From: Alligator mississippiensis
Lineage: Eukaryota > Chordata > Crocodylia > Alligatoridae
Length of the DNA stretch: 64,000 nucleotides
Direction: 5' to 3'
NCBI RefSeq assembly: GCF_030867095.1
Contig: NC_081828.1
Span: 220,379,978 to 220,443,977, forward strand
Within the stretch, counting starts at the first letter, position 1, and every line of letters begins with the position of its first letter. Under the pieces are notes generated by a model. That model searched no databases. It was given only the letters and a program-made list of their open reading frames with translations, and was not told where the DNA came from. Position numbers and translations under genes: made by a program. Positions 1 to 64,000 of the stretch are shown in pieces.

Positions 1-290
1 TACAACAACATCACAATCACCATTATTCCAGTTAGTGTAGAAAAGATGATAATAGGATGTAACGTAACATTTAGGACCGCCACCCGTGATGGGGACCATC
101 CCTTGAATATCATACCAATGGTGTGTCATCGTTTGTCTAGCTTGTTCAGATACTCTCCGAATTTCTGAACCTTGGTGTAAAATAGTTATAGTGCGCAGTT
201 GCTTTTGTCCTCGTGCTGTAGTGGTAAGATAGCTTATTTGTGAATTCTTCTGTAACCAATCATTTAAGGTAGTCCAATTGACTCCTTAAG
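1..290 (-). mobile_element. Endogenous retrovirus env-like fossil fragment, runs off the left edge
   Basis: On the minus strand this stretch reads as an uninterrupted piece of retroviral envelope-like protein that continues beyond base 1. It carries a short pattern (IRRVSEQAR followed about ten residues later by WYDI) that lines up with IRDVLAHAR followed by WWEKNFGW in the env-like part of the retrovirus fossil at 37.4-37.6 kb. The resemblance suggests the transmembrane half of Env from a related element. I saw no gag, pol or LTR belonging to it here. It is a fragment; retroviral class is not determined. The assignment rests on this internal similarity and on general look, so it is moderate. 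Confidence 0.5.
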
Positions 291-860
291 AGAAATGGAA
301 ATCAATCAAATTGTTCTATCTCCAGGGATGTTTTCCTGTAAGACACTTGTGCAATTCAAAATGCTCAAAAGGAAAATAACAAAACGTAACAATATACCGA
401 TAAAACTTAACAAAGTAATAAGCAAGACTGAGTCAAAATATCCAGGGCTCGTGCCATGCAGTTTCCAGCATCACGTGCAGGTTCTATATATGTATGTTAA
501 ATAACTGGTCACGTTCGATTCACGACACACACATATATCAAAAATAGAAAAACACAACAACAGATACAAATTAATGCTGGTTCTCCTTCAGCGGTGTTTA
601 ACAACCACTGGTCTTTTAGTCCATCGGTATCACTGGGCATCCTGTGGCTTTCAAATTAATATATTAAATTCCATGCAGCATTGAATAACTTTAACTGACA
701 TACATGTACCCATTTTAATGCTTTTCCCCAATTGTATTTCATATACCACTGGACTAGGACGGGTAATGATAGACATTGGTCCAATTCACTTGCAGTCCGA
801 AGTGTTTTTCCCCCCAGTTATAAATACATAACTTGATCATCAGTTTCCTATAAAAATGGG
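291..860. other. Stretch without recognisable gene
   Basis: AT-rich sequence with no convincing coding region. It adjoins the env-like fossil and may be further decayed retroviral sequence, but nothing specific supports that. Confidence 0.3.
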
Positions 861-1385
861 TTGCCAATCTTTTGCTTTCACCCTCCTGCATCTTAACACA
901 CAGTGTCACCCATGTCACGAGTTTTGCTTGTCCGCAGCTTGAGGTACAGTTTCCCCCGAACCTCTGCACCGATCTCCTTGAAACTTGGCAGTCTTTGTGG
1001 CATCCGCAGGGGCTAGCATGCCTGCAGTTTTGACCCCACTGTGGCTTAACACATACATGTGACATGAGTTTGGCTTTCAAGACTTTGGGGTTCAGTTTCC
1101 CCAAGCCCCCCCGCACCTATCTCTTTGAAACTTGACAGGCTTCAGGCACTCAGAAGGGGCTACTATTCCTGTAAGCTTCATCCAAATCAGGCCAGAAATG
1201 ACAAAGTTATAGGATGTTTTGTCCTTCCCCATTATAGCCTCTGGGCAAAACAGCAAAACGTTTCAACTTCCCTCGTTTTGACTATATCTGTTCTGTTTCT
1301 GTTTTGCTGTTTCAACCTCAAAATGGGTCGAAACAGTGTCGAAACAAAACTGGCAGTGAAATTTCTCACAGCCGTAATAAATAGT
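860..1385. repeat. Degenerate copy of the hAT-associated subrepeat family
   Basis: The left part carries the phrases 'gagttttgcttgtccgcag' and 'ctccttgaaacttggcag', also found at 20.7-21.1 kb and 21.4-21.9 kb. The right part (about 1190-1350) has 'gacaaagttatag' and 'ccattatagcctctgggc', matching the right end of the hAT element at 23.0-23.1 kb. It is therefore a diverged relative of that DNA transposon. Ends and target duplications were not resolved. Confidence 0.55.
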
Positions 1386-2566
1386 ATCTAAATACAAATG
1401 AGATTTATTGTATAGCTTTAAAAACCTTTTATCAGGTTCTTTACTAAACGCACACAAATTACTTTTTAAATAAATACCATTTTGTTAATCAAGTAAACTT
1501 TATAACTTGAAACTTTCATCTGAATTGCTTCTCTTCGTTTCAAAGATTAGAACAATTTTCCTGTCCAAACTGGATGAAAAGTGTCCTGGTCTAGGTTCCA
1601 CAGACAAATTCAATTTTTAGAGGCGGTATTACCAATTATTTTTATTATATCTTTATGATATTCATATGCATTTAAACTTTTGACAACTTAAAACCAACCA
1701 ACCAACCAAACAAAAACCACACAACTAGACAAACAACACAAAACAGACGGACAGAACAATTTTTGCTGTGGTGATAAAATGGTGGCTTAGGAGAAGAAAA
1801 CGCTGTTGATGGTAATGAGGCCTCTTAGTCTTTCAGTCACTTTTGCTACTAGATTGAATTTTACACTTGGTTTCTGCAAAAGAAAACACACAGACCTTCC
1901 AAGGAAAACTACTTACAGTAAAATATTATTCATATTTACACATTTACAATGCTGACGTGCAGTAACAACACACATTAATACAATTCTTGGGGTGTTTTTC
2001 TTGGGGCTGGGGAGAGAGATTGATTGACAAGGATTATTTACATTTATTTTACTGTTTTCCATCACTCGTTGAACTATTTTGGCAATTGAAATTGGGACTG
2101 TTACAATTTTTTTTCCCAAATGTGAGATCAAGGGCTGCTCTTGTAACCATCCACAAAATACTGTAACCCTTCCCAAGGGCCCTAGAGTCAAAGGACCCTG
2201 TTCATTCACACAGCCTTTCCAGTGGAGAGATGACTTTCTCTGATCTCTAGCTTCCTGTTGCAAACACAACAGTAGGTTCTTGCTTAATCACAAGAAAACC
2301 ACAGCATGTAATCATGTCCACTACTCTGCCTGACCTAGGCAAGCCGTCTCCCAGTCAGCAGTAGCAAACAGTCTTTCCTGAACAAAACTTATAACCCTAG
2401 TCACAATTGCCATACAGCTGTACCTTACTGCAAGTCATAGCTAATCGCTCTAGACAGAGTCACTCTGTACCAACAAATTCCCTGGTCGGTCAGGTTTAGT
2501 GCCTTTATGTCCCGACAAAGTGGCCAATTGTTGGACTGAATTTTAGAAAGCAGCCCCTATACGTTT
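1386..2566. other. Intergenic stretch, no gene seen
   Basis: Mostly AT-rich with a short (CCAA)n run near 1690-1711. No splice-bounded exon, RNA gene or recognised repeat could be supported. Confidence 0.4.
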
Positions 2567-2710
2567 GTTCTGGGCAAGCGCAACCCTCAGACCGACCACT
2601 ACACCTGCCAGTTGATAATAGGCAAGTTTACTGATACAGCGCGATAACAAAAAGCAACAATACAAACAAACGATTCTATATCTAGCAATCTTAGGGCTGT
2701 CATCAGAGTC
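2567..2710 (-). mobile_element. LTR-like R-U5 fragment (copy 1)
   Basis: About 145 bp nearly shared with 57150-57295: both have a phrase like 'caaccctcagac..acc', then 'ttgataataggcaa' or 'ctgataataggcaa', then 'ctagggctgtcatcaga' or a close variant. Read on the minus strand it ends in a retrovirus-like ...ACA terminus, so it may be the end of an LTR. Only the shared similarity is certain; the LTR call is inference. Confidence 0.4.
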
Positions 2711-2865
2711 AAGGTACATCTGGCCCGGATGCAGTCTTCACTTCTGAGGCTCTCTCTTAGGTGTCATCAGTCTGGAGGTGGGATTCCAAGGCCCACAGCC
2801 CTGCTCCAGTGGGGTGCATGAGATGGGCTGCTGGTATGCCCTCTGTCCATGGCAGCCTTGGGGAC

Positions 2866-3591
2866 TGTGGTGGCGAGGAAACCCCCACAGGCATTACCAC
2901 CAGAATAGTCTGGGGTGGAGTAAGTGCCGTGAGAGCCAGTGTTTCACCGGCTCTTCAAGCAGCTGTTTCCCAGGCGGGATGGCGGCTAGCTGATTGCAGC
3001 AGCTGGAGCCACCACCATGGGGAACTGAAATATCATGCCAGAAGCCAGCAGTGGGGAGAAAGCCAGCTGGGAGCACACTAACCAGACAGGGGCTCTGGCA
3101 GCAGTGGCTCTAGGCACTGCCCTGCGGCGGCAGAGTGGGAGCAGTGGCTGGCACCAGGCTGGGGGCGGGCAGTCCCCAGCACCTCAACATTAAAGAAATC
3201 CAAGGAGGGGTCTCTCGCAGGGAGGATGCCTAGCACCTGAGGCTCAGACCCCTGAGGCTAGGAATCAAAGCCACCTGTGCAAGTCTACATCTGGACCACG
3301 GGCTGGATCATTACTGTCAATGCTGGACCCCACAGTCAAGGGGTTGGCATCATGTTGGGACAAACACCTGAGTACCTGAGTGGTTGACGAGTGGACAGGT
3401 TGTAGGGGAGGCTGAGCTCGAAGGAACATCATGGGGCACTTGTGAGTACCCCGTCCCCGGGACTGGAGGGGAAGAAAACACCACTGAACGCCCTCCTCCT
3501 TTATATATATCATCAAGTTGTGGCAGGTGAGTTGGGCGGGCCCTGACCGTGGGGCAGAGCCATATTCATAGCGCTGACTCGGTGCGTGCCA
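2866..3591 (+). mobile_element. Solo LTR, family LTR-2, with 5-bp target duplication
   Basis: The element begins TGTGGTGGCG and ends GTGCCA, the usual TG...CA form, and is flanked by the direct repeat GGGAC (2861-2865 and 3592-3596). It is similar over most of its length to the element at 35513-36335. No internal coding region is attached, so it is a solo LTR left by recombination between two LTRs. Moderate divergence from its sister copy suggests considerable age. Confidence 0.75.
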
Positions 3592-3596
3592 GGGAC

Positions 3597-4392
3597 CCTC
3601 AAGTCTTTGCTTTTGTCTTTTGCATAACAGCCATCTGCAAAGCTTCAACGAACAGCTGACACTAAAGATATTTCAACTGCTTAACCTGTTTTGATATATG
3701 TTAATTAATAAACTCCTAAACTTCTTACAACCTTTTATTCAGATACCACCTTTATTTCCAAACTTTAAAGTCCACTTGCCTTAAGTCACAATGTACCTTA
3801 AAATCTGTGGTCACAAACCGCACAACGCTTAAATTTCCCCTTCTGACCCTCAGGTATGGCTACAGCCAAGGATTAGTGGTAGAAGCAGAGATCCTAAACT
3901 CCCTCCCTAGTTTCTCGGGTAATCTGCAGCCAAAAAACATCAAAAAACTTGTTTCCATAAACTTGTTTCTTCTGTCTCCTAACAGAAACATCTCTGAATC
4001 TCCAAATCAGTGAGAATTCAACTTCTCCCATAAGCTCAGGGAATTCTACAGCCCAAGTTGTGTACACCAAAAGAACAATGAACACAGAGCTTCCTCTATA
4101 TCCCCCCCCCCCTTCACAATTCTCCACCACTTAAATGCTACACAAATTGCCAATTGCTCAAATCCTGAGTGAGACCTTGTGAGGGAGCGTAAGGCAAGAT
4201 GTCACATTTGTTGATTAAGCATTTAACACACACGCGCGCACACAATTTCTGTTCTGCGTTGATATGCGTTACCAGTCTTATTAGTGCTCAGATCAACTTA
4301 GTGGCCAGCCAAGTTGATCACAAGTGGGAGCCAGGCTCAGGGCTGGCCTATCCTATACTGCAAAACCTGTGGCTGCAGGGGGCCCTGTGTGT
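3597..4392. other. Intergenic stretch, no gene seen
   Basis: Contains an AT-rich half, a C-run near 4101-4112 and a short purine/pyrimidine alternation (cacacgcgcgcacac) near 4230. No coding exon is supported. Confidence 0.4.
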
Positions 4393-5110
4393 AGGTGGAT
4401 GAATGCCTGAGCAAGGAGGGCAGTTGCCCAGGGCCCTTCAGGACAGGGGCCCTGGGAGGGAGAGGCAGGCAGCCCAGCATGGCTATACTGCATGCACATG
4501 TGGGCTGGCCACAGGCATTCTGCCAGCAGACAGCCAGGAGCCGAGTGCAGGTGCAGGCTGGAGGCTTCCCCAGGGAAGGTGGGGAAGTGGGAGGAGGGGG
4601 CTTCAGGCTGGGAGCAGGTAAGGTGATCGGTTGTCAGGGGTCACGAACTGCCCACGCAGGCTCTAGTAAGCCCAGTAGAAACAGAGAGATTGTGTGGGTG
4701 ACTGAGAGAGAGTGGGAGCTGCTTAGGCATCAGGGCTGGGGGGCAGAGGCTGCAGGTTGGGAGTGAAGGGCACAAGCAAGAGTTGGGGGGCAAGGTGCAT
4801 GCCTGAGGCAGGGAGGAGGTTTCTGCAGGCAGCTTGGGGGGTGGAGGAGCAGCTCCCTGTTGCTGCATGCACCCTGGGAGAGGTATGTGGGGGGGGGGCA
4901 TGTCCCCCCCATATTTGTGCAGGGGGCAGAGGCAGGCTGCAGCTGTTTGCTCAGATCTGTGCCTGCTGCCTTTGTTTGGGCCCTGGGTCCCCTTCCTGCC
5001 CTCCCTGGCAGGGTGCAGGCCCCTGGGGCAAAAGCACCAGTGCAGAGAGACCCAGAAAATACTAGCCCAAGCAGTTGGGCAAATTATTTTAAAAGCTCTG
5101 TATCTCAAGC
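4393..5110. repeat. GC-rich interspersed repeat, DNA-transposon-like
   Basis: The phrase 'gttgcccagggcccttcagg' and the GC-rich interior resemble non-autonomous DNA transposons of vertebrates. The segment 5000-5095 is present inverted at 5890-6005, sharing 'gttgggcaaat.attttaaaagctc'. Long open frames occur on both strands here but look like a consequence of base composition, not genes. Confidence 0.4.
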
Positions 5111-5239
5111 CAGGCTCCTAAGTGAATGGGGTGCTTAGCATACTTGAAAAATCTTTAGGCCACTTACCTAGATAGCCAAAGCCGTTAAAGCCTAGCTTTA
5201 GGACCATGTGTTTTTAAAAAGTGTATGTCTGCATTTTTT

Positions 5240-6645
5240 TAAACACCGAGCCTAGCTTCGGATACGAAATGCAAAAATCTAGAACTCTTGTTTCAGAAAT
5301 TATACCTTTTATTCGACCAACTAGAAAATCACCAAAAAAAATCTTTTTCTGCAAACTTTCAGGCTCAAATGCCCTTCATCAGGCTCTGGGAAAATTAAAG
5401 ATAAGAAGTCCCCATAGGTAGGAAATCAGCTTCATTTTTGCACAGAGGGAGCTGGAGATGGCAAATCTGTCCCTGTGGATCCATGGGAGTGAACCAAGAG
5501 TTCTAGATTTTTGCATTTCTTTTGTCGCAGACCAACACCGCTACTAAATACATCCCTGAAACATGGAAGATGCCATATTTTAGCCGATTTTGGATTTTAA
5601 ACTTCATTGCAGAACAACAAGAAAGATTTTTTTTAAACTTCCCTGCTTGCCGTGGGACACCTCCAGGGAAGGAATCCTACCTGATCTACACAACCCATGA
5701 GCACTCAGAACAACTCGGAGAGTCAAAGGTTCCTCCTCTGAGCCTGAAAGCTTGCAGAAAAAGAGAGTTGTTTTGCAATTTCCTAGTTGGTCTAATAAAA
5801 GGTATCATTTCTGAACCAAGAGTTCTAGACTTTTGTATTTCTTTTTTGTCTCAGAACAATACGGCTACCAAATACATCCCTAACTTCAGGTATGGAGCTT
5901 TTAAAATCATTTGCCCAACTTCTTGGACTAGTATTTTCTTGGGTTTCTCTGCACTGTTGCCTTTGCTCCTGGGGCCCTGCCCTCTGCCCAGCAGGCGGGG
6001 GGGGGGGGGGTGGATGCAGGGCCCTGGCAAAGGCTCTATACCCCACGCATATACCCACTGCCCCCACACCTTCAGAAACGGAGAGGATGTAGGTGTCCAA
6101 AAGCTTGCAAAGAAGAACTTTCTGCAACTATTTAGTTGGTCTAATAAAAGATATCACATCTAACCAAAGACTCCAGCTACAGGTCAACATCCCTGTCCCT
6201 CCACCTTCCTGGATCATCCAGGAAGAGCACAAAACATCTGCAGGTGCCCTCTTTGCCTGAACAAGGCTGTTTGTGCCCAAAAGCTTGCAAAAAAGATTTT
6301 TTCCAACTATTTTAGTTGGTCTAGTAAAAGATAGCTTGTAGTAGTGGTAGTTTTACCAGTCTGACTGCATTTGCTGTGTACTGAGCTACAAGGAATGGAG
6401 CATGGCTCCTGGCCACTTTCATTCTTCTTTCAGGATGGCTTATCCCAGAAGCCAATATGCAAGAACGCCAGTCAGGGAAAATGCCATGAGACAATGGGTG
6501 AGAAACGAGGTAAGGGTGGAAGGGGGAATGTTGACCTGTAGCTGAAGTCTTTGGGTAGATGTGATATCTTTTATTAGACTAACTAAATAGCTGCAAAAAG
6601 TTGCTATTTGCAAGCTTTTGGATACCCACATCCTCTCTGAAGCAG
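5240..6645. repeat. Cluster of five copies of one short interspersed repeat, both orientations
   Basis: A unit of roughly 100-130 bp contains 'aaagcttgcaaa', 'ttagttggtctaataaaaga' and often 'cagaccaacacggctac'. Copies lie near 5250-5370 (-), 5745-5880 (+), 6065-6180 (+), 6225-6335 (+) and 6545-6640 (-). The unit looks like a common reptilian interspersed repeat, but I cannot name its class. Poly-G at 5999-6011 lies between copies. Confidence 0.55.
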
Positions 6646-6772
6646 AAAAAAGAAATTTAAAATGGTGAGAGATGAAAGATGGTCAGACATTCCTCAGGTA
6701 TGAAAAAAACAGTCTTTCGAAACGTGCTATAGGAATGCAAAATGAGACAAGCTGTTAAAAATCAAGAGATTT

Positions 6773-9576
6773 CATAGATTCATAGATTGTAGAGTCGGAA
6801 AGAACCACAATGGATCATCATGTCCGACCCCCTGCCCCTGGCAGGAAAGAGGACTGAGGTCACATGACCCCAGCCAGGTGACTATCTAGCCTCCTCTTGA
6901 AGACCTCCAAGCTAGGTGACAGCACCACCTCTCTTGGAAGCCCATTCCAGATCCTGGCCACCCTTACTGTGAAAAATGTCTTCCTAATATCTAACCTAAA
7001 ACCACTCTCAACTAGTTTACACTCATTATTCCTAGTCACTCCCTGGGGCGCCTTAGTAAACAGCGCTTCCCCTGTTCCCTGTTGACCTCCCCTAATAAAT
7101 GTATAGGTGGCCACAAGATCTCCTCTCAGCCATCTCTTGTGAAGGCTGAAGAGATTCAGCTCTCTCAACCTCCCCCCCGTAGGGTCTATCATGAAGGCCA
7201 CTAATCATGCAAGTGGCCTCCTCTGGACCATCTCGAGATTCTCCGCGTCCCTCTTGAAGTGCGGTGCCCAAAACTGGACCCAGTACTCCAACTGCGGCCT
7301 GACCAGTGCCACATAGAGGGGGAGTATCACTTCTCTGGACCGGCTTCAGCTGCACCTTTGGATGCATGACAAGGTCTGGCTGGCCTTGCTGGCTGCGGTC
7401 TGGCGTTGGCGGCTCATGTTCATCTTGGAGTCGATAATGACTCCGAGATCCCTTTCCACCTCTGCTTTCAAGAAGGGAACTCCCCAGCCTGTATGTGTGC
7501 TGTGGATTCCTTCTCCCCAGGTGCAGCATCCTGCATTTGTCTACGTTGAACCCCATCCTATTCTCATCTGCCCACTTGTGTAGTCTGTCTAAATCTAGTT
7601 GCAGCCTCTCTCTCCCTTCAAGTGTGTCCATCTCACCCCAGATCTTGGTGTCATCAGCAAACTTGGACAGCGTGCTTTCCACCCCCTCGTCCAAGTCGCT
7701 GATGAAGATGTTAAACAGTCCGGGCCCGAGGACCAAGCCTTGGGGTACCCCGCTGCTCACATCTCGCCAGGTTGAGTACAATCCATCCACCACTACTCTC
7801 TGGGTGCGCCCCATCAGCCAATTTTTTACCCATCCAACTGTGCAGGCATCAATGCCGCGGTCACTTAATTTATTGATGAGGATGGGGTGAGAGACAGTGT
7901 CAAAGGCCTTCTTAAAGTCTAGAAAGACTACGTCCACAGCGACACCATCATCCAGGGATTTAGTTACCTGGTCATAAAAGACAATCAGGTTGGTCTGGCA
8001 GGACCTGCCTTTGATGAACCCATGCTGATTGCCCCTGAGCATGATCTCCCCCACAGGCCCCCCACAGATGTGCTCCTTGATGATCCTCTCCAAGAGCTTC
8101 CCGAGCACTGAGGTGAGGCTTACGGGCCTATAGTTACTTGGGTCCCCCTTCCTCACCTTCTTGAAAATTGGGACCACATTAGCCAGTTTCCAATGCACCG
8201 GCACCTGGCCAGATGACCACGAATGCTCATACAGCTGAGCCAAGGGCTCCACAATGACCCCTGCCAGCTCCCTCAGCACCCTTGGGTGGAGGGCATCTGG
8301 ACCTGCAGATTTAAAAATGTCTAGCCCTTCCAGAAGATCCCTAACTACATCTGCGCTGTCTGAGGGCTTGATAGAGGTATCCCCAAGATTGTCTCTACCT
8401 CTGGTAGGTGGGATATCCTGGTCCCTGTTCAGGAAAACAGAGGCAAAGAAACTGTTAAAAATATCAGCTTTCTCGTCTGGCTTGGCCACCAAATGACCGT
8501 TTGTGTCTTGCAGGGGCCCTACATTGCCTGGTGCCCTCTTCTTTCTCCCAATGTACTTGAAAAAGGGCTTTTTGTTGTCCTGAATCCTGGACACTAGCCT
8601 GAGCTCCATCTTTGCCGTCGCCTTCCTAGCAGCCCTCCTACACTTCCAGGCCGAGGAAGAGTACTCCTCCTTGGTGACAGCTCCTCCCTTCCACTGGTTG
8701 TACGCCCCCCTTTTAGTCCTCAGGCATTGCTGAATGCCCTTGCTGAGCCAAGGGTGGCTCTGAGCACTCTTACCCCCCTTGCTTCTCTCAAGGACTGTTA
8801 TCCTTTGGGCCAGAGGATTGCCCGCTTAAGGTATGACCATCCTTCGTGGACTCTCATCTCCTCTCCCTTCTGGGCCCTCAGTGCCTCCCCCACTAGTCTC
8901 CTGAGCTCGTTGAAGTTGGCCCTTCTGAAGTCAAGGCCTTTAGCCTTGGTGTGAGTCCTAGATGCCGTGTGTTGGATAATGAAATCCAGGAGGTGATGAT
9001 CACTGTTGTCCAGGTGGTCAAGGACCCGCAGTCCCCTCACCAGGTCATCCCCCATGGCCAGGACCAGGTCCAGCAAGGCGTTACCCCTAGTGGGGCTGTG
9101 CACTTCCTGGGTAAGGTGAAGGTCCTGTAATACAGCCAGGAACCTACGCGAGCGGTCAGACCTGGCTGTCTGCTCCTCCCAGCAAATGTCTGGGTAGTTT
9201 AGGTCACCCATGACAATAACATCCCTTGACCTAACCGCCTCCATAAGCTGACTGGAGAAGTCCTCGTCCAGCTCTTCCCCCTGGTTGGGTGGTCTGTAGT
9301 AGACCCACCGTAAGGTCCCTTTCTCCATGCCCTCCTTGTTTGACCCATAGTGTCTCTGTCCAATCCTCCTCTAACCCGAAGCTAATCCTTGATGATGTGA
9401 GGTGCTCTTGACATAGAGCGCAACCCCCCTCCCACCTTTCCTCTCTGTCCTGTCTCTTCTATCTAGGGTGTATCCCCAAATGCCCACCGCCCAGTCGTAG
9501 GTAGGGTCCCACCAGGTTTCTGTGAGCCCTACTAAGTCTGGGTTCTTGCTTGCAATCAGAATTAGGATGCCCAGGA
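6773..9576 (-). mobile_element. CR1 LINE, 2.8 kb, 5'-truncated
   Basis: Chicken-repeat-1 non-LTR retrotransposon on the minus strand. The 3' end (plus-strand left end) has the typical short tandem 'ttcatagattcatagatt' tail. ORF2 is represented by endonuclease sequence (GDLNYPDICWEE near 9200) and a reverse transcriptase reading frame of about 500 codons (8609-7092) with the intact palm motif FADDTK near 7660. The endonuclease and RT parts are in different frames, so the copy is broken. It is truncated at its 5' end inside the endonuclease. The long open RT frame suggests a moderately young insertion. Confidence 0.93.
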
Positions 9577-10155
9577 TTCATAGATTCATAGATGTTAGGG
9601 TCGGAAGGGACCTCAATAGATCATCAAGTCCGACCCCCTGCATAAGCAGGAAAGAGTGCTGAGTCTAAATGACCCCAGCTAGATACTTGTCTAACCTCCT
9701 CTTGAAGACCCCCAGGGTAGGGGAGAGCACCACCTCCCTTGGGAGCCCGTTCCAGACCTTGGCCACTCGAACTGTGAAGAAGTTCTTCCTAATGTCCAAT
9801 CTAAATCTGCTCTCTGCTAGCTTGTGGCCATTGTTTCTTGTAACCCCCGGGGGCGCCTTGGTGAATAAAACCTCACCAATTCCCTTCTGTGCCCCCGTGA
9901 TGAACTTATAGGCAGCCACAAGTTCGCCTCTCAACCTTCTCTTTCGGAGGCTGAAAAGGTCCAGTATCTCTAGTCTCTCCTCGTAGGGCTTGGTCTGCAG
10001 GCCCTTAACCATAGGAGTGGCCCTTCTCTGGACCCTCTCCAGGTTATCCGCATCCTTCTTGAAGTGTGGCGCCCAGAATTGCACGCAGTACTCCAACTGC
10101 GGTCTGACCAACGCCCTATAGAGGGGAAGTATCACCTCCCTGGACCTATTTGTCA
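9577..10155 (-). mobile_element. CR1 LINE 3' fragment
   Basis: Starts with a fresh 'attcatagattcatagatgtt' type tail directly abutting the 5' end of the previous CR1. It encodes the last ~160 codons of ORF2 without interruption (10156-9665: [15 protein letters not shown] at the start, YLAGVI at the end). A separate, 5'-truncated insertion. Confidence 0.93.
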
Positions 10156-10156
10156 T

Positions 10157-10300
10157 GCCACTATCCTTCTTGGCAACAAGGGCACACTACTGGCTCATAT
10201 CCAGCTTCTTCTCCACTGTCACCCCCAGCTCCTTTCCTGCAGAGCTGCTGCCCTGTCAGTCAGCCCCCAGCCTGTACCAGCGCATGGGTGTAAATTTCCC
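10157..10300 (-). mobile_element. Older CR1 fragment
   Basis: Contains 'cttggcaacaagggcacact' and following text typical of a different, older CR1 subfamily in the same orientation. Short and diverged, without an open frame. Confidence 0.5.
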
Positions 10301-10357
10301 TACCTTTCTCCTGTGCGTTGAGTCCGTATGGATTTTTCTAGCTTTGCCATTGCTTTA

Positions 10358-11270
10358 AGGGAAGAACAAGCTTGTTAATAGACTGGACCTTTTCAGCTTC
10401 CGCAAGAGAAGGTTGAGAGGCGACCTTGTGGCTGCGTATAAGTTCATCACGGGGGCACAGAAGGGAATTGGTGAGGATTTACTCACCAAGGCGCCCCCGG
10501 GGGTTACAAGAAATAATGGCCACAAGCTAGCAGAGAGCAGATTTAGACTGGACATTAGGAAGAACTTCTTCACAGTTCGAGTGGCCAAGGTCTGGAATGG
10601 GCTCCCAAGGGAGGTGGTGCTCTCCCCTACCCTGGGGGTCTTCAAGAGGAGGTTAGACGAGTATCTAGCTGGGGTCATCTAGACCCAGCACTCTTTCCTA
10701 CTTATGCAGGGGGTCGGACTCGATGATCTCCACAATTCAAAAAGGATGTGGAGAAGCTTGAGAGAGTCCAGAGAAGAGCCACGCGCATGATCAGAGCTCA
10801 GGGAAGCAGACCCTACGATGACAGGCTGAGAGCCCTGGGGCTCTTTAGCCTGGAAAAGCGCAGGCTCAGGGGTGATCTGATGGCCACCTACAAGTTTATC
10901 AGGGGTGACCACCAGTATCTAGGGGAACGTTTGTTCACCAGAGCGCCCCAAGGGATGACAAGGTCGAATGGTCATAAACTACTACAAGATCGTTTCAGGC
11001 TGCACATAAGGAAGAATTTCTTTACTGTCCGAGCCCCCAAGGTCTGGAACAGCCTGCCAGCGGAGGTTGTTCAAGTGCCTTCATTGAACACCTTCAAGAT
11101 GAAACTGGATGCTTATCTTGCTGGGATCCTATGACCCCAGCTGACGTCCTGCCCTTTGGGCGGGGGGCTGGACTCGATGATCTTCCGAGGTCCCTTCCAG
11201 CCCTAATGTCTATGAAATCTATGAAATCTATTGAGGTCCCTTCCGACCCTAACATCTATGAATCTATGGA
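10358..11270 (+). mobile_element. CR1 LINE 3' fragment, split by a second CR1
   Basis: Plus-strand copy encoding the ORF2 C-terminus (10413-10682, ending YLAGVI) followed by the 3' untranslated end. The sequence stops at 'cgatgatct' near 10728 and resumes at 'attgaggtcccttccgaccc' at 11228, with another CR1 between. It is the older of the two. Confidence 0.9.
10731..11227 (+). mobile_element. CR1 LINE 3' fragment nested in another CR1
   Basis: A 5'-truncated copy of a different CR1 subfamily: ORF2 C-terminus open over 10748-11134 (starting MEKLERVQRRAT, ending YLAGIL), then a tail of 'tctatgaaatctatgaaatct'. It sits inside the 3' end of the host CR1 at a 'gatgatct' site, the sequence where CR1 3' ends are usually found, so targeting by sequence similarity is possible. 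Confidence 0.9.
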
Positions 11271-11406
11271 CCTCAGTGGGTATCCCAGGAGGGGTCTCAC
11301 CTGCCACATCTTTGCTGGAAAATTAATTTTTGATGGGGAGGAAGAGGGTTTGTCCCGTCCTCCCTGGTGCCTTCCTTCGGTCATTCTGTTTGTCCTTCCT
11401 GCTCGG

Positions 11407-12297
11407 TGTTAGCAAATAAAAACCTAGCATTCCAGACTAGCCCAGGGATTGACACGACACCTCGTTCGATGAGTGACGGCAAGGCTTTATTTACTACAAG
11501 TATTTAAAATCAAGTCAAGTGATTCCAAACCAAATCAAAGTCTAGTAATTAGCTATAAGGTGGTGATTTCTCACCAAATGGTGACGAAGAGGCAGTCTGT
11601 TTCTCTTCAGCTTCTTGAGTAAGTCAGGCGCATCAGCAACTGCTGTTAGAGAGATTTCTCACTCTTGAAGCGTGTGTGCTGTTTGCTGTTTTACTGCATT
11701 TTTATACCCTTAGTTCAGCATCTTCAAAGCATTCTTTTAGTTGTGTAAATCAAGACAGAGTCCCAAGCAATAATTGACAGGAAAAACCTGCTGATTACTG
11801 GTTATCAGAAATTTCTCATTTGAATGAGTTACCTTCTTCAGTAACAAGAGGTTATCCAGTTTGGAACATATCAAGAAACTGATTAACAGCAAGGAAAAGC
11901 ATACTCAATCAGGAGGAGACATCTATTACATATGGAGAATGTCTCTTCCTGCACATAAACATGAGTTAGTCACAAAAGAAATATTTACCATACTAATTAA
12001 TCAGGGAAAGACACTTCATATGGTTACACACCAGGCAACTAAAAGTCTGCTTGAAATCATCCTGAATATAGCAAGGTAAGCTGGAAGCTTCATTATTCCT
12101 TCTTACATGGCCTAGCCATGAATTTGCATCCTCTTGCAATATGCAGTTAGCATCAGTATTCTGTATTTTAACTTTGTGAGTAGGCCCAAGCTTAGCATGA
12201 GTTTCAGAGTCATCCCTCAGGGCTCCACCTCCCCTACACCCCACCTAATGCCATCTGACGATGTTGTTGCTTGAGCCACCTGGATTATTATGACACA
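11407..12297 (-). mobile_element. LTR-like element
   Basis: Begins TGTTAGC and ends GACACA on the plus strand, and on the minus strand has a polyadenylation-like 'gtaaataaag' near its 3' side. These are LTR hallmarks. Flanking repeats are not clear (ctcgg versus ctctt), so the ends are approximate. No viral coding sequence was recognised. Confidence 0.4.
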
Positions 12298-12409
12298 CTC
12301 TTTTGGTGTCTTAGACCTTTAGATTTCCTGCGACAGAACCAAGACATTATTTTACTCATTTGATCACAGCCGTACCTTGCCTTACTTATGCATCTTGTGG
12401 GTTAACAAC

Positions 12410-12827
12410 TGTCGTGTTCCCCAGCATCCCGTTCTCTACTGGCGTCTTATACTTGCCGTGGTTTGGTTCTGTAGCAATCCAGTCTGCACTGTGGATCTCT
12501 GTCTCCCACAGCACCTCCTCCGGTAAATTATGGAGCCATCTCTGGCTTTCTCTCTTCACTGAAACCCCTTCCTGGGGTAGCCACCACGTCCCTGTGCTGG
12601 GACCACTTTCAATATTTGGCCCCTCCAGGCTGATTGGGGACCTCACTTCTGGTCCTGCTTCCCTGCTGGGCTTTTTATCCCAGCTGCAGTGTTCCGGCCC
12701 GCGAATCGGCCCCAGCACGCTGTTACAAAGCGTGCCCAGGCTGACGTAGGAGCTGATCCCAGCCCCTTCTGACTCAGCAGGTTTTTTTTCTTTTCCTCCT
12801 TCACTGTGGTGGGCGGGAGCACCACAG
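12410..12827 (-). mobile_element. LTR-like element with TATA-like box
   Basis: On the minus strand the sequence starts TGTGGTGCTCCC, has 'gggataaaaagccc' as a TATA-like box near 12675 and ends near ACGACA. That order fits a solo LTR. No target duplication was found, so this is tentative. Confidence 0.35.
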
Positions 12828-12924
12828 ATTCACTTTCACGGTGCTTCGCTTCTGGTGTGGCGTCCCGCCACCTTCTCTCCTCATCTGATGGAGTTAAGTC
12901 TTTCCCACAGTGGGATTGTTACAT

Positions 12925-13300
12925 CCGAAGTACTTGTCCTTGTCGAACCTCATGAGATCTTGTTTGGCCCACTCCTCCAATTTGTCAAGGTCTCTCTGAA
13001 TCCTAGCTCTACCTCACTGTCTCTACTGCTCCCCCCAGCTTGGTGTCACCTGCAAACCTGCTGAGGGTGCACTCTATGCCATCCTCCAGGATGTTGATGT
13101 AGACATTGAACAAAACCGGCCCCAGGACCAACCCCAGGGGCACTCCGCTTGATACCAGCTGCCAACTAGACATTGTGCCATTGATTAATAACATCTGAGT
13201 CCAGTGCTCCAGCCAGTTTTCTATCCACCTTACAGTCCATTCATCCAGCCTGTACTTCCTTAGTTTCCCTGAGAGAATGTAGTGGGAGACCGTTTTAATT
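12925..13300 (-). mobile_element. Old CR1 fragment (reverse transcriptase region)
   Basis: Minus-strand reading frame fragments include SSGVPLGLVLGPVLFN and SRFAGDTKLGG, the CR1 RT palm with its first aspartate changed (FAGD for FADD). Diverged and inactive. Confidence 0.8.
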
Positions 13301-13307
13301 TAAGATT

Positions 13308-13430
13308 ACGTTAAAACTCAACCTTATTGCCTTCTATGATGTGACTGGCTCTGTGGATATGGGGAGACCAGTGGATGTGGTATACCTTGATTTTAGAAAG
13401 ACTTTTGATACTATCTTTTATATAGGCTTA
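13308..13430 (+). mobile_element. Old CR1 fragment, opposite strand
   Basis: Plus-strand sequence translating to pieces such as [14 protein letters not shown], the RT segment preceding the palm. It abuts the minus-strand CR1 fragment head to head. Confidence 0.65.
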
Positions 13431-13701
13431 TTCTTTTTAAATAAGCATCATTAAAAAAATTTCAAAACCTTTTAAATATATAAAATCTGATTTAAGTAAA
13501 AAAAAATCCTTTAAAAAAATCATTCATTTGTATCCACCGTAATTGCTGTTCTAACAATCAGTGCTCTGCTTGCCCTTTCTCATGCCTCTGTGAACCATCT
13601 GTGCTGAATAAGGGGCTGGTGCAGGTGACAGGGAAATGAGACTCCCCAGGGGCCTCTCCCTGGTTCAGGTGCAGCTAACCCAGGCCTTTGTCCTGCTGCA
13701 G

Positions 13702-13791
13702 ATTCTCCTGACACCAGAGAGACCTGGGAGTTGTCAGCAGATGGAAGCTCGTCACGCTGGTGCCCCAGACAAGGCCCTCCCCAAGGAGCAG
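13702..13791 (+). CDS. Gene A linker exon 1 (first exon visible)
   Basis: A 90-bp exon with acceptor 'cctgctgcag' and donor 'gtaagg'. In the frame that joins the next exon (phase 1 both sides) it reads DSPDTRETWELS and on to PPQGAG. The homologous place in gene B has no such exon: roughly 460 bp present here (13.70-14.17 kb) are absent there. Function unknown; likely a spacer between an N-terminal domain and KRAB. Confidence 0.5.
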
Positions 13792-14255
13792 GTAAGGAGC
13801 GGTAGCTCTACCCTTTCCAGCAGCAGGAGGCACCATCCGCCTGTCTGCTGGCATATTTTGGTGGGGTCAGTGCTCCAACACAGTGCCTGTTCTTGTTTTC
13901 CCTGGAGAAGACAGACCTTGCATTTCCCCTCCCCCTACCCTTCATGTGTCAATCTGATAGAGTTCCTAAATCCCTTGAGCTTCTTTCCCAGGCAGTGATA
14001 TTCGTGCAGGCTCTGTCATGGTGCTGTGATCACCACCCTGCACTGGGATAGACTTATTGGGGCTCATCTCCAGCTTCGTGCCTGTGGAGGTCTGTTAGCC
14101 ATACTTGTGGGACTTGGATTCTTCTGCCTCCACCTTCTTCCACACACTGAAGCCTCCGGCTGCCTCTGTCCCAGGCCCGTACAGGAGACCAGCAGGGCTT
14201 TCCCCGTGCCAGCAGCACCAGGGCTCACCTGAGCATTCTCTTCTCCACCCCACAG

Positions 14256-14428
14256 GTGCTGGGACCCTGCAGAGAGCTGAGCAGCAGCCTCTTGAGGACG
14301 GGTCTGTTAACCTGGAGCTGCAGAGGACTTCCCTGGGGAGACTGGAGGAGAGGGGCTTCCTGACACCTGAGCCAGGCCAAGTGCAGAGGTGGCAGAGCAA
14401 ACCTGCAAAGCAGGGGGAAAGCTTGGAA
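14256..14428 (+). CDS. Gene A linker exon 2 before KRAB
   Basis: Acceptor 'ccaccccacag', donor 'gtgagc'; 173 bp, phase 1 to 0. Reads AGTLQRAEQQPLEDGSVNLE and continues as a glutamate/glutamine-rich linker. Strong similarity to gene B exon 42206-42366 supports it as a genuine exon. Confidence 0.75.
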
Positions 14429-14918
14429 GTGAGCAGGGCACTAGGTCCATTTGGGCGTGCAAGTACAGCTGGGGCAGAGCACAAGAAGAGCCAGGGGTGG
14501 TGTAAAGAATTTGGGATGCAGAGAGACCCAAAGAGCATCAAATCTGTTGTGATGGATGTTGCAAACACACCAAGCTGCATTAGCAGGAGCTCCCTCCCAA
14601 GTGCAGGTATCCAGGAGGGTGCTGGCATGGGCAGGCCTTGTCAGAGTGCGTGGAGCCGGGGCTCCCTGCCTACAAGTGCTGCCCAGGCTGTCTCAAAGTA
14701 CCAAGCAATTATGAGCTGGGCTAAAGTTGACACATCAACTCCCAGGTCCACAGCTGCATCCACATCACATGTCAGCTGAAGACTGGGGAATATTGCACCC
14801 TTACCTGTCATGACAAAGCCTGCAGTTGGTTGTAGTACAGAGCGATTGCAGACAGGGCTGTGGGAGCTGGAAGCAAGTGGAAGAGGAGACACTGATGGTG
14901 TAATGTTTGTGACTGCAG

Positions 14919-15045
14919 CTCCAGGAGGTGTTTCAGGACGTGGCTGTGTACTTCACACGGAAGGAGTGGGAGCTGCTGGAAGATGAGGACAAGGTGCTTT
15001 ACCGGGACCAGATGCTGAGGAATTTCCAAGCCCTCGTCTCCCTGG
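14919..15045 (+). CDS. Gene A KRAB-A box exon
   Basis: A 127-bp exon, the standard length for KRAB-A, with acceptor 'gtgactgcag' and donor 'gtaaag'. It encodes LQEVFQDVAVYFTRKEWELL followed by the rest of the box, ending ALVSLG. The DVAV and EW positions that contact TRIM28 are kept. The normally conserved MLE triplet is MLR here, and the following NY is NF. In studied KRAB domains changes in MLE weaken TRIM28 binding, so reduced repressor recruitment is possible (inference). Confidence 0.92.
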
Positions 15046-15463
15046 GTAAAGCGCTGGTTCTTGCTTCTCCCTGGAGCTATGTGAACTCTGAAGTTTATTG
15101 TCTTCTTCCTGTTTCTCAGCAGTCTCATCCTCATGCATCTTTGGCTGGTGGCTTCAGTCTGCTTCCTCCCCACTGCTCTATCAGTGATCAGACCTCTCAC
15201 ATAGCATGTTAATAGATCCTCCTTCACTTTATTATGCCACCTTCATTTGTGTCTTCCCGATTCTCGTAACTGCTGGTGCTTACAGATCCAGTGGTTTCTT
15301 GACAACATGATTTCCCTTTGCCTTCTGTCGATGTCCAGACCTGTTCAATTCATTGTGCATCAATTCACTCTTCCCTGGGAAATATTTCTAATTTTCTCCT
15401 TCACTAGTGTGTCCTTTCCAAACACATTTAAGAGTCATTGTGTGCTCAGTTTTGCACTATCTA

Positions 15464-16535
15464 GGGTTGCACTAATAGAAATGTTTTGGGCTGAAGCTGA
15501 TGGCCGATTTTTAAGAAGCCATATTGGCCAATTCGAATCTGATTCTGATATGCAGCCAGGCAGATTGGAGACAAGCGCTGGGCTGGTAAGTCTGTTGTGG
15601 GGGAAGGACTGGGAGGTAGAAAGGGGCACGCAGGGGACAGATGGAGGCCCATATGGTGAGGGAGGACATGGGGCTGAGGCTGGGGCAGGCATTGCTCAGC
15701 AGGGGAGGGGTGGGGCACAGGACGGAGCTGTGAGTGGTTCATCTGGAGGGTGCGGTGAGGGGTGGCTCCCGCCCCTGCACACACCCCAGGAGGGCATGGG
15801 GGCATGTGCCCCCAGATCTCCTTGTGCCCGGGCATGCTGCCACTGCAGGCTGGGACTGGAAGTGGCACCGGGGACTTCCTGGTAGGAGGTGGGCAGTGCT
15901 GAGCTCAGGGCGGGTGGGAGCGGCACTGGGAAGAGGGTTATGGGGGGGCTGCAGCCACTCCAACCTTTGCCATTGCAGCACATCCCCCTCCCCCCCATGC
16001 TGTACCCCTGCTCCCAGCAGTGCTGCCACCCACCCCAAACACAACCCAGCCCAGCCTTTCTTGCTGGGAAGACCCCAGTGCCGCTCCGACCCCAGCCCAT
16101 CGGCACCCTGCCCTGCCTCACGCGGATCTGGGGGCACACCCCCCATGCCTCCTGGGGTGCTTGCAGGGGCAGGGGTAGGAGCCGTTTCCTCTGGACCAGC
16201 CACTTGCAGTTCTGTCCCACGCCCCACTCCATCCCGAATTAGCAGTGCCTGCCCCAGCCCCACTCCCTCCCGCACCGTGGGGTCGTCCATCTGCCCCCCT
16301 ATATCCCTTCCCTCCTCCTCTCCCTTCCCCCACAACAGACTTACCAGCTAATGCTGCTCTCCAAGCCACCAGGCTGCGCTCCTGGCCATGTGCGTGCTGC
16401 AGCTACACACGTGCACGGGTCATTTATTAGAGACATTAATGGCCACATCACGCAAAATAAGCTGATTGCCAGCGCTCTCAATTTTCCCGATATCAGTGGC
16501 AGTCTGATATGGGACCAATGTATAGCACCTGTAGT
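15464..16535. mobile_element. hAT-like fold-back DNA transposon, with 8-bp target duplication
   Basis: Flanked by the perfect direct repeat ACTATCTA (15456-15463 and 16536-16543), the 8 bp typical of hAT elements. The ends are roughly inverted (GGGTTGCACTA versus ACAGGTGCTATA). The interior is a long imperfect hairpin: 'gctggtaagtctgttgtggg' near 15590 recurs inverted near 16340, and similarity continues for several hundred bases into each arm. No transposase is present. The equivalent intron in gene B (near 44465) lacks it, so it entered after the genes separated, or was never in that lineage. Confidence 0.8.
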
Positions 16536-17093
16536 ACTATCTAAATCCTTTCTCTCCTCCTTTGGTTACGACCTGGTACAAGTTACTGGAAGTTAATCTC
16601 CTCTGCTGCTACATGTGGATGATGCATTTCCTGAACTCTTCCTCTAGTGACAGATGTACAGGTGATGTAACTTAGGTACTTCTGCCATGGGGTCACGGGA
16701 AGTTTCTGTCCACATTTCTCCCTAATATCTTCTTCTTCATACACCAGAAACTCTGGCTTTGCTGTACTTACATTAAGACCTGTGCTCTCAAGCTTGCTCT
16801 GCCATTGTCAGAAGTTTTCTCATTCTCTTCCTAAAATCCCTCTGCAGATCAGACACCCATCACTGTGATAAGAAAAAGTGGGCTAGGTGTGCAGGGCCTA
16901 GTGAAAACCATTTTTCATTTCCAGAGGATCTCTAATACAGGGGCTTGTTCTTGCTTGTGTGCAGGCTTGAGGTACTTACCTTCTCCTGGGACAGTATGCT
17001 TTTCTGATGCTTTCTTTCCCCTCCACTTCTCTCAGAGGATTTCCTAAGGGGAGTGCTCAAATGCTTTCCGTAGCTCAACAAAGACCACATACA

Positions 17094-17390
17094 GGGCTGT
17101 ACCTGATGGGGGGCAAATTGGGGTGACCGCCCCAGGCCCTGCACTTTTTTGGGGGCCCCGCAGAGCTGGGCAGAGTGGTGTGGTGACTCTGCGCTGCCAC
17201 CAGCTTCATGCCTGGCTGCTCGGCACCCCCGCCGCCAAATCCGCCACTGAATCCGGTGTGTTTGGCTACTCACCTCGCCTCCCCTCCCACCCCTTTCCAC
17301 TGCTGAATCTGCTGCCAGCTTCCTTGCATCCGGAGGCAGGGCCCTGCACAGGCTGATTTCCCCTGGGCCCCGCACCCTGCTCAGATCTTG
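17094..17390. repeat. Short hAT-like non-autonomous repeat
   Basis: Starts 'cagggctgtacc' followed by 'gaccgccccaggccctgcac', a pattern common at the ends of vertebrate hAT derivatives. The gene B intron has unrelated sequence at this place. Ends are approximate. Confidence 0.4.
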
Positions 17391-17924
17391 TCCTGTGCCC
17401 TGGCGATGCTGATTTATCCTGGCTCCCAGAAAACAGTTTCATTTTCAGCCACCTGTCATGGATGCTTTTCACTGCTACAGGTCCTCACTTTAAACCTTCA
17501 CTGAGAATAAGCTCATTTCCATTCCTTTAACCGGAGTTGCACTGGTGAGATAAATGATATCCATCCGTAAGTGTGTCCAGTGTCTCTTCATTTTGGTACC
17601 TTGAAAACAGTAAAAGCTTTATCTTTTTGCTCCCTAGTATATCGCGGATCACTGTATCTCCATGCCTGTCCTTGGTGACTGTCAGTTTGATACCCTTTCT
17701 ATACCAGGGAGTGGTTGGGCTTTGTTTCCTATGACCATTCCTCCAGTACTTGTGTGACAAGGACCATTATCTCTTCAAGTCTCCCTGCAGTGCCTTCCCT
17801 TTCACTCTAAATGCTTCCTCCTCAATGAAACGTTGAGTTCATTGGATCCATTCCCCAAATCCTGGTTGGTTATTCTGCATCCAGTACCCAGTCACAAATG
17901 CTCTTTAAACACTGTACCAAACAG

Positions 17925-18041
17925 GACATCGAGGTCCCACACCTGACTTAATCTGCCGCATCCAGCGAGGACTGGTGGAGCTGTGGGTCTGTGATGATGA
18001 GGATGGTGGGGAAATCTCCAGGTCAGAGGAGCTGCTGCCAG
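17925..18041 (+). CDS. Gene A KRAB-B box exon
   Basis: A 117-bp exon between acceptor 'accaaacag' and donor 'gtgagt'. Spliced to KRAB-A it reads LGHRGPTPDLICRIQRGLVE and continues LWVCDDED, the PDLI.R...G...W form of KRAB-B. It then runs into an acidic stretch ending SRSEELLPG. Phase 1 on both sides. Gene B has the same exon at 45778-45894. Confidence 0.9.
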
Positions 18042-18592
18042 GTGAGTTGTGGCTGTCCCCTCCACCCAATTCCCCTCTCTGAAATGCTGTGTGCCCAAAG
18101 TGCCAGGGCAGCCTGGGAACTGCTGACATGCCCTGTGCTGCCATTGCAGGGTGCTGACCTGAAAGACAGTACATTATACTGTAACGTGTCCAGGCAGGTG
18201 TTGTTCCCCCTTTCTGAATATCCAATGATATGGAGACAAGCAACTTTTCCTTTCTTCTCCCCATGATTACAGCTATTAGGGGACAATTGAGTTTGCTGTC
18301 TCGATTTATTGGCCCAGATCTGGTTTCCTTGGGTACCATGATCTTAAATTTGCACCTTCACTTAGTAATGTAGAGTTCATTCCTCAGCCAAGGTTGCCTT
18401 ACCTCTGTAACACCCTCTCTCAGGACATGATGGCATTTGTAGTCCCCCCTGGAAAACAAGATGATGTACAGAAGCTCTGTTTAACCAAAAGCTGGGGCTT
18501 TCCCTGGCTGCTTCTGGTCGGGTTGACCTGGAACCTAGGAAGTGTGTCAGCATCATCTCAGGCTGCATTAAATGGCTCTATGGCAGAAGCTT

Positions 18593-20045
18593 TCATAGAT
18601 TCATAGATGTAGGGTCAGCAGGGACCTTGCAGATCTTCTAGTCCGACATCCTGCCCTGGGTAGGAGAGAAAACTGGGCTCAAATGACCCCAGCTGCGTAA
18701 TCATCAAGCCTTCTCTTAAAGACCCTCAAGGTAGGAGCCAGCACCACTTCCCTTGGAAGTTGGTTCCAGATCCTAGCCGCCCTGACTGTGAAGTAGTGCC
18801 TCCTGATGTCTAGTCTGAATCTACTCTCCATCAACTTATGGCTGTTATTCCTTGTTACACTGGGAGGTGCTTCGGGGAACAAGGTCTCTCCCATTCCCCG
18901 CTGGTCCCCCTTAGTAAGTTTACGGATGGCCACCAGGTCCCCTCTCAGCCTTCTCTTGTGGAGGCTGAACAGGTTCAGGTCCCGTAGCCTCTCCTCATAG
19001 GGTCTGCCCTGCTGTCCCCAGATCATGCGAGTGGCCCTCCTTTGGACCCTCTCAATGCTGGCCGCATCCCTCCTGAAGTGCGGCGCCCAGAACTGGACAC
19101 AGTACTGAAGCTGCAGCCTGACCAGTGTCACATAGAGGGGGAGGATCACCTCCTTAGCCCTGCTTATGATGCATCTGTGGCTGTATGACAAGGTGCGGTT
19201 ATCCCTAATAAAGAAATTGAACAGTGCAGGCCCAAGGACCGAGCCCTGGGGGACTCCACTGCTCACATCCCTCCAGATCAAATATGACCCGTCTACCACT
19301 ACCCTCTGAGTGCGGACCATCAGCCAATTTGCTATCCATCTGACTGTGTAGGCATCAGTGCCACAGTCGCCTAGCTTTTTAATGAGAATGGGGTGGGAGA
19401 CAGTGTCAAAGGCCTTCCTGAAGTCCAGCAAGACTACATCCACCATGACACCTGCATCCAGTGATTTTGTGACCTGATCGTAGAAGGCAATCAGGTTGGT
19501 CTGACAGGACCTGCCCTTAATGAAACCATCCCTGAGCACCATCCCTGCTGCTGGCCCTTCACAGATGTGCGTCTTGATAATCTTCTCAAAGAGCTTTCCT
19601 AGGATGAAAGTAAGACTAACGGGCCTATAGTTGCCCGGGTCCTCCCTCCTCCCTTTTTTTGAAGATGGGGACCACACTGGCCTTCTTCCAGTCGTCTGGC
19701 ACCTGGCCAGAGCACCACGAGTGCTCGTAAAGCCGTGCCAGGGGCCCCGCAATGACCTCTGCCAATTCTCTCAACATCTGGAGAGCATCTGGACCTGCTG
19801 ATTTGAACATGTCCAGCTCCTCCAGAAGTTCTCTAACTCGGTCCTCCCTGACCCTAGGCCTGGCAGAGTCTCTCCTGAGTCTGTCCGAAATCTTGGGGGA
19901 GTCCCGGTCCCTGCACAAAAAATGGAGGCAAAGAATTTGTTTAAAATGTCTGCTTTTCCCTCTGGTGCAACCACCAGATTGCCTAGCATATCCTGCAGGG
20001 GCCCCACATTACCCAGTGCCTTCTTCATACTCCCTATGTATTTCA
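18593..20045 (-). mobile_element. CR1 LINE with internal deletion, in gene A intron
   Basis: Minus-strand copy with a 'tttcatagattcatagatgt' tail. A frame of 357 codons (19752-18679) covers RT and the C-terminus, but the palm FADD segment is missing: the text jumps from ALFNFFI directly to RTLSYSHRC. Gene D shows the uninterrupted intron around 'gaagctttc...ttgttgtggga'. The deletion keeps the frame open. Confidence 0.92.
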
Positions 20046-20329
20046 TGTTGTGGGAAGGAAATCCCCCATGTTTTGCACCAGAATTGCCCCCTTCCTATTT
20101 CCTCTCTAGGTCCCTCAGTGTCACAAAGTCTCAGACTCAGCACAGAGTCCAGGTTCAGGATTATGCCAAGCTCTTACACCTGGTTCAGACTCTCGTGACA
20201 CAGGCCAGCTGGGGCTTGTCAGCAGAGGAAAGCTCCATGGCCCCATTCCCTGCACCAGACCTTACCTTGGAAGCAGGCAAAAAGCAAAGCCCTGCTCCTT
20301 TCAGAAGAGACAGCCACAGCCCTTGCCTG

Positions 20330-20499
20330 ACCCACAGGTCCAGGGGACGCGTGCCCCACGTCTCCCCCACGGTGTGCGGAGCCACAACACCCAGACAAGC
20401 CATGACTCCATCCTACTCCCTCCCTCACCATGGGGGCCCTGATCTGCCCCCCTGATCACCCATTCTCCCCAGGAGACTTACCAGCTGAACGCTGCTTTC
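20330..20499. mobile_element. Partial fold-back hAT arm shared with gene D
   Basis: The segment, with its continuation at 23227-23345, resembles the right arm of the fold-back hAT at 15.46-16.54 kb ('gacttaccagctgaacgctg'). The same insertion sits at 50775-51118 in gene D, while genes B and C lack it. The second hAT (20500-23226) split this copy. Confidence 0.55.
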
Positions 20500-23226
20500 T
20501 AGGGCTGTGCAAAGCTGTGGATCATGATTTGGATACAGAGATGATTTGGATGATTCAGAGGCCGAGTCTATTACCCTGAATTGAATCGCTGGAAGCTTTA
20601 GGCTTTCCGAATCAATTTGGAAAAGATTCGGCAATTCGGCTACAGGGTATAATGGGGAATCAATGAAATATCTATAGTGTTATTATCTTTTGATTGATTT
20701 AGATGAAACATGCCGGGATGGTAGCTTCTGCTGAGAGCATGATGTGTGCAAAGTTTCAAGGAGATAAGTGCAGGGGTTTCTGGGAAACTGCACCTCAAAG
20801 TTATGAAAGCAAAACTCATGTCACGTGTGTGTTAAGCCACAGGGGGGTGAAAACTGCAGGGATGGTAGCTCTTTCAGGGGCAACAGCACCTGCCAAGTTT
20901 CGAGGAGATCGGTGCAAAGGTTTGGGGGAAACTGCACCTCAAGCTGCGGACAAGCAAAACTCGTGCCATGGGTGACACCGTGTGTGTTAAGGTGCAACAG
21001 GGTGACAGCTGCAGGGATGGTGGCCCCTGCTTGACCACGAAGCCTGCCAGCTGTGAAGGAGATCGGTGCAGGGGCTTCTGGGTTCTGGGGCCTGCACCCC
21101 TCGCTGCTGACAGGCAAAACTCGTGTCATGGGTGCTTGTGCAGCTGTCTCTCTCTCGGGGCACAGAGGGAGGCGGGGGAACTAGGTCAGGCCCGGCTGCT
21201 AAGCTACTGTGTTACCAATCAACCATGATTCACTCAGGGGCTGGCTCAATACACAGTAGCTAGGTACTAGATAACGAGTTAATGAGCAAGGATGAACACC
21301 TACAAAACCACAGACTAACGAGAGGAAAGAATCAGTACGGAGCCGGGATCTCCTTCTGCCCCAAGACAGAGACAGTCAGTTGCACAAGCACCCATGTCAC
21401 GAGTTTTGCCTGTGAGCAGCTCGGGGTGCCGGGCCCCAGAACCCCCCTGCACCCATCTCCTCCACAGCTGGCAGGCTTTGTGGCCACAGCAGGGCCTAGC
21501 AGCCAGGCCTGCAGTAGTTTCCCCCCCACCCCGCCCGTGCCTCAAGAGAGACAGTTGCACAAGCACCCATGACACGAGTTTTGCCTGTCAACAGCTAGAG
21601 GTGCAGGGCTGTCTCCTCGATAGCTGGCAGGCTTCGTAGCCTCAGCAGGGGCTAGCAGGCCTGCAGCTTTCACCCTCGTGTGCCTTAAAACACACAGCGT
21701 CACCCGTGTCATGAGTTTTGCTTGTCCGCAGTTTGAGGTAGTTTCCTCCAAACCCATGCACCTATCCCCTTGAAACATGGCAGGCTTTGTGGCCTCAGCA
21801 AGAGATACCATCCCTGCAGTCTTCACCCCCCTGTGGCTTAACACACACACGTGACATGAGTTTTGTTTTCAGGACTTTGAGGTTCAGTTTCCCAGAAACC
21901 CCCACCCCTATCTCCTTGAAATTTGGCACATCATGTGTGGCAGAAGGCTACCTCTGTTTCTCCCCCAAAACTCTGCTCTGTGACAATTTGGTTAGGATGG
22001 GCCCAGCAGAGGATACACACCTTACCCTATCCCTGTAGGTAACCTGAGCTGGATACATCCCTGAGGGAGGGGGGAAACCTGCTCCCTGTGCCTACATGAC
22101 TGGCATCACATACCTGGGTGAGGGGCTTGGGCACCCTGGTGGGCTAGAGACTGCCAGTCTGCCCAGCAACCAGTGATGCATTTCAAATTGGTTGGCTGAC
22201 AGCAAAGAGATGCTGGCCTCCATTGGACCGATAAATGAGGTCATAAGGGCTATGCAAGTTAAGGACTCCCCAGGAGGAGGGAGCAGCAGCCATGAGGAAA
22301 ACTGAGAGAGAGGGGGAGAGAGAGAGGAGCTGGGGCATCTGAAACTTGCTCTCTCTCTCAAAACTCATGATCAATGAACTGCCGGCCTCCAGAGGGAAAC
22401 TCCACCTGCCTCTGGATGATACGTGTGAGTAAGCTACCTGAGGTCTAACTGGATATATAGCTTGCAGTAACTCAGATGCAAGATCAAAGGCTACCCAGCC
22501 ACCCTGTTTGCTCTATGGGATTTCTCTGATACTACTCAACTCTGTACCCTAGTCCAACCCTACCCCTTGTTACCAATACAGTTCTCCTTTGTACCTACCA
22601 TAGGAGACTTATTGGGAGTGGGTCTCGATTATGCCTTGGGGTCTCCTTGGTTTGGCTGACTATGGGAGACCACTACCTGTGTTTCCGACTGAGGGTAGCA
22701 CCCTGTTTTTGAAGCGAGTCAAGTACCCTCGAGGGCTACTAGGCCTGTGTTTCCCAGGGGTGCAGAGCCAGAATCAAGCCCATCCCTGGGTGGTGGCAGC
22801 TCTACCCCCAGGCTAGCGGGTGTGCTCCAGGAATGGGGTCGGCCAAACATGAGGCGCCTCCGGAGGAAGGGGGTTGGCCAGACGTGAGGTGCCCCCAGGG
22901 AGGCACTCGGAGCCTGGAAGGTGGTCGGGAGCAGTGAGGTGAGTGGCTCAATGCAGGAGCACCTGCTACTGGCCCGCCACATCATGCTCTCAGCAGAGGC
23001 TACCATACCTACACGTTTCATCTGAATCAGTCAAAAGACGACAAAGTTATAGATATTTCATTGATTCTCCATTATACTCTATGGCCAAATCTCCGAATTG
23101 CCTCCAAATCCTCCAAAGTGATTTGGACGAATCGAATCGGAAAAACTATTTGGATCTCCAGATCAAATCTCTGGCATCCAAATCGGCCGAGTCTAAATTG
23201 AATAGTTCCCTATTCAAACAGGCCTA
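20500..23226. mobile_element. hAT-type DNA transposon built of subrepeats, with 8-bp target duplication
   Basis: Flanked by a perfect 8-bp duplication CTGCTTTC (20492-20499 and 23227-23234); the paralogous site in gene D has a single CTGCTTTC at 51011-51018. Ends begin TAGGGCTGTG on the left and TAGGCCTGTT on the inverted right end. Subterminal regions are long inverted repeats: 'gaatcaatgaaatatctata' near 20660 is present inverted near 23055. The middle consists of tandem units of about 145-160 bp, each holding 'gcaaaactc.tgtcacgggtg'-like text, and of their inverted forms. No transposase frame. A solo LTR occupies 21936-22981. Confidence 0.85.
21936..22981 (+). mobile_element. Solo LTR, family LTR-1, nested in the hAT element
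   Basis: Begins TGTGGCAGAA, ends GCCCGCCACA and is flanked by the 5-bp repeat TCATG (21931-21935, 22982-22986). The 6-bp inverted ends and target size are those of retroviral LTRs. The 3' 170 bp match the end of 29921-30876 in inverted orientation. No viral genes are attached. It is younger than the hAT that it interrupts. Confidence 0.85.
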
Positions 23227-23628
23227 CTGCTTTCCAAGCTGCCAGGCTGCATATTGCCAGTTGAATCATTATCCACCAATATGGCTCGTTAATAATCAGC
23301 CATCAGTATCAACTCAAAAAATCTTTACTGGTGCACACCAGCCACGTGTCCTTGTCTCAGCAGGGTCCGAGGTGATGGGGCTGACAGCTGGGACAGAAAC
23401 CCTCAGAGTCTGACTCTGAACTCCCCTGAGGGAACATTAGCCCGCCACAAGGACCTGCCTTTCCCTCACTCCCTGCACTTTGGGTTTTGAAGGAAGACCT
23501 TGATTTCTTGAGGGAACGCAAGGGCCAAAGTCCAGGCCTGCTCGGGCCCATCCATGCAGAAGAGATAGCAGTGTCTGCCCCTTGCCAGCAGCACAGGGAC
23601 TAATCTGGAGCTTCTCTTCCCCACTCAG

Positions 23629-26600
23629 GAGGTGCCTGGCTCCTCGGTGGAGCTGAGGAGGAGAATCATGCAGAAAGGCCTGCAAACCTAGAACCACCAT
23701 GGGCTTCCCCAGGGAATTTTGGTGACATGGACTCCCTGAGACCTGAGAAGGATCAACGGCCCAAGAGTCAGGGGAGACCCCAGAAGCAGATGAAGAATGT
23801 AGCGGTGAACCAGGTACCATCTCCAGTTGGGCGGGACAGTGGAGAAGGGGCAGAACCCAGAAAGAGCCCTGGCTGCAGGGAAGAATTTGTGGAGCTGAGA
23901 GACCTAAAGAGCCACTGGAAAGATGCACTGCATCCCAGCCAAGGCATTGGAAAGGGCCTCGGAGGGAAGCAGGAGCTCACTGCCCAGCACCGGGGCAAAG
24001 CCCACACTTCCCCCAAGGTCAGAAAAACCTTTAACTGCCCATTCCTCCTGGCTCTTCACAAGATAAGACACACTGGGCAGAAGTCCCACATATACACCAG
24101 GTGTGGGAAGAGCTTTATCTGCCTCTTGACCCTGGTTACTCACTGCTCATCCTATTCTGGAAAGCTACCCCACCGGTTCACCAAGTGGGTGAAGAGCTTT
24201 GTGTGACCCATAGACCTGGTCAAGCACCTACATTTGGAGAGGGGGAAGTGTCAGGCACAGCTGTGTCAAGTGTGACAAGACCTTCACCCATTTTTTCTCC
24301 CTGTCTCAGCACCGACGCACCCACCTGGGCAGGAAGACACACCGCTGCACTAAGTGCAAGAAGAACTTCATCTGCTGGCAAGACCTGTCCCAGCACCAGT
24401 GTGGGCAGCACTGCTGCACCAAGTGTGGGAAGAGATTCAAGCAGGTCTCCAACCTGGCCAGGCACTGGTGCATGCACACAAGGGAGAAGCCACATCAGTG
24501 CTCAGAGTGCGAGAAGAGCTTCACCCGATCTTCCAACCTGGCCCGGCACCATCAGATCCACACACAAAAGAAACCAAATCAGTGCTCGGTGTGTGGTAAG
24601 AACTTCACACACTCCTCCAGGCTGGCCCAGCACCAGCCTATCCATACAGGGGAGAAGCCACATCAGTGCTCGGAGTGTGGGAAGAGCTTCAGTCAGTCCT
24701 CCAGCCTGGCTGAGCACCAGCGTATCCACACAGGGGAGAAGCCACATCAGTGCTTGGGCTGTGGTAAGAGGTTCGCTCGCTCCTTCACCCTGGTTCAGCA
24801 CCAGCGTATCCACACAGGAGAGAAGCCACATCAGTGCTCGGAGTGTGGGAAGAGCTTCAGTCAGTCCTCCAGCCTGGCTGAGCACCAGCGTATCCACACA
24901 GGGGAGAAGCCACATCAGTGCTTGGGCTGTGGTAAGAGGTTCGCTCGCTCCTTCACCCTGGTTCAGCACCTGCGTATCCACACAGGAGAAAAGCCACATC
25001 AGTGCTTAGAGTGTGGTAAGAGCTTTGCTTACTCCTCCAACCTGGCCCAGCACCAGCTTATCCACACAGAGAAGAAACCACATCAATGCTCGGAGTGCGG
25101 TAAGAGCTTCACTCTGTCCTCCAGGCTGGCCCGGCACCAGCTCAGTCATATGGGGAAACCACATCAGTGCTCAGAGTGTGGGAAGAGCTTCACTCTCTCC
25201 TCCAGGCTGGTCCAGCACCAGCTTATCCATATGGGAGAGAAGCCACATCAGTGCTCGGAGTGTGGGAAGAGCTTCACTTACTCCTCCCGGCTGGCCCAGC
25301 ACCAGCTTATCCATACAGGGGAGAAGCCACATCAGTGCTCGGAGTGTGGGAAGAGCTTCACCCGGTCCTCCCACCTGGCCCGGCACCAGCTCATTCATAC
25401 GGGGGAGAAGCCACATCAGTGCTCAGAGTGTGGGAAGAGCTTCGCTGTCTCCTCTAGCCTGGCTAAGCACCAGCTTATCCACACAGGAGAGAAGCCACAT
25501 CAGTGCTCGGAGTGTGGGAAGAGCTTCACCCAGTCCTCCCACCTGGCCCGGCACCAGCTCATTCATATGGGTGAGAAGCCATATCAGTGCTCAGAGTGTT
25601 GGAAGACTTTCACTGACCCTTCTAGGCTGGCCCAGCACCAGCTTATCCACACAGGGGAGAAACCACATCAGTGCTCAGAGTGTGGGAAGAGCTTCACCCA
25701 GTCTTCCAACATGGCCCGGCACCAGCTCATCCATATGAGGGAGAAGCCACATCAGTCCTTGGAGTGTAGAAAGAACTTCACTGTCTCCTCCAGTCTAGCT
25801 AAGCACCAGGTCATTCGTATGGGGGAGAAGCCACATAAGTGCTCAGAGTGTGGGAAGAGCTTCGCTCACTCCTCCCAGCTGGCCCAGCATCAGCTTATTC
25901 ATACAGGGGAGAAGCCACATCAGTGCTCAGAGTGTGGGAAGAGATTCACTCAGTCTTCCAACATGGCCCGGCACCAGCTCATTCATATGAGGGAGAAGCC
26001 ACATCAGTGCTTGGAGTGTGGGAAGAGCTTCGCTGTCTCCTCCAGCCTAGCTAAGCACCAGCTCATTCATACTGGAGAGAAGCCACATAAGTGCTCAGAG
26101 TGTGGGAAGAGCTTCGCTCACTCCTCCCAGCTGGCCCAGCATCAGCTTATTCATACAGGGGAGAAGCCACATCAGTGCTCAAAGTGTGGGAAGAGATTCA
26201 CCCAATCTTCCAACATGGCCCGGCACCAGCTCATTCACATGAGGGTGAAGCTACATCAGTGCTTGGAGTGTGGGAAGAGCTTCACTCTCTCTTCCAGCCT
26301 GGCGAAGCACCAGCGTATCCACACAGGGGAGAAGCCACATCAGTGCTCCGTGTGTGGGAAGAGCTTCACTGTTTCCTCCAGCCTGGCTAAGCACCAGCTC
26401 ATTCATATGGGGGAGAAGCCACATCGGTGCTTGGAGTGTGGGAAGAGCTTCACTCTCTCCTCCAGCCTGGCTAAGCACCAACGTATCCACACAGGGGAGA
26501 GGCCACATCAATGCCCAGAATGTGGTAAGAGCTTCACCCAGTCCTCCAGCCTGGTTGAGCACCTGCGTATCCACACAAGAGAAAAGCCACATCAGTGCTC

Positions 26601-27015
26601 AGAGTGTGGGAAGAGCTTTGCTTTCTTCTCCAGCCTGGGTAAGCACCAACGTATCCACACAGGGGAGAAGCCATATCAGTGCTTGGAGTGTGGTAAGAGG
26701 TTCACTCAGTCCTCTACCCTGTCTCAGCACCACCATATCCACACAGGGGAGAAACCACATCAGTGCTCGGACTGTGGTAAGAGCTTTGCTCGCTCCTCCA
26801 GGCTGGCCCAGCATCGGCTTATCCATACAGGGGAGAAGCCACATCACTGCTCAGAGTGCAGGAAGAGCTTCACCCGATCCTCCCACCTGGCCCGGCACCA
26901 GCTCATTCATATGGGGAAGAAGCCACATCAGTGCTCAGAGTGTGGGAAGAGCTTCACTGCCTCCTCCAGCCTGGCTAAGCACCAGCTCATTCACACAGGA
27001 GAGAAGCCACATTGA
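23629..27015 (+). CDS. Gene A last exon: linker plus 30-finger C2H2 array
   Basis: Acceptor 'ccccactcag'; spliced to KRAB-B it reads PGGAWLLGGAEEE, then a linker (MDSLRPEKDQ at 23727). Two decayed finger-like segments follow, then an in-frame TGA (24204-24206) and a one-base insertion relative to gene B (about 24220-24240). The array frame then runs without a break to TGA at 27013-27015, encoding 30 consecutive 28-residue fingers with HTGEKPHQ-type linkers after one atypical finger pair. Finger 16 is degenerate (first Cys to Ser, last His to Arg) and finger 8 is one residue short. A putative intron at 23814-24309 (CAG|GTACCA ... CTCAG|CAC) is in phase 0 on both sides and would remove both lesions. 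Without it this would be a disrupted gene. The product would bind DNA through selected fingers. Confidence 0.85.
23814..24309 (+). other. Putative internal intron in gene A last exon
   Basis: Bounded by AACCAG|GTACCA and by a pyrimidine tract 'ttttttctccctgtctcag'. The exon part before it is 185 bp (phase 1 to 0) and the array resumes in phase 0 at 24310. Length is 496 bp, which is not a multiple of three, so splicing would restore the frame that the genomic sequence has lost. The donor is weak at positions +4 to +6; the acceptor is strong. Genes B and C have the same boundaries. Confidence 0.45.
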
Positions 27016-27177
<162 letters not shown>

Positions 27178-27209
27178 TAATTCTTCCAGCTATGCTGGAA
27201 TTGCTTGGA

Positions 27210-27345
27210 GATGTATACCTGCTCAGTAGGGCTATGCAGAATTTCACTAGCAGTCTCATTTCAACGGTGTTTCGACTCATGTCAATATGCAATAGTTCAC
27301 CCATCATTTGACCCTTTTAGGGTCGTGCAGAACCCGAACAACACA
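27210..27345. repeat. Small hAT-like remnant in gene A 3' region
   Basis: Contains 'agtagggctatgcagaattt', resembling the TAGGGCTGTGCAAA end of the larger hAT element. Short, and without clear target duplications. Confidence 0.35.
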
Positions 27346-27539
27346 GAGGCCTAACCCTAAGTTTTGATGAGGGGAGGGGTTTAAAAGAAATGCTTCATGC
27401 AGAGGCCAGCCCAGATGCTTGGGGAACTTGTGAGTAGATGGTCTTTAAATCAGCCCCAATCCATCATTCTCTAAAAGTAGGCAGTGCTCCCAGGGGGAGA
27501 AGAAGTGCCTTCACAATAGGGTTCACCCCCTTATGCAAC

Positions 27540-27930
27540 TGGCTCTATATGACATCCAGGGCCTGTGCTTCGTAGACTCCCAACTTTGTCCTCCCTTCTG
27601 GTCCCCGGGTTCTGGTATGTGAGGCTCTAGAGTTGCAGGAAGGAGGACATTTACCGCTGGGCAGGCATTCCCTGCCTTCCACCCTGACCTTGCCTTTCCT
27701 CCCCACCACGTCACCCCCCTGCCAGGCTCACACATGCTCACTGGGGTCTGCAATAAGCTGATACTGCCACGCCATGAGCTCAATTTGGCAGGTTTTGTTT
27801 CTCAGCCACTTGTCAGAACTCTGCATCACCAGGTGCCAGCTGCTGCCCCCCACAATCCCTTCATCCCATTCTCTGTAATGTATTCCTTGCTAATCCAGTC
27901 CCACAATTTAACACTGGGCTGGGAAATGAT
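27540..27930 (+). other. Duplicated downstream segment of the zinc-finger unit
   Basis: Matches 57640-58035 in inverted orientation (downstream of gene C), sharing 'gtatgtgaggctct.gagttg' and 'tggcaggttttg.ttctcagcc'. It is therefore part of the duplicated gene unit, probably 3' UTR or flanking sequence. The remainder to 28360 shows nothing coding; 28261-28360 is G/T-rich simple sequence. Confidence 0.65.
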
Positions 27931-29504
27931 TTGGCTGGAGAGCTGTTTACACAGTTTAGGTAAGCTGTCACATGGGTAGCCCCGTCCCTTGACAAGTGTT
28001 CCACCCCTTAGTTGCCATATTGGGACTGGAAGTCCAGCCCCCTAAACTCTGAGCTTTTCCACCAGAAGTCCCTTCCCTTGCCTCAAGAAGCACTTCTTTC
28101 AGCAAGGGGGTTTGCCATCTTGGAACCAGAAAAATATCAAATTATATTTTAAAAATTGAACATCTACAACATTCACTAATTTGTTTTTGTCCTGATTTAC
28201 ATGTGTTTGTGTAGTATACACAGAGATGATTTCACAGTAGCTTAAAATGAAGTCTTACTTTTCTGTATTGTTGGGGGGGTGGGTATTGGTTTGTGGGGTG
28301 TGTGGGTATTTGGGGTGTGGGGGATGTGGGTGTGAGAATATGGGGTGTCGTGTGTGTGAGGGATCTACATTGCTGTAGCTGTAATTGCTTTAATTGCTTA
28401 TATTGCTAGTTTTTCTACTGAATTACTTAGCCATTAAGATAAAGTTAAATAGTTTTATGATTTACTTTCCATACTTTAATCGGTCATTATTGTTTTGGAA
28501 TTAGCCATCTATTTTAAATTTCCTAGTGCTTAGCATAAATATTTTTGACCTATTTGTCTCATGTTTTTAGAACTTAAATTTGGTATAAGGAAAATGCTTA
28601 TGGAGGGTCTGTGGTGTGTCTGGCATGTTTGAAAAGTGGTAGTGAAAGAATGAATGATGTATGTATGTGACCATGTGAAGGAAGACAGTCCCCTTGCAGC
28701 AGGTGAAAATAGCCTTCTGTGGCTTAACAGTTAAAGGTTGCAGTGACACAAAGTCAGCAGCTAAGGATTACCAAATACTAGACCATGCCTTCACCCTGAC
28801 GGCTGAAGACTACAAGCAGCGACCCCCCTGAAGATTGCAGGTCACAAAGCCAGAAGATCATGTCCTACCAAGCCCAGCCTGCCAATTGGACAAGGAGGAT
28901 GACCTTTGTTGAGCTGACACTAGCATATTAATCTTTTAATTAGGTGTAGTATTATCTAGTTTTATTTAGGCTTTATTGTTATGCAATGCAAGACTTGGAC
29001 TCCACTTTGTATTGCTTACCATAAATAAGAATAGTTATTTTATTTCAAGTTGACAAATTAAGTTGTTATTTGTCTATACTCTGATTATTATATTTTCATA
29101 GAAGTATTTCTTTTATATTATTTTAAACTTTCAGATGCATGGATGAATGAATGTAGAGTGAATGGTAAAAGCAGAGCAAGCTATGAATATGTGTCAATAA
29201 GTTACCAAACAGCGGATCACACTGCAGAAACAGTTGGTGGTGTTTCTACCAAATGGTGGATCCCACTGAAGAACTAATTGATACCAGACGAGGAAAAGAT
29301 AAGCAGCAGAGACCAGCTTAAAACAAGGCCTGGACAGCATCCCAAGGCTAAAGGACTCCCTTTGCGATGGACCCTGCCTGCACCGTGATAACAGAGGAAG
29401 TTTCAATGATACTAGCACCTGGGGCAATGATGTATGAGCTTGACCTCATGCCAGAATGGAAAAGTACCCTTGTCTCAAACAAAGACTTACAATCCCTGTA
29501 GTTT

Positions 29505-32500
29505 CATAGTTCATAGTTGGTCGGGTTGGAAGGGACCTAATCAGATCATCAAGTCCGACCCCCTGCCATGGGCAGGAAAGGATACTGGGGTCAAACGACC
29601 CTGGCTAGGTGTCTATCCAGCCTCCTTTTGAAGACCCCCAGGGTAGGGGCAAACACCACCTCCCTTGGAAGCTGGGTTCATCTCCTAGCTGCCCTGACCA
29701 TGAAAAAGTGCCTCCTAATGTCCAGCCTGAATCTACTCTCAGTCAGCTTACGGCCATTATTTCTTGTTACTCCTGGTAGTGATCGGGGGAACAGGAACTA
29801 TCCCAGTGCTTGCTGGTCCCCCTTGGCAAGCTTGTAGGTGGCCACCAGATCCCCCTCAGCCTTCTTTTGTGGAGGCTGAACAGATTCAGGTCCCATAACC
29901 TCTCCTCATAGGGCCTACCCTGTGGCGGGCCAGTAGGGGGCGCTCCTGTGTTGAGCCACCCACCTCACTGTGCCCGATCACCGTCCAGGCTCCGAGTGCC
30001 TCCCTGGGGTGCCTCCCGTCCGGCCGACCCCTTCCCTGGAGCACACCCGCTAGCCTGGGGTTCCCACTGCCACCATCCAAGGCTCTAGACTCACTTCTGG
30101 CTCTGCGCACCTTGGAGAACACAGGCCTGATCGTCCAATGGGTACTAGACCCAATACAAGCACTTGGGGCACTTCCCCAAGTCAGGGGCTTAATAGGAAA
30201 GTCTCCCTTAGTCCGCAGACCTAAGGGCCCTCCTAGGCATAATTTAGACCCACCCCTCAATAAGTCTCCCACACCGGTCACAAAGGAGAACGTTATTGAT
30301 TACAGGGGGTAAGGCGGAAACAGGGTAAAAGGTAGAGCAATATTAGAGGAATATCAAAGGAATCCCATAGAGCAAACTAGAATGGCTGAGGTAGCCGTTT
30401 TAACATGCATCTGAGTTACTGAAGCTAAATATCTCGCCTGATCTCTAGTAGCTTACTCACTCGCATCATCCAGAGGTGGTTGGAGTTTCCTCTGGAGGCA
30501 GGGCGCTCTTGGAGCATGCGGTGATGAGGAGAGAGAGAGTTTCAGATTCACCTGGATGACCACATGGCTAATGGCTCCCTTTTTCCTGGCCTGGGCCTTT
30601 TTATCACCTCTCTGACCTCAGCAGCCCGGTCCAATCGAAGCTGCCAATACTGGCCACAAGCCGACCAATCTACCAAGCATCCCTGGCTACCTGGGCCCGC
30701 GCAGGGCTGGGCTTTCCCCCCTGCCCAGGTGACCAGAGCATCCGCCTCCCAGGCCCCAGGCCTTTGTCATGTAGACAAGGTGGGAGATCCCCGCCCTGAG
30801 GGATTCAACAGCAGCCTCTCAGGCTGGTGGAGACAGATCTCTGGAGAGGGGCACCCACAGTGGCATTTCTGCCACATACCCTGCTGCCCCCTGACCATGT
30901 GAGTGGCCCTCCTCTGAACCATCTCGATGCTGTCCACATCCCTCCTGAAGTGCGGCACTCAGAACTGGATGCTGTACTCCAACTGCGGCCTTACCAATGT
31001 CGCATAGAGGGGGAGGATCACCTCCTTGGACCTGCTCGAGATGCATCTGTGGATGCACGACAAGGTGCAGTTAGCCTTCCTGACCGTGTCCCCACACTGT
31101 CGGCCCATGTTCATCTTGGAATCAATAGCGAATCCAAGATCCTTTTCTGCCTCTGCACGGACAAGAAGGGAGTTCCCCAGCCTGTAGGTCCGCTGCTGGT
31201 TCTTCCTCTCCAGGTGCAGCACCTTGCACTTGTCAGTGTTGAAACCCATCCTCTTCTCATCTACCCACCCCTATAACCTGTCCAGATCCAATTGCAGCCT
31301 GTACCTCTCTTCTAGTGTGCTCACTTGTCCCCAAATATTAGTGTCATCTGCAAACTTGAACAAGGTGCTTTTCACCCCCTCGTCCAAGTCACCGATGAAG
31401 ATATTGAACAGTGCGGGCCCAAGGACTGAGCCCAGGGGGACCCCACTGCCCACGTCCCTCCATGTCAAAAATGACCCATCCACCACCACTCTGGGTGTAG
31501 CCCTTCAGCCAATTTGCGACCCATCTGACTGTGTAGACATTGACGCCACAGTCGTCTAATTTTTGAATGAGGATGGGGTGAGAGATAGTGTCGAAGGCCT
31601 TCCTAAAGTCCAGAAAGACTACGTCCACCACAACACCTGTTTCCAAGGATTTTGTGACCTGGTCGTAGAAAGCCACTAGGTTGGTCTGACAGGACCTGCC
31701 TCTAATGAACCCATTATGATTGCCCCTAAATATAATCTCCCCTGCTGGTCCCTTGCAGATGTGCTCCGGGATAATTTTCTCAAACAGCTTCCCCGGGACC
31801 GAGATAAGACTAATGGACCTATAGTTTCCTGGGTCCTCCTTCCTCCCCTTTTTGAAAATGGAAACCACATTGGCCTTTTTCCAGTCCTCCTGGCCAGAGC
31901 ACCACAAATGCTCATAAAGCCGTGCCAGGGGTCCCGCAATGACCTCTGTCAATGCCCTCAGCACTCCGGGGTGGAAATCATCAGGACCTGCTGATTTCAA
32001 CATGTCTAGTCCCACCAAAAGTTCCCTGACTAGGTCCTCGCTGACCCTGGGCCTGGCTGCACCTCCCCTGGGTCCATCCAGATTCCCAGTAGGGGGGATG
32101 GCCCTGTCCCTGCTCAGAAAAATGGAAGAAAAGAATCTGTTAAGGAGATTAGCTTTCTCATCTGGTGTTACCACCACATTACCAAGCATGTCCTGCAGAG
32201 GCCCCGCTTTATTTGATAGTTTCTTTTTACCTGCTATGTATTTAAAAAAGGACTTCTTGTTATCTTTGATCTAGGTTGCTTGTCCCAGTTCCATCTCTGC
32301 CTTAGCCTTCCTAACAGCCTCCCCACAATCTCAAGCAATGGAGGTATAATCCTCCTTGGTGATGCCCCTCCCTTCCATTGGATGTACGCCTCCTTTTTGG
32401 CTTTGACACATTCCTGGATGCTTTTGGTGAGCCGTGGGGGCTTTTGAGTGCTCTTGCCCCCTTTGATCCGTGTGGGGATTGTCACCCTTTGGGCTTGGAG

Positions 32501-32766
32501 GATCGTCTCCTTAAGGAACAACCACTCTTCCTGGACTCCCAATTCCTGTGCCCTCCAGGACCTCAGTGCCTCCCCGACTAGTCTCCTTACCTCATTGAAG
32601 TCTGCCCTCCTGAAGTCCAGGGCTGCTGCCTTGCTGCAGGCCCTTGACACCCTGTCCTGGATTGTGAATTCCAGTAGGCGATGATTTCTATCACCCAGGT
32701 GGTCAAGCACCCACAGTCCTCTCACCAAGTCATCGCCTGTGGCCAGGACCAGGTCCAACAAGGCAG
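29505..32766 (-). mobile_element. CR1 LINE inside the retrovirus fossil LTR
   Basis: Minus-strand copy with 3' end 'agtttcatagttcatagt' at 29505. RT frame 32189-31389 and endonuclease C-terminal frame 32761-32234 (LDLVLATGDDLVRG) are in different frames. The palm reads KFADDTNIWG near 31345. It is 5'-truncated in the endonuclease. A 956-bp solo LTR interrupts it, so about 2.3 kb is CR1. Confidence 0.93.
29921..30876 (-). mobile_element. Solo LTR, family LTR-1, nested in CR1
   Basis: Runs from TGTGGCGGGCC to TTCTGCCACA on the plus strand with a perfect 5-bp duplication TACCC (29916-29920, 30877-30881). On the minus strand a TATA-like 'gataaaaagg' near 30600 sets the orientation. It belongs to the same family as 21936-22981. 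Three-level nesting: retrovirus fossil, CR1, LTR. Confidence 0.88.
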
Positions 32767-33686
32767 GATCTATAAAAGAACATAAAAGAACAGATCTATA
32801 AAAGAACAGATTTAACAGTATAAAGGTGGGAACTCACTCTGCAAACTTGCCAGAAGCACTGGTGCATCTGTACACCCCACTGACCACCTAGAGCAAATAT
32901 TGAGCAACTGACTTTGGTAACTATAACATCTGCAGAGAGAAGGAGACCAGATGTGTATACGTGTGTGTTGATGTTTGTATCATTTTAAGGTTGTATTCTC
33001 AATAAACATGGCAAATTGCCTTGTTCCTCCTGATAGAGGTCTGGCTTGTTTTTTAATATAATATACGCTTCATGCCTGTTACACCTTCGCATCTGACTCA
33101 GCGGAATTCATAAACTTGTATGGACAGCTATCACTATAAAGAATGAGCACAAAGAAAAGGCTTTGGGTCTGTCCACCTGCAAGAAGGAATTTTGGGCGCA
33201 TCCAACAAGACCTGACTCCATTCCTCGTGATCAGTCCGGCTGGCCACCAGACTGATCCAGGCAACTTTAGAACTTGGTAACTCCTTAACCTTTGCAGGAC
33301 CATCTAACTATCTGTGTGCATGCTAGGTTTTTTTTGCATGAATGAATGAGTATGTATGGGAATGAGTGAAGCAGATAGCCTTACTCTTCTTTGTTCTTTT
33401 CATGTTGCATGTTTTATGTTCCAATTAATGGGGCATTGTGCCTTATCCCCGATAAGATTCCTGCTTGTTTTTAATTCACACTGTATGTCCCGTGCAGACA
33501 ACATTTAATTGCTGGACAATGCAAAAGGGGGATGGTAGATGTCATGGTTATTGATGTTTGTTATTGTTATTAATATTATGGTCACCAATGTTTGTCTGTT
33601 GATGTTGGATGTGCGCAGTCCTCGGCCATAGATACCCAAGGAATAAGATAAAAAATTTAGGCTTTTTCTCTGATACTGGTACAGGA

Positions 33687-33985
33687 AAAGTTTGACATGA
33701 TCAAGGACCAGCAGGCTTAGAGATGAAAAGCTTGATGTGGTCAAGGACCAGCAGGCTCAGAGGTGAAAACCTTGATGCGGTCAAGGACCAGTGGGTTTCA
33801 CGGCTCAGGACAGCTTGGCATGGTTAGGGACCAGCAAGCTTAGAAGCAAAATATAGTACTTGGTTGTAGCCTGTTCCAAAGTGATAGGCTTAATGTGGGG
33901 GAGTTGTGTGGCTTTGTAACCAGGAAGCTTAGAAAAAGGAACCTGGCGTGGGTAGAAACCGGCGAGCTCAGGGCAGGTTGAATTG
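33687..33985 (+). repeat. About 40-bp tandem repeat, 4-5 units
   Basis: Successive units read like 'cttgatgtggtcaaggacca' followed by 'gcaggctcagaggtgaaaa'. Four adjacent units cover 33687-33850 and a further diverged unit lies near 33940-33980. It lies just inside the retrovirus fossil after its first LTR, so it may be an expansion in the leader region. Confidence 0.75.
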
Positions 33986-33992
33986 GTAAATT

Positions 33993-33995
33993 GTC

Positions 33996-34030
<35 letters not shown>
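33993..34030 (+). repeat. (GA)n microsatellite
   Basis: An almost pure GA run of about 36 bp. Confidence 0.95.
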
Positions 34031-34034
<4 letters not shown>

Positions 34035-35512
34035 GAGTGGCTTGAGGCTGACAGATTTTAAAAGAATGGAAGTGAATGTGGTTTAAAACTAAGAAGTTTT
34101 AGGGAGTATAGGGACCAGACATTGGTAGAGAAATGAACCCTATTAAAACAACGGGTCCAAGAAAAAGGTACCTGTCCCTGGAGTCTGAGTGCCTTTCAGG
34201 GACATGACAGCTTAAAGCAGGCTTATAAGGCATTTAATGTTTTTTTTACTGCCACCAAACCAAAAGTAACTAAGAAGAAAAAGGAAACAGAAGCCGTTTT
34301 AATTGTTCTGGAAGCTGCAAAGTACTATACAAACTTAGTTCAGAATTTTAAAAAAAGCTGAAATATATATATATATATTTTAGAAAAAGAAGTAATTTAA
34401 GAAAAAAGTTTGATAAATATAAAGTATAGTTCTCTGGTGTAGCTGCAAAAGCACTACAGACTGCTGCAGCCTTATGAGGCACAGCAACAGTAAATCTGGC
34501 AAGAAAAGGAACTCACTATATTGTGGATAATTTGATTAATTCATGTAAAAAAAAACCATATTAATCCAAAAGATTTTGCAGCACTTCCCCCTAATGTAAA
34601 AAGTAGGTAAGTGACAGTGTTAAAACTGAACCTGCTTTCCCCAGAAAAGTGCCATTTAGAAAAAGACAGAGAAAAATGAAAACAGTAAGGCATCTATTAT
34701 ACAAAAAGAAATGCAAAGTGTTTAAAACAAAAAGGGCAGTAAAGAAATTAACAATTTAGATACAAGAGGGGGCAGGAGAAGAAAGAGTAAAAATGAGACT
34801 TAAAAAAAAACCTGTTCTAAATTGTAACCTAATTTCAGAATACCCGAGATCATGCTGTGGTTAAGTATAATACCTTCTATCACTGGTTCGATAGGAAGTC
34901 AGTAGCAGAGAAGACAAAGCTCTGCTAAAAACTATGTAAATGTTTATAACAAAAATGAAGCCTAAAAATGGGCTGCATTACAGGAATTATTAAGCTATTT
35001 ATGTAAAACAGAGAGTTTAAAAAGTGTTATGCATTTGCTGTGTGCCAATATTATAAGGCAGAGACTGCCAAAGTATGAATGTGTGCACTGTCATTGGTAA
35101 TGGTAGAAGATGGATCTTAAAACAGTATGGGTACAGTGTAAATATTCTAAAAAAAAGTGTTAGCAGCTATTAAAGTTTTTGCTGCTATTGAGTAATTAAT
35201 AAAGTAAACCAAAACAGCTAAATAAAGACATTTCCTAAAGTCTGGCAGAAAAAGAGTTAAAATACAGCAAGATACCAGCATGTATTTTAAATTAGACATT
35301 AAACTTCCCCTCACAAAAGTAGTGTAAAATTCACTATGAGCTAAAATAAAATTATAATTCATAACAAGGTAGTTTAAGTTAAAGAAATAATCATATAAAT
35401 GTTTAGTATTCATAATTCTTTATTTTTGGTCCATTTTAAGAACAAACAAGAACCTAGAAACTAACAATGAATTTCAAAGCTTTGATAATAAGTAATAAGT
35501 CTTATAGTTCCT

Positions 35513-36335
35513 TGTGGTGGCGGGGTACACCCTCGGAGGCTGGAAGCACTGGGGGAAGACCCCGACACTTGCAGAGAGGGGGATAGGGGCCCCGACACCA
35601 CAGAAAACTTACCAAGGAGACAGGCCAGGGCAGAGAGAGAGCCATGTGAGCCAGCATTGTGCTGGCTCTTCAAGAGGCTGTCAAACTAGGCAGCGGTCAG
35701 CTGATTACATCAGATGGAGTCGCTGCTGCCAGAGATTTAAAAACCCTGCTGGAAGACAGATGTGGGGTGGGGGGGAGCCAGCTGGCCACATGCCGGGCCG
35801 ACTGAGACCCAGCACGCCAGCATGAGTGAGCCCTGCGACTGCCCTGCAGCGAATGGGCAGGGGCAGAAGTCAGGCAGGACCTTGGAAACCCCTGTCCTGG
35901 AGCATGAGGGGCTCATGGTCAGTGATCCTCCATAGGAGACCCGACTGGCCATATTTACCCAGGCCCCGAGACCCACCTGGGTCTGCCTTGTACCCTACTC
36001 CAGGCATGGGAAGAAGGGTGAGCAGGCTTAATTCCCAAGCCTGCACCCCCATCCACAGTTGAGGAGGCAGAGGACCCTCAGGGGAACAGACGTGCCAAAC
36101 ACTGGAGCTGGTGTGGCAGCACAAGGATCCACGTGGTTGGCAAGTGGATGAGGTGTAGGGGAGGTGGAGCCCCAAGAACTAATGTGGCGAACCCGTGAGT
36201 ATCCCATCTTTGGGTCAAGGGGGAGGAATACCACCGAACCCCTCCTTTCAGAATTCCATCAAGTCGTGGCACGCAGGTCGGGGGCCCTGACCGTGGAGGG
36301 GCAGAGTACTCACAGCGCCAGCAGGGGGTGCCACA
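35513..36335 (+). mobile_element. Solo LTR, family LTR-2, nested in the retrovirus fossil
   Basis: Begins TGTGGTGGCG and ends GGTGCCACA. Flanks are TTCCT and CTCCT, a 5-bp duplication with one difference. A TATA-like 'gatttaaaaacc' near 35735 gives plus orientation. Similar in order and text to 2866-3591 (for example 'ccctgaccgtg' followed by 'gggcagag' near the 3' end). Confidence 0.75.
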
Positions 36336-36857
36336 CTCCTGATATAGCAGAATACCCTAAAATTCCAGCAGCTATAACAGAAGGGGTAAAATGATTTTAT
36401 TATTAAATTTGGCTAATATCAGGGTTTTTTGGTTATTTCCGTGACACAAAAGTGTTTGTGTAATTTTGAATTTATATTAAAAAAAAAAGTATTGTTTTAT
36501 CCTCATTTAATATGTAAACGTATGTGTGTATATCTATGTTCTCCCCTAGAATTACAAGAATGTATGCATTGCCACTGCACGTCAGCAGTGTAAATTTATA
36601 AATAAGAATAATATTTTGCTGCAAGGAATTTTCCTTGGCAGGGGTTGTGTGTTTTCTTTTGCTGAACCTATAATGTAATCAACCAAGCCAATGCTTTCCT
36701 GTATTTTGAAGTAAATATATCTACAGCTTTAATGTATGTACAAGTACAGTTATGGTCCCTGGGTGCAGTTCACAGTTTAATAGAAAAAAGAGCTAATTGG
36801 CATATACCTGTAGAACTAAGAAAACTAATTTAAAGTTAAACAAACCAACCGACTTGG

Positions 36858-37650
36858 TTGTGGCCTTATAATAAATTAATAGGATTCAAATACGATCCTA
36901 ATATTATGTCTTTATCTCTTCAAATTGAAGCTATAATGAAAGCAAAACAGGATTTAGTGTTTCCTATTTTTGTATTAGGAGCACAAATTAATGAAACTAT
37001 ATTATTCCCCCGACTAAATAGACATTGGGCTCAAAAAACTGTGGATGGATATGAAACTATACCCACCAACATATATGACCACCACCCAGAAGGCTTTATT
37101 TGTCTGGAATATATATTATAAACATTTTTTGTGTCTTAGTACAGATAATAAAGTATGTCAATATATCATAAAATGTGATCAATATAATAAGTCTATTCTT
37201 CTTGATGTTGGAAAAGATTGTGTCTATCTAAGAACTTGGTGTCCCATAACTGGTATAATCTAACTCTTTCTGATGGCAACATTTGCCTATCCCCGGCAAT
37301 TGCCTTAAATGGGTGTGACATCAATTATATTCAAAATAAGGTTGTCCAACACCATTTCAGCTTAAGATATTAAATATATAAAAGTCATTGCTTACACCCT
37401 GTTCCATTAGGTATTTCTCATGCATTATTGCAGAGCCTTGTAGCCCATCCAAAAATTAAGCAACAGGTTTCTGACGTAATGAATGGAGCAAAGGCAGTTT
37501 ATTTTCAAGTCCATCATGATAGTAAACAAATCAGAGATGTCCTCGCTCATGCCCGTGACATAACTAAATGCTCTTGGTGGGAAAAAAATTTTGGGTGGTC
37601 ACCCACAGCAAATGAAATTTGAATATAGCATTACATGCACTAATCCTTTC
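36858..37650 (+). mobile_element. Env-like region of the retrovirus fossil
   Basis: Several open pieces in different frames have an envelope-like look: one carries ILFPRLNRHW, another CSWWEKNFGW preceded by IRDVLAHAR. A hydrophobic stretch of about 20 residues near 37630-37700 could be the membrane anchor, close to the end of Env and just upstream of the purine tract. The IR.V...AR motif recurs in the fragment at 1-290. Broken; the age is high. Confidence 0.5.
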
Positions 37651-38301
37651 AGTCATTATGGGAATAATGTTTCTAGGAATGCTTTTTATGTGTATTTGAA
37701 TGTGGCGTATGTATTCAAGACTTCAAGCCATTGCAACCATACAGTCACAATATATAGCTTTACAACTAAGACGCTTATAAAAAGTGGCCTTTCTCCCCTA
37801 ACACTCAAAAGGGCCAAAGGGGGGAAATGTTGTATTGCAGTATCTATAATTGCTTTAATTGCTTATATTGCTATTTTTTATAATGAATTATTTACCCATT
37901 AAGATAAAGTTAATCTTGTCATGATTTACTTTCCATAATATTTTAAGCAGTCATTTTTGTTCTGGAATTAACCATCTTGTGAGGAGTTTGCTCTAGGCTC
38001 TTGACATATATATAAATAACACCATCACTTTGATTGGTCTTAATTTACCTGATTTTACTTCTTTTTTTCTTCAGTGGTGACCCAGATCTCACCTGCCATA
38101 TCTTTGATATTAACAGATTTATACCAGGAGGGTAAGACTTAAATGTCACTGGACCAAAAGGGTTATTGATCAATTCCCTTCTGTTTTGAATTTTATTTAA
38201 AAAAAATGAACTGGTTGACAACAAAATAGAGACTCACAGGGTGTTCTTTATAATAAGGTTCTTTTATTTGGTATCTATCTCTTTACATCGATTATTCTTG
38301 T

Positions 38302-39265
38302 TTCTTATAGTTTCATAGCTGGTCGGGTCAGAAGGGACCTGAGCAGATCATCAAGTCCGACCCCCTGCCCTGGCAGGAAAGAGTGCTGGGTCAAACGACC
38401 CCAGCAAGGTGTTCATCCAGCCTCCTCTTAAAGACCCAAGAGAAGTGGTGCTGGCTCCTACCCAGAGAAGTTGGTTCCAGGTCCTAGCTGCCCTGACAGT
38501 GAAGTCGCGCCTCCTGATGTCTAGTCTGAATCTACCCTCTGCCAGATCGTGCCGTTATTTCTAGTCACTCCTGGCGGTGCTCGGGGGAGCAGGGACTCCC
38601 CCAATGCCTGCTGCTCCCCCCTGACCAGCTTGTAAATAGCCACTAGATCCCCCCTCGGCCTTCTCTTGTCGAGACTGAACAGGTTCAGGTCCCGTCGCCT
38701 CTCCTCGTAGGGCCTGCCCTGCTGCCCCTGACCATGCGGGTGGTCTCCTCTGGACCCTCTCCATGCTGTCCACATCCCCCCTGAAGTGCGGAGCCCAGCA
38801 CTGCGCACAGTACTCCACCTGCAGCCTGACCAGTGTCGCGTAGAGGGGGAGGATCACCTCCTGGGACCTGCTCGAGATGCATCTGTAGATGCACGACAAG
38901 GTGCGGTTGGCCTTCCTGACCGCGTCCCCACACTGTGCTTTTCACCCCCTCGTTCAAGTCGCTGATGAAGATGTTGAACAGTGCAGGCCTGAGGACCGAG
39001 CCCTGTTCAGCCGGGACCCCACTGCCCACATCCCTCCAGGTCAAAAATGACCCGTCCACCACCGCTCTCTGGGTGCGGCCCTCCAGCCAGTTAGGGACCC
39101 ATCTCACTGTGTAGGTGTTGACGCCACAGTCCCCGAGTTTTTTAATAAGACTGGGGCGAGACACAGTGTCGAAGGCCTTCCTGTAGTCCAGAAAGACCAC
39201 ATCCACTGCTACCCCTGTGTCTAAGGATGTTGTCACCTGGTCATAGAAGACCACCAGGTTGGTCT
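38302..39265 (-). mobile_element. CR1 LINE fragment with internal deletion
   Basis: Minus strand; 3' end 'atagtttcatagctggtcgg' at 38308. A frame (39254-38685) shows [14 protein letters not shown] and [15 protein letters not shown], then jumps from GVKST to the text that normally follows VRKANRT, so the palm FADD is deleted. Confidence 0.92.
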
Positions 39266-39560
39266 ATAGCCGTGCAGAAATCAGAGTGATGTTTTGACGC
39301 ATCAAAGAAGAGAACGTTATCGATTCTGGGTCTCGTTCTGTATGTCATCCTGCAGCACTGGTTTGTCTGACGAGACAGACCGCCAGGAGCCCAGCACCTG
39401 CTCCTGACCAACCTGGCTGGCCACTGAGCTGGTCCCAGTACTGATTAGACTGGTAGCCTGTACCAGCGCAGACCAGAAACTGGGGCGAGCGAGTGTTCAG
39501 CAATTAACCAATAAATGTGGCATCTTGCCTTCTCCCTCCTCAGGTGTTGCCTGTGATTTG
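39266..39560. other. Short unresolved stretch before the CpG island
   Basis: Contains 'aaccaataaatgtggcatct', which looks like the 3' part of an LTR (polyadenylation-like signal), but no ends or duplicates could be fixed. No coding evidence. Confidence 0.3.
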
Positions 39561-39757
39561 AGCAACTGGCAACTTGTGTACCGGCTGCGCACACGCGGGG
39601 AGCAGGATCAGGTGCCCCAGCCTGGGAGACACCCCCACGGGGACCACAGCTCTGCCCCCCCCACAGGGGGACAAATACCGCACCCTGTCCCGCACACGGG
39701 CAGGCGTCCGACCGCTCCCCGCGCGCAGGACGGCCTCGCCGCCGCCCTGCGCCTCAC

Positions 39758-39966
39758 CTGAGTCCTGGCGGGGCGGGGGCGGGGGCGGGGGCTCCTCCTC
39801 GGCGTCCCCAGGCCCCCGCGTCTCCCTGTGCCCGGCCTCCTCCAGCGGCCTGTCCGCACCGCGCGCCTGGGGCTGCTCCCGCCGCGCCCCCGGCGGCGGC
39901 ATCTCCTCTGCGCGCACGTCCGCCACCGCCACCGCCACCGCCAGCTCCGCCGCGCCGCGCCGCGAC
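39758..39966 (-). pseudogene. Inverted copy of the SCAN-linker exon
   Basis: On the minus strand, acceptor 'gtgcgtgcccccag' and donor 'gtgagg' bound 209 bp that translate RAEEMPPPGARREQPQARGA and on to RPLEEAGHRET, matching gene B exon 2 (AEEMPSPGARRE, QPQARGADRPLEKAGHRET). It is 13 bp longer than gene B exon 2, with a GGCGGT expansion near its start (about 39930-39950), so it would need an upstream exon in a different phase. Similarity continues past the donor to about 39567, as in gene B to about 41900. No SCAN exon was found on this strand. It is either an exon of a divergent gene or a copied exon without a gene. Confidence 0.7.
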
Positions 39967-41041
39967 CTGGGGGCACGCACCGTCACGGCAGCGCCGGGGA
40001 CACGGACGGCGCAGACAGCCGCGCTGCAGCACCGCTCTGGGCAGGCCGCTCACCGGGGGCTGCTCCGCCTGACCGCCCCACCCCGGCCCGCGGCCCCAGC
40101 CGCCCCTGCACTCTCCCCGCAGCTGCGAGCCTCTCCCGCCCCGCGGCTCCGGGGGGCCACGGCCCGCAAGCGTTGGCGCCACGACCCCAAAACAGCCCCT
40201 CGTGACTTAAGGGCGCCGTGGCGGCGGCGCGGGGCTGCCCGCGCGGAGCCGGCGGGCCCTGGCGGCGGGCGGACAGGGCGGCGCGTCCCGCCGGCTCCAG
40301 CGCCCCCGGGCAGGGGGCAGCGACAGGCCCCGCGCGCTCCGAGGCGAGGATCTTCCCGGCCCGTGTGACACGTCCCCCCCCCGGGCACCGCGCTGCGCTG
40401 CGCTCCGCCGGCCGGGGCTCCGCTCGTGCCGCCCGGGGGCGGGGCGGGGCGGGACGGGGCCCGGGGCGGCCCTGCCTCCCCCGCTCCTGCGCGGCGCCCC
40501 CGCCCACCGGCCGCTCTGACAGGTGTGGGGGGCGGGGCCCGCCTCCGCTTCGCCCCGCCCCGCCCGTCTCCGAGCCGCAGCGAGGCAAGGACGTCACGTG
40601 GCGTCAGAAGGCGGGGGAGGAGCCGCGCGGCGCCGGGCGGCCTTGGACTCCGCTCCCACAAGCCCCCGCGACGGCGGCGGCGGCGGCGGCGGCGGGGCTA
40701 GGGGCAGGGGCGGGGCTTCCCAGGGCGGAGCGGGTTGCTCAATGTGTCGGGGGCGGGGCAGCCCTCGTCTGTCCACAGCGGGGCGGGGTCACGGTCCCGG
40801 TCCTGGTCCCGGTCCCGCTGTCCCACCAAGCGGTGACGTCCGCGCTGTCTCCTTCCCCGCAGCCCGGAGGCGGTGGCAGGCGCGCAGGCAGCGAGAGCTC
40901 GGGCCCGGCGGGGAGGCCTCTCCTGGGGGAGACGGAGGTGACGCCTCGTGTCGTCCCGACTGGCACCGGGACGCTTCCAAGGCGCGGCGGGCGCCACGTA
41001 TCACCCAGCCGCCGCAGGAGGAGCCGGTGCAGCGCGGGGAG

Positions 41042-41413
41042 ATGCGGGGGCCGGCGGTGATGCAGGCCATGCAGCCCCCGTCTGGGGCCGGTTCCCCCAC
41101 ACACCCCCCAGCCGGGGCCGAGCTCCCCGGCCCAGAGCCCTGGCGCCAGCGCTTCCGGGGCCTGCGCTACCGGGACGCCCCGGGGCCGCGGGAGGTGTGC
41201 CGGCGCCTGCAGGAGCTGTGCCGGGGCTGGCTGGAGCCCCAGCGCCGCAGCAAGGAGCAGGTGCTGGAGCTGGTGGTGCTGGAGCAGTTCCTGGCCATCC
41301 TGCCCCCGGGCATGCGGAGCTGGGAGTGGGGGCGCAGCGTGCAGACCTGCGCCCAGGCCGTGGCCCTGGCCGAGGGGTTTCAGCGGGGGCTGGAGGAGGA
41401 CGAGAAACGCCAG
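41042..41413 (+). CDS. Gene B SCAN-domain exon
   Basis: Starts at ATG 41042 ([10 protein letters not shown]; a second in-frame ATG lies at 41060) and ends at donor CAG|GTGAGA. The SCAN core is clear: [11 protein letters not shown], then [20 protein letters not shown] and [14 protein letters not shown], then AVALAEGF. This is the leucine-rich dimerisation module found N-terminal in tetrapod zinc-finger proteins. The frame is open upstream as well because of base composition, so the exact start is a choice. Confidence 0.88.
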
Positions 41414-41536
41414 GTGAGAAGGTTTCGCCCTGGTCGTGGATGCTGCTGTCCCCGTGTCCGTGTGTGTGTGGGATGCTCCCTCCCCCCGTCGCTCCCACGT
41501 CCCTGCTCCCCCGTGATGGACTGATCTCGTCCCCAG

Positions 41537-41732
41537 GTCGCGGCGCGGGGGAAGGTGCAGGACGTGGGCGCAGAGGAGATGCCGTCCCCGGGGGCGCGGC
41601 GGGAGCCTGGCGATGCCTGGCGGGAGCAGCCCCAGGCCCGCGGTGCCGACAGGCCGCTGGAGAAGGCAGGACACAGGGAGACGCCGGGGCCTCCGGACCC
41701 CGAGGAGGAGCCCCCGCCCTGCCAGGAGTCAG
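41537..41732 (+). CDS. Gene B linker exon 2
   Basis: Acceptor 'tcgtccccag', donor 'gtgagg', 196 bp. Reads VAARGKVQDVGAEEMPSP, then QPQARGADRPLEKAGHRET and an acidic proline-rich end. Such exons follow SCAN in many SCAN zinc-finger genes. An inverted relative lies at 39758-39966. Confidence 0.85.
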
Positions 41733-42205
41733 GTGAGGCGCAGGGCGCAGGCCCGGGCGTGCGAGGTGTGGGCGCCGGCGAGGCCGTCCTGCACGCGGGG
41801 AGCGGTCGGACGTCTGCCCGTGCACGGGACAGGGCTGCGGTATTTGTTGCCCGGGGGGGGGCAGAGCTGTGGTCCCCGTGGGGGTGTCTCCCAGGCTGGG
41901 GCCCTCGGTCTTTCTCCGTGACTGTGCAGCGCCCAGCAGAGAGGGGCTTCGTCTTGCTTGGGCCTTGTCGTGCTGCCGCGATAACAGTCAGTGACCTTAT
42001 TCACGTCCCAGCAGCCAGTGTTCGCTCGTCCCTTTCTCGTGCCTCCATGAGCCCTCCGTGCCCCACAAGGGGCTGGTGCAGGTGAGATGCCCCAGTGGTC
42101 TCCGTCTGGGGCAGGTACAGTTAACCCGGGCCAGTATAGGAGACGAGCAGGGCTTTCCCTGTGCCAGCAGCACCAGAGCTCATTTCTACCTTCTCCGCCT
42201 CGCAG

Positions 42206-42366
42206 GTGCTGGGACCCTGAGCAGAGCTGAGCAGAAGCGTCCTGGAGAAGAGCCTGTAACCCTGGAGCTGCACAGGACTTCCCCAGGGAGCCTGGAGGAG
42301 AGGGGCTCCCCGACACGTGAGCTGGGCCAACTGCAGAAGGGGCAGGGCAGGCCTCCAAGGCAAGAG
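42206..42366 (+). CDS. Gene B linker exon 3
   Basis: Acceptor 'ctccgcctcgcag', donor 'gtgagc', 161 bp; reads AGTLSRAEQKRPGEEPVTLE and ends PPRQE. Homologous to gene A exon 14256-14428, 12 bp shorter and in the same phases. Confidence 0.82.
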
Positions 42367-42837
42367 GTGAGCAGGGCACCGGGTTGGGTTGGGGGCGGGA
42401 GTGCAGGTGGGGCAGAGCACAGGAGGAGTTGGGGGTGGTGTAAAGAAGATGGGGAGCAGGGAGCTCTGAAGAGCGACAAGCCTGTGGTGACAAACGTGGA
42501 AACGCAGCAAGCTGCATTAGCAGGAGCCCCCTCCCAAGTGCAGAGAACAAGGGGGGCTGGCACGGGAAGGCCTGGTCAGAGCTCGAGGCGCTGGGGCTCC
42601 CTGACCCCAAAAGTGGTGCCCCGGCTGCCTCAAGGGGCCGAGCAAAGAGAAGGTGGTGAGCTGGGCTAAGTCCTGTGTCCACAGCTGCATCCACATCACA
42701 GGCCAGCTGACTAATGGCACCCCTGCCTGGCACGGCTAGACGTGCAGTTAGCTGTAGGACAGTCATGGCAGACAGGGCCGAGGGGCTGGAAGCAGCTGGC
42801 GCAGGAGACACTGATGGAGCAACGCTTGTGCCCGCAG

Positions 42838-42964
42838 CTCCAGGAGGTGTTTGAGGACGTGGCTGTGTACTTCACGCAGAAGGAGTGGGAGCTGCTGGAA
42901 GATGAAGACAAGGTGCTTTACCGGGACCAGGTGCTGAAGAATTTCGACGCCCTCATTTCGCTGG
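42838..42964 (+). CDS. Gene B KRAB-A box exon
   Basis: A 127-bp exon encoding LQEVFEDVAVYFTQKEWELL and ending ALISLG. The box is near-identical to gene A, but the position usually MLE is VLK. Loss of MLE in both genes suggests a shared change in this family rather than random decay. Confidence 0.92.
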
Positions 42965-43034
42965 GTAAAGCGCTAGTTCTTGCTTCTCCCTGGAGTACTT
43001 TAAAGAAGCCTTGCTGAGAGCGCAGGCACAAACC

Positions 43035-44080
43035 TTCCTGATGGGCAGGAAGACTAACGAGCGTGGCAGAAGAGCAGCTTGCCTTAGTGCGGGGTGACTG
43101 GCAGGGCACCTGCTCTGCAGAAAAGCGCCTGGGCGTGACAGTGAACAATAAGCTGGATCTGAGCCAGCAGTGTGCCCTTGTTGCCAAGAAGGCTAACGGC
43201 ATCCTAGGCTGCATCTGTAGGTGTGTTGCCTTTAGGTCAAGGGAAGCGATTATTCCCCACTATTCAGCACTGGGGAGGCCACGTCTGGAGTCTTCTGTTC
43301 AGTTTTAGGCCCTTCAATGTGGACAAGCTGGAGAGAGTCCACTGGAGGGCAACAAAGATGTTGAGGGGGCCAAAGGGACGTGACTTGTGAGGAGAAGCTA
43401 AGGGAGCTGGACTTATTTAGTCTAGAGATGAGGAGACTGTTTGGCAACCATTGATCTTTCCAGATCACGGTGTATGCATGAGAGGTCCCCCAGACCTTCA
43501 ATGCACATGCTGAGGCAGGAGGTTTTTTGGAGGAGTGGACGGTGCCCAGATCTTACATTTCCCCTTTAGGCCACTGAGACCGATTCCAAGGCCAAATTGG
43601 GTGCAGACGCTTGATGCTTCCATGGCTGCATTCGTATAAGCGCCTGGGAATTGAACTCAGGTCTTTTGTGTGGCAGAAAAGGACTCGACCACCGAACCAC
43701 AGGGGACTGCAGAAGAGAAGACAGAGAAGGGACTTAATAGCAGCCTTCAATTAACTGCAGTGGGGTTCGAAAGAGGATGGAGCTGGACTGTTCTCAGTGA
43801 TGACGTATGTCAGGACAAGGAGCGTCCATCTCAGGTTGCAGCAAGCAAAGTTTAGGTTACGTATTAGGGATTCTTTTCACTAGGAGGGTGGTGAAACAAT
43901 GGAACAAGGTACCCAGAGAGGTGGTGGCAGCTCTGTCCTCGGAGGTTTTCAAGACCCGACTAGACAAAGCCTTTCCTGGAATGATGTAGTTGGGGCTGGT
44001 CCTGCTTTGAGCAGGGGGTTGGACTAGATGTGAGCTCTTCAGGTCCCTTCCAGCCCCAACTTCCTACGATTCGATGTGAC
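43035..44080 (+). mobile_element. Old CR1 LINE 3' fragment in gene B intron
   Basis: Plus-strand CR1 of an older subfamily: 'aagctggatctgagccagca' near 43150, RT C-terminal text near 43200-43440, then the 3' end near 44060 ('ttccagccccaacttcctac'). The last part is open at 43807-43989. It is interrupted by about 280 bp of SINE-like sequence. Gene A lacks this insertion. Confidence 0.85.
43440..43722 (-). mobile_element. tRNA-derived SINE-like insertion in the CR1
   Basis: On the minus strand it contains 'gttcggtggtcgagtcc' (A-box-like) and, about 35 bases later, 'gagttcaattccc' (B-box-like, consensus GGTTCRANNCC), spaced as in tRNA-derived SINE heads. Flanks share a purine-rich 'gaggagac' / 'agagaagac' that may be a target duplication. 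The tail was not recognised. Confidence 0.5.
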
Positions 44081-45777
44081 CTCTGGAGCTTCGTAGTCTA
44101 CTGCCTGTTGTTCAACAGTCTTACCCTCGAGCACTCTTGGCTGGTGGTTTCAGTCTTTCTCCCCACTGCCCTGTCCGTGATCAGGCCTGTCTCACATTTC
44201 ACATTGGTAGATCCTTCTCCATTTGATCAACCCCCCTTCACTTGCATCTTCCCCCTTCTTGTAACTCCTGGTGCTTCCAGGTGCAGCAGTTCCTTGACAA
44301 CATGATCTCCCTTTGCCTTCCCAGCGTGTTCATATCATGGCCAGCCCATGTTACGTAAATGCACTAAGAGCTGTTCCTTGGGGAAACGATTCTGATTTCC
44401 TCCCTCTCTTGCCTCACTTGTCCTCCCCAAACACATTTAGCAATCCCATGCTCAGGTGTGTGATATCTAAATCCCCTTTTCTCCTCTTTGGTTCCGACCC
44501 AGCACAAGTTGACAGAAGTCTTATCAGCCACTCATGCCACAGCCCGTGGACGATGCGTTTCCTCAGCTCTTCCTCCAGCGGCAGATGTACAGGTGATGGA
44601 CCCCAGGTACTTCTACCAACGGGTCACTAGAAGCTTTTGTTCACATTCCTCCCTAATTTCTTCCTCTTCGTACACCAGGGACTCTGGCTTTGCTGTACTT
44701 ACTTTAAGACCTGTGCTCTCAAGCTCGCTCTGCCATTCTCAAAAGTTTTCCTCTCCTCTTCCTAAAATCGGTCTGCAGATCAGACGCCCATCGCTGTGAT
44801 TAGAAGTGGGCTAGGTGCAGGTCCTAGCGAAAACCAGTTTTCATTTCCAGAGGATCTCTAATACCTGGGCTTGTTCTGGCTTGTGCGCAGGGTTGAAGTA
44901 CTGACCTTTTTAGGTCAGTTTGCTTTTCTGATGGTTCCTTTTCCCTCCATTTCTCCCCAAATGATTTCCTTAGGGAAGTGCTCAAATGCCTTCTCTAGTT
45001 CAACAAAGTGAATATAGACCATATCTATGTTATGGCCTTCTTCATGCTGTGAGATGTCTCCTTCTGCCTTCTTTTGTCCGTATCCAGGAGCCCCAGGAAC
45101 TGTTTTGAACCCTGCGGTATTTGCCAACCTGTGGACTCGTCCCTCCCCCCCCCCCGGGATGATCCTTTCATTGGATGGGATGACTGCTTCAACAGCAAAT
45201 ACAGTTATAATAAAATCCTCCATTCCTGTGCCCTGGTGATGATGAATTACCCTCTCTCCCAGAAAACCCCCCACTCATTTTCAGCCACCTGTCATGTATG
45301 CTTCCCATTGCCGTAAGTCCTCACTGTAAACTTGTACTGAAAATAAGATAATTTCCACTCCTTTGCCTGGAATTACACCAATAAGGTAAATGTTATCCAT
45401 CCATAATTGTGTCCAATGTCTCGTCTTTGTGGTACCTTGAAAACAGTAAAAGCTTTATCTTTCTGCTCCCTCCTACGACATGTATCACTGCATCTCCATG
45501 CCTCTCCCTGATGACTGTCAGTTTAATGCCCTTTCTATACCAGGGAGTGGTTGGGCTTTGCTGTGCCCATCCGTCCACCACCTGGGTGACAAGGACCATC
45601 ATCTCTTCAAGGCTTCTCCCTGCAGTGCCTTCTCTTTCATCCCAGATGCCCATCCTCCCTTGTCCATCAAACCCCTAATACAAACCTTGAGCTCCTTGGA
45701 TAGATCCCCAAATCCCAGTTGGTTGTTCTGCATCCAGTACCCCATCACTAACCCTGTTTAACCACTGCCCCAAACAG

Positions 45778-45894
45778 GATATCAGGGTCCCACACCGGAC
45801 TTAGTCTGCCGCATCCAGCAAGGACAGGTGGAGCTGTGGGTCTGTGAAGATGAGGACAGTGGGGAAATCTCAAGGTCCGAGGAGCTGCTGCCAG
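45778..45894 (+). CDS. Gene B KRAB-B box exon
   Basis: 117 bp between 'ccaaacag' and 'gtgagt'; spliced it reads LGYQGPTPDLVCRIQQGQVE, then LWVCEDEDSG and SRSEELLPG. Phase 1 both sides. The W and PDL positions of KRAB-B are kept. Confidence 0.9.
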
Positions 45895-47079
45895 GTGAGT
45901 TGTGGCTGTCCCCTCCACCCGACTGCGCTCCATGCCCAGAGTGCCCACCCGCCCAGGGGACGTGGAAAGTGAGACCTGTCCTGTGCTGCCATTGCAGGGT
46001 GCTGACCTCAAGCACAGTACATTACGCTGCAACGTGTCCAGGCAGGTCTTGTTCCCGCTCCCTGAAATTCAAGGATGCGGAGAGAAGCAGCTGTTCACTT
46101 CTCCCTGTAATGACAGATGTCAGGGGACACTCAGGCTTGCTGTCTTGATTTATTGGCCGAGACCTGGTTTCCCTGGGGTACATTATCTTATATTTCCATC
46201 ATCACTCAGAAATGTTCATTCCCCAGCCCAAGGTAGCCATAGCCGTGTAACACTCTCTCCCAGGGCACGATGGGAGTCCCCTGTGGAATTCAGCATGGTA
46301 TGCAGAGGCTCTACGAGGCCGTGACTGTTGGAAAAGAAAAGTTGAGGCTCTCTTCCTGGACCCCAGGAAGTGTTTCTTCATGATCTCAGACTGCGTTAAA
46401 GGGCTCCATGGCTTGGGTGGGATTCAGAAACTCACATTGTGGGAGGAAGTGAATACCCCAGGCTTTTCCCAAGAATTGCCCCCTTCCTGTTTAGACTCTG
46501 CAGCCCTGAGTGTCACAAAGCATCAGACCCAGCACAAAGTCTGGGTTCAGGCTCATGCTGATGCCTTAGACCTGGTGCAGACTCCTGTGACATGGAGCCC
46601 ACCTGGGGCCCGTCAGCAGAGGAAATCTCCATGGGCTCATCTCCTGCACCAGACCGTGCCCTGGAAGCAGGCAGGCAGCGCAGCCCTGCTCCTTTCAGAA
46701 GAGAGAGCCATAGCTCTAAGCCCTTCCCTCCTCCTTAGCCCGTTACACCATGAAGCCATTCAGGTACTGTCCTAACGCACACGTCCCACACGTGCTTCTC
46801 CTAGCAGGGTCTGAGGTGTTGGGGCTGACAGCTGGGCCAGAAACTCCTGAGAGTCCTGCTCTGAACCCCACCGAGCAGTGAACGTTATCCCAGCACAGGG
46901 ACCTGCCCCTCCCGCAGCCCCAGCACTTGGGGTTTTGGCAGGGAGACCTGGTTTTCTTCAGGGGACACAAGTGCCAAGGGGCAGGCCTGCTGTGCGGCCC
47001 GTGCCAGCTGAACGAATAGCAGTGTTTGCCCTCTGCCAACAGGGTAGGCACTAATCTGGTGTTTCTCTTCCCCGAGCAG

Positions 47080-48578
47080 GAGGCGCCTGGCTGCTGAGCA
47101 GAGCTGAGGAGCAACCTCCTGCGGATGGGGCTGCAGACCTGGAGCCAGCAGGGACTTCCCCAGGGAGTTTGGCTGAGATGGACCCCCTGACACCCGAGGA
47201 GGATCAGTGGCACAAGAGTCAGGGGAGGTCCCAAAAGCAGAAGGGGAATGTAGCGGTGAACCAGGTACCATCTCGAGTTGGGCGTGAGAGTGGGGAAGGG
47301 ACAACACCCAGAAGGAGCCCTGGGCGCACGGCAGAGTTTGTGGAGCTGAGAGACCTAAAGAGCTGCTGGAAAGATGCGCTGCATCCCAGCCAAGGCAGTG
47401 GGGAGGGGCTCAGAGGGAAGCAGGAGCTCACTGCCAAGCACCGGGGCAAAACCCACCCATTCCCTGAGGTCAGAAAAACCTTTAATTGCCCATCCCTCCT
47501 GGCTCTTCACAAGATAAGGCACAATGGGGAGAAACCCCACGTAAGCACCAAGTGTGGGAAGAGCTTCACCTTTCTCTTGACCCTGGTTACTCACCGCCAG
47601 ACCCATTCTGGAGAGCTACCACACTGCTTCACCAAATTGGGGAATAGCTTGGTGCACCCCACAGACCTGGCCAAGCATCTGTAGTGCAGAGGGGGAAGTG
47701 TCAGGCACGGCTGTGTCAAGTGTGGCAAGACCTTCACCCCTTTTTTCTCCCTGTCTCAGCACCAACGCATCCACCTGGGCAGAAGGACACACCGCTGCAC
47801 TGAGTGCAGGAAGAACTTCATCTGCTGGCAAGACCTGTCCCAGCACCAGTGTGGGCAGCACTGCTGCACCAAGTGTGGGAAGAGATTCAAGCAGCTCTCC
47901 AACCTGGCTAGGCACTGGTGCATGCACATGAGGGAGAAGCCACTTGAGTGCTCAGAGTGTGGGAAAAGCTTCACCCGATCCTATCACCTGGCCCGGCACC
48001 AGCTCACCCACACAGGGGAGAAGCCACATCAGTGCTTGGAGTGTGGGAAGAGCTTCACTTATTCCTCCGACCTGACCATACACCGGCTCATCCATGCAGG
48101 GGAGAAGCCACATTGGTGCTCGGAGTGTGGGAAAAGCTTCACTCGCTCCTACAACCTGGCCCAGCACCTGCTCATCCACACAGGGGAGAAACCACATCAG
48201 TGCTCAGAGTGTGGGAAGAGCTTCACTCATTCCTCTGACCTGACCAAACACCTTCTCATCCACACAGGGGAGAAGCCACATTGGTGCTCAGAGTGTGGGA
48301 AGAGCTTCACTCGATCCAATGACCTGACCAAACACCAGCGTATCCACACAGCGGAGAAGTCGCATCATTGCTCGGAGTGCGGGAAAAGCTTCAGCCAATC
48401 CTCCAACCTGACCAGACACCAGCTCATCCACACAGGGGAGAAACGATATCTGTGCTCAGAGTGCGGGAAAAGCTTCAATCGATCCTGTCACCTGTCTCGG
48501 CACCAACGTATCCACAATGGGAAAAGTAACATCAGTGCTTGGAGTGTGGGAAGAGCTTCACTCATTCGTCCAACCTGA
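47080..48578 (+). CDS. Gene B last exon: linker plus seven intact fingers
   Basis: Acceptor 'cccgagcag'; spliced it reads PGGAWLLSRAEEQPPADGAA, then MDPLTPEEDQ. Decayed finger segments follow (KCGKSFTFLLTLVTHRQTH), then an in-frame TAG at 47682-47684. The array continues in the same frame with two atypical fingers and seven canonical ones before a one-base deletion near 48513 shifts the frame, ending at 48578. A putative intron at 47265-47759 (495 bp, phase 0) would remove the TAG. The last in-frame residues after finger seven are NGKSNISAWSVG and are not finger-like. Confidence 0.82.
47265..47759 (+). other. Putative internal intron in gene B last exon
   Basis: Same boundaries as in gene A: CAG|GTACCA and 'ttttttctccctgtctcag'. 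Length 495 bp, a multiple of three, so both the spliced and the unspliced form keep the frame, but only the spliced form avoids the TAG. Confidence 0.45.
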
Positions 48579-48940
48579 CCCAACACTGGCTCATCCGCGC
48601 AGGGGAGAAGCCACATCAGTGCTTGGTGTTTGGGAAAAGCTTCACCGAAACCTCCAACCTGGTCCAGCACCTACTCATCCACACAGGGGAGAAGCCACAT
48701 CGGTGGTCAGAGTGCGGGAGGAGCTTCATTCAGTCCTACAACCTGATGAAACACCAGCGTATCCATATAGCAGAGAAGACACATCAGTGCTCAGAGTGTG
48801 GGAAAAGCTTCCGCTGGTCCTCCAACCTGGTCCAACACCAGCTCATCCACAGGGGGGAGAAGCCACATCAGTGCTTGGTGCGTGGGAAGTGCTTTCTTCA
48901 CTCCTCCAAACTGGGCCAGCACCAGTGTATTCATATCTGA
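48531..48940 (+). pseudogene. Five out-of-frame fingers after gene B frameshift
   Basis: In a second frame the array continues with five more fingers (48539-48940). Several are missing ligands: finger 9 has CLVFGKSF for C..C, finger 10 begins W instead of C, finger 12 has CLVRGKCF. This accumulation fits loss of constraint after the one-base deletion. Confidence 0.82.
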
Positions 48941-49028
48941 GAGTACCCATAATTCTCCCAATTTTGTACTGCTACCCCAAGTGTATAAATCTGCCTCTTC
49001 CCTTTCCCTATATTACAGTGTTTAAGAA

Positions 49029-49034
49029 AATAAA
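49029..49034 (+). terminator. Candidate polyadenylation signal of gene B
   Basis: AATAAA about 90 bases after the last finger codon, followed by T-rich and then TG-rich sequence near 49060-49100, as expected for a 3' end. Confidence 0.55.
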
Positions 49035-49217
49035 ATTCTATCTTTTGAATGAGCCAGTTGTTTGGCAGGAGGGCTGGTTTGTCTTGTTGTTGGAGGTGGC
49101 TGCAGAAAGAAGGGAGGGGATGGGACTTTGTTCAACAAATTCTAACTGTGCCTGTTTCTTTTTGAATTTCTAAGGGGTGGTACAGCTTGGGGGCAAGGTA
49201 TGTAGGGGCGGGAGTGT

Positions 49218-50345
49218 GTGTCATAGTTTCATAGCTGGTCGGGTCGGAAGAGACCTGAGCAGATCATCGAGTCCAACCCCCTGCCGTGGCAGGAAAGGGT
49301 ACTGGGAACACCTGGCAAGGTGTTTGTCTAACCTCCTCATAAAGACCCCCAGGGTAGGAGCCAGCACCACTTCCCTTGGAAGTTGGTTCCAGATCCTAGC
49401 CGCCCTGACAGTGAAGTTGCGCCTCCTGATGTCTAGTCTGAATCTACCCTCTGCCAGCTTGTGACCATTATTTCTAGTCACTCCTGGCGGTGCTCGGGGG
49501 AGCAGGGACTCCCCCAATGCCAGCTTGTCCCCCCTGACTAGTCTGTAAATGGCCACTAGATCCCCCCTCAGCCTTCTGGAGGCTGAACAGGTTCAGGACC
49601 CATAGCTTCTCCTCGTAGGGCCTGCCTTGCTGCCCCCGATCATGCAGGTGGCCTCCTCTGGACCCTCTCCATGCTGTCCACATCCTTCCTCAAGTGCGGC
49701 GCCCAGAACTGGACACAGTACTCCATTTGCAGCCTGACCAGTGCTGCATAGAGGGGGAGGATCACCTCTTTGGATGTGCTTAAGATGCATCTGTAGATGC
49801 ATGACAAGGTGTGGTTGACTGTGTAGGTGTCGACGCCACAGTCCCCCAGTTTTTTAATGAGAATGGAGTGAGAGACAGTGTTGACGGCCTTCCTGAAGTC
49901 CAGAAAGACTATGTCTACCACTACACCTGCGTCTACTAACTTTGACCTAACTACCTCCATGGGCTGACTTAAGAAATCCCGGTTTAGCTCTTCCTCCCGG
50001 TTGGGTGGTCTGTAGTAGACCCCCACCGTTAAGTCCCTTTCCCCTCGACCTCCGTATACTCTAACCCAGAGCACTTCAGCCTGCCCCTCCTCTGACCCCG
50101 TGCTGCTCACTGAGGATGTGTATTCCTCCTTGACGTAGAGCGCCACACCCCACCTCTCCTCCCTGTCCTGTCCCTCCTGTACAGCCGATAGCCCTTGATA
50201 TTCACTGCCCAGTCGTGTGTTGGGTCCCACCACATTTTGGTGAGCCCCACTACGTCTGGGTTTGTGTCAGCTAGCAGGAGGGCAAAGCACAGGATCCTCA
50301 TTCAACCTCTTGCAGCCTCAGTTGAGCCTGAGGCTCAGAAGATCT
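49218..50345 (-). mobile_element. CR1 LINE with large internal deletions
   Basis: Minus strand, tail 'catagtttcatagctggtcg' at about 49222. Retains the start of the endonuclease (CFALLLADTNPDVVGLTK, near 50290), a short RT stretch (DIVFLDFRKAVNTVSH) and the C-terminus, with the intervening parts missing, including the palm FADD. One long frame (50233-49640) spans the deletion joints. Confidence 0.92.
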
Positions 50346-51687
50346 GTTTAAGAAGCTCTGATGTACAGGGCCCTTGAGCTCTGGGGCTCTTCCTTGCTTC
50401 TCCTGCTCAGGTTGACCTGGGACACAGGAAGTGTTTCATCACGCTCTCAGGCTGCATTAAATGGCTCCATGGCGTGGGAGGGATTCGGAAGCTTTCTTGT
50501 TGTGGGAGGAAGGAAACCCCCCCATGTTTTGCACCAGAACTACCCCCTTCCTGTTTCCTCTCCAGGACCCTGAGTGTCGCAAAGCCTGAGACTCAGCACA
50601 GAGTCCAGGTTCAGGATCATGTCAAGGCCTTACACCCAGTTCAGACTCCTGTGACATACAGGTCATCAGGGACTTGTCAGCAAAGGAAAGCTCCACGGGC
50701 TCATTCCCTGCACCAGACCTTGCCTTGGAAGCAGGCAGGAAGCACAGCCCTGCTCCTTTCAGAGGGAGCCACAGCCACGGCCCTCGCCCCATACACAAGT
50801 CCAGGGTACATGCCCCCCATACCTCCCCTGGGGTGTGCACAGCCACAGGAGCTGTACCCCCTGGACGAGCCATGGCTCCATCCTGTACTCCACCCCACTC
50901 TACCCCGGTTTGGCAGCACCTCCCCAGCCCCAACCCCACACCCTCCCTCACCATGGGGTCCTTGATCTGCCCCCACAACCCTTCCCCCCAGCAGACTTAC
51001 CAGCTGGACGCTGCTTTCCAAGCTTCCAGGCTGCATACTGGCAGTTGGATAGCTATCAGCCCATACGGCTCGTTGTTAATTGACCATCGGTATCAGCTCA
51101 AAAGATCGTTATCAGTCCATGCCTACCCACATGTCCTTGTCTCAGCAGGGCCTGAGGTGATGGGGCTGACAGCTGGGACAGAAACACTGAGAGTCTCTGA
51201 ACTCCCCTGAGTAGGGAACTTTAGCCCAGCACAAGGACCTGCCTTTGCCTCACTCCCTGCACTTTGGGTTTTAAAAGGAGAACCTTGATTTCTTGAGGGA
51301 ACGCAAGGGCCAAAGCCCAGGCCTGCTCAGGCCCATCCATGCAGAAGGAATAGCAGTGCTTGCCCCTTGCCTGCAGCACAGGGACTAATCTGGAGTTTCT
51401 CTTCCCCATGTAGGAGGTGCCTGGCGGATCAGGAGCCACCATGGATTTCCCCAGGGAGTTTGGGTGAGATGGACTCCCTGAGACCTGAGAAGAAGCAATG
51501 GTCCAAGAGTCAGGGGAGACCCCAGAAGCAGATGAATGTAGCAGTGAACCAGGTACCATCTCCTCTTGGGCATGAGAGTGAGCAGGGGCAGGACCCAGAA
51601 AGAGCCCTGGGTGCGGGGAAGGATATCTGGCAGCCAAGGTGGAGGGGAGGGTGTCAGAGGGAACAGGAGCTCACCGCCAAGCACAGG
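50346..51687 (+). pseudogene. Gene D: truncated zinc-finger paralogue
   Basis: Intron plus start of the last exon of a fourth copy of the unit, closest to gene A. The exon starts after 'cttccccatgtag' at 51414 and contains MDSLRPEKKQ and KSQGRPQKQM, also the conserved AACCAG|GTACCA at 51546-51557. Compared with gene A, a deletion just after the exon start shifts the frame. A CR1 cuts it at about 51688, before any finger. KRAB exons are absent. Clearly a pseudogene. Confidence 0.85.
50775..51118. mobile_element. Partial fold-back hAT arm in gene D intron
   Basis: Shares 'cagacttaccagctggacgc' and following text with the gene A intron and, more distantly, with the right arm of the hAT at 15.46-16.54 kb. 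It contains the uninterrupted CTGCTTTC site (51011-51018) where gene A received its second hAT. Absent from genes B and C. Confidence 0.6.
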
Positions 51688-52735
51688 GTTGCAGGAAGGA
51701 GGGACCTGAGCAGATCATCAAGTCCAACCCCCTGCCACGGGCAGGAAAGGATGTTCCCCACGTATTTTGACCAAGAGAGACTCCAGTCATCCCTTCTGGG
51801 TGCCAATGTCAATTTGAAGAGATGTGTAGCTGTCCTTGACATGAGGGCTACACCCCCACACCTTTTATCTGAACAAACGTGCCTGTACAGGGTATAGCCA
51901 TCCATACCTGTGGCCCAGTCATAGGTGGAGTCCCACCAGGTCTCCGTTATCCCTATGATGCCATAGCTGTTCTTGTTTAGCAGGAGGACCAGTTCCTCCT
52001 GTTTATTCCCCAAGCTCCTGGCATTGGTGTAGAGGCAGACAAGTGTCCCACTGGGGGCCCTTTTCATTCCGGGGCTAGGGCAGGGGTGGGTTCCCTTAGG
52101 TGCCTTGGCCCACTGGATTTACAAGGGTTACCCAGCAGGCCAGCAGTGGCAGTAATCCCCCCCCCCCCAGCGGGCTCAGTTTAAAGCCCAGGCGAGCAGG
52201 TCAGCCATTCTGGCTGAGAAGAGCCTCCATCCAAGCGGAGTGAGGTGGAGGCCGTCTCTCCGCAGCAGACCACTGCCTCTCTCGCCAAAGAGCGGACTGT
52301 GATCATGGAAGACGAAGCCTTCATGATGATGCCAGCGCCGCAGTCTATGGTTGACTACCTCAACCCATCTCTCCCTCCTCTGCCCATGACCTACAACTGG
52401 GAGGAGTGAGGAAAAGATCACCTGCGCACCCAACCCCCTAAGCCCCGCTCCCAGAGCCCTGTAGTCTCTCATGACACGGCTGGGATTGCTCCAAGCCGGG
52501 TCATTTGTGCCCACATGGATAAGGAGCCACAGGGTAGTGGTCGGAGGGCTGGATAATCCTTGGTGTCCTCTCTGCTATGTCCTTGATGTGGGCCCCTGGG
52601 AAGTAGCAGACCTCCCAGGCTAGGGGGTCTCAGCGGCAGATAGCCCTCTTAGGAGGGAGTCTCCCATGATGACCACTGTGCATGTCGTCTTAGGGAGAGT
52701 AGGGGTGGGTGATCCTTCCTCGCCTGCAGGAGCTG
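51688..52735 (-). mobile_element. CR1 LINE retaining ORF1 esterase region, internally deleted
   Basis: Minus strand. From 5' to 3': an ORF1-like part with GDSLLRG (near 52655) and GTNDPA (near 52510), the serine-esterase motifs known from CR1 ORF1; then the start of ORF2 (LYTNARSLGNKQEELVLLL, GIIGITETWWD); then directly the CR1 3' end at 51690-51755. Most of ORF2 is missing. It truncates gene D. Confidence 0.85.
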
Positions 52736-55605
52736 GCATCTCCACAGGCTCAACTGAGGCTGCAAGAGGTCGAATGAGGACCCTGTGCTTTGCCCTCCTG
52801 CTAGCTGACACAAACCCAGACATAGTGGGGCTCACCAAAACGTGGTGGGACCCAACACACGACTGGGCAGTGAATATCAAGGGCTATTGGCTGTACAGGA
52901 GGGACAGGACAGGGAGGAAAGGTGAGGTGTGGCGCTCTGCATCAAAGAACAATTCACATCCTCAACGAGCAGCACGGGGTCAGAGGAGGGGCAGGCTGAA
53001 GTGTTCTGGGTTAGAGTCCAAGGAGGTCAGGGAAAAAGGGACTTAACGGTGGGGGTCTACTGCAGACCACCCAACCAGGGGGAAGAGCCGGACCGGGACT
53101 TCTCAGGTCAGCTCACGGAGGCAGTTAAGTCAAAGGACGTGGTCATCATGGGTGACCTAAACTATCCGGACATCTGCTGGGAGGAGCAGTCAGCCAGGTC
53201 TGACCGCTCACATAGGTTCCTAGCCAAGATACAGGACCTCCACCTAACCCAGGAGGTGCACAGCCCCACCAGGGGAGACACCTTGTTGGACCTGGTCCTG
53301 GCCACGGGCAACGACCTGATGAGAGGACTGTGGATGCTCGACCACCTGGATGACAGCGATCATCGCCTGCTGGGATTCACCATCCAGCGCAAGGTGGCAA
53401 AGGCCTGCAGCAAGGCAGCAGCCCTGGACTTCAGGAGGGCGGACTTCAGTGAGGTGAGGAGACTAGTTGGGGAGGCACTGGGGTCACGGAGGGGAGGGAA
53501 ATCGGGTGTCCAGGAAGAGTGATCGTTCCTGAAGGAGACAATCCTCCAAGACCAAAGGGAGGTAATCCCAACACAGATCAAAGGGGGCAAGAGCGCTCAG
53601 AAGCCCCCATGGCTCACTAAAAGCATCCAGAAACGTCTCAAAGCCAAAAAAGAGGTGTACACCCGTTGGCAGGGAGGGGCCATCACCAAGGAGGACTATA
53701 CCTCCATTGCTCGGGATTATAGGGGGGCTGTGAGGAAGGCCAAGGCAGAGACAGAACTAGGACTAGCAACCCGGATCAAGGACAACAAGAAGTCCTTTTT
53801 TAAATACATAGGGGGTAAAAAGAAGGTACCGGGTAACGTGGGGCCTCTGCGGGACACGCTACGAAATCTGGTCATCACACCAGGCGACAAGGTTAACCTG
53901 TTTAACAATTTCTTTGCTTCCATTTTCCTGAGCAGGGACCAGATCAGCCCGTCCGCCGGGACCCCCTCAGGCCCCGGGGGAGGCGCACCCAGGCCTAGGG
54001 TCAGAGAGGATCTAGTCAGGGAACTTCTGGAGGGACTGAATGTATTTAAATCAGCTGGTCCTGACGACATCCACCCCCGAGCGCCGAGGGAATTAGCAGA
54101 GGTCATTGCGGGACCCCTGGCACGGCTTTACGAGCACTCGTGGTGCTCTGGTGTGGTGCCAGAGGACTGGAAAAGGGCCAAAGTGGTTCCCATTGTCAAA
54201 ACAGAGAGGAGGGAGGACCCTGGAAACTATAGGCCAGGTAGTCTTACCTCGGTCCTGGGGAAGCTTTTTGAGAGAATTATCCAGAAGCGCATCTGTGAGG
54301 GTCAAGCAGGGGAGGTTATACTTAGGGGCAACCAACACGGGTTCATTAGGGGCAGGTGCTGTCAGACCAACCTGGTGTCTTCTACGACCAGGTCACAACA
54401 TCCTTAGACGCAGGGGTAGCAGTGGACGTGGTCTTTCTGGACTTTAGGAAGGCCTTCGACACTGTCTCCCACCCCATTCTCATTACAAAACGAGGGGGCT
54501 GTGGCGTCGACACCTACACAGTCAGATGGGTCGCAAATTGGCCGGAGGGCCGCACCCAGAGAGCGGTGGTGGATGGTGGTGAATTTCCTTATCTATTGGG
54601 TCGTTTTTTGACCTGGAGGGCTATGGGCAGTGGGGTCCCCCAGGGCTCGGTCCTCGGGCCCGCAATGTTCAACATGTTCATCAGTGACTTGAACAAGGGA
54701 GTAAAAAGCACACTGTTCAAATTTGCAGATGACACTAAGATGTGGGGGGATGTGGGCACACTAGAAGGGAGGAATAGGCTGCAATCGGACCGGGACAGAT
54801 TACAGGGGTGGGCAGATGAGAACAGGATGGCATTCAGCACTGACAAGTGCAAGGTGCTGCACCTGGGGAGGAAGAACCAGCAGCAGAGCTACAGGCTGGG
54901 AACTCCCTTCTTGTCAGCGCAGAGGCAGAAAAGGCTCTTGGAGTCATTATTGATGCCAAAATGAACATGGGCCGACAGTGTGGGGACACGGTCAGGAAGG
55001 CAATCGCACCTTGTCGTGCATCCACAGATGCATCTCGAGCAGGTCCCAGGAGGTGATCCTCCCCCTCTACGTGGCACTGGTCAGGCCACAGCTGGAGTAC
55101 TGCGTCCAGTTCTGGGCGCCGCACTTCAGGACAACACGGAGAGGGTCCAGAGGAGGCCACCCGCATGATCAGGGGCGGCAGGGCAGGCCCTACGAGGAGA
55201 GACGACAGGACCTGAACCTGTTCAGCCTCCACGAGAGAAGGCTGAGGGGGATCTGATGGCTGCCTATAAACTGGCCAAGGGGGACCAGCAGGCACTGGGG
55301 GAGTCCCTGTTCCCCCGAGCGCTACCACAAGTAACAAGGAATAATGGCCATAAGTTGATGGAGAGTAGATTCAGGCTAGATATCAGGAGGCGATACTTCA
55401 CTGTCAGGGCGGCTAGGATCTGGAACCAACTTCCAAGAGAAGTGGTGCTGGCTCCTACCCTGGGGGTCTTCAAAAAGAGGCTGGATGAACACCTCGCCGG
55501 GGTCGTTTGACCTCAGCATCCTTCCCTGCCATGGCAGGGGGTCAGACTTGATGATCTGCTCAGGTCCCTTCCGACCCGACCTACTGTGAAACGATGAGAT
55601 GGGTG
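52736..55605 (+). mobile_element. Near-complete CR1 ORF2, plus strand
   Basis: Starts head to head with the previous CR1. Endonuclease: MRTLCFALLLADTNPDIVGL near 52772, GDLNYPDICWEE near 53155. In frame zero it is open from 52929 to 54407 except for a TGA at 53520-53522 (VQEE then stop, where related copies have Trp). RT begins near 53750; after a one-base shift near 54370 the palm reads KFADDTKMWG (about 54720) in the frame 54356-54964. Further shifts follow before the C-terminus (55256-55510, ending HLAGVV). The 3' end is near 55600. Few lesions for 2.9 kb, so relatively young, but inactive as it stands. Confidence 0.94.
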
Positions 55606-56615
55606 GCTCATCTCACAGGCACCCCCTACTAGCCCTCCGCATCTGGGTTCTTCAGGCTTCTCGGAGCGGGGCTGAACAGCCGGTGCCTGTTTTTTCTGCC
55701 CTGCCAGGCCAGCTACCGGCTGCCCCTGGTCAATGCCGTGCAGCTGGAGTGACCCTGGCTGCTGGCAGTCGGAGGGCTGGAGGAGCTGCTGTATTTGTAG
55801 GTGGCAGGAGTAGGGGTCAGTATACAGGGGTGTGGGCTGGAGATGCAGTTCAGCTCTGGAGACGGGGTTTATCTGAAGCCCTGGGGTGGAGCTGCTGGAA
55901 AATGGCCACATATAACACTTCCCGTGACACAGCTCTGGGCTGGAAACACGGGGGAACAGTCCTAACTGCAGTCTTGAAATCCAGCCGGGAGCAGGGGGAT
56001 AGTTTGGGACACCTGCATAGTCTCCTAGGTCTGGGGCAGCAGGGTCTCAAGTGGGAGCCTAGATGCCTGGGATCTATCCCCAGACCTGGGAGTGGAGTGG
56101 GGTCTGGGTTGTTTGAGATGGAAGGGGCTGGGAGCCTCCGGTGTGACTGGCTGCATCGAGTGATGCACCCCCGAGACGCATCGCCCACCAGGCCACAGCC
56201 TCCACTCCCCAGACACGGGCTAGAAGACGGGATGGAGGATGATGGCAAGAGGGCGTCAGGGGCCCTGAGCAGCCAGGCCAGCCTGCGCCGAGCGCCGCAG
56301 CAGCTACACCTGCAGCAAGCCCAGCCAGTGACCTCTGCCGCGATTTAGGAGCAGCCACACCCTGGTTGGCTGCTGAGCAGCACCGGTATGTTTAGCACCG
56401 GCCGGGCCCCGGGCCCCGGGGCTGCAGCTCCGTCTGCAGTTCTGCTGCGACAAGTCTCCTATTCCCTGCACTTGGCTTCTCCTGCCTCCTGACCTTGGTT
56501 TTCAGCTTATTTCTGTGGTATTCTGGGGTTTTGGAAGAGCCTCATTAAGCCTTTATTGTAACAACTAACCCCTGACCCAAAATATTTGACTGACCCCTTC
56601 CTGTGGGTGACATCA
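55606..56615. other. GC-rich stretch without recognised gene
   Basis: Long open frames occur on both strands but show no domain, and composition explains them. No splice-bounded homology to the zinc-finger unit was found. May be an uncharacterised repeat. Confidence 0.35.
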
Positions 56616-56619
56616 CTCT

Positions 56620-57115
56620 TTAGTAAGGGAGATGACCCTCACTACTGCAATTCTTCCACTCTACTCGGTGTGGGTGAGACCGCAGCTGGAGTACTGCATC
56701 CAGCACTAGACACCGCACCTGAACAAGACGTGGTAAAGCTCAAGAGAGGCCAGAGAAGAGCCACCCGTACGATCAGACTTGCACGGCAAGCCACACGAGG
56801 AAAGGCTGAGGGACACGGGCCTCTTCACCCTGAAAAAGAGAAGGCCGAGAGGGGATTTGATGGCAGCTTACCACTACATCAGAGGCATACACCAAGGGCT
56901 CAGCGAGCAACTGTTCACCAGGGCACCCTTGGGGAAAACCGTGAGTAATGGCCACAAAGTCCTGGAAGACCGCTTCAGGCTCAACGTCAGGAAAAACTTC
57001 ACAGCTAGGGGATCCGGACTGTGGAATAAGCTCCCCGCAGAGGTGGTGCAATCGCCTAACCTGGAAATCTCCCAAGAGGAGGCTGGATGGTCACTTTGCT
57101 GGGGTCACCTTGGAT
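56620..57115 (+). mobile_element. Old CR1 LINE 3' fragment
   Basis: Plus strand; ORF2 C-terminus recognisable at 56779-57110 (LKKRRPRGDLMAAYHYIRG, VSNGHKVLEDRFRLNVRKNF). Diverged, with frame changes and no clear tail. Confidence 0.85.
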
Positions 57116-57149
57116 TACACTGGATTTTAGGAACCAGCCGCCATACCTT

Positions 57150-57295
57150 TGTTGTGGGCGGGCACAACCCTCAGACTGACCTCCACACCGCCAGCTGATA
57201 ATAGGCAAATGTATTAATACAGAGTAAGAACAGAAAAACGACAATACAAATAATCAAACCATTCTATAGCTACCAATCCTAGGGCTGTCATCAGA
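57150..57295 (-). mobile_element. LTR-like R-U5 fragment (copy 2)
   Basis: Counterpart of 2567-2710. On the minus strand it ends ...GCCCGCCCACAACA, a retroviral-type terminus. Its 5' end was not located; the sequence to about 57640 could be the rest of the LTR. Confidence 0.4.
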
Positions 57296-57639
57296 TATTC
57301 CCAATGGGAGATTACAACATGCTGCGTTTCACCCAGAGCACACCTTCGTACTTTCCCTGCCCTTCCACAGAAGGGCCAGGACCTGTCACAGGCGGCACCT
57401 CCGTTACCCCACCTAGCACATTCAACCCAGAGAAGAGACTCTGCTTCCCCCTGGCCAGAGGGTCATTCAAAAGGGCAGGGCCCTTGGCTGCACAGAAGAA
57501 CACGGGGCTGATGCCTCAAATATGACCAACTCGTGCAGCTTAGCAAACCCCCCTGGATCGTGGTGAATCCCCTGGATAGGGAAGGAGCTGAGAAATCACA
57601 GAGATCTTTCATGGAAAGGGTTCTGAGCCCTGGTCTGTT

Positions 57640-58035
57640 CCCATTTCACAGCTCTGCAGAGGACAGAGAGACCAACCACAGGGGTATCGTGTTAAGCTGT
57701 GGGCCTTGATTACCAAGGAAATTGTTATACAGAATGGCATGAAGGGAAGGAGGGCAGGGGGGCAGCTGGCACCTGCTGATGCAGAGTCGTGACAAGGGGC
57801 TGAGAAGCAAAACCTGCCAAAACTGGGCTCACGGGGTGGCTGTAGCAGTTTCTTGCAGACCCCGGTGGGCACGTGCAGGCCTGGGAGAGGGGTGATGTGG
57901 TGGGGAAGAAAGGCAAGGTCAGGGGGGAAGGCAGGGAATGCGTCCCTAGCAATCTATGTCCTCCTCCCTGCAACTCCAGAGCCTCACATACAAGGACCCT
58001 GGGACCAGGAGGGAAGGTGAAGCTGGGAGCTGGCC
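57640..58035 (-). other. Duplicated downstream segment of gene C
   Basis: Inverted match to 27540-27930 downstream of gene A. It places the end of the duplicated gene unit at least 0.9 kb beyond the finger array. Confidence 0.65.
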
Positions 58036-58505
58036 AAAGACAGTCCCTGGGGGTCATTTGGAGCCAGCTGTCTTGGGGAGGGCACCTACTGTGCAGGTAC
58101 TTCTCCCCGTGGGAGCACCAGCTGCTTTTGGAGAACGACGGGGATGCCACAGGCTCCAAGACTGATGCAAAGATCTTCTCCTCACTGGTTCCCCAGCATC
58201 TGGGCTGGCCTCTGCCTGAAGCGTTTCCTTTTAACCCTTCATACACATAAATCCTGGGAGGCCAGGCTTTGTGTCCTTTGGGACCTGCAGTGCCCTAGAA
58301 GGGCTGAACAAAGGGTGAACTTGTTGCTGCATCTCACCACCATGAGACCACTTCCCTGGATGCAGACATGGGTGGGTGTTGAGCTAGTATACATCCCCAA
58401 GCCCTTCTTGCATTGCTGGCAGAATGATGGATGCTCCCAGATCTGGATGCACGGGTGCTGGGCCAGTTTGGAGGAGTGGAGGAAGTGCTTCCTGCACTCT
58501 CAGCA

Positions 58506-60383
58506 CTAATGTGGCTTCACCCCTGTGTGGATGAGCTGGTGTTTGGTCAGATTAGAGGATCGGGTGAAGCTTTTCCAACAGTCTGAGCACTGATGTGGCT
58601 TCTCTTGCAAGTGGATGAGCTGGTGCTGGGCCAGGGAGGAGAAACAAGCAAAGCTCTTCCCACAGTGCGAGCACTGATTTGTCTTCTCCCCTATATGGAT
58701 GAGCTGGTGCCGGGCCAGGTTAGAGGACTGGGTGAAGCTCTTCCCACACTCTGAGCACTGATGTGGCTTCTCCCCTGTGTGGATACGCTGGTGCTGGGCC
58801 AGGTGGGAGGATCGGGTGAAGCTCTTCCCACACTCTGAGCACTGATGTCGCTTCTCCCCGGTGTGAGTGAGAAGGTGTTGAGCCAGGTAGGAGTATCGGG
58901 TGAAGGTCTTCCCACACTCGGAGCACTGATGTCGCTTCTCCCCGGTGTGGATGAGCTGGTGCCGGGCCAGGTTAGAGGATCGGTTGAAGCTTTTCCCGCA
59001 CTCCGAGCACTGATGTGGCTTCTCCCCGGTGTGGATGAGCTGGTGTTTGGTCAGGTCAGAGGATCGAGGGAAGCTCTTCCCACACTCCGAGCACCAATGT
59101 CGCTTCTCCCGTCTGTGGATTTGCTGATGCTGGGCCAGGCTCAAGGACTGAGTGAAACTCTTCCCACACTCCGAGCACTGATGTGGCTTCCCCCCTGTGT
59201 GGATGAGCTGGTGCCGGGCCAGGTGAGAGGGTCGGGAGAAGCTCTTCCCACACTCTGAGCACCGATGTGGCTTGTCCCCTGTGTGGATACGCTGGTGCCG
59301 GGCCAGGTGAGAGGGTCGGGAGAAGCTCTTCCCACACTCCGAGCACTGGTGTGGTTTCTCCCCTGTGTGGATGAGCCAATGTTTGGTCAGGTCAGAGGAT
59401 CGGGGGAAGCACTTTCCACACTCCAAGCACTGATGTGGCTTCTCCCCCATGTGGATGCGCTTGTGTTGGGCCAGGTGAGAGGATCGGGTGAAGCTCTTCC
59501 CACACTCTGAGCACTGATGTGGCTGGTCCCTCGTGTGCATGCACCAATGCCTAGCCAGGTTGGAGAGCTGCTTGAATCTCTTCCCACACTTGGTGCAGCA
59601 GTGCTGCCCACACTGGTGCTGGGACAGGTCTTGCCAGCAGATGAAGTTCTTCTTGCACTCAGTGCAGCGGTGTGTCTTCCTGCCCAGGTGGGTGCGTCGG
59701 TGCTGAGACAGGGGAGAAAAAAGGGGTGAATGTCTTGTCACACTTGACACAGCTCTGACTGATGCTTCCCCCCCTGCACTTGTAGGTGCCTGACCAGGTC
59801 TGTGGGGCGCACAAACCTCTTCCCCAGTTTGGTGAAGCGGTGTGGTAGCTCTCCAGAATGGGTCTGGCGGTGAGCAACCAGGGTCAAGAGGCAGGTGAAG
59901 CTCTTCCCACACTTGGTGTATACGTGGGGCATCCCCCCATTGTAACTGATCTTGTGAAGAGCCAGGAGGGATGGGCAGTTAAAGGTTTTTCCTGACCTTT
60001 TCTGGGGTGGGTTTTGCCCCAGTGCTTGGCAGTGAGCTCCTGCTTCCCTCTGAGCCCCTCCCCACTGCCTTGGCTGGGATGCAGCGCATCTTTCCAGCGG
60101 CTCTTTAGGTCTCTCAGCTCCACAAACTCTGCCGTGCGCCCAGGGCTCCTTCTGGGTGTTGTCCCTTCCCCACTCTCACGCCCAACTCAAGATGGTACCT
60201 GGTTCACCGCTTCATTCCCCTTCTGCTTTTGGGGCCTCCCCTGACTCTTGTGCCACTGATCCTCCTCGGGTGTCAGGGGGTCCATCTCAGCCAAACTCCC
60301 TGGGGAAGTCCCTGCTGGCTCCAGGTCTGCAGCCCCATCCGCAGGAGGTTGCTCCTCAGCTCTGCTCAGCAGCCAGGCGCCTC
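58506..60383 (-). CDS. Gene C last exon: C2H2 zinc-finger array, minus strand
   Basis: Acceptor 'cccgagcag' on the minus strand, exon start 60383. The first 185 bp are almost identical to gene B (GGAWLLSRAEEQPPADGAA). Then come TGA at 60189-60187, a one-base loss near 59990 and at least two one-base gains nearer the array. From 59702 the array frame runs open to TAG at 58508-58506: two atypical fingers (CTECKKNF, CTKCGKRF) and 12 canonical fingers. All lesions upstream of the array fall within the putative intron 60198-59703. KRAB exons are not in the window: the upstream intron is cut by a CR1 at about 61390, so they are lost or lie beyond 64000. Expression and function are uncertain. Confidence 0.82.
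59703..60198 (-). other. Putative internal intron in gene C last exon
   Basis: CAG|GTACCA at 60199/60198 and tract 'ttttttctcccctgtctcag' ending at 59703. Length 496 bp. It spans the stop and all the length changes, including an extra C within the pyrimidine tract itself, which would shift a coding frame but not harm an acceptor. Confidence 0.45.
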
Positions 60384-61390
60384 CTGCTCGGGGAAGAGAA
60401 ACACCAGATTAGTGCCTACCCTGTTGGCAGAGGGCAAACGCTGCTATTCGTTCAGCTGGCACGGGCCGCACAGCAGGCCTGCCCCTTGGCACTTGTGTCC
60501 CCTGAAGAAAACCAGGTCTCCCTGCCAAAACCCCAAGTGCTGGGGCTGCGGGAGGGGCAGGTCCCTGTGCTGGGATAACATTCACTGCTCGGTGGGGTTC
60601 AGAGCAGGACTCTCAGGAGTTTCTGGCCCAGCTGTCAGCCCCAACACCTCAGACCCTGCTAGGAGAAGCACGTGTGGGACGTGTGCGTTAGGACAGTACC
60701 TGAATGGCTTCACACTGTAACGGGCTAAGGAGGAGGGAAGGGTTTAGAGCTATGGCTCTCTCTTCTGAAAGGAGCAGGGCTGCACTTCCTGCCTGCTTCC
60801 AGGGCACGGTCTGGTGCAGGAGATGAGCCCATGGAGATTTCCTCTGCTGACGGGCCCCAGGTGGGCTCCATGTCACAGGAGTCTGCACCAGGTCTAAGGC
60901 ATCAGCATGCGCCTGAACCCAGACTTTGTGCTGGGTCTGAGGCTTTGTGACACTCAGGGCTGCAGAGAAGAAACATGAAGGGGGCAATTCTGGTGCAAAT
61001 CATGGGGATTGGAAGTTTCTGGATCCCGGCCGCACCGTGAAGCCCTTTAATGCAGCCTGAGGCGGTGATGAAACGCTTCCTGGTTCCAGGTCAGCCTGAG
61101 CAGAAGAGGGAGAGCCTGGGTCTTGTCCAACAGAGTCTCTGCATGCCATGATGATTTCCATGGGGGACTACAAATCCCATCATGCCCTGGGACAGTGTTA
61201 GAGAGGTACGGCTACCTTGGGCTGGGGAATGAACTCTTACATTGCTGAGTGAAGATGGAAATATAAGATCATGGCATCCCAGGGAAACCAGATCTGGTCC
61301 AATAAATCAAGACAGCAAACCTGATTGTCCCCTAATGTCTGTCATTAGAGGGAGAAGAAGGGAAGAGTTGCTTGTCTCCACATCCTAATA
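60384..61390 (-). other. Gene C intron upstream of the last exon
   Basis: Matches the gene B intron 46100-47079 base for base over long stretches (for example 'tcaggtactgtcctaacgca' near 60700). Similarity stops near 61390 just before 'acatcctaataccctaccct', which is present twice in tandem, followed by a CR1. Confidence 0.75.
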
Positions 61391-61394
61391 CCCT

Positions 61395-63290
61395 ACCCTA
61401 CATCCTAATACCCTACCCTACTCAAAATGGGATCAGAGGAGAAAGTGGAGGCATTGTGGGTGAGGATACATGGAGGTCGAGGGGAAAGGGACTCGGTGGC
61501 GGGGGTCTGTTACAGACAAATTCACCATAGGCACAGGGTGGGTAAGATAACTAGTAGGGTGGAAGTCCTGGACTTTAGGAAGACTAACTTCAGTCAGCTC
61601 AGGAGTGTAGTCAATGACACACTGCAGGATAGGAGTACTGGCGAGAAGGGAGTCCAGGAAGGGTGGTCGTTTCTAAAGGAAGCTATCCTTCGGGCACAGA
61701 GGGAGACTATCCCAGTAGGAGGGAAAAGGGGGAAAGGAGCCAAAAATCTTCCTTGGCTAAGCAGGGAATTCCAGGGGAGCCTAAGGGCAAAAAATGACCT
61801 ATAGGCGGTGGAAGCAGGGGGACGCTACCAAGGAGGAGTATACCTACTTGGCCTGCGCTTGCAGGGAGGCAGTTAGAAAAGCCAAAGCAACTACAGAGCT
61901 GAAGCTAGCAACACAAAAACAACAAAAAGTATTTTTTTAGGTATGTAGGGAGTAAAAGGAAGGTGCAGGGAAGCATAGGACCCCTAGTGAACAAGAAGGA
62001 GCAATTAGTGATAGACAGGGGGGACAAGGCTGGGCTCTTCAGTGAGTTTTTTGCTTCGGTGTTCCTGAACAGGGCTCAAGACAAGTCTCCTAATGGGTTC
62101 TTAGACGGGCATCAGAGAGACACCAGCCTACCAACAGTCGACGGTGCCTTGGTGCAGTCACGTGGATGGACTGGACGTGTTCAGGTCGGCAGGCCCGGGC
62201 GAGCTGCGTCCGAGGGCACCGAAGGAATTGGCGGGTGCTGTAGCAGAACCACGGGCACGGCTGTTTGAGCGCTCGTGGTGCTCAGCGCAGGTCCCAGGGG
62301 ACTGGAAAAGGGCCAATGTGGTCCCTGTTTTCAAGAAGGGGAGGACGGAGGATCCAAGTAATTAGAGGCCGGTCAGTCTCACCTCCATCCTTGGAAAGGT
62401 CTTTGAAAAGATTATGAAGTGTCCTATATGTGGGAGTCCAGCGAGAAAATGAATGCAGCAGGGCAACCAGCATGGATTCGTAGCCAGTAGATCATGCCTG
62501 ACCAATCTGGTTTCCTTTCATGACAGGGTCACAAAATGCTTAGATGCAGGAGCGGAGGTGGATGTCGTTTTCTTGGACTTTAGCAAGGCCTTCGATACGG
62601 TATCTCATCCTAGTCTCATAAATAAATTAAGAGGCTGTGACATAGATGTTTACATGGTCCGGTGTGTGGTGAATTGTCTTAGCGGTCACACCCAGAGAGT
62701 GGTAGCAGACGGGTCGGTATTGACCTGGAAGGGTGTGGGCAGTGGGGTCCCGCAGGGCTCACTCCTTGGACCTGTACTCTTCAATGTCTTCATCAGCAAC
62801 TTGGATGTGACGTGTACTCTGTCCAAGTTTGCGAACAATACTAAATTGTGGGGTGAAGTGCACACTCCGGAGGGCAGGGAACAATTGCAGGCAGACCTGG
62901 ACAGGGTAGAAAAGTGGGCTGTGCACAATAGGATGCAGTACAACAAGGACAAATGCAGACTGCTGCACGTAGGGTGCAAAAATATCCAGCACATCTACTG
63001 GCTGGGAAATGACCCTCTCAGCAGCACAGAAGCGGAAAGGGATCTTGGAATCATTGTGAACTCCAAGATGAACATGAGTCATCAGTGTGATGACATCATC
63101 AGCAAAGCTAACTGCACTTTATCATGCACCAGCAGATGCATGATGAATAGATCCAAGGAGGTGATGCTTCCCCTCTATGCAGCACTGGCCAGACCGCAGT
63201 TGGAGTACTGTGTCCAGTTTTGGGCACCGCACTTCAAGAAGTATGTTGATAGACTTGAGAATGTCCAGAGGAATGCTACTCGTTGGTTAG
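61395..63290 (+). mobile_element. CR1 LINE cutting gene C
   Basis: Plus strand, truncated at both ends. An endonuclease C-terminal piece (61427-61804) is followed by RT (62453-63290) with DVVFLDFSKAFDTV and GSGVPQGSLLGPVLFN. The palm reads KFANNTKLWG: both catalytic aspartates of FADD are Asn, so the copy has no polymerase activity. The 3' end is missing, replaced by a hAT-like element at 63292. Confidence 0.92.
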
Positions 63291-63291
63291 A

Positions 63292-64000
63292 GCAGGGTAG
63301 GCAATGTTTTTTGGCCAGAGTGCCAAAAAAACCACAACATCTACCTTGGAAGGTGCTAGAGTGCTGGCATTCCAGAAAAACAAAATGTGGGGGGCGGGTA
63401 CATGGCAGGACACACTGCATATTAGTATATTTAATAATTATAAATGTTGCCTTTGTTGTTGCGTACTTTTTTTTTGTTAAACATGTTGCAGAGACAGAGA
63501 GAGAAAAAAGAGAAATAGGAGAAAGAGGACAGAGAGAGAGAGAGAGAAAGAGGGAAAGAGAAAGAAAAAAGAAAAGAGAACAAGAGAGAGAGAACCAGGC
63601 ACATGCACATGCACACGCACACCCAGAACCAGACATGTGTACACACACAGACGTGCAGAACCAGAGGCTGACAAACGCAGAGAACCAGATGCGTGGGTGC
63701 ACAGAGCCGGGCTGCTGGGCCACCGGACAAAGTCTGACCCAACAATGCCTGGGGCCTGCCGGAGTCCCTGTGCTTCCCTGAGGAGCCAGCCCCCAGGCTG
63801 CAGCATGGCCAGCTGAGGCCCAGGCCCAGAGCCTGCCCATCAGCCCAACCACTCCACACAGCTAAGCCTGCAAAGGGGCGTCGCTCCTGGCAAGGGGCAG
63901 CCCCAGCCTCATCCCAGTATGGGGGCTGGGCCAGTGCTGGGCTTGGAGCAGGTGGGAATCAGGTAAGCTCAGCTTCAAGCCCTGCTGCAAGCAGCCCAGG
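63292..64000. mobile_element. hAT-like DNA transposon with simple repeats, runs off the right edge
   Basis: Starts 'cagggtaggcaatgtttt' followed by 'ttggccagagtgccaaaa', a pattern I associate with hAT-family transposon ends of vertebrates. The interior has a (GA)n-rich tract (63488-63595) and a CA-rich tract (63598-63650). No transposase was recognised. The right end lies outside. Confidence 0.5.

What the first reader, a model, noticed from the sequence alone, without database searches (positions are those of the whole stretch)
23814..24309. A coding stretch that may have become an intron in all three finger genes
Seen: genes A, B and C each carry reading-frame damage between KRAB-B and the fingers (A: one stop, one shift; B: one stop; C: one stop and at least three length changes). 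All of these lie inside a homologous 495-496 bp segment with identical borders, CAG|GTACCA and a long pyrimidine tract ending CTCAG|CAC (A 23814-24309, B 47265-47759, C 60198-59703). Removing it joins a 185-bp exon part to the array in phase 0 in every gene, although the segment lengths differ modulo three. Inside it are recognisable old fingers, so it was once coding. Inference: the segment is now spliced out, so damage there is tolerated. The weak donor (+4 to +6) is the main doubt.
Basis: partly seen in the sequence, partly recalled or inferred. Interest (0 to 1): 0.82.

Follow-up and report, generated by a model that had tools for sequence, protein, structure and literature searches.

The report
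Former coding stretch now an intron
In a large family of alligator zinc-finger genes, a stretch of about 495 letters that once coded for protein appears to have become an intron, which opens a rarely documented way of gaining introns to study in many parallel copies.

Summary
The window is taken as Alligator mississippiensis, because public protein models P0017 (gene B) and P0028 (gene C) match it exactly; both skip precisely this segment. I examined 40 paralogous copies in the window's own genome. Donor GT is kept in 40 of 40 and acceptor AG in 37 of 39. The 185-bp exon part has no in-frame stop in 39 of 40, and its length is 2 mod 3 in 40 of 40. No copy has an unbroken frame through the segment (0 of 39). 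Of its 48 distinct indels 41 are not multiples of three, against 0 of 5 in the exon. In a midpoint-rooted tree, 19 of 20 models that read on into the segment lie outside one supported group holding all 39 copies; the exception, P0020, is a truncated model. A well-supported sub-clade shows no shared lesion, so the stretch probably became dispensable before it decayed. This is intronization, a known but rarely documented process in vertebrates, here carried by at least 40 copies. No RNA reads could be inspected, and I found no public model of gene A.

The parts
14916..15045 (+). Gene A: KRAB-A exon (start approximate; ends TGG|GTAAAG)
   Evidence: Pfam PF01352 E 1.1e-17 on 14916-15047; border printed
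17925..18041 (+). Gene A: KRAB-B-type exon, 117 bp
   Evidence: homologous to gene B 45778-45894; borders and open join checked; no Pfam match by itself
23629..23813 (+). Gene A: 185-bp exon part upstream of the intron
   Evidence: acceptor score 6.87; open in frame
23814..24309 (+). Gene A: intronized former coding segment, 496 bp; TGA at +390 and a one-base gain at about +440
   Evidence: splicing in A itself is inferred from homology and frame
24310..27015 (+). Gene A: zinc-finger array, open in phase 0 with the acceptor (901 aa, then stop)
40742..41413 (+). Gene B coding exon 1, with the SCAN domain
   Evidence: exact match to P0017; SCAN E 2.6e-32
41537..41732 (+). Gene B coding exon 2
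42206..42366 (+). Gene B coding exon 3
42838..42964 (+). Gene B KRAB-A exon
45778..45894 (+). Gene B KRAB-B-type exon
47080..47264 (+). Gene B 185-bp exon part
47265..47759 (+). Gene B intronized segment, 495 bp; intron in P0017 (phase 0, GT-AG)
47760..48578 (+). Gene B zinc-finger exon as annotated, stop included
60199..60383 (-). Gene C 185-bp exon part
   Evidence: identical to P0028 residues 511-572
59703..60198 (-). Gene C intronized segment, 496 bp; skipped in P0028 (GNEAVNQ|HRRTHLG)
58506..59702 (-). Gene C zinc-finger exon, stop included

Best explanation
The segment is a spliceosomal intron made from coding sequence (intronization). In the ancestor the last exon of a KRAB zinc-finger gene ran unbroken from the post-KRAB linker (..NVAVNQVPS..) through about three leading fingers, some already degenerate, into the array. 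The coding sequence already held latent splice signals: Gln-Val in the linker read as CAG|GTACC, and a finger ..TFTHFFSLSQ|H.. read as a branch-like TTCAC, a T-rich tract from Phe-Phe-Ser, and CTGTCTCAG|CAC. Splicing at this pair removes the old leading fingers and joins linker to array in phase 0. The state most likely arose on the branch to the group that now counts at least 40 copies. The segment then collected stops and frameshifts while exon and array stayed in frame and the splice signals were kept. Shown by sequence comparison: former coding content, loss of frame confined to the segment, retention of splice signals, public models with this intron at five of the 40 loci. Inferred: actual splicing in cells, a single main origin, and latent sites in the ancestor. 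That splicing came before the damage is a separate, less certain inference (about 0.75).
For: Exact skipping in models of five loci: B (P0017), C (P0028), L010 (P0019), L012 (P0018), L017 (P0026). In total 9 of 33 linker-bearing Alligator models have this join, two from A. sinensis. 40 copies: GT 40/40, AG 37/39, exon length 2 mod 3 in 40/40, segment length mod 3 spread 11/14/14. In-frame stop in the 183 nt before the donor 1/40, after it 21/40 at 10 distinct offsets; in the array frame 24/39 before the acceptor, 3/39 after; unbroken frame through the segment 0/39; GT, AG, open exon and at least 300 nt open array if spliced 34/40. Of GT columns (3) and AG columns (11) kept in at least 90% of rows, this pair scores best; next acceptor 0.69 against 6.5. 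The split finger's first His survives in 16/39 while the AG before it survives in 37/39; the next finger keeps its two Cys in 37/39 and 36/39. AG sits at that place in only 214 of 500 downstream fingers, median acceptor score -0.27. All 39 alignable copies fall in one group, 96/95, in a midpoint-rooted tree. Gene A's KRAB-A, KRAB-B, linker and array join in one open frame.
Against: No RNA reads examined. The models are predictions, and predictors can invent introns to jump over stops. P0020 nests in the group but is annotated as reading into the segment, truncated. The donor scores 0.02 or less in 38 of 40 copies, and its invariance is not unique: 88 of 496 segment columns are invariant. The segment is not clearly faster-evolving: mean column conservation 0.878 against 0.909 in the exon and 0.865 in the array, and A-B divergence is lower in the segment (14.3%) than in the exon (20.5%) or upstream intron (22.3%). 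Codon-position diversity separates neither exon nor segment. A KRAB-plus-linker tree does not group the spliced models (6 changes, at least 3 forced). Six of 40 copies fail the full spliced-gene test.
Confidence: 0.9

Rival explanations
1. Two separate products: a KRAB-linker protein that stops in the segment, and a finger-only protein started inside the array. The segment is not spliced.
For: P0020 is annotated as such a truncated KRAB protein. Long arrays stay open on their own.
Against: No widely shared start codon for a finger-only protein: the commonest first in-frame ATG listed, +162 from the acceptor, occurs in at least 9 of 39 copies and the rest scatter. It predicts no joint retention of GT, AG and tract, which is seen. 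Five loci have spliced models.
Confidence: 0.06
2. The genes are decaying pseudogenes and the annotated intron is an artefact of gene prediction jumping over damage.
For: Models are predictions; no model of gene A was found; 6 of 40 copies fail the spliced-gene test.
Against: Damage concentrates in the segment: 41 of 48 distinct indels there are not multiples of three, 0 of 5 in the exon, 3 of 7 in the first 240 nt of array. The array is open at least 600 nt from the acceptor in 35 of 39.
Confidence: 0.03
3. Order of events (not exclusive with the best explanation): intronization was damage-first, a premature stop or the +440 base gain coming before splicing, which then rescued the gene, as proposed in PMC2586383.
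For: 30 of 39 copies share the one-base gain at +440.
Against: 9 of 39 lack it and need at least five other events. L014, L039 and L042/L043, a 100/100 clade in the DNA tree, share no disruptive event. Caveat: L014's +440 gain and L039's stop at 255 also occur in other clades, so conversion or recurrence has been at work.
Confidence: 0.2

Closest known systems
Intronization of exonic sequence (Irimia 2008, seen only as cited in papers read; Catania and Lynch 2008, PMC2586383, passages read)
   Same: Coding sequence with latent splice sites becomes an intron that contains premature stops; the sites can pre-exist.
   Different: That model expects short introns biased to multiples of three, with damage first. 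Here length is about 495 bp and not 3n-biased (11/14/14), and one sub-clade shows no shared lesion.
Intronization in human genes CYP21A2, RPGR, HELZ2 (PMC12124190, passages read) and in human retrogenes (PMC3565874, passages read)
   Same: An intron in one lineage corresponds to coding exon in relatives; in retrogenes latent sites were often activated.
   Different: Single genes (3 intronization cases among 342 intron gains; five retrogenes). Here one event appears to be carried by at least 40 dispersed copies that decayed in parallel.
Exitrons, including those in five human KRAB-ZNF genes (PMC4484396, passages read)
   Same: Intron inside a coding exon, weak splice sites, affects C2H2 fingers.
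   Different: Exitrons hold no premature stops. Here 0 of 39 copies has an unbroken frame through the segment, so retention cannot give the full protein. The unbroken ancestor may have been an exitron.
Intronized exon in a snake venom metalloproteinase gene (PMC4963849, passages read)
   Same: Intronization within a reptile multigene family.
   Different: There a whole exon was lost inside a fusion of two flanking introns; here a new intron arose inside one exon.

Membership tests
Intronization (exon-derived intron) | Sequence corresponds to coding exon in relatives | tested here: met
   22 of 33 linker-bearing models read on past the donor; gene B linker plus segment aligns with P0003 at 60% identity
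Intronization (exon-derived intron) | Conserved canonical splice signals at the new borders | tested here: met
   GT 40/40, AG 37/39, acceptor median 6.5 in 37 copies, yTnAy with A at -24 in 23/39
Intronization (exon-derived intron) | Loss of reading frame limited to the segment | tested here: met
   substitution rates and codon positions do not separate the segment
Intronization (exon-derived intron) | Splicing observed in RNA | not testable with these tools
   no RNA reads available; public models only
Exitron | Free of premature stops, so that the retained form is coding | tested here: not met
   0 of 39 copies have an unbroken frame through the segment
SCAN/KRAB C2H2 zinc-finger protein | SCAN, KRAB and C2H2 array in one gene | tested here: met
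   P0017 and P0028: SCAN, KRAB and C2H2 above Pfam cut-offs. For gene A only KRAB and the array were found in the window

The most novel reading that the evidence does not exclude
C2H2 finger coding sequence is pre-adapted for intronization: the codons F-T ... L-x-Q-H can form a branch-like site, a pyrimidine stretch and CAG|CAC. The same linker donor has been paired with such finger acceptors more than once: the main group, P0031 in A. sinensis (NW|HRHIHLGRK) and P0024 with another finger. Optional splicing came first and decay followed, so leading fingers are shed from zinc-finger genes by splicing.
Probability: 0.3. Interest if true: 0.8.

Novelty: new member of a known kind. Interest (0 to 1): 0.7.

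Why it matters
Documented intronization in vertebrates is scarce (3 among 342 human intron gains, PMC12124190). One event carried by at least 40 copies gives parallel replicates in one genome. They can be used to ask which came first, splicing or damage; how long a weak donor is tolerated (one copy, L026, has CAG|GTAAGA); and how constraint moves from zinc ligands to splice signals. It also suggests (inference) that annotation of such families may call working genes broken, as with the truncated model P0020.

Tried and rejected
Tried: codon-position substitution patterns, uninformative, because the linker exon itself shows no third-position excess. Divergence along A/B/C: few changes and mosaic after B-C conversion; the segment is not faster than the exon there. 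Direct splice from the KRAB-B exon to the array acceptor, skipping the 185-bp part: rejected because gene B's KRAB-B donor is phase 1 and this acceptor is phase 0, and because the 185-bp part is kept in frame. Internal-start model: disfavoured for lack of a widely shared ATG. Rfam on 23000-25000: nothing at gathering scores. Search for a gene A model by its array: swamped by other vertebrate proteins; only the best 120 of 6514 matches were listed, so absence is not shown. KRAB-plus-linker tree: spliced models not grouped. I set it below the tree because some rows appear to carry intron-derived sequence in place of KRAB-B (P0012, P0018 as printed) and exons may have separate histories; that is a judgement. 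Rows dropped: one search left out P0011, P0021, P0022, P0027, P0032; one search used 20 of the 22 models that read on (P0007 and P0011 left out) and 39 of 40 loci (L033 not alignable at the acceptor). One search printed its table and then failed when saving; redid the work. No DNA of the translated relatives was obtained, so their latent splice sites are inferred from protein.

Full report
WHAT WAS CHECKED. B and C are inverted near-copies (98% over 1003 bp): 0.7% apart in the upstream intron and 1.1% in the exon, but 9.3% in the segment, with the change about 175 nt into it. So three genes are at most about two independent witnesses, and the phase-0 join follows from homologous borders.

PUBLIC GENE MODELS. 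Searching with the gene B linker (its stop read as Q) listed 26 proteins, all from Alligator. P0017, 'zinc finger protein 829-like isoform X2 [Alligator mississippiensis]', matches gene B over all 758 residues in seven coding exons; its last intron is 47265-47759, phase 0, GT-AG. A second search listed 17 proteins, among them P0028, 'zinc finger protein 708', identical to gene C with the join GNEAVNQ|HRRTHLG. Their contig length (220919336) equals that of C5, where the genome tool places the window. Of 33 linker-bearing models, 9 make this join, 22 read on past the donor (typically NQVPS..), P0024 uses the same donor with another finger, and P0021 has a shortened linker. P0027 shares its N-terminal part with P0024 and uses the linker donor with an out-of-frame acceptor. 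I read that as a hint of transcript evidence, not proof; that isoform numbers usually rest on alignments is my recollection.

GENE A. No public model was found. Its KRAB-A (to 15045), KRAB-B (17925-18041), linker (23629-23813) and array (from 24310) have GT/AG borders and join in one open frame; splicing there is inferred.

FORTY COPIES IN THE GENOME. The genome search listed 40 copies (342 candidates, 40 scored, so a lower bound) on C1, C2, C3, C5, C11 and C15. I fetched the 37 outside the window. Donor GT 40/40; acceptor AG 37/39 (L033 not alignable there). Exon part: no in-frame stop in 39/40; lengths 179, 182, 185, 191, all 2 mod 3. Segment length mod 3: 11/14/14. Stops: 1/40 loci in the 183 nt before the donor, 21/40 after it (10 distinct offsets); in the array frame 24/39 before the acceptor and 3/39 after. 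Distinct indels not a multiple of three: exon 0/5, segment 41/48, first 240 nt of array 3/7. Unbroken exon-segment-array frame: 0/39. Copies that form a clean gene if spliced (GT, AG, open exon, at least 300 nt open array): 34/40; failing: L011, L015, L023, L032, L033, L041. Copies are related, so the Fisher values printed overstate; counts of distinct events are less affected. Against a simple picture, the segment is not clearly faster-evolving than its flanks (column conservation 0.878, exon 0.909, array 0.865; A-B divergence 14.3%, exon 20.5%, upstream intron 22.3%), and codon-position patterns do not separate it.

SPLICE SIGNALS. On recalled base frequencies the donor scores -0.40 and the acceptor 6.5 (A, B) or 5.9 (C). 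Gene B's other donors score 6.2 to 8.5 except the KRAB-A donor, -0.33. Donor types: CAGGTACCA 31, AAGGTACCA 4, one each of CAGGTACCG, CAGGTAACA, CAGGTATCA, TAGGTATCA and CAGGTAAGA (L026, score 7.01). The columns AG|GTA at the donor are invariant, but so are 88 of 496 segment columns. A yTnAy match with its A at -24 is present in 23/39. Among GT columns kept in at least 90% of rows in the exon (3) and AG columns near the acceptor (11), this pair scores best; the next acceptor is 0.69. At the same place in 500 downstream fingers AG occurs in 214, median score -0.27. The codon just after the acceptor is His in 16/39 and the second His of that finger in 26/39, while the next finger keeps its Cys in 37/39 and 36/39. 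Constraint has moved from the split finger to the splice site.

ORIGIN. In a midpoint-rooted tree of frame-corrected rows from 39 loci and 20 models that read on, all 39 loci fall in one group (96/95) that also holds P0020; P0010, P0022, P0029, P0030, P0034 and P0035 are next, then P0003 and the rest. P0020 is 363 aa with KRAB and no finger match: an apparently unspliced, truncated reading of a group member, and so evidence against uniform splicing or at least uniform annotation. A tree from KRAB plus linker does not group the spliced models. In the segment 66 distinct disruptive events were counted; one base gain at +440 is shared by 30/39, and the other nine need at least five more events (greedy cover of six). 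L014 carries only the +440 gain, L039 two stops, L042/L043 another gain and two stops; they form a 100/100 clade and share none of these. Their ancestor was therefore probably unbroken, and dispensability preceded damage there. But L014's gain and L039's stop at 255 also occur in other clades, so conversion or recurrence complicates the order.

KNOWN WORK. The process is intronization. I read passages of PMC12124190 (3 cases among 342 human intron gains), PMC3565874 (five human retrogenes; many from cryptic sites), PMC2586383 (stop-first hypothesis), PMC4484396 (exitrons, which hold no premature stops; five human KRAB-ZNF genes affected) and PMC4963849 (an intronized exon in a snake venom gene). 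Nine searches combined terms such as intronization, exitron, intron gain, intron or cryptic splice with zinc finger, KRAB, alligator, crocodil-, retrogene or gene family. No listed title or opening abstract described this family; two searches listed 20 of 23 and 15 of 33 papers, and the library holds open-licence papers only.

VERDICT. Supported and generalised: an exon-derived intron in a family of at least 40 alligator zinc-finger gene copies. The missing piece is RNA.

Noticed in passing
46456-47458 and 60005-61007: Inverted near-identical tract (98% over 1003 bp) shared by genes B and C; identity drops about 175 nt into the segment, so a conversion or duplication breakpoint lies inside the new intron.
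   Followed up: partly
51400-51690: Fourth copy of the exon part with the same CAG|GTACCATCTCC donor, whose match to gene A ends about 180 bp into the segment.
   Followed up: no
48521-48940: Gene B's array suffers a frameshift: the annotated protein P0017 ends in an out-of-frame tail, while several more fingers follow in another frame.
   Followed up: no
42965 and 15046: The KRAB-A exon donor TGG|GTAAAG is very weak by consensus (-0.33) and is the same in genes B and A.
   Followed up: no
14191-14536 and 42146-42370: The exon before KRAB-A is homologous to the linker exon after KRAB-B, pointing to an old internal exon duplication.
   Followed up: no
7092-8825 (-) and several other stretches: Long reverse-transcriptase-like reading frames, probably LINE remnants by recollection of motifs; not searched against any library.
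   Followed up: no
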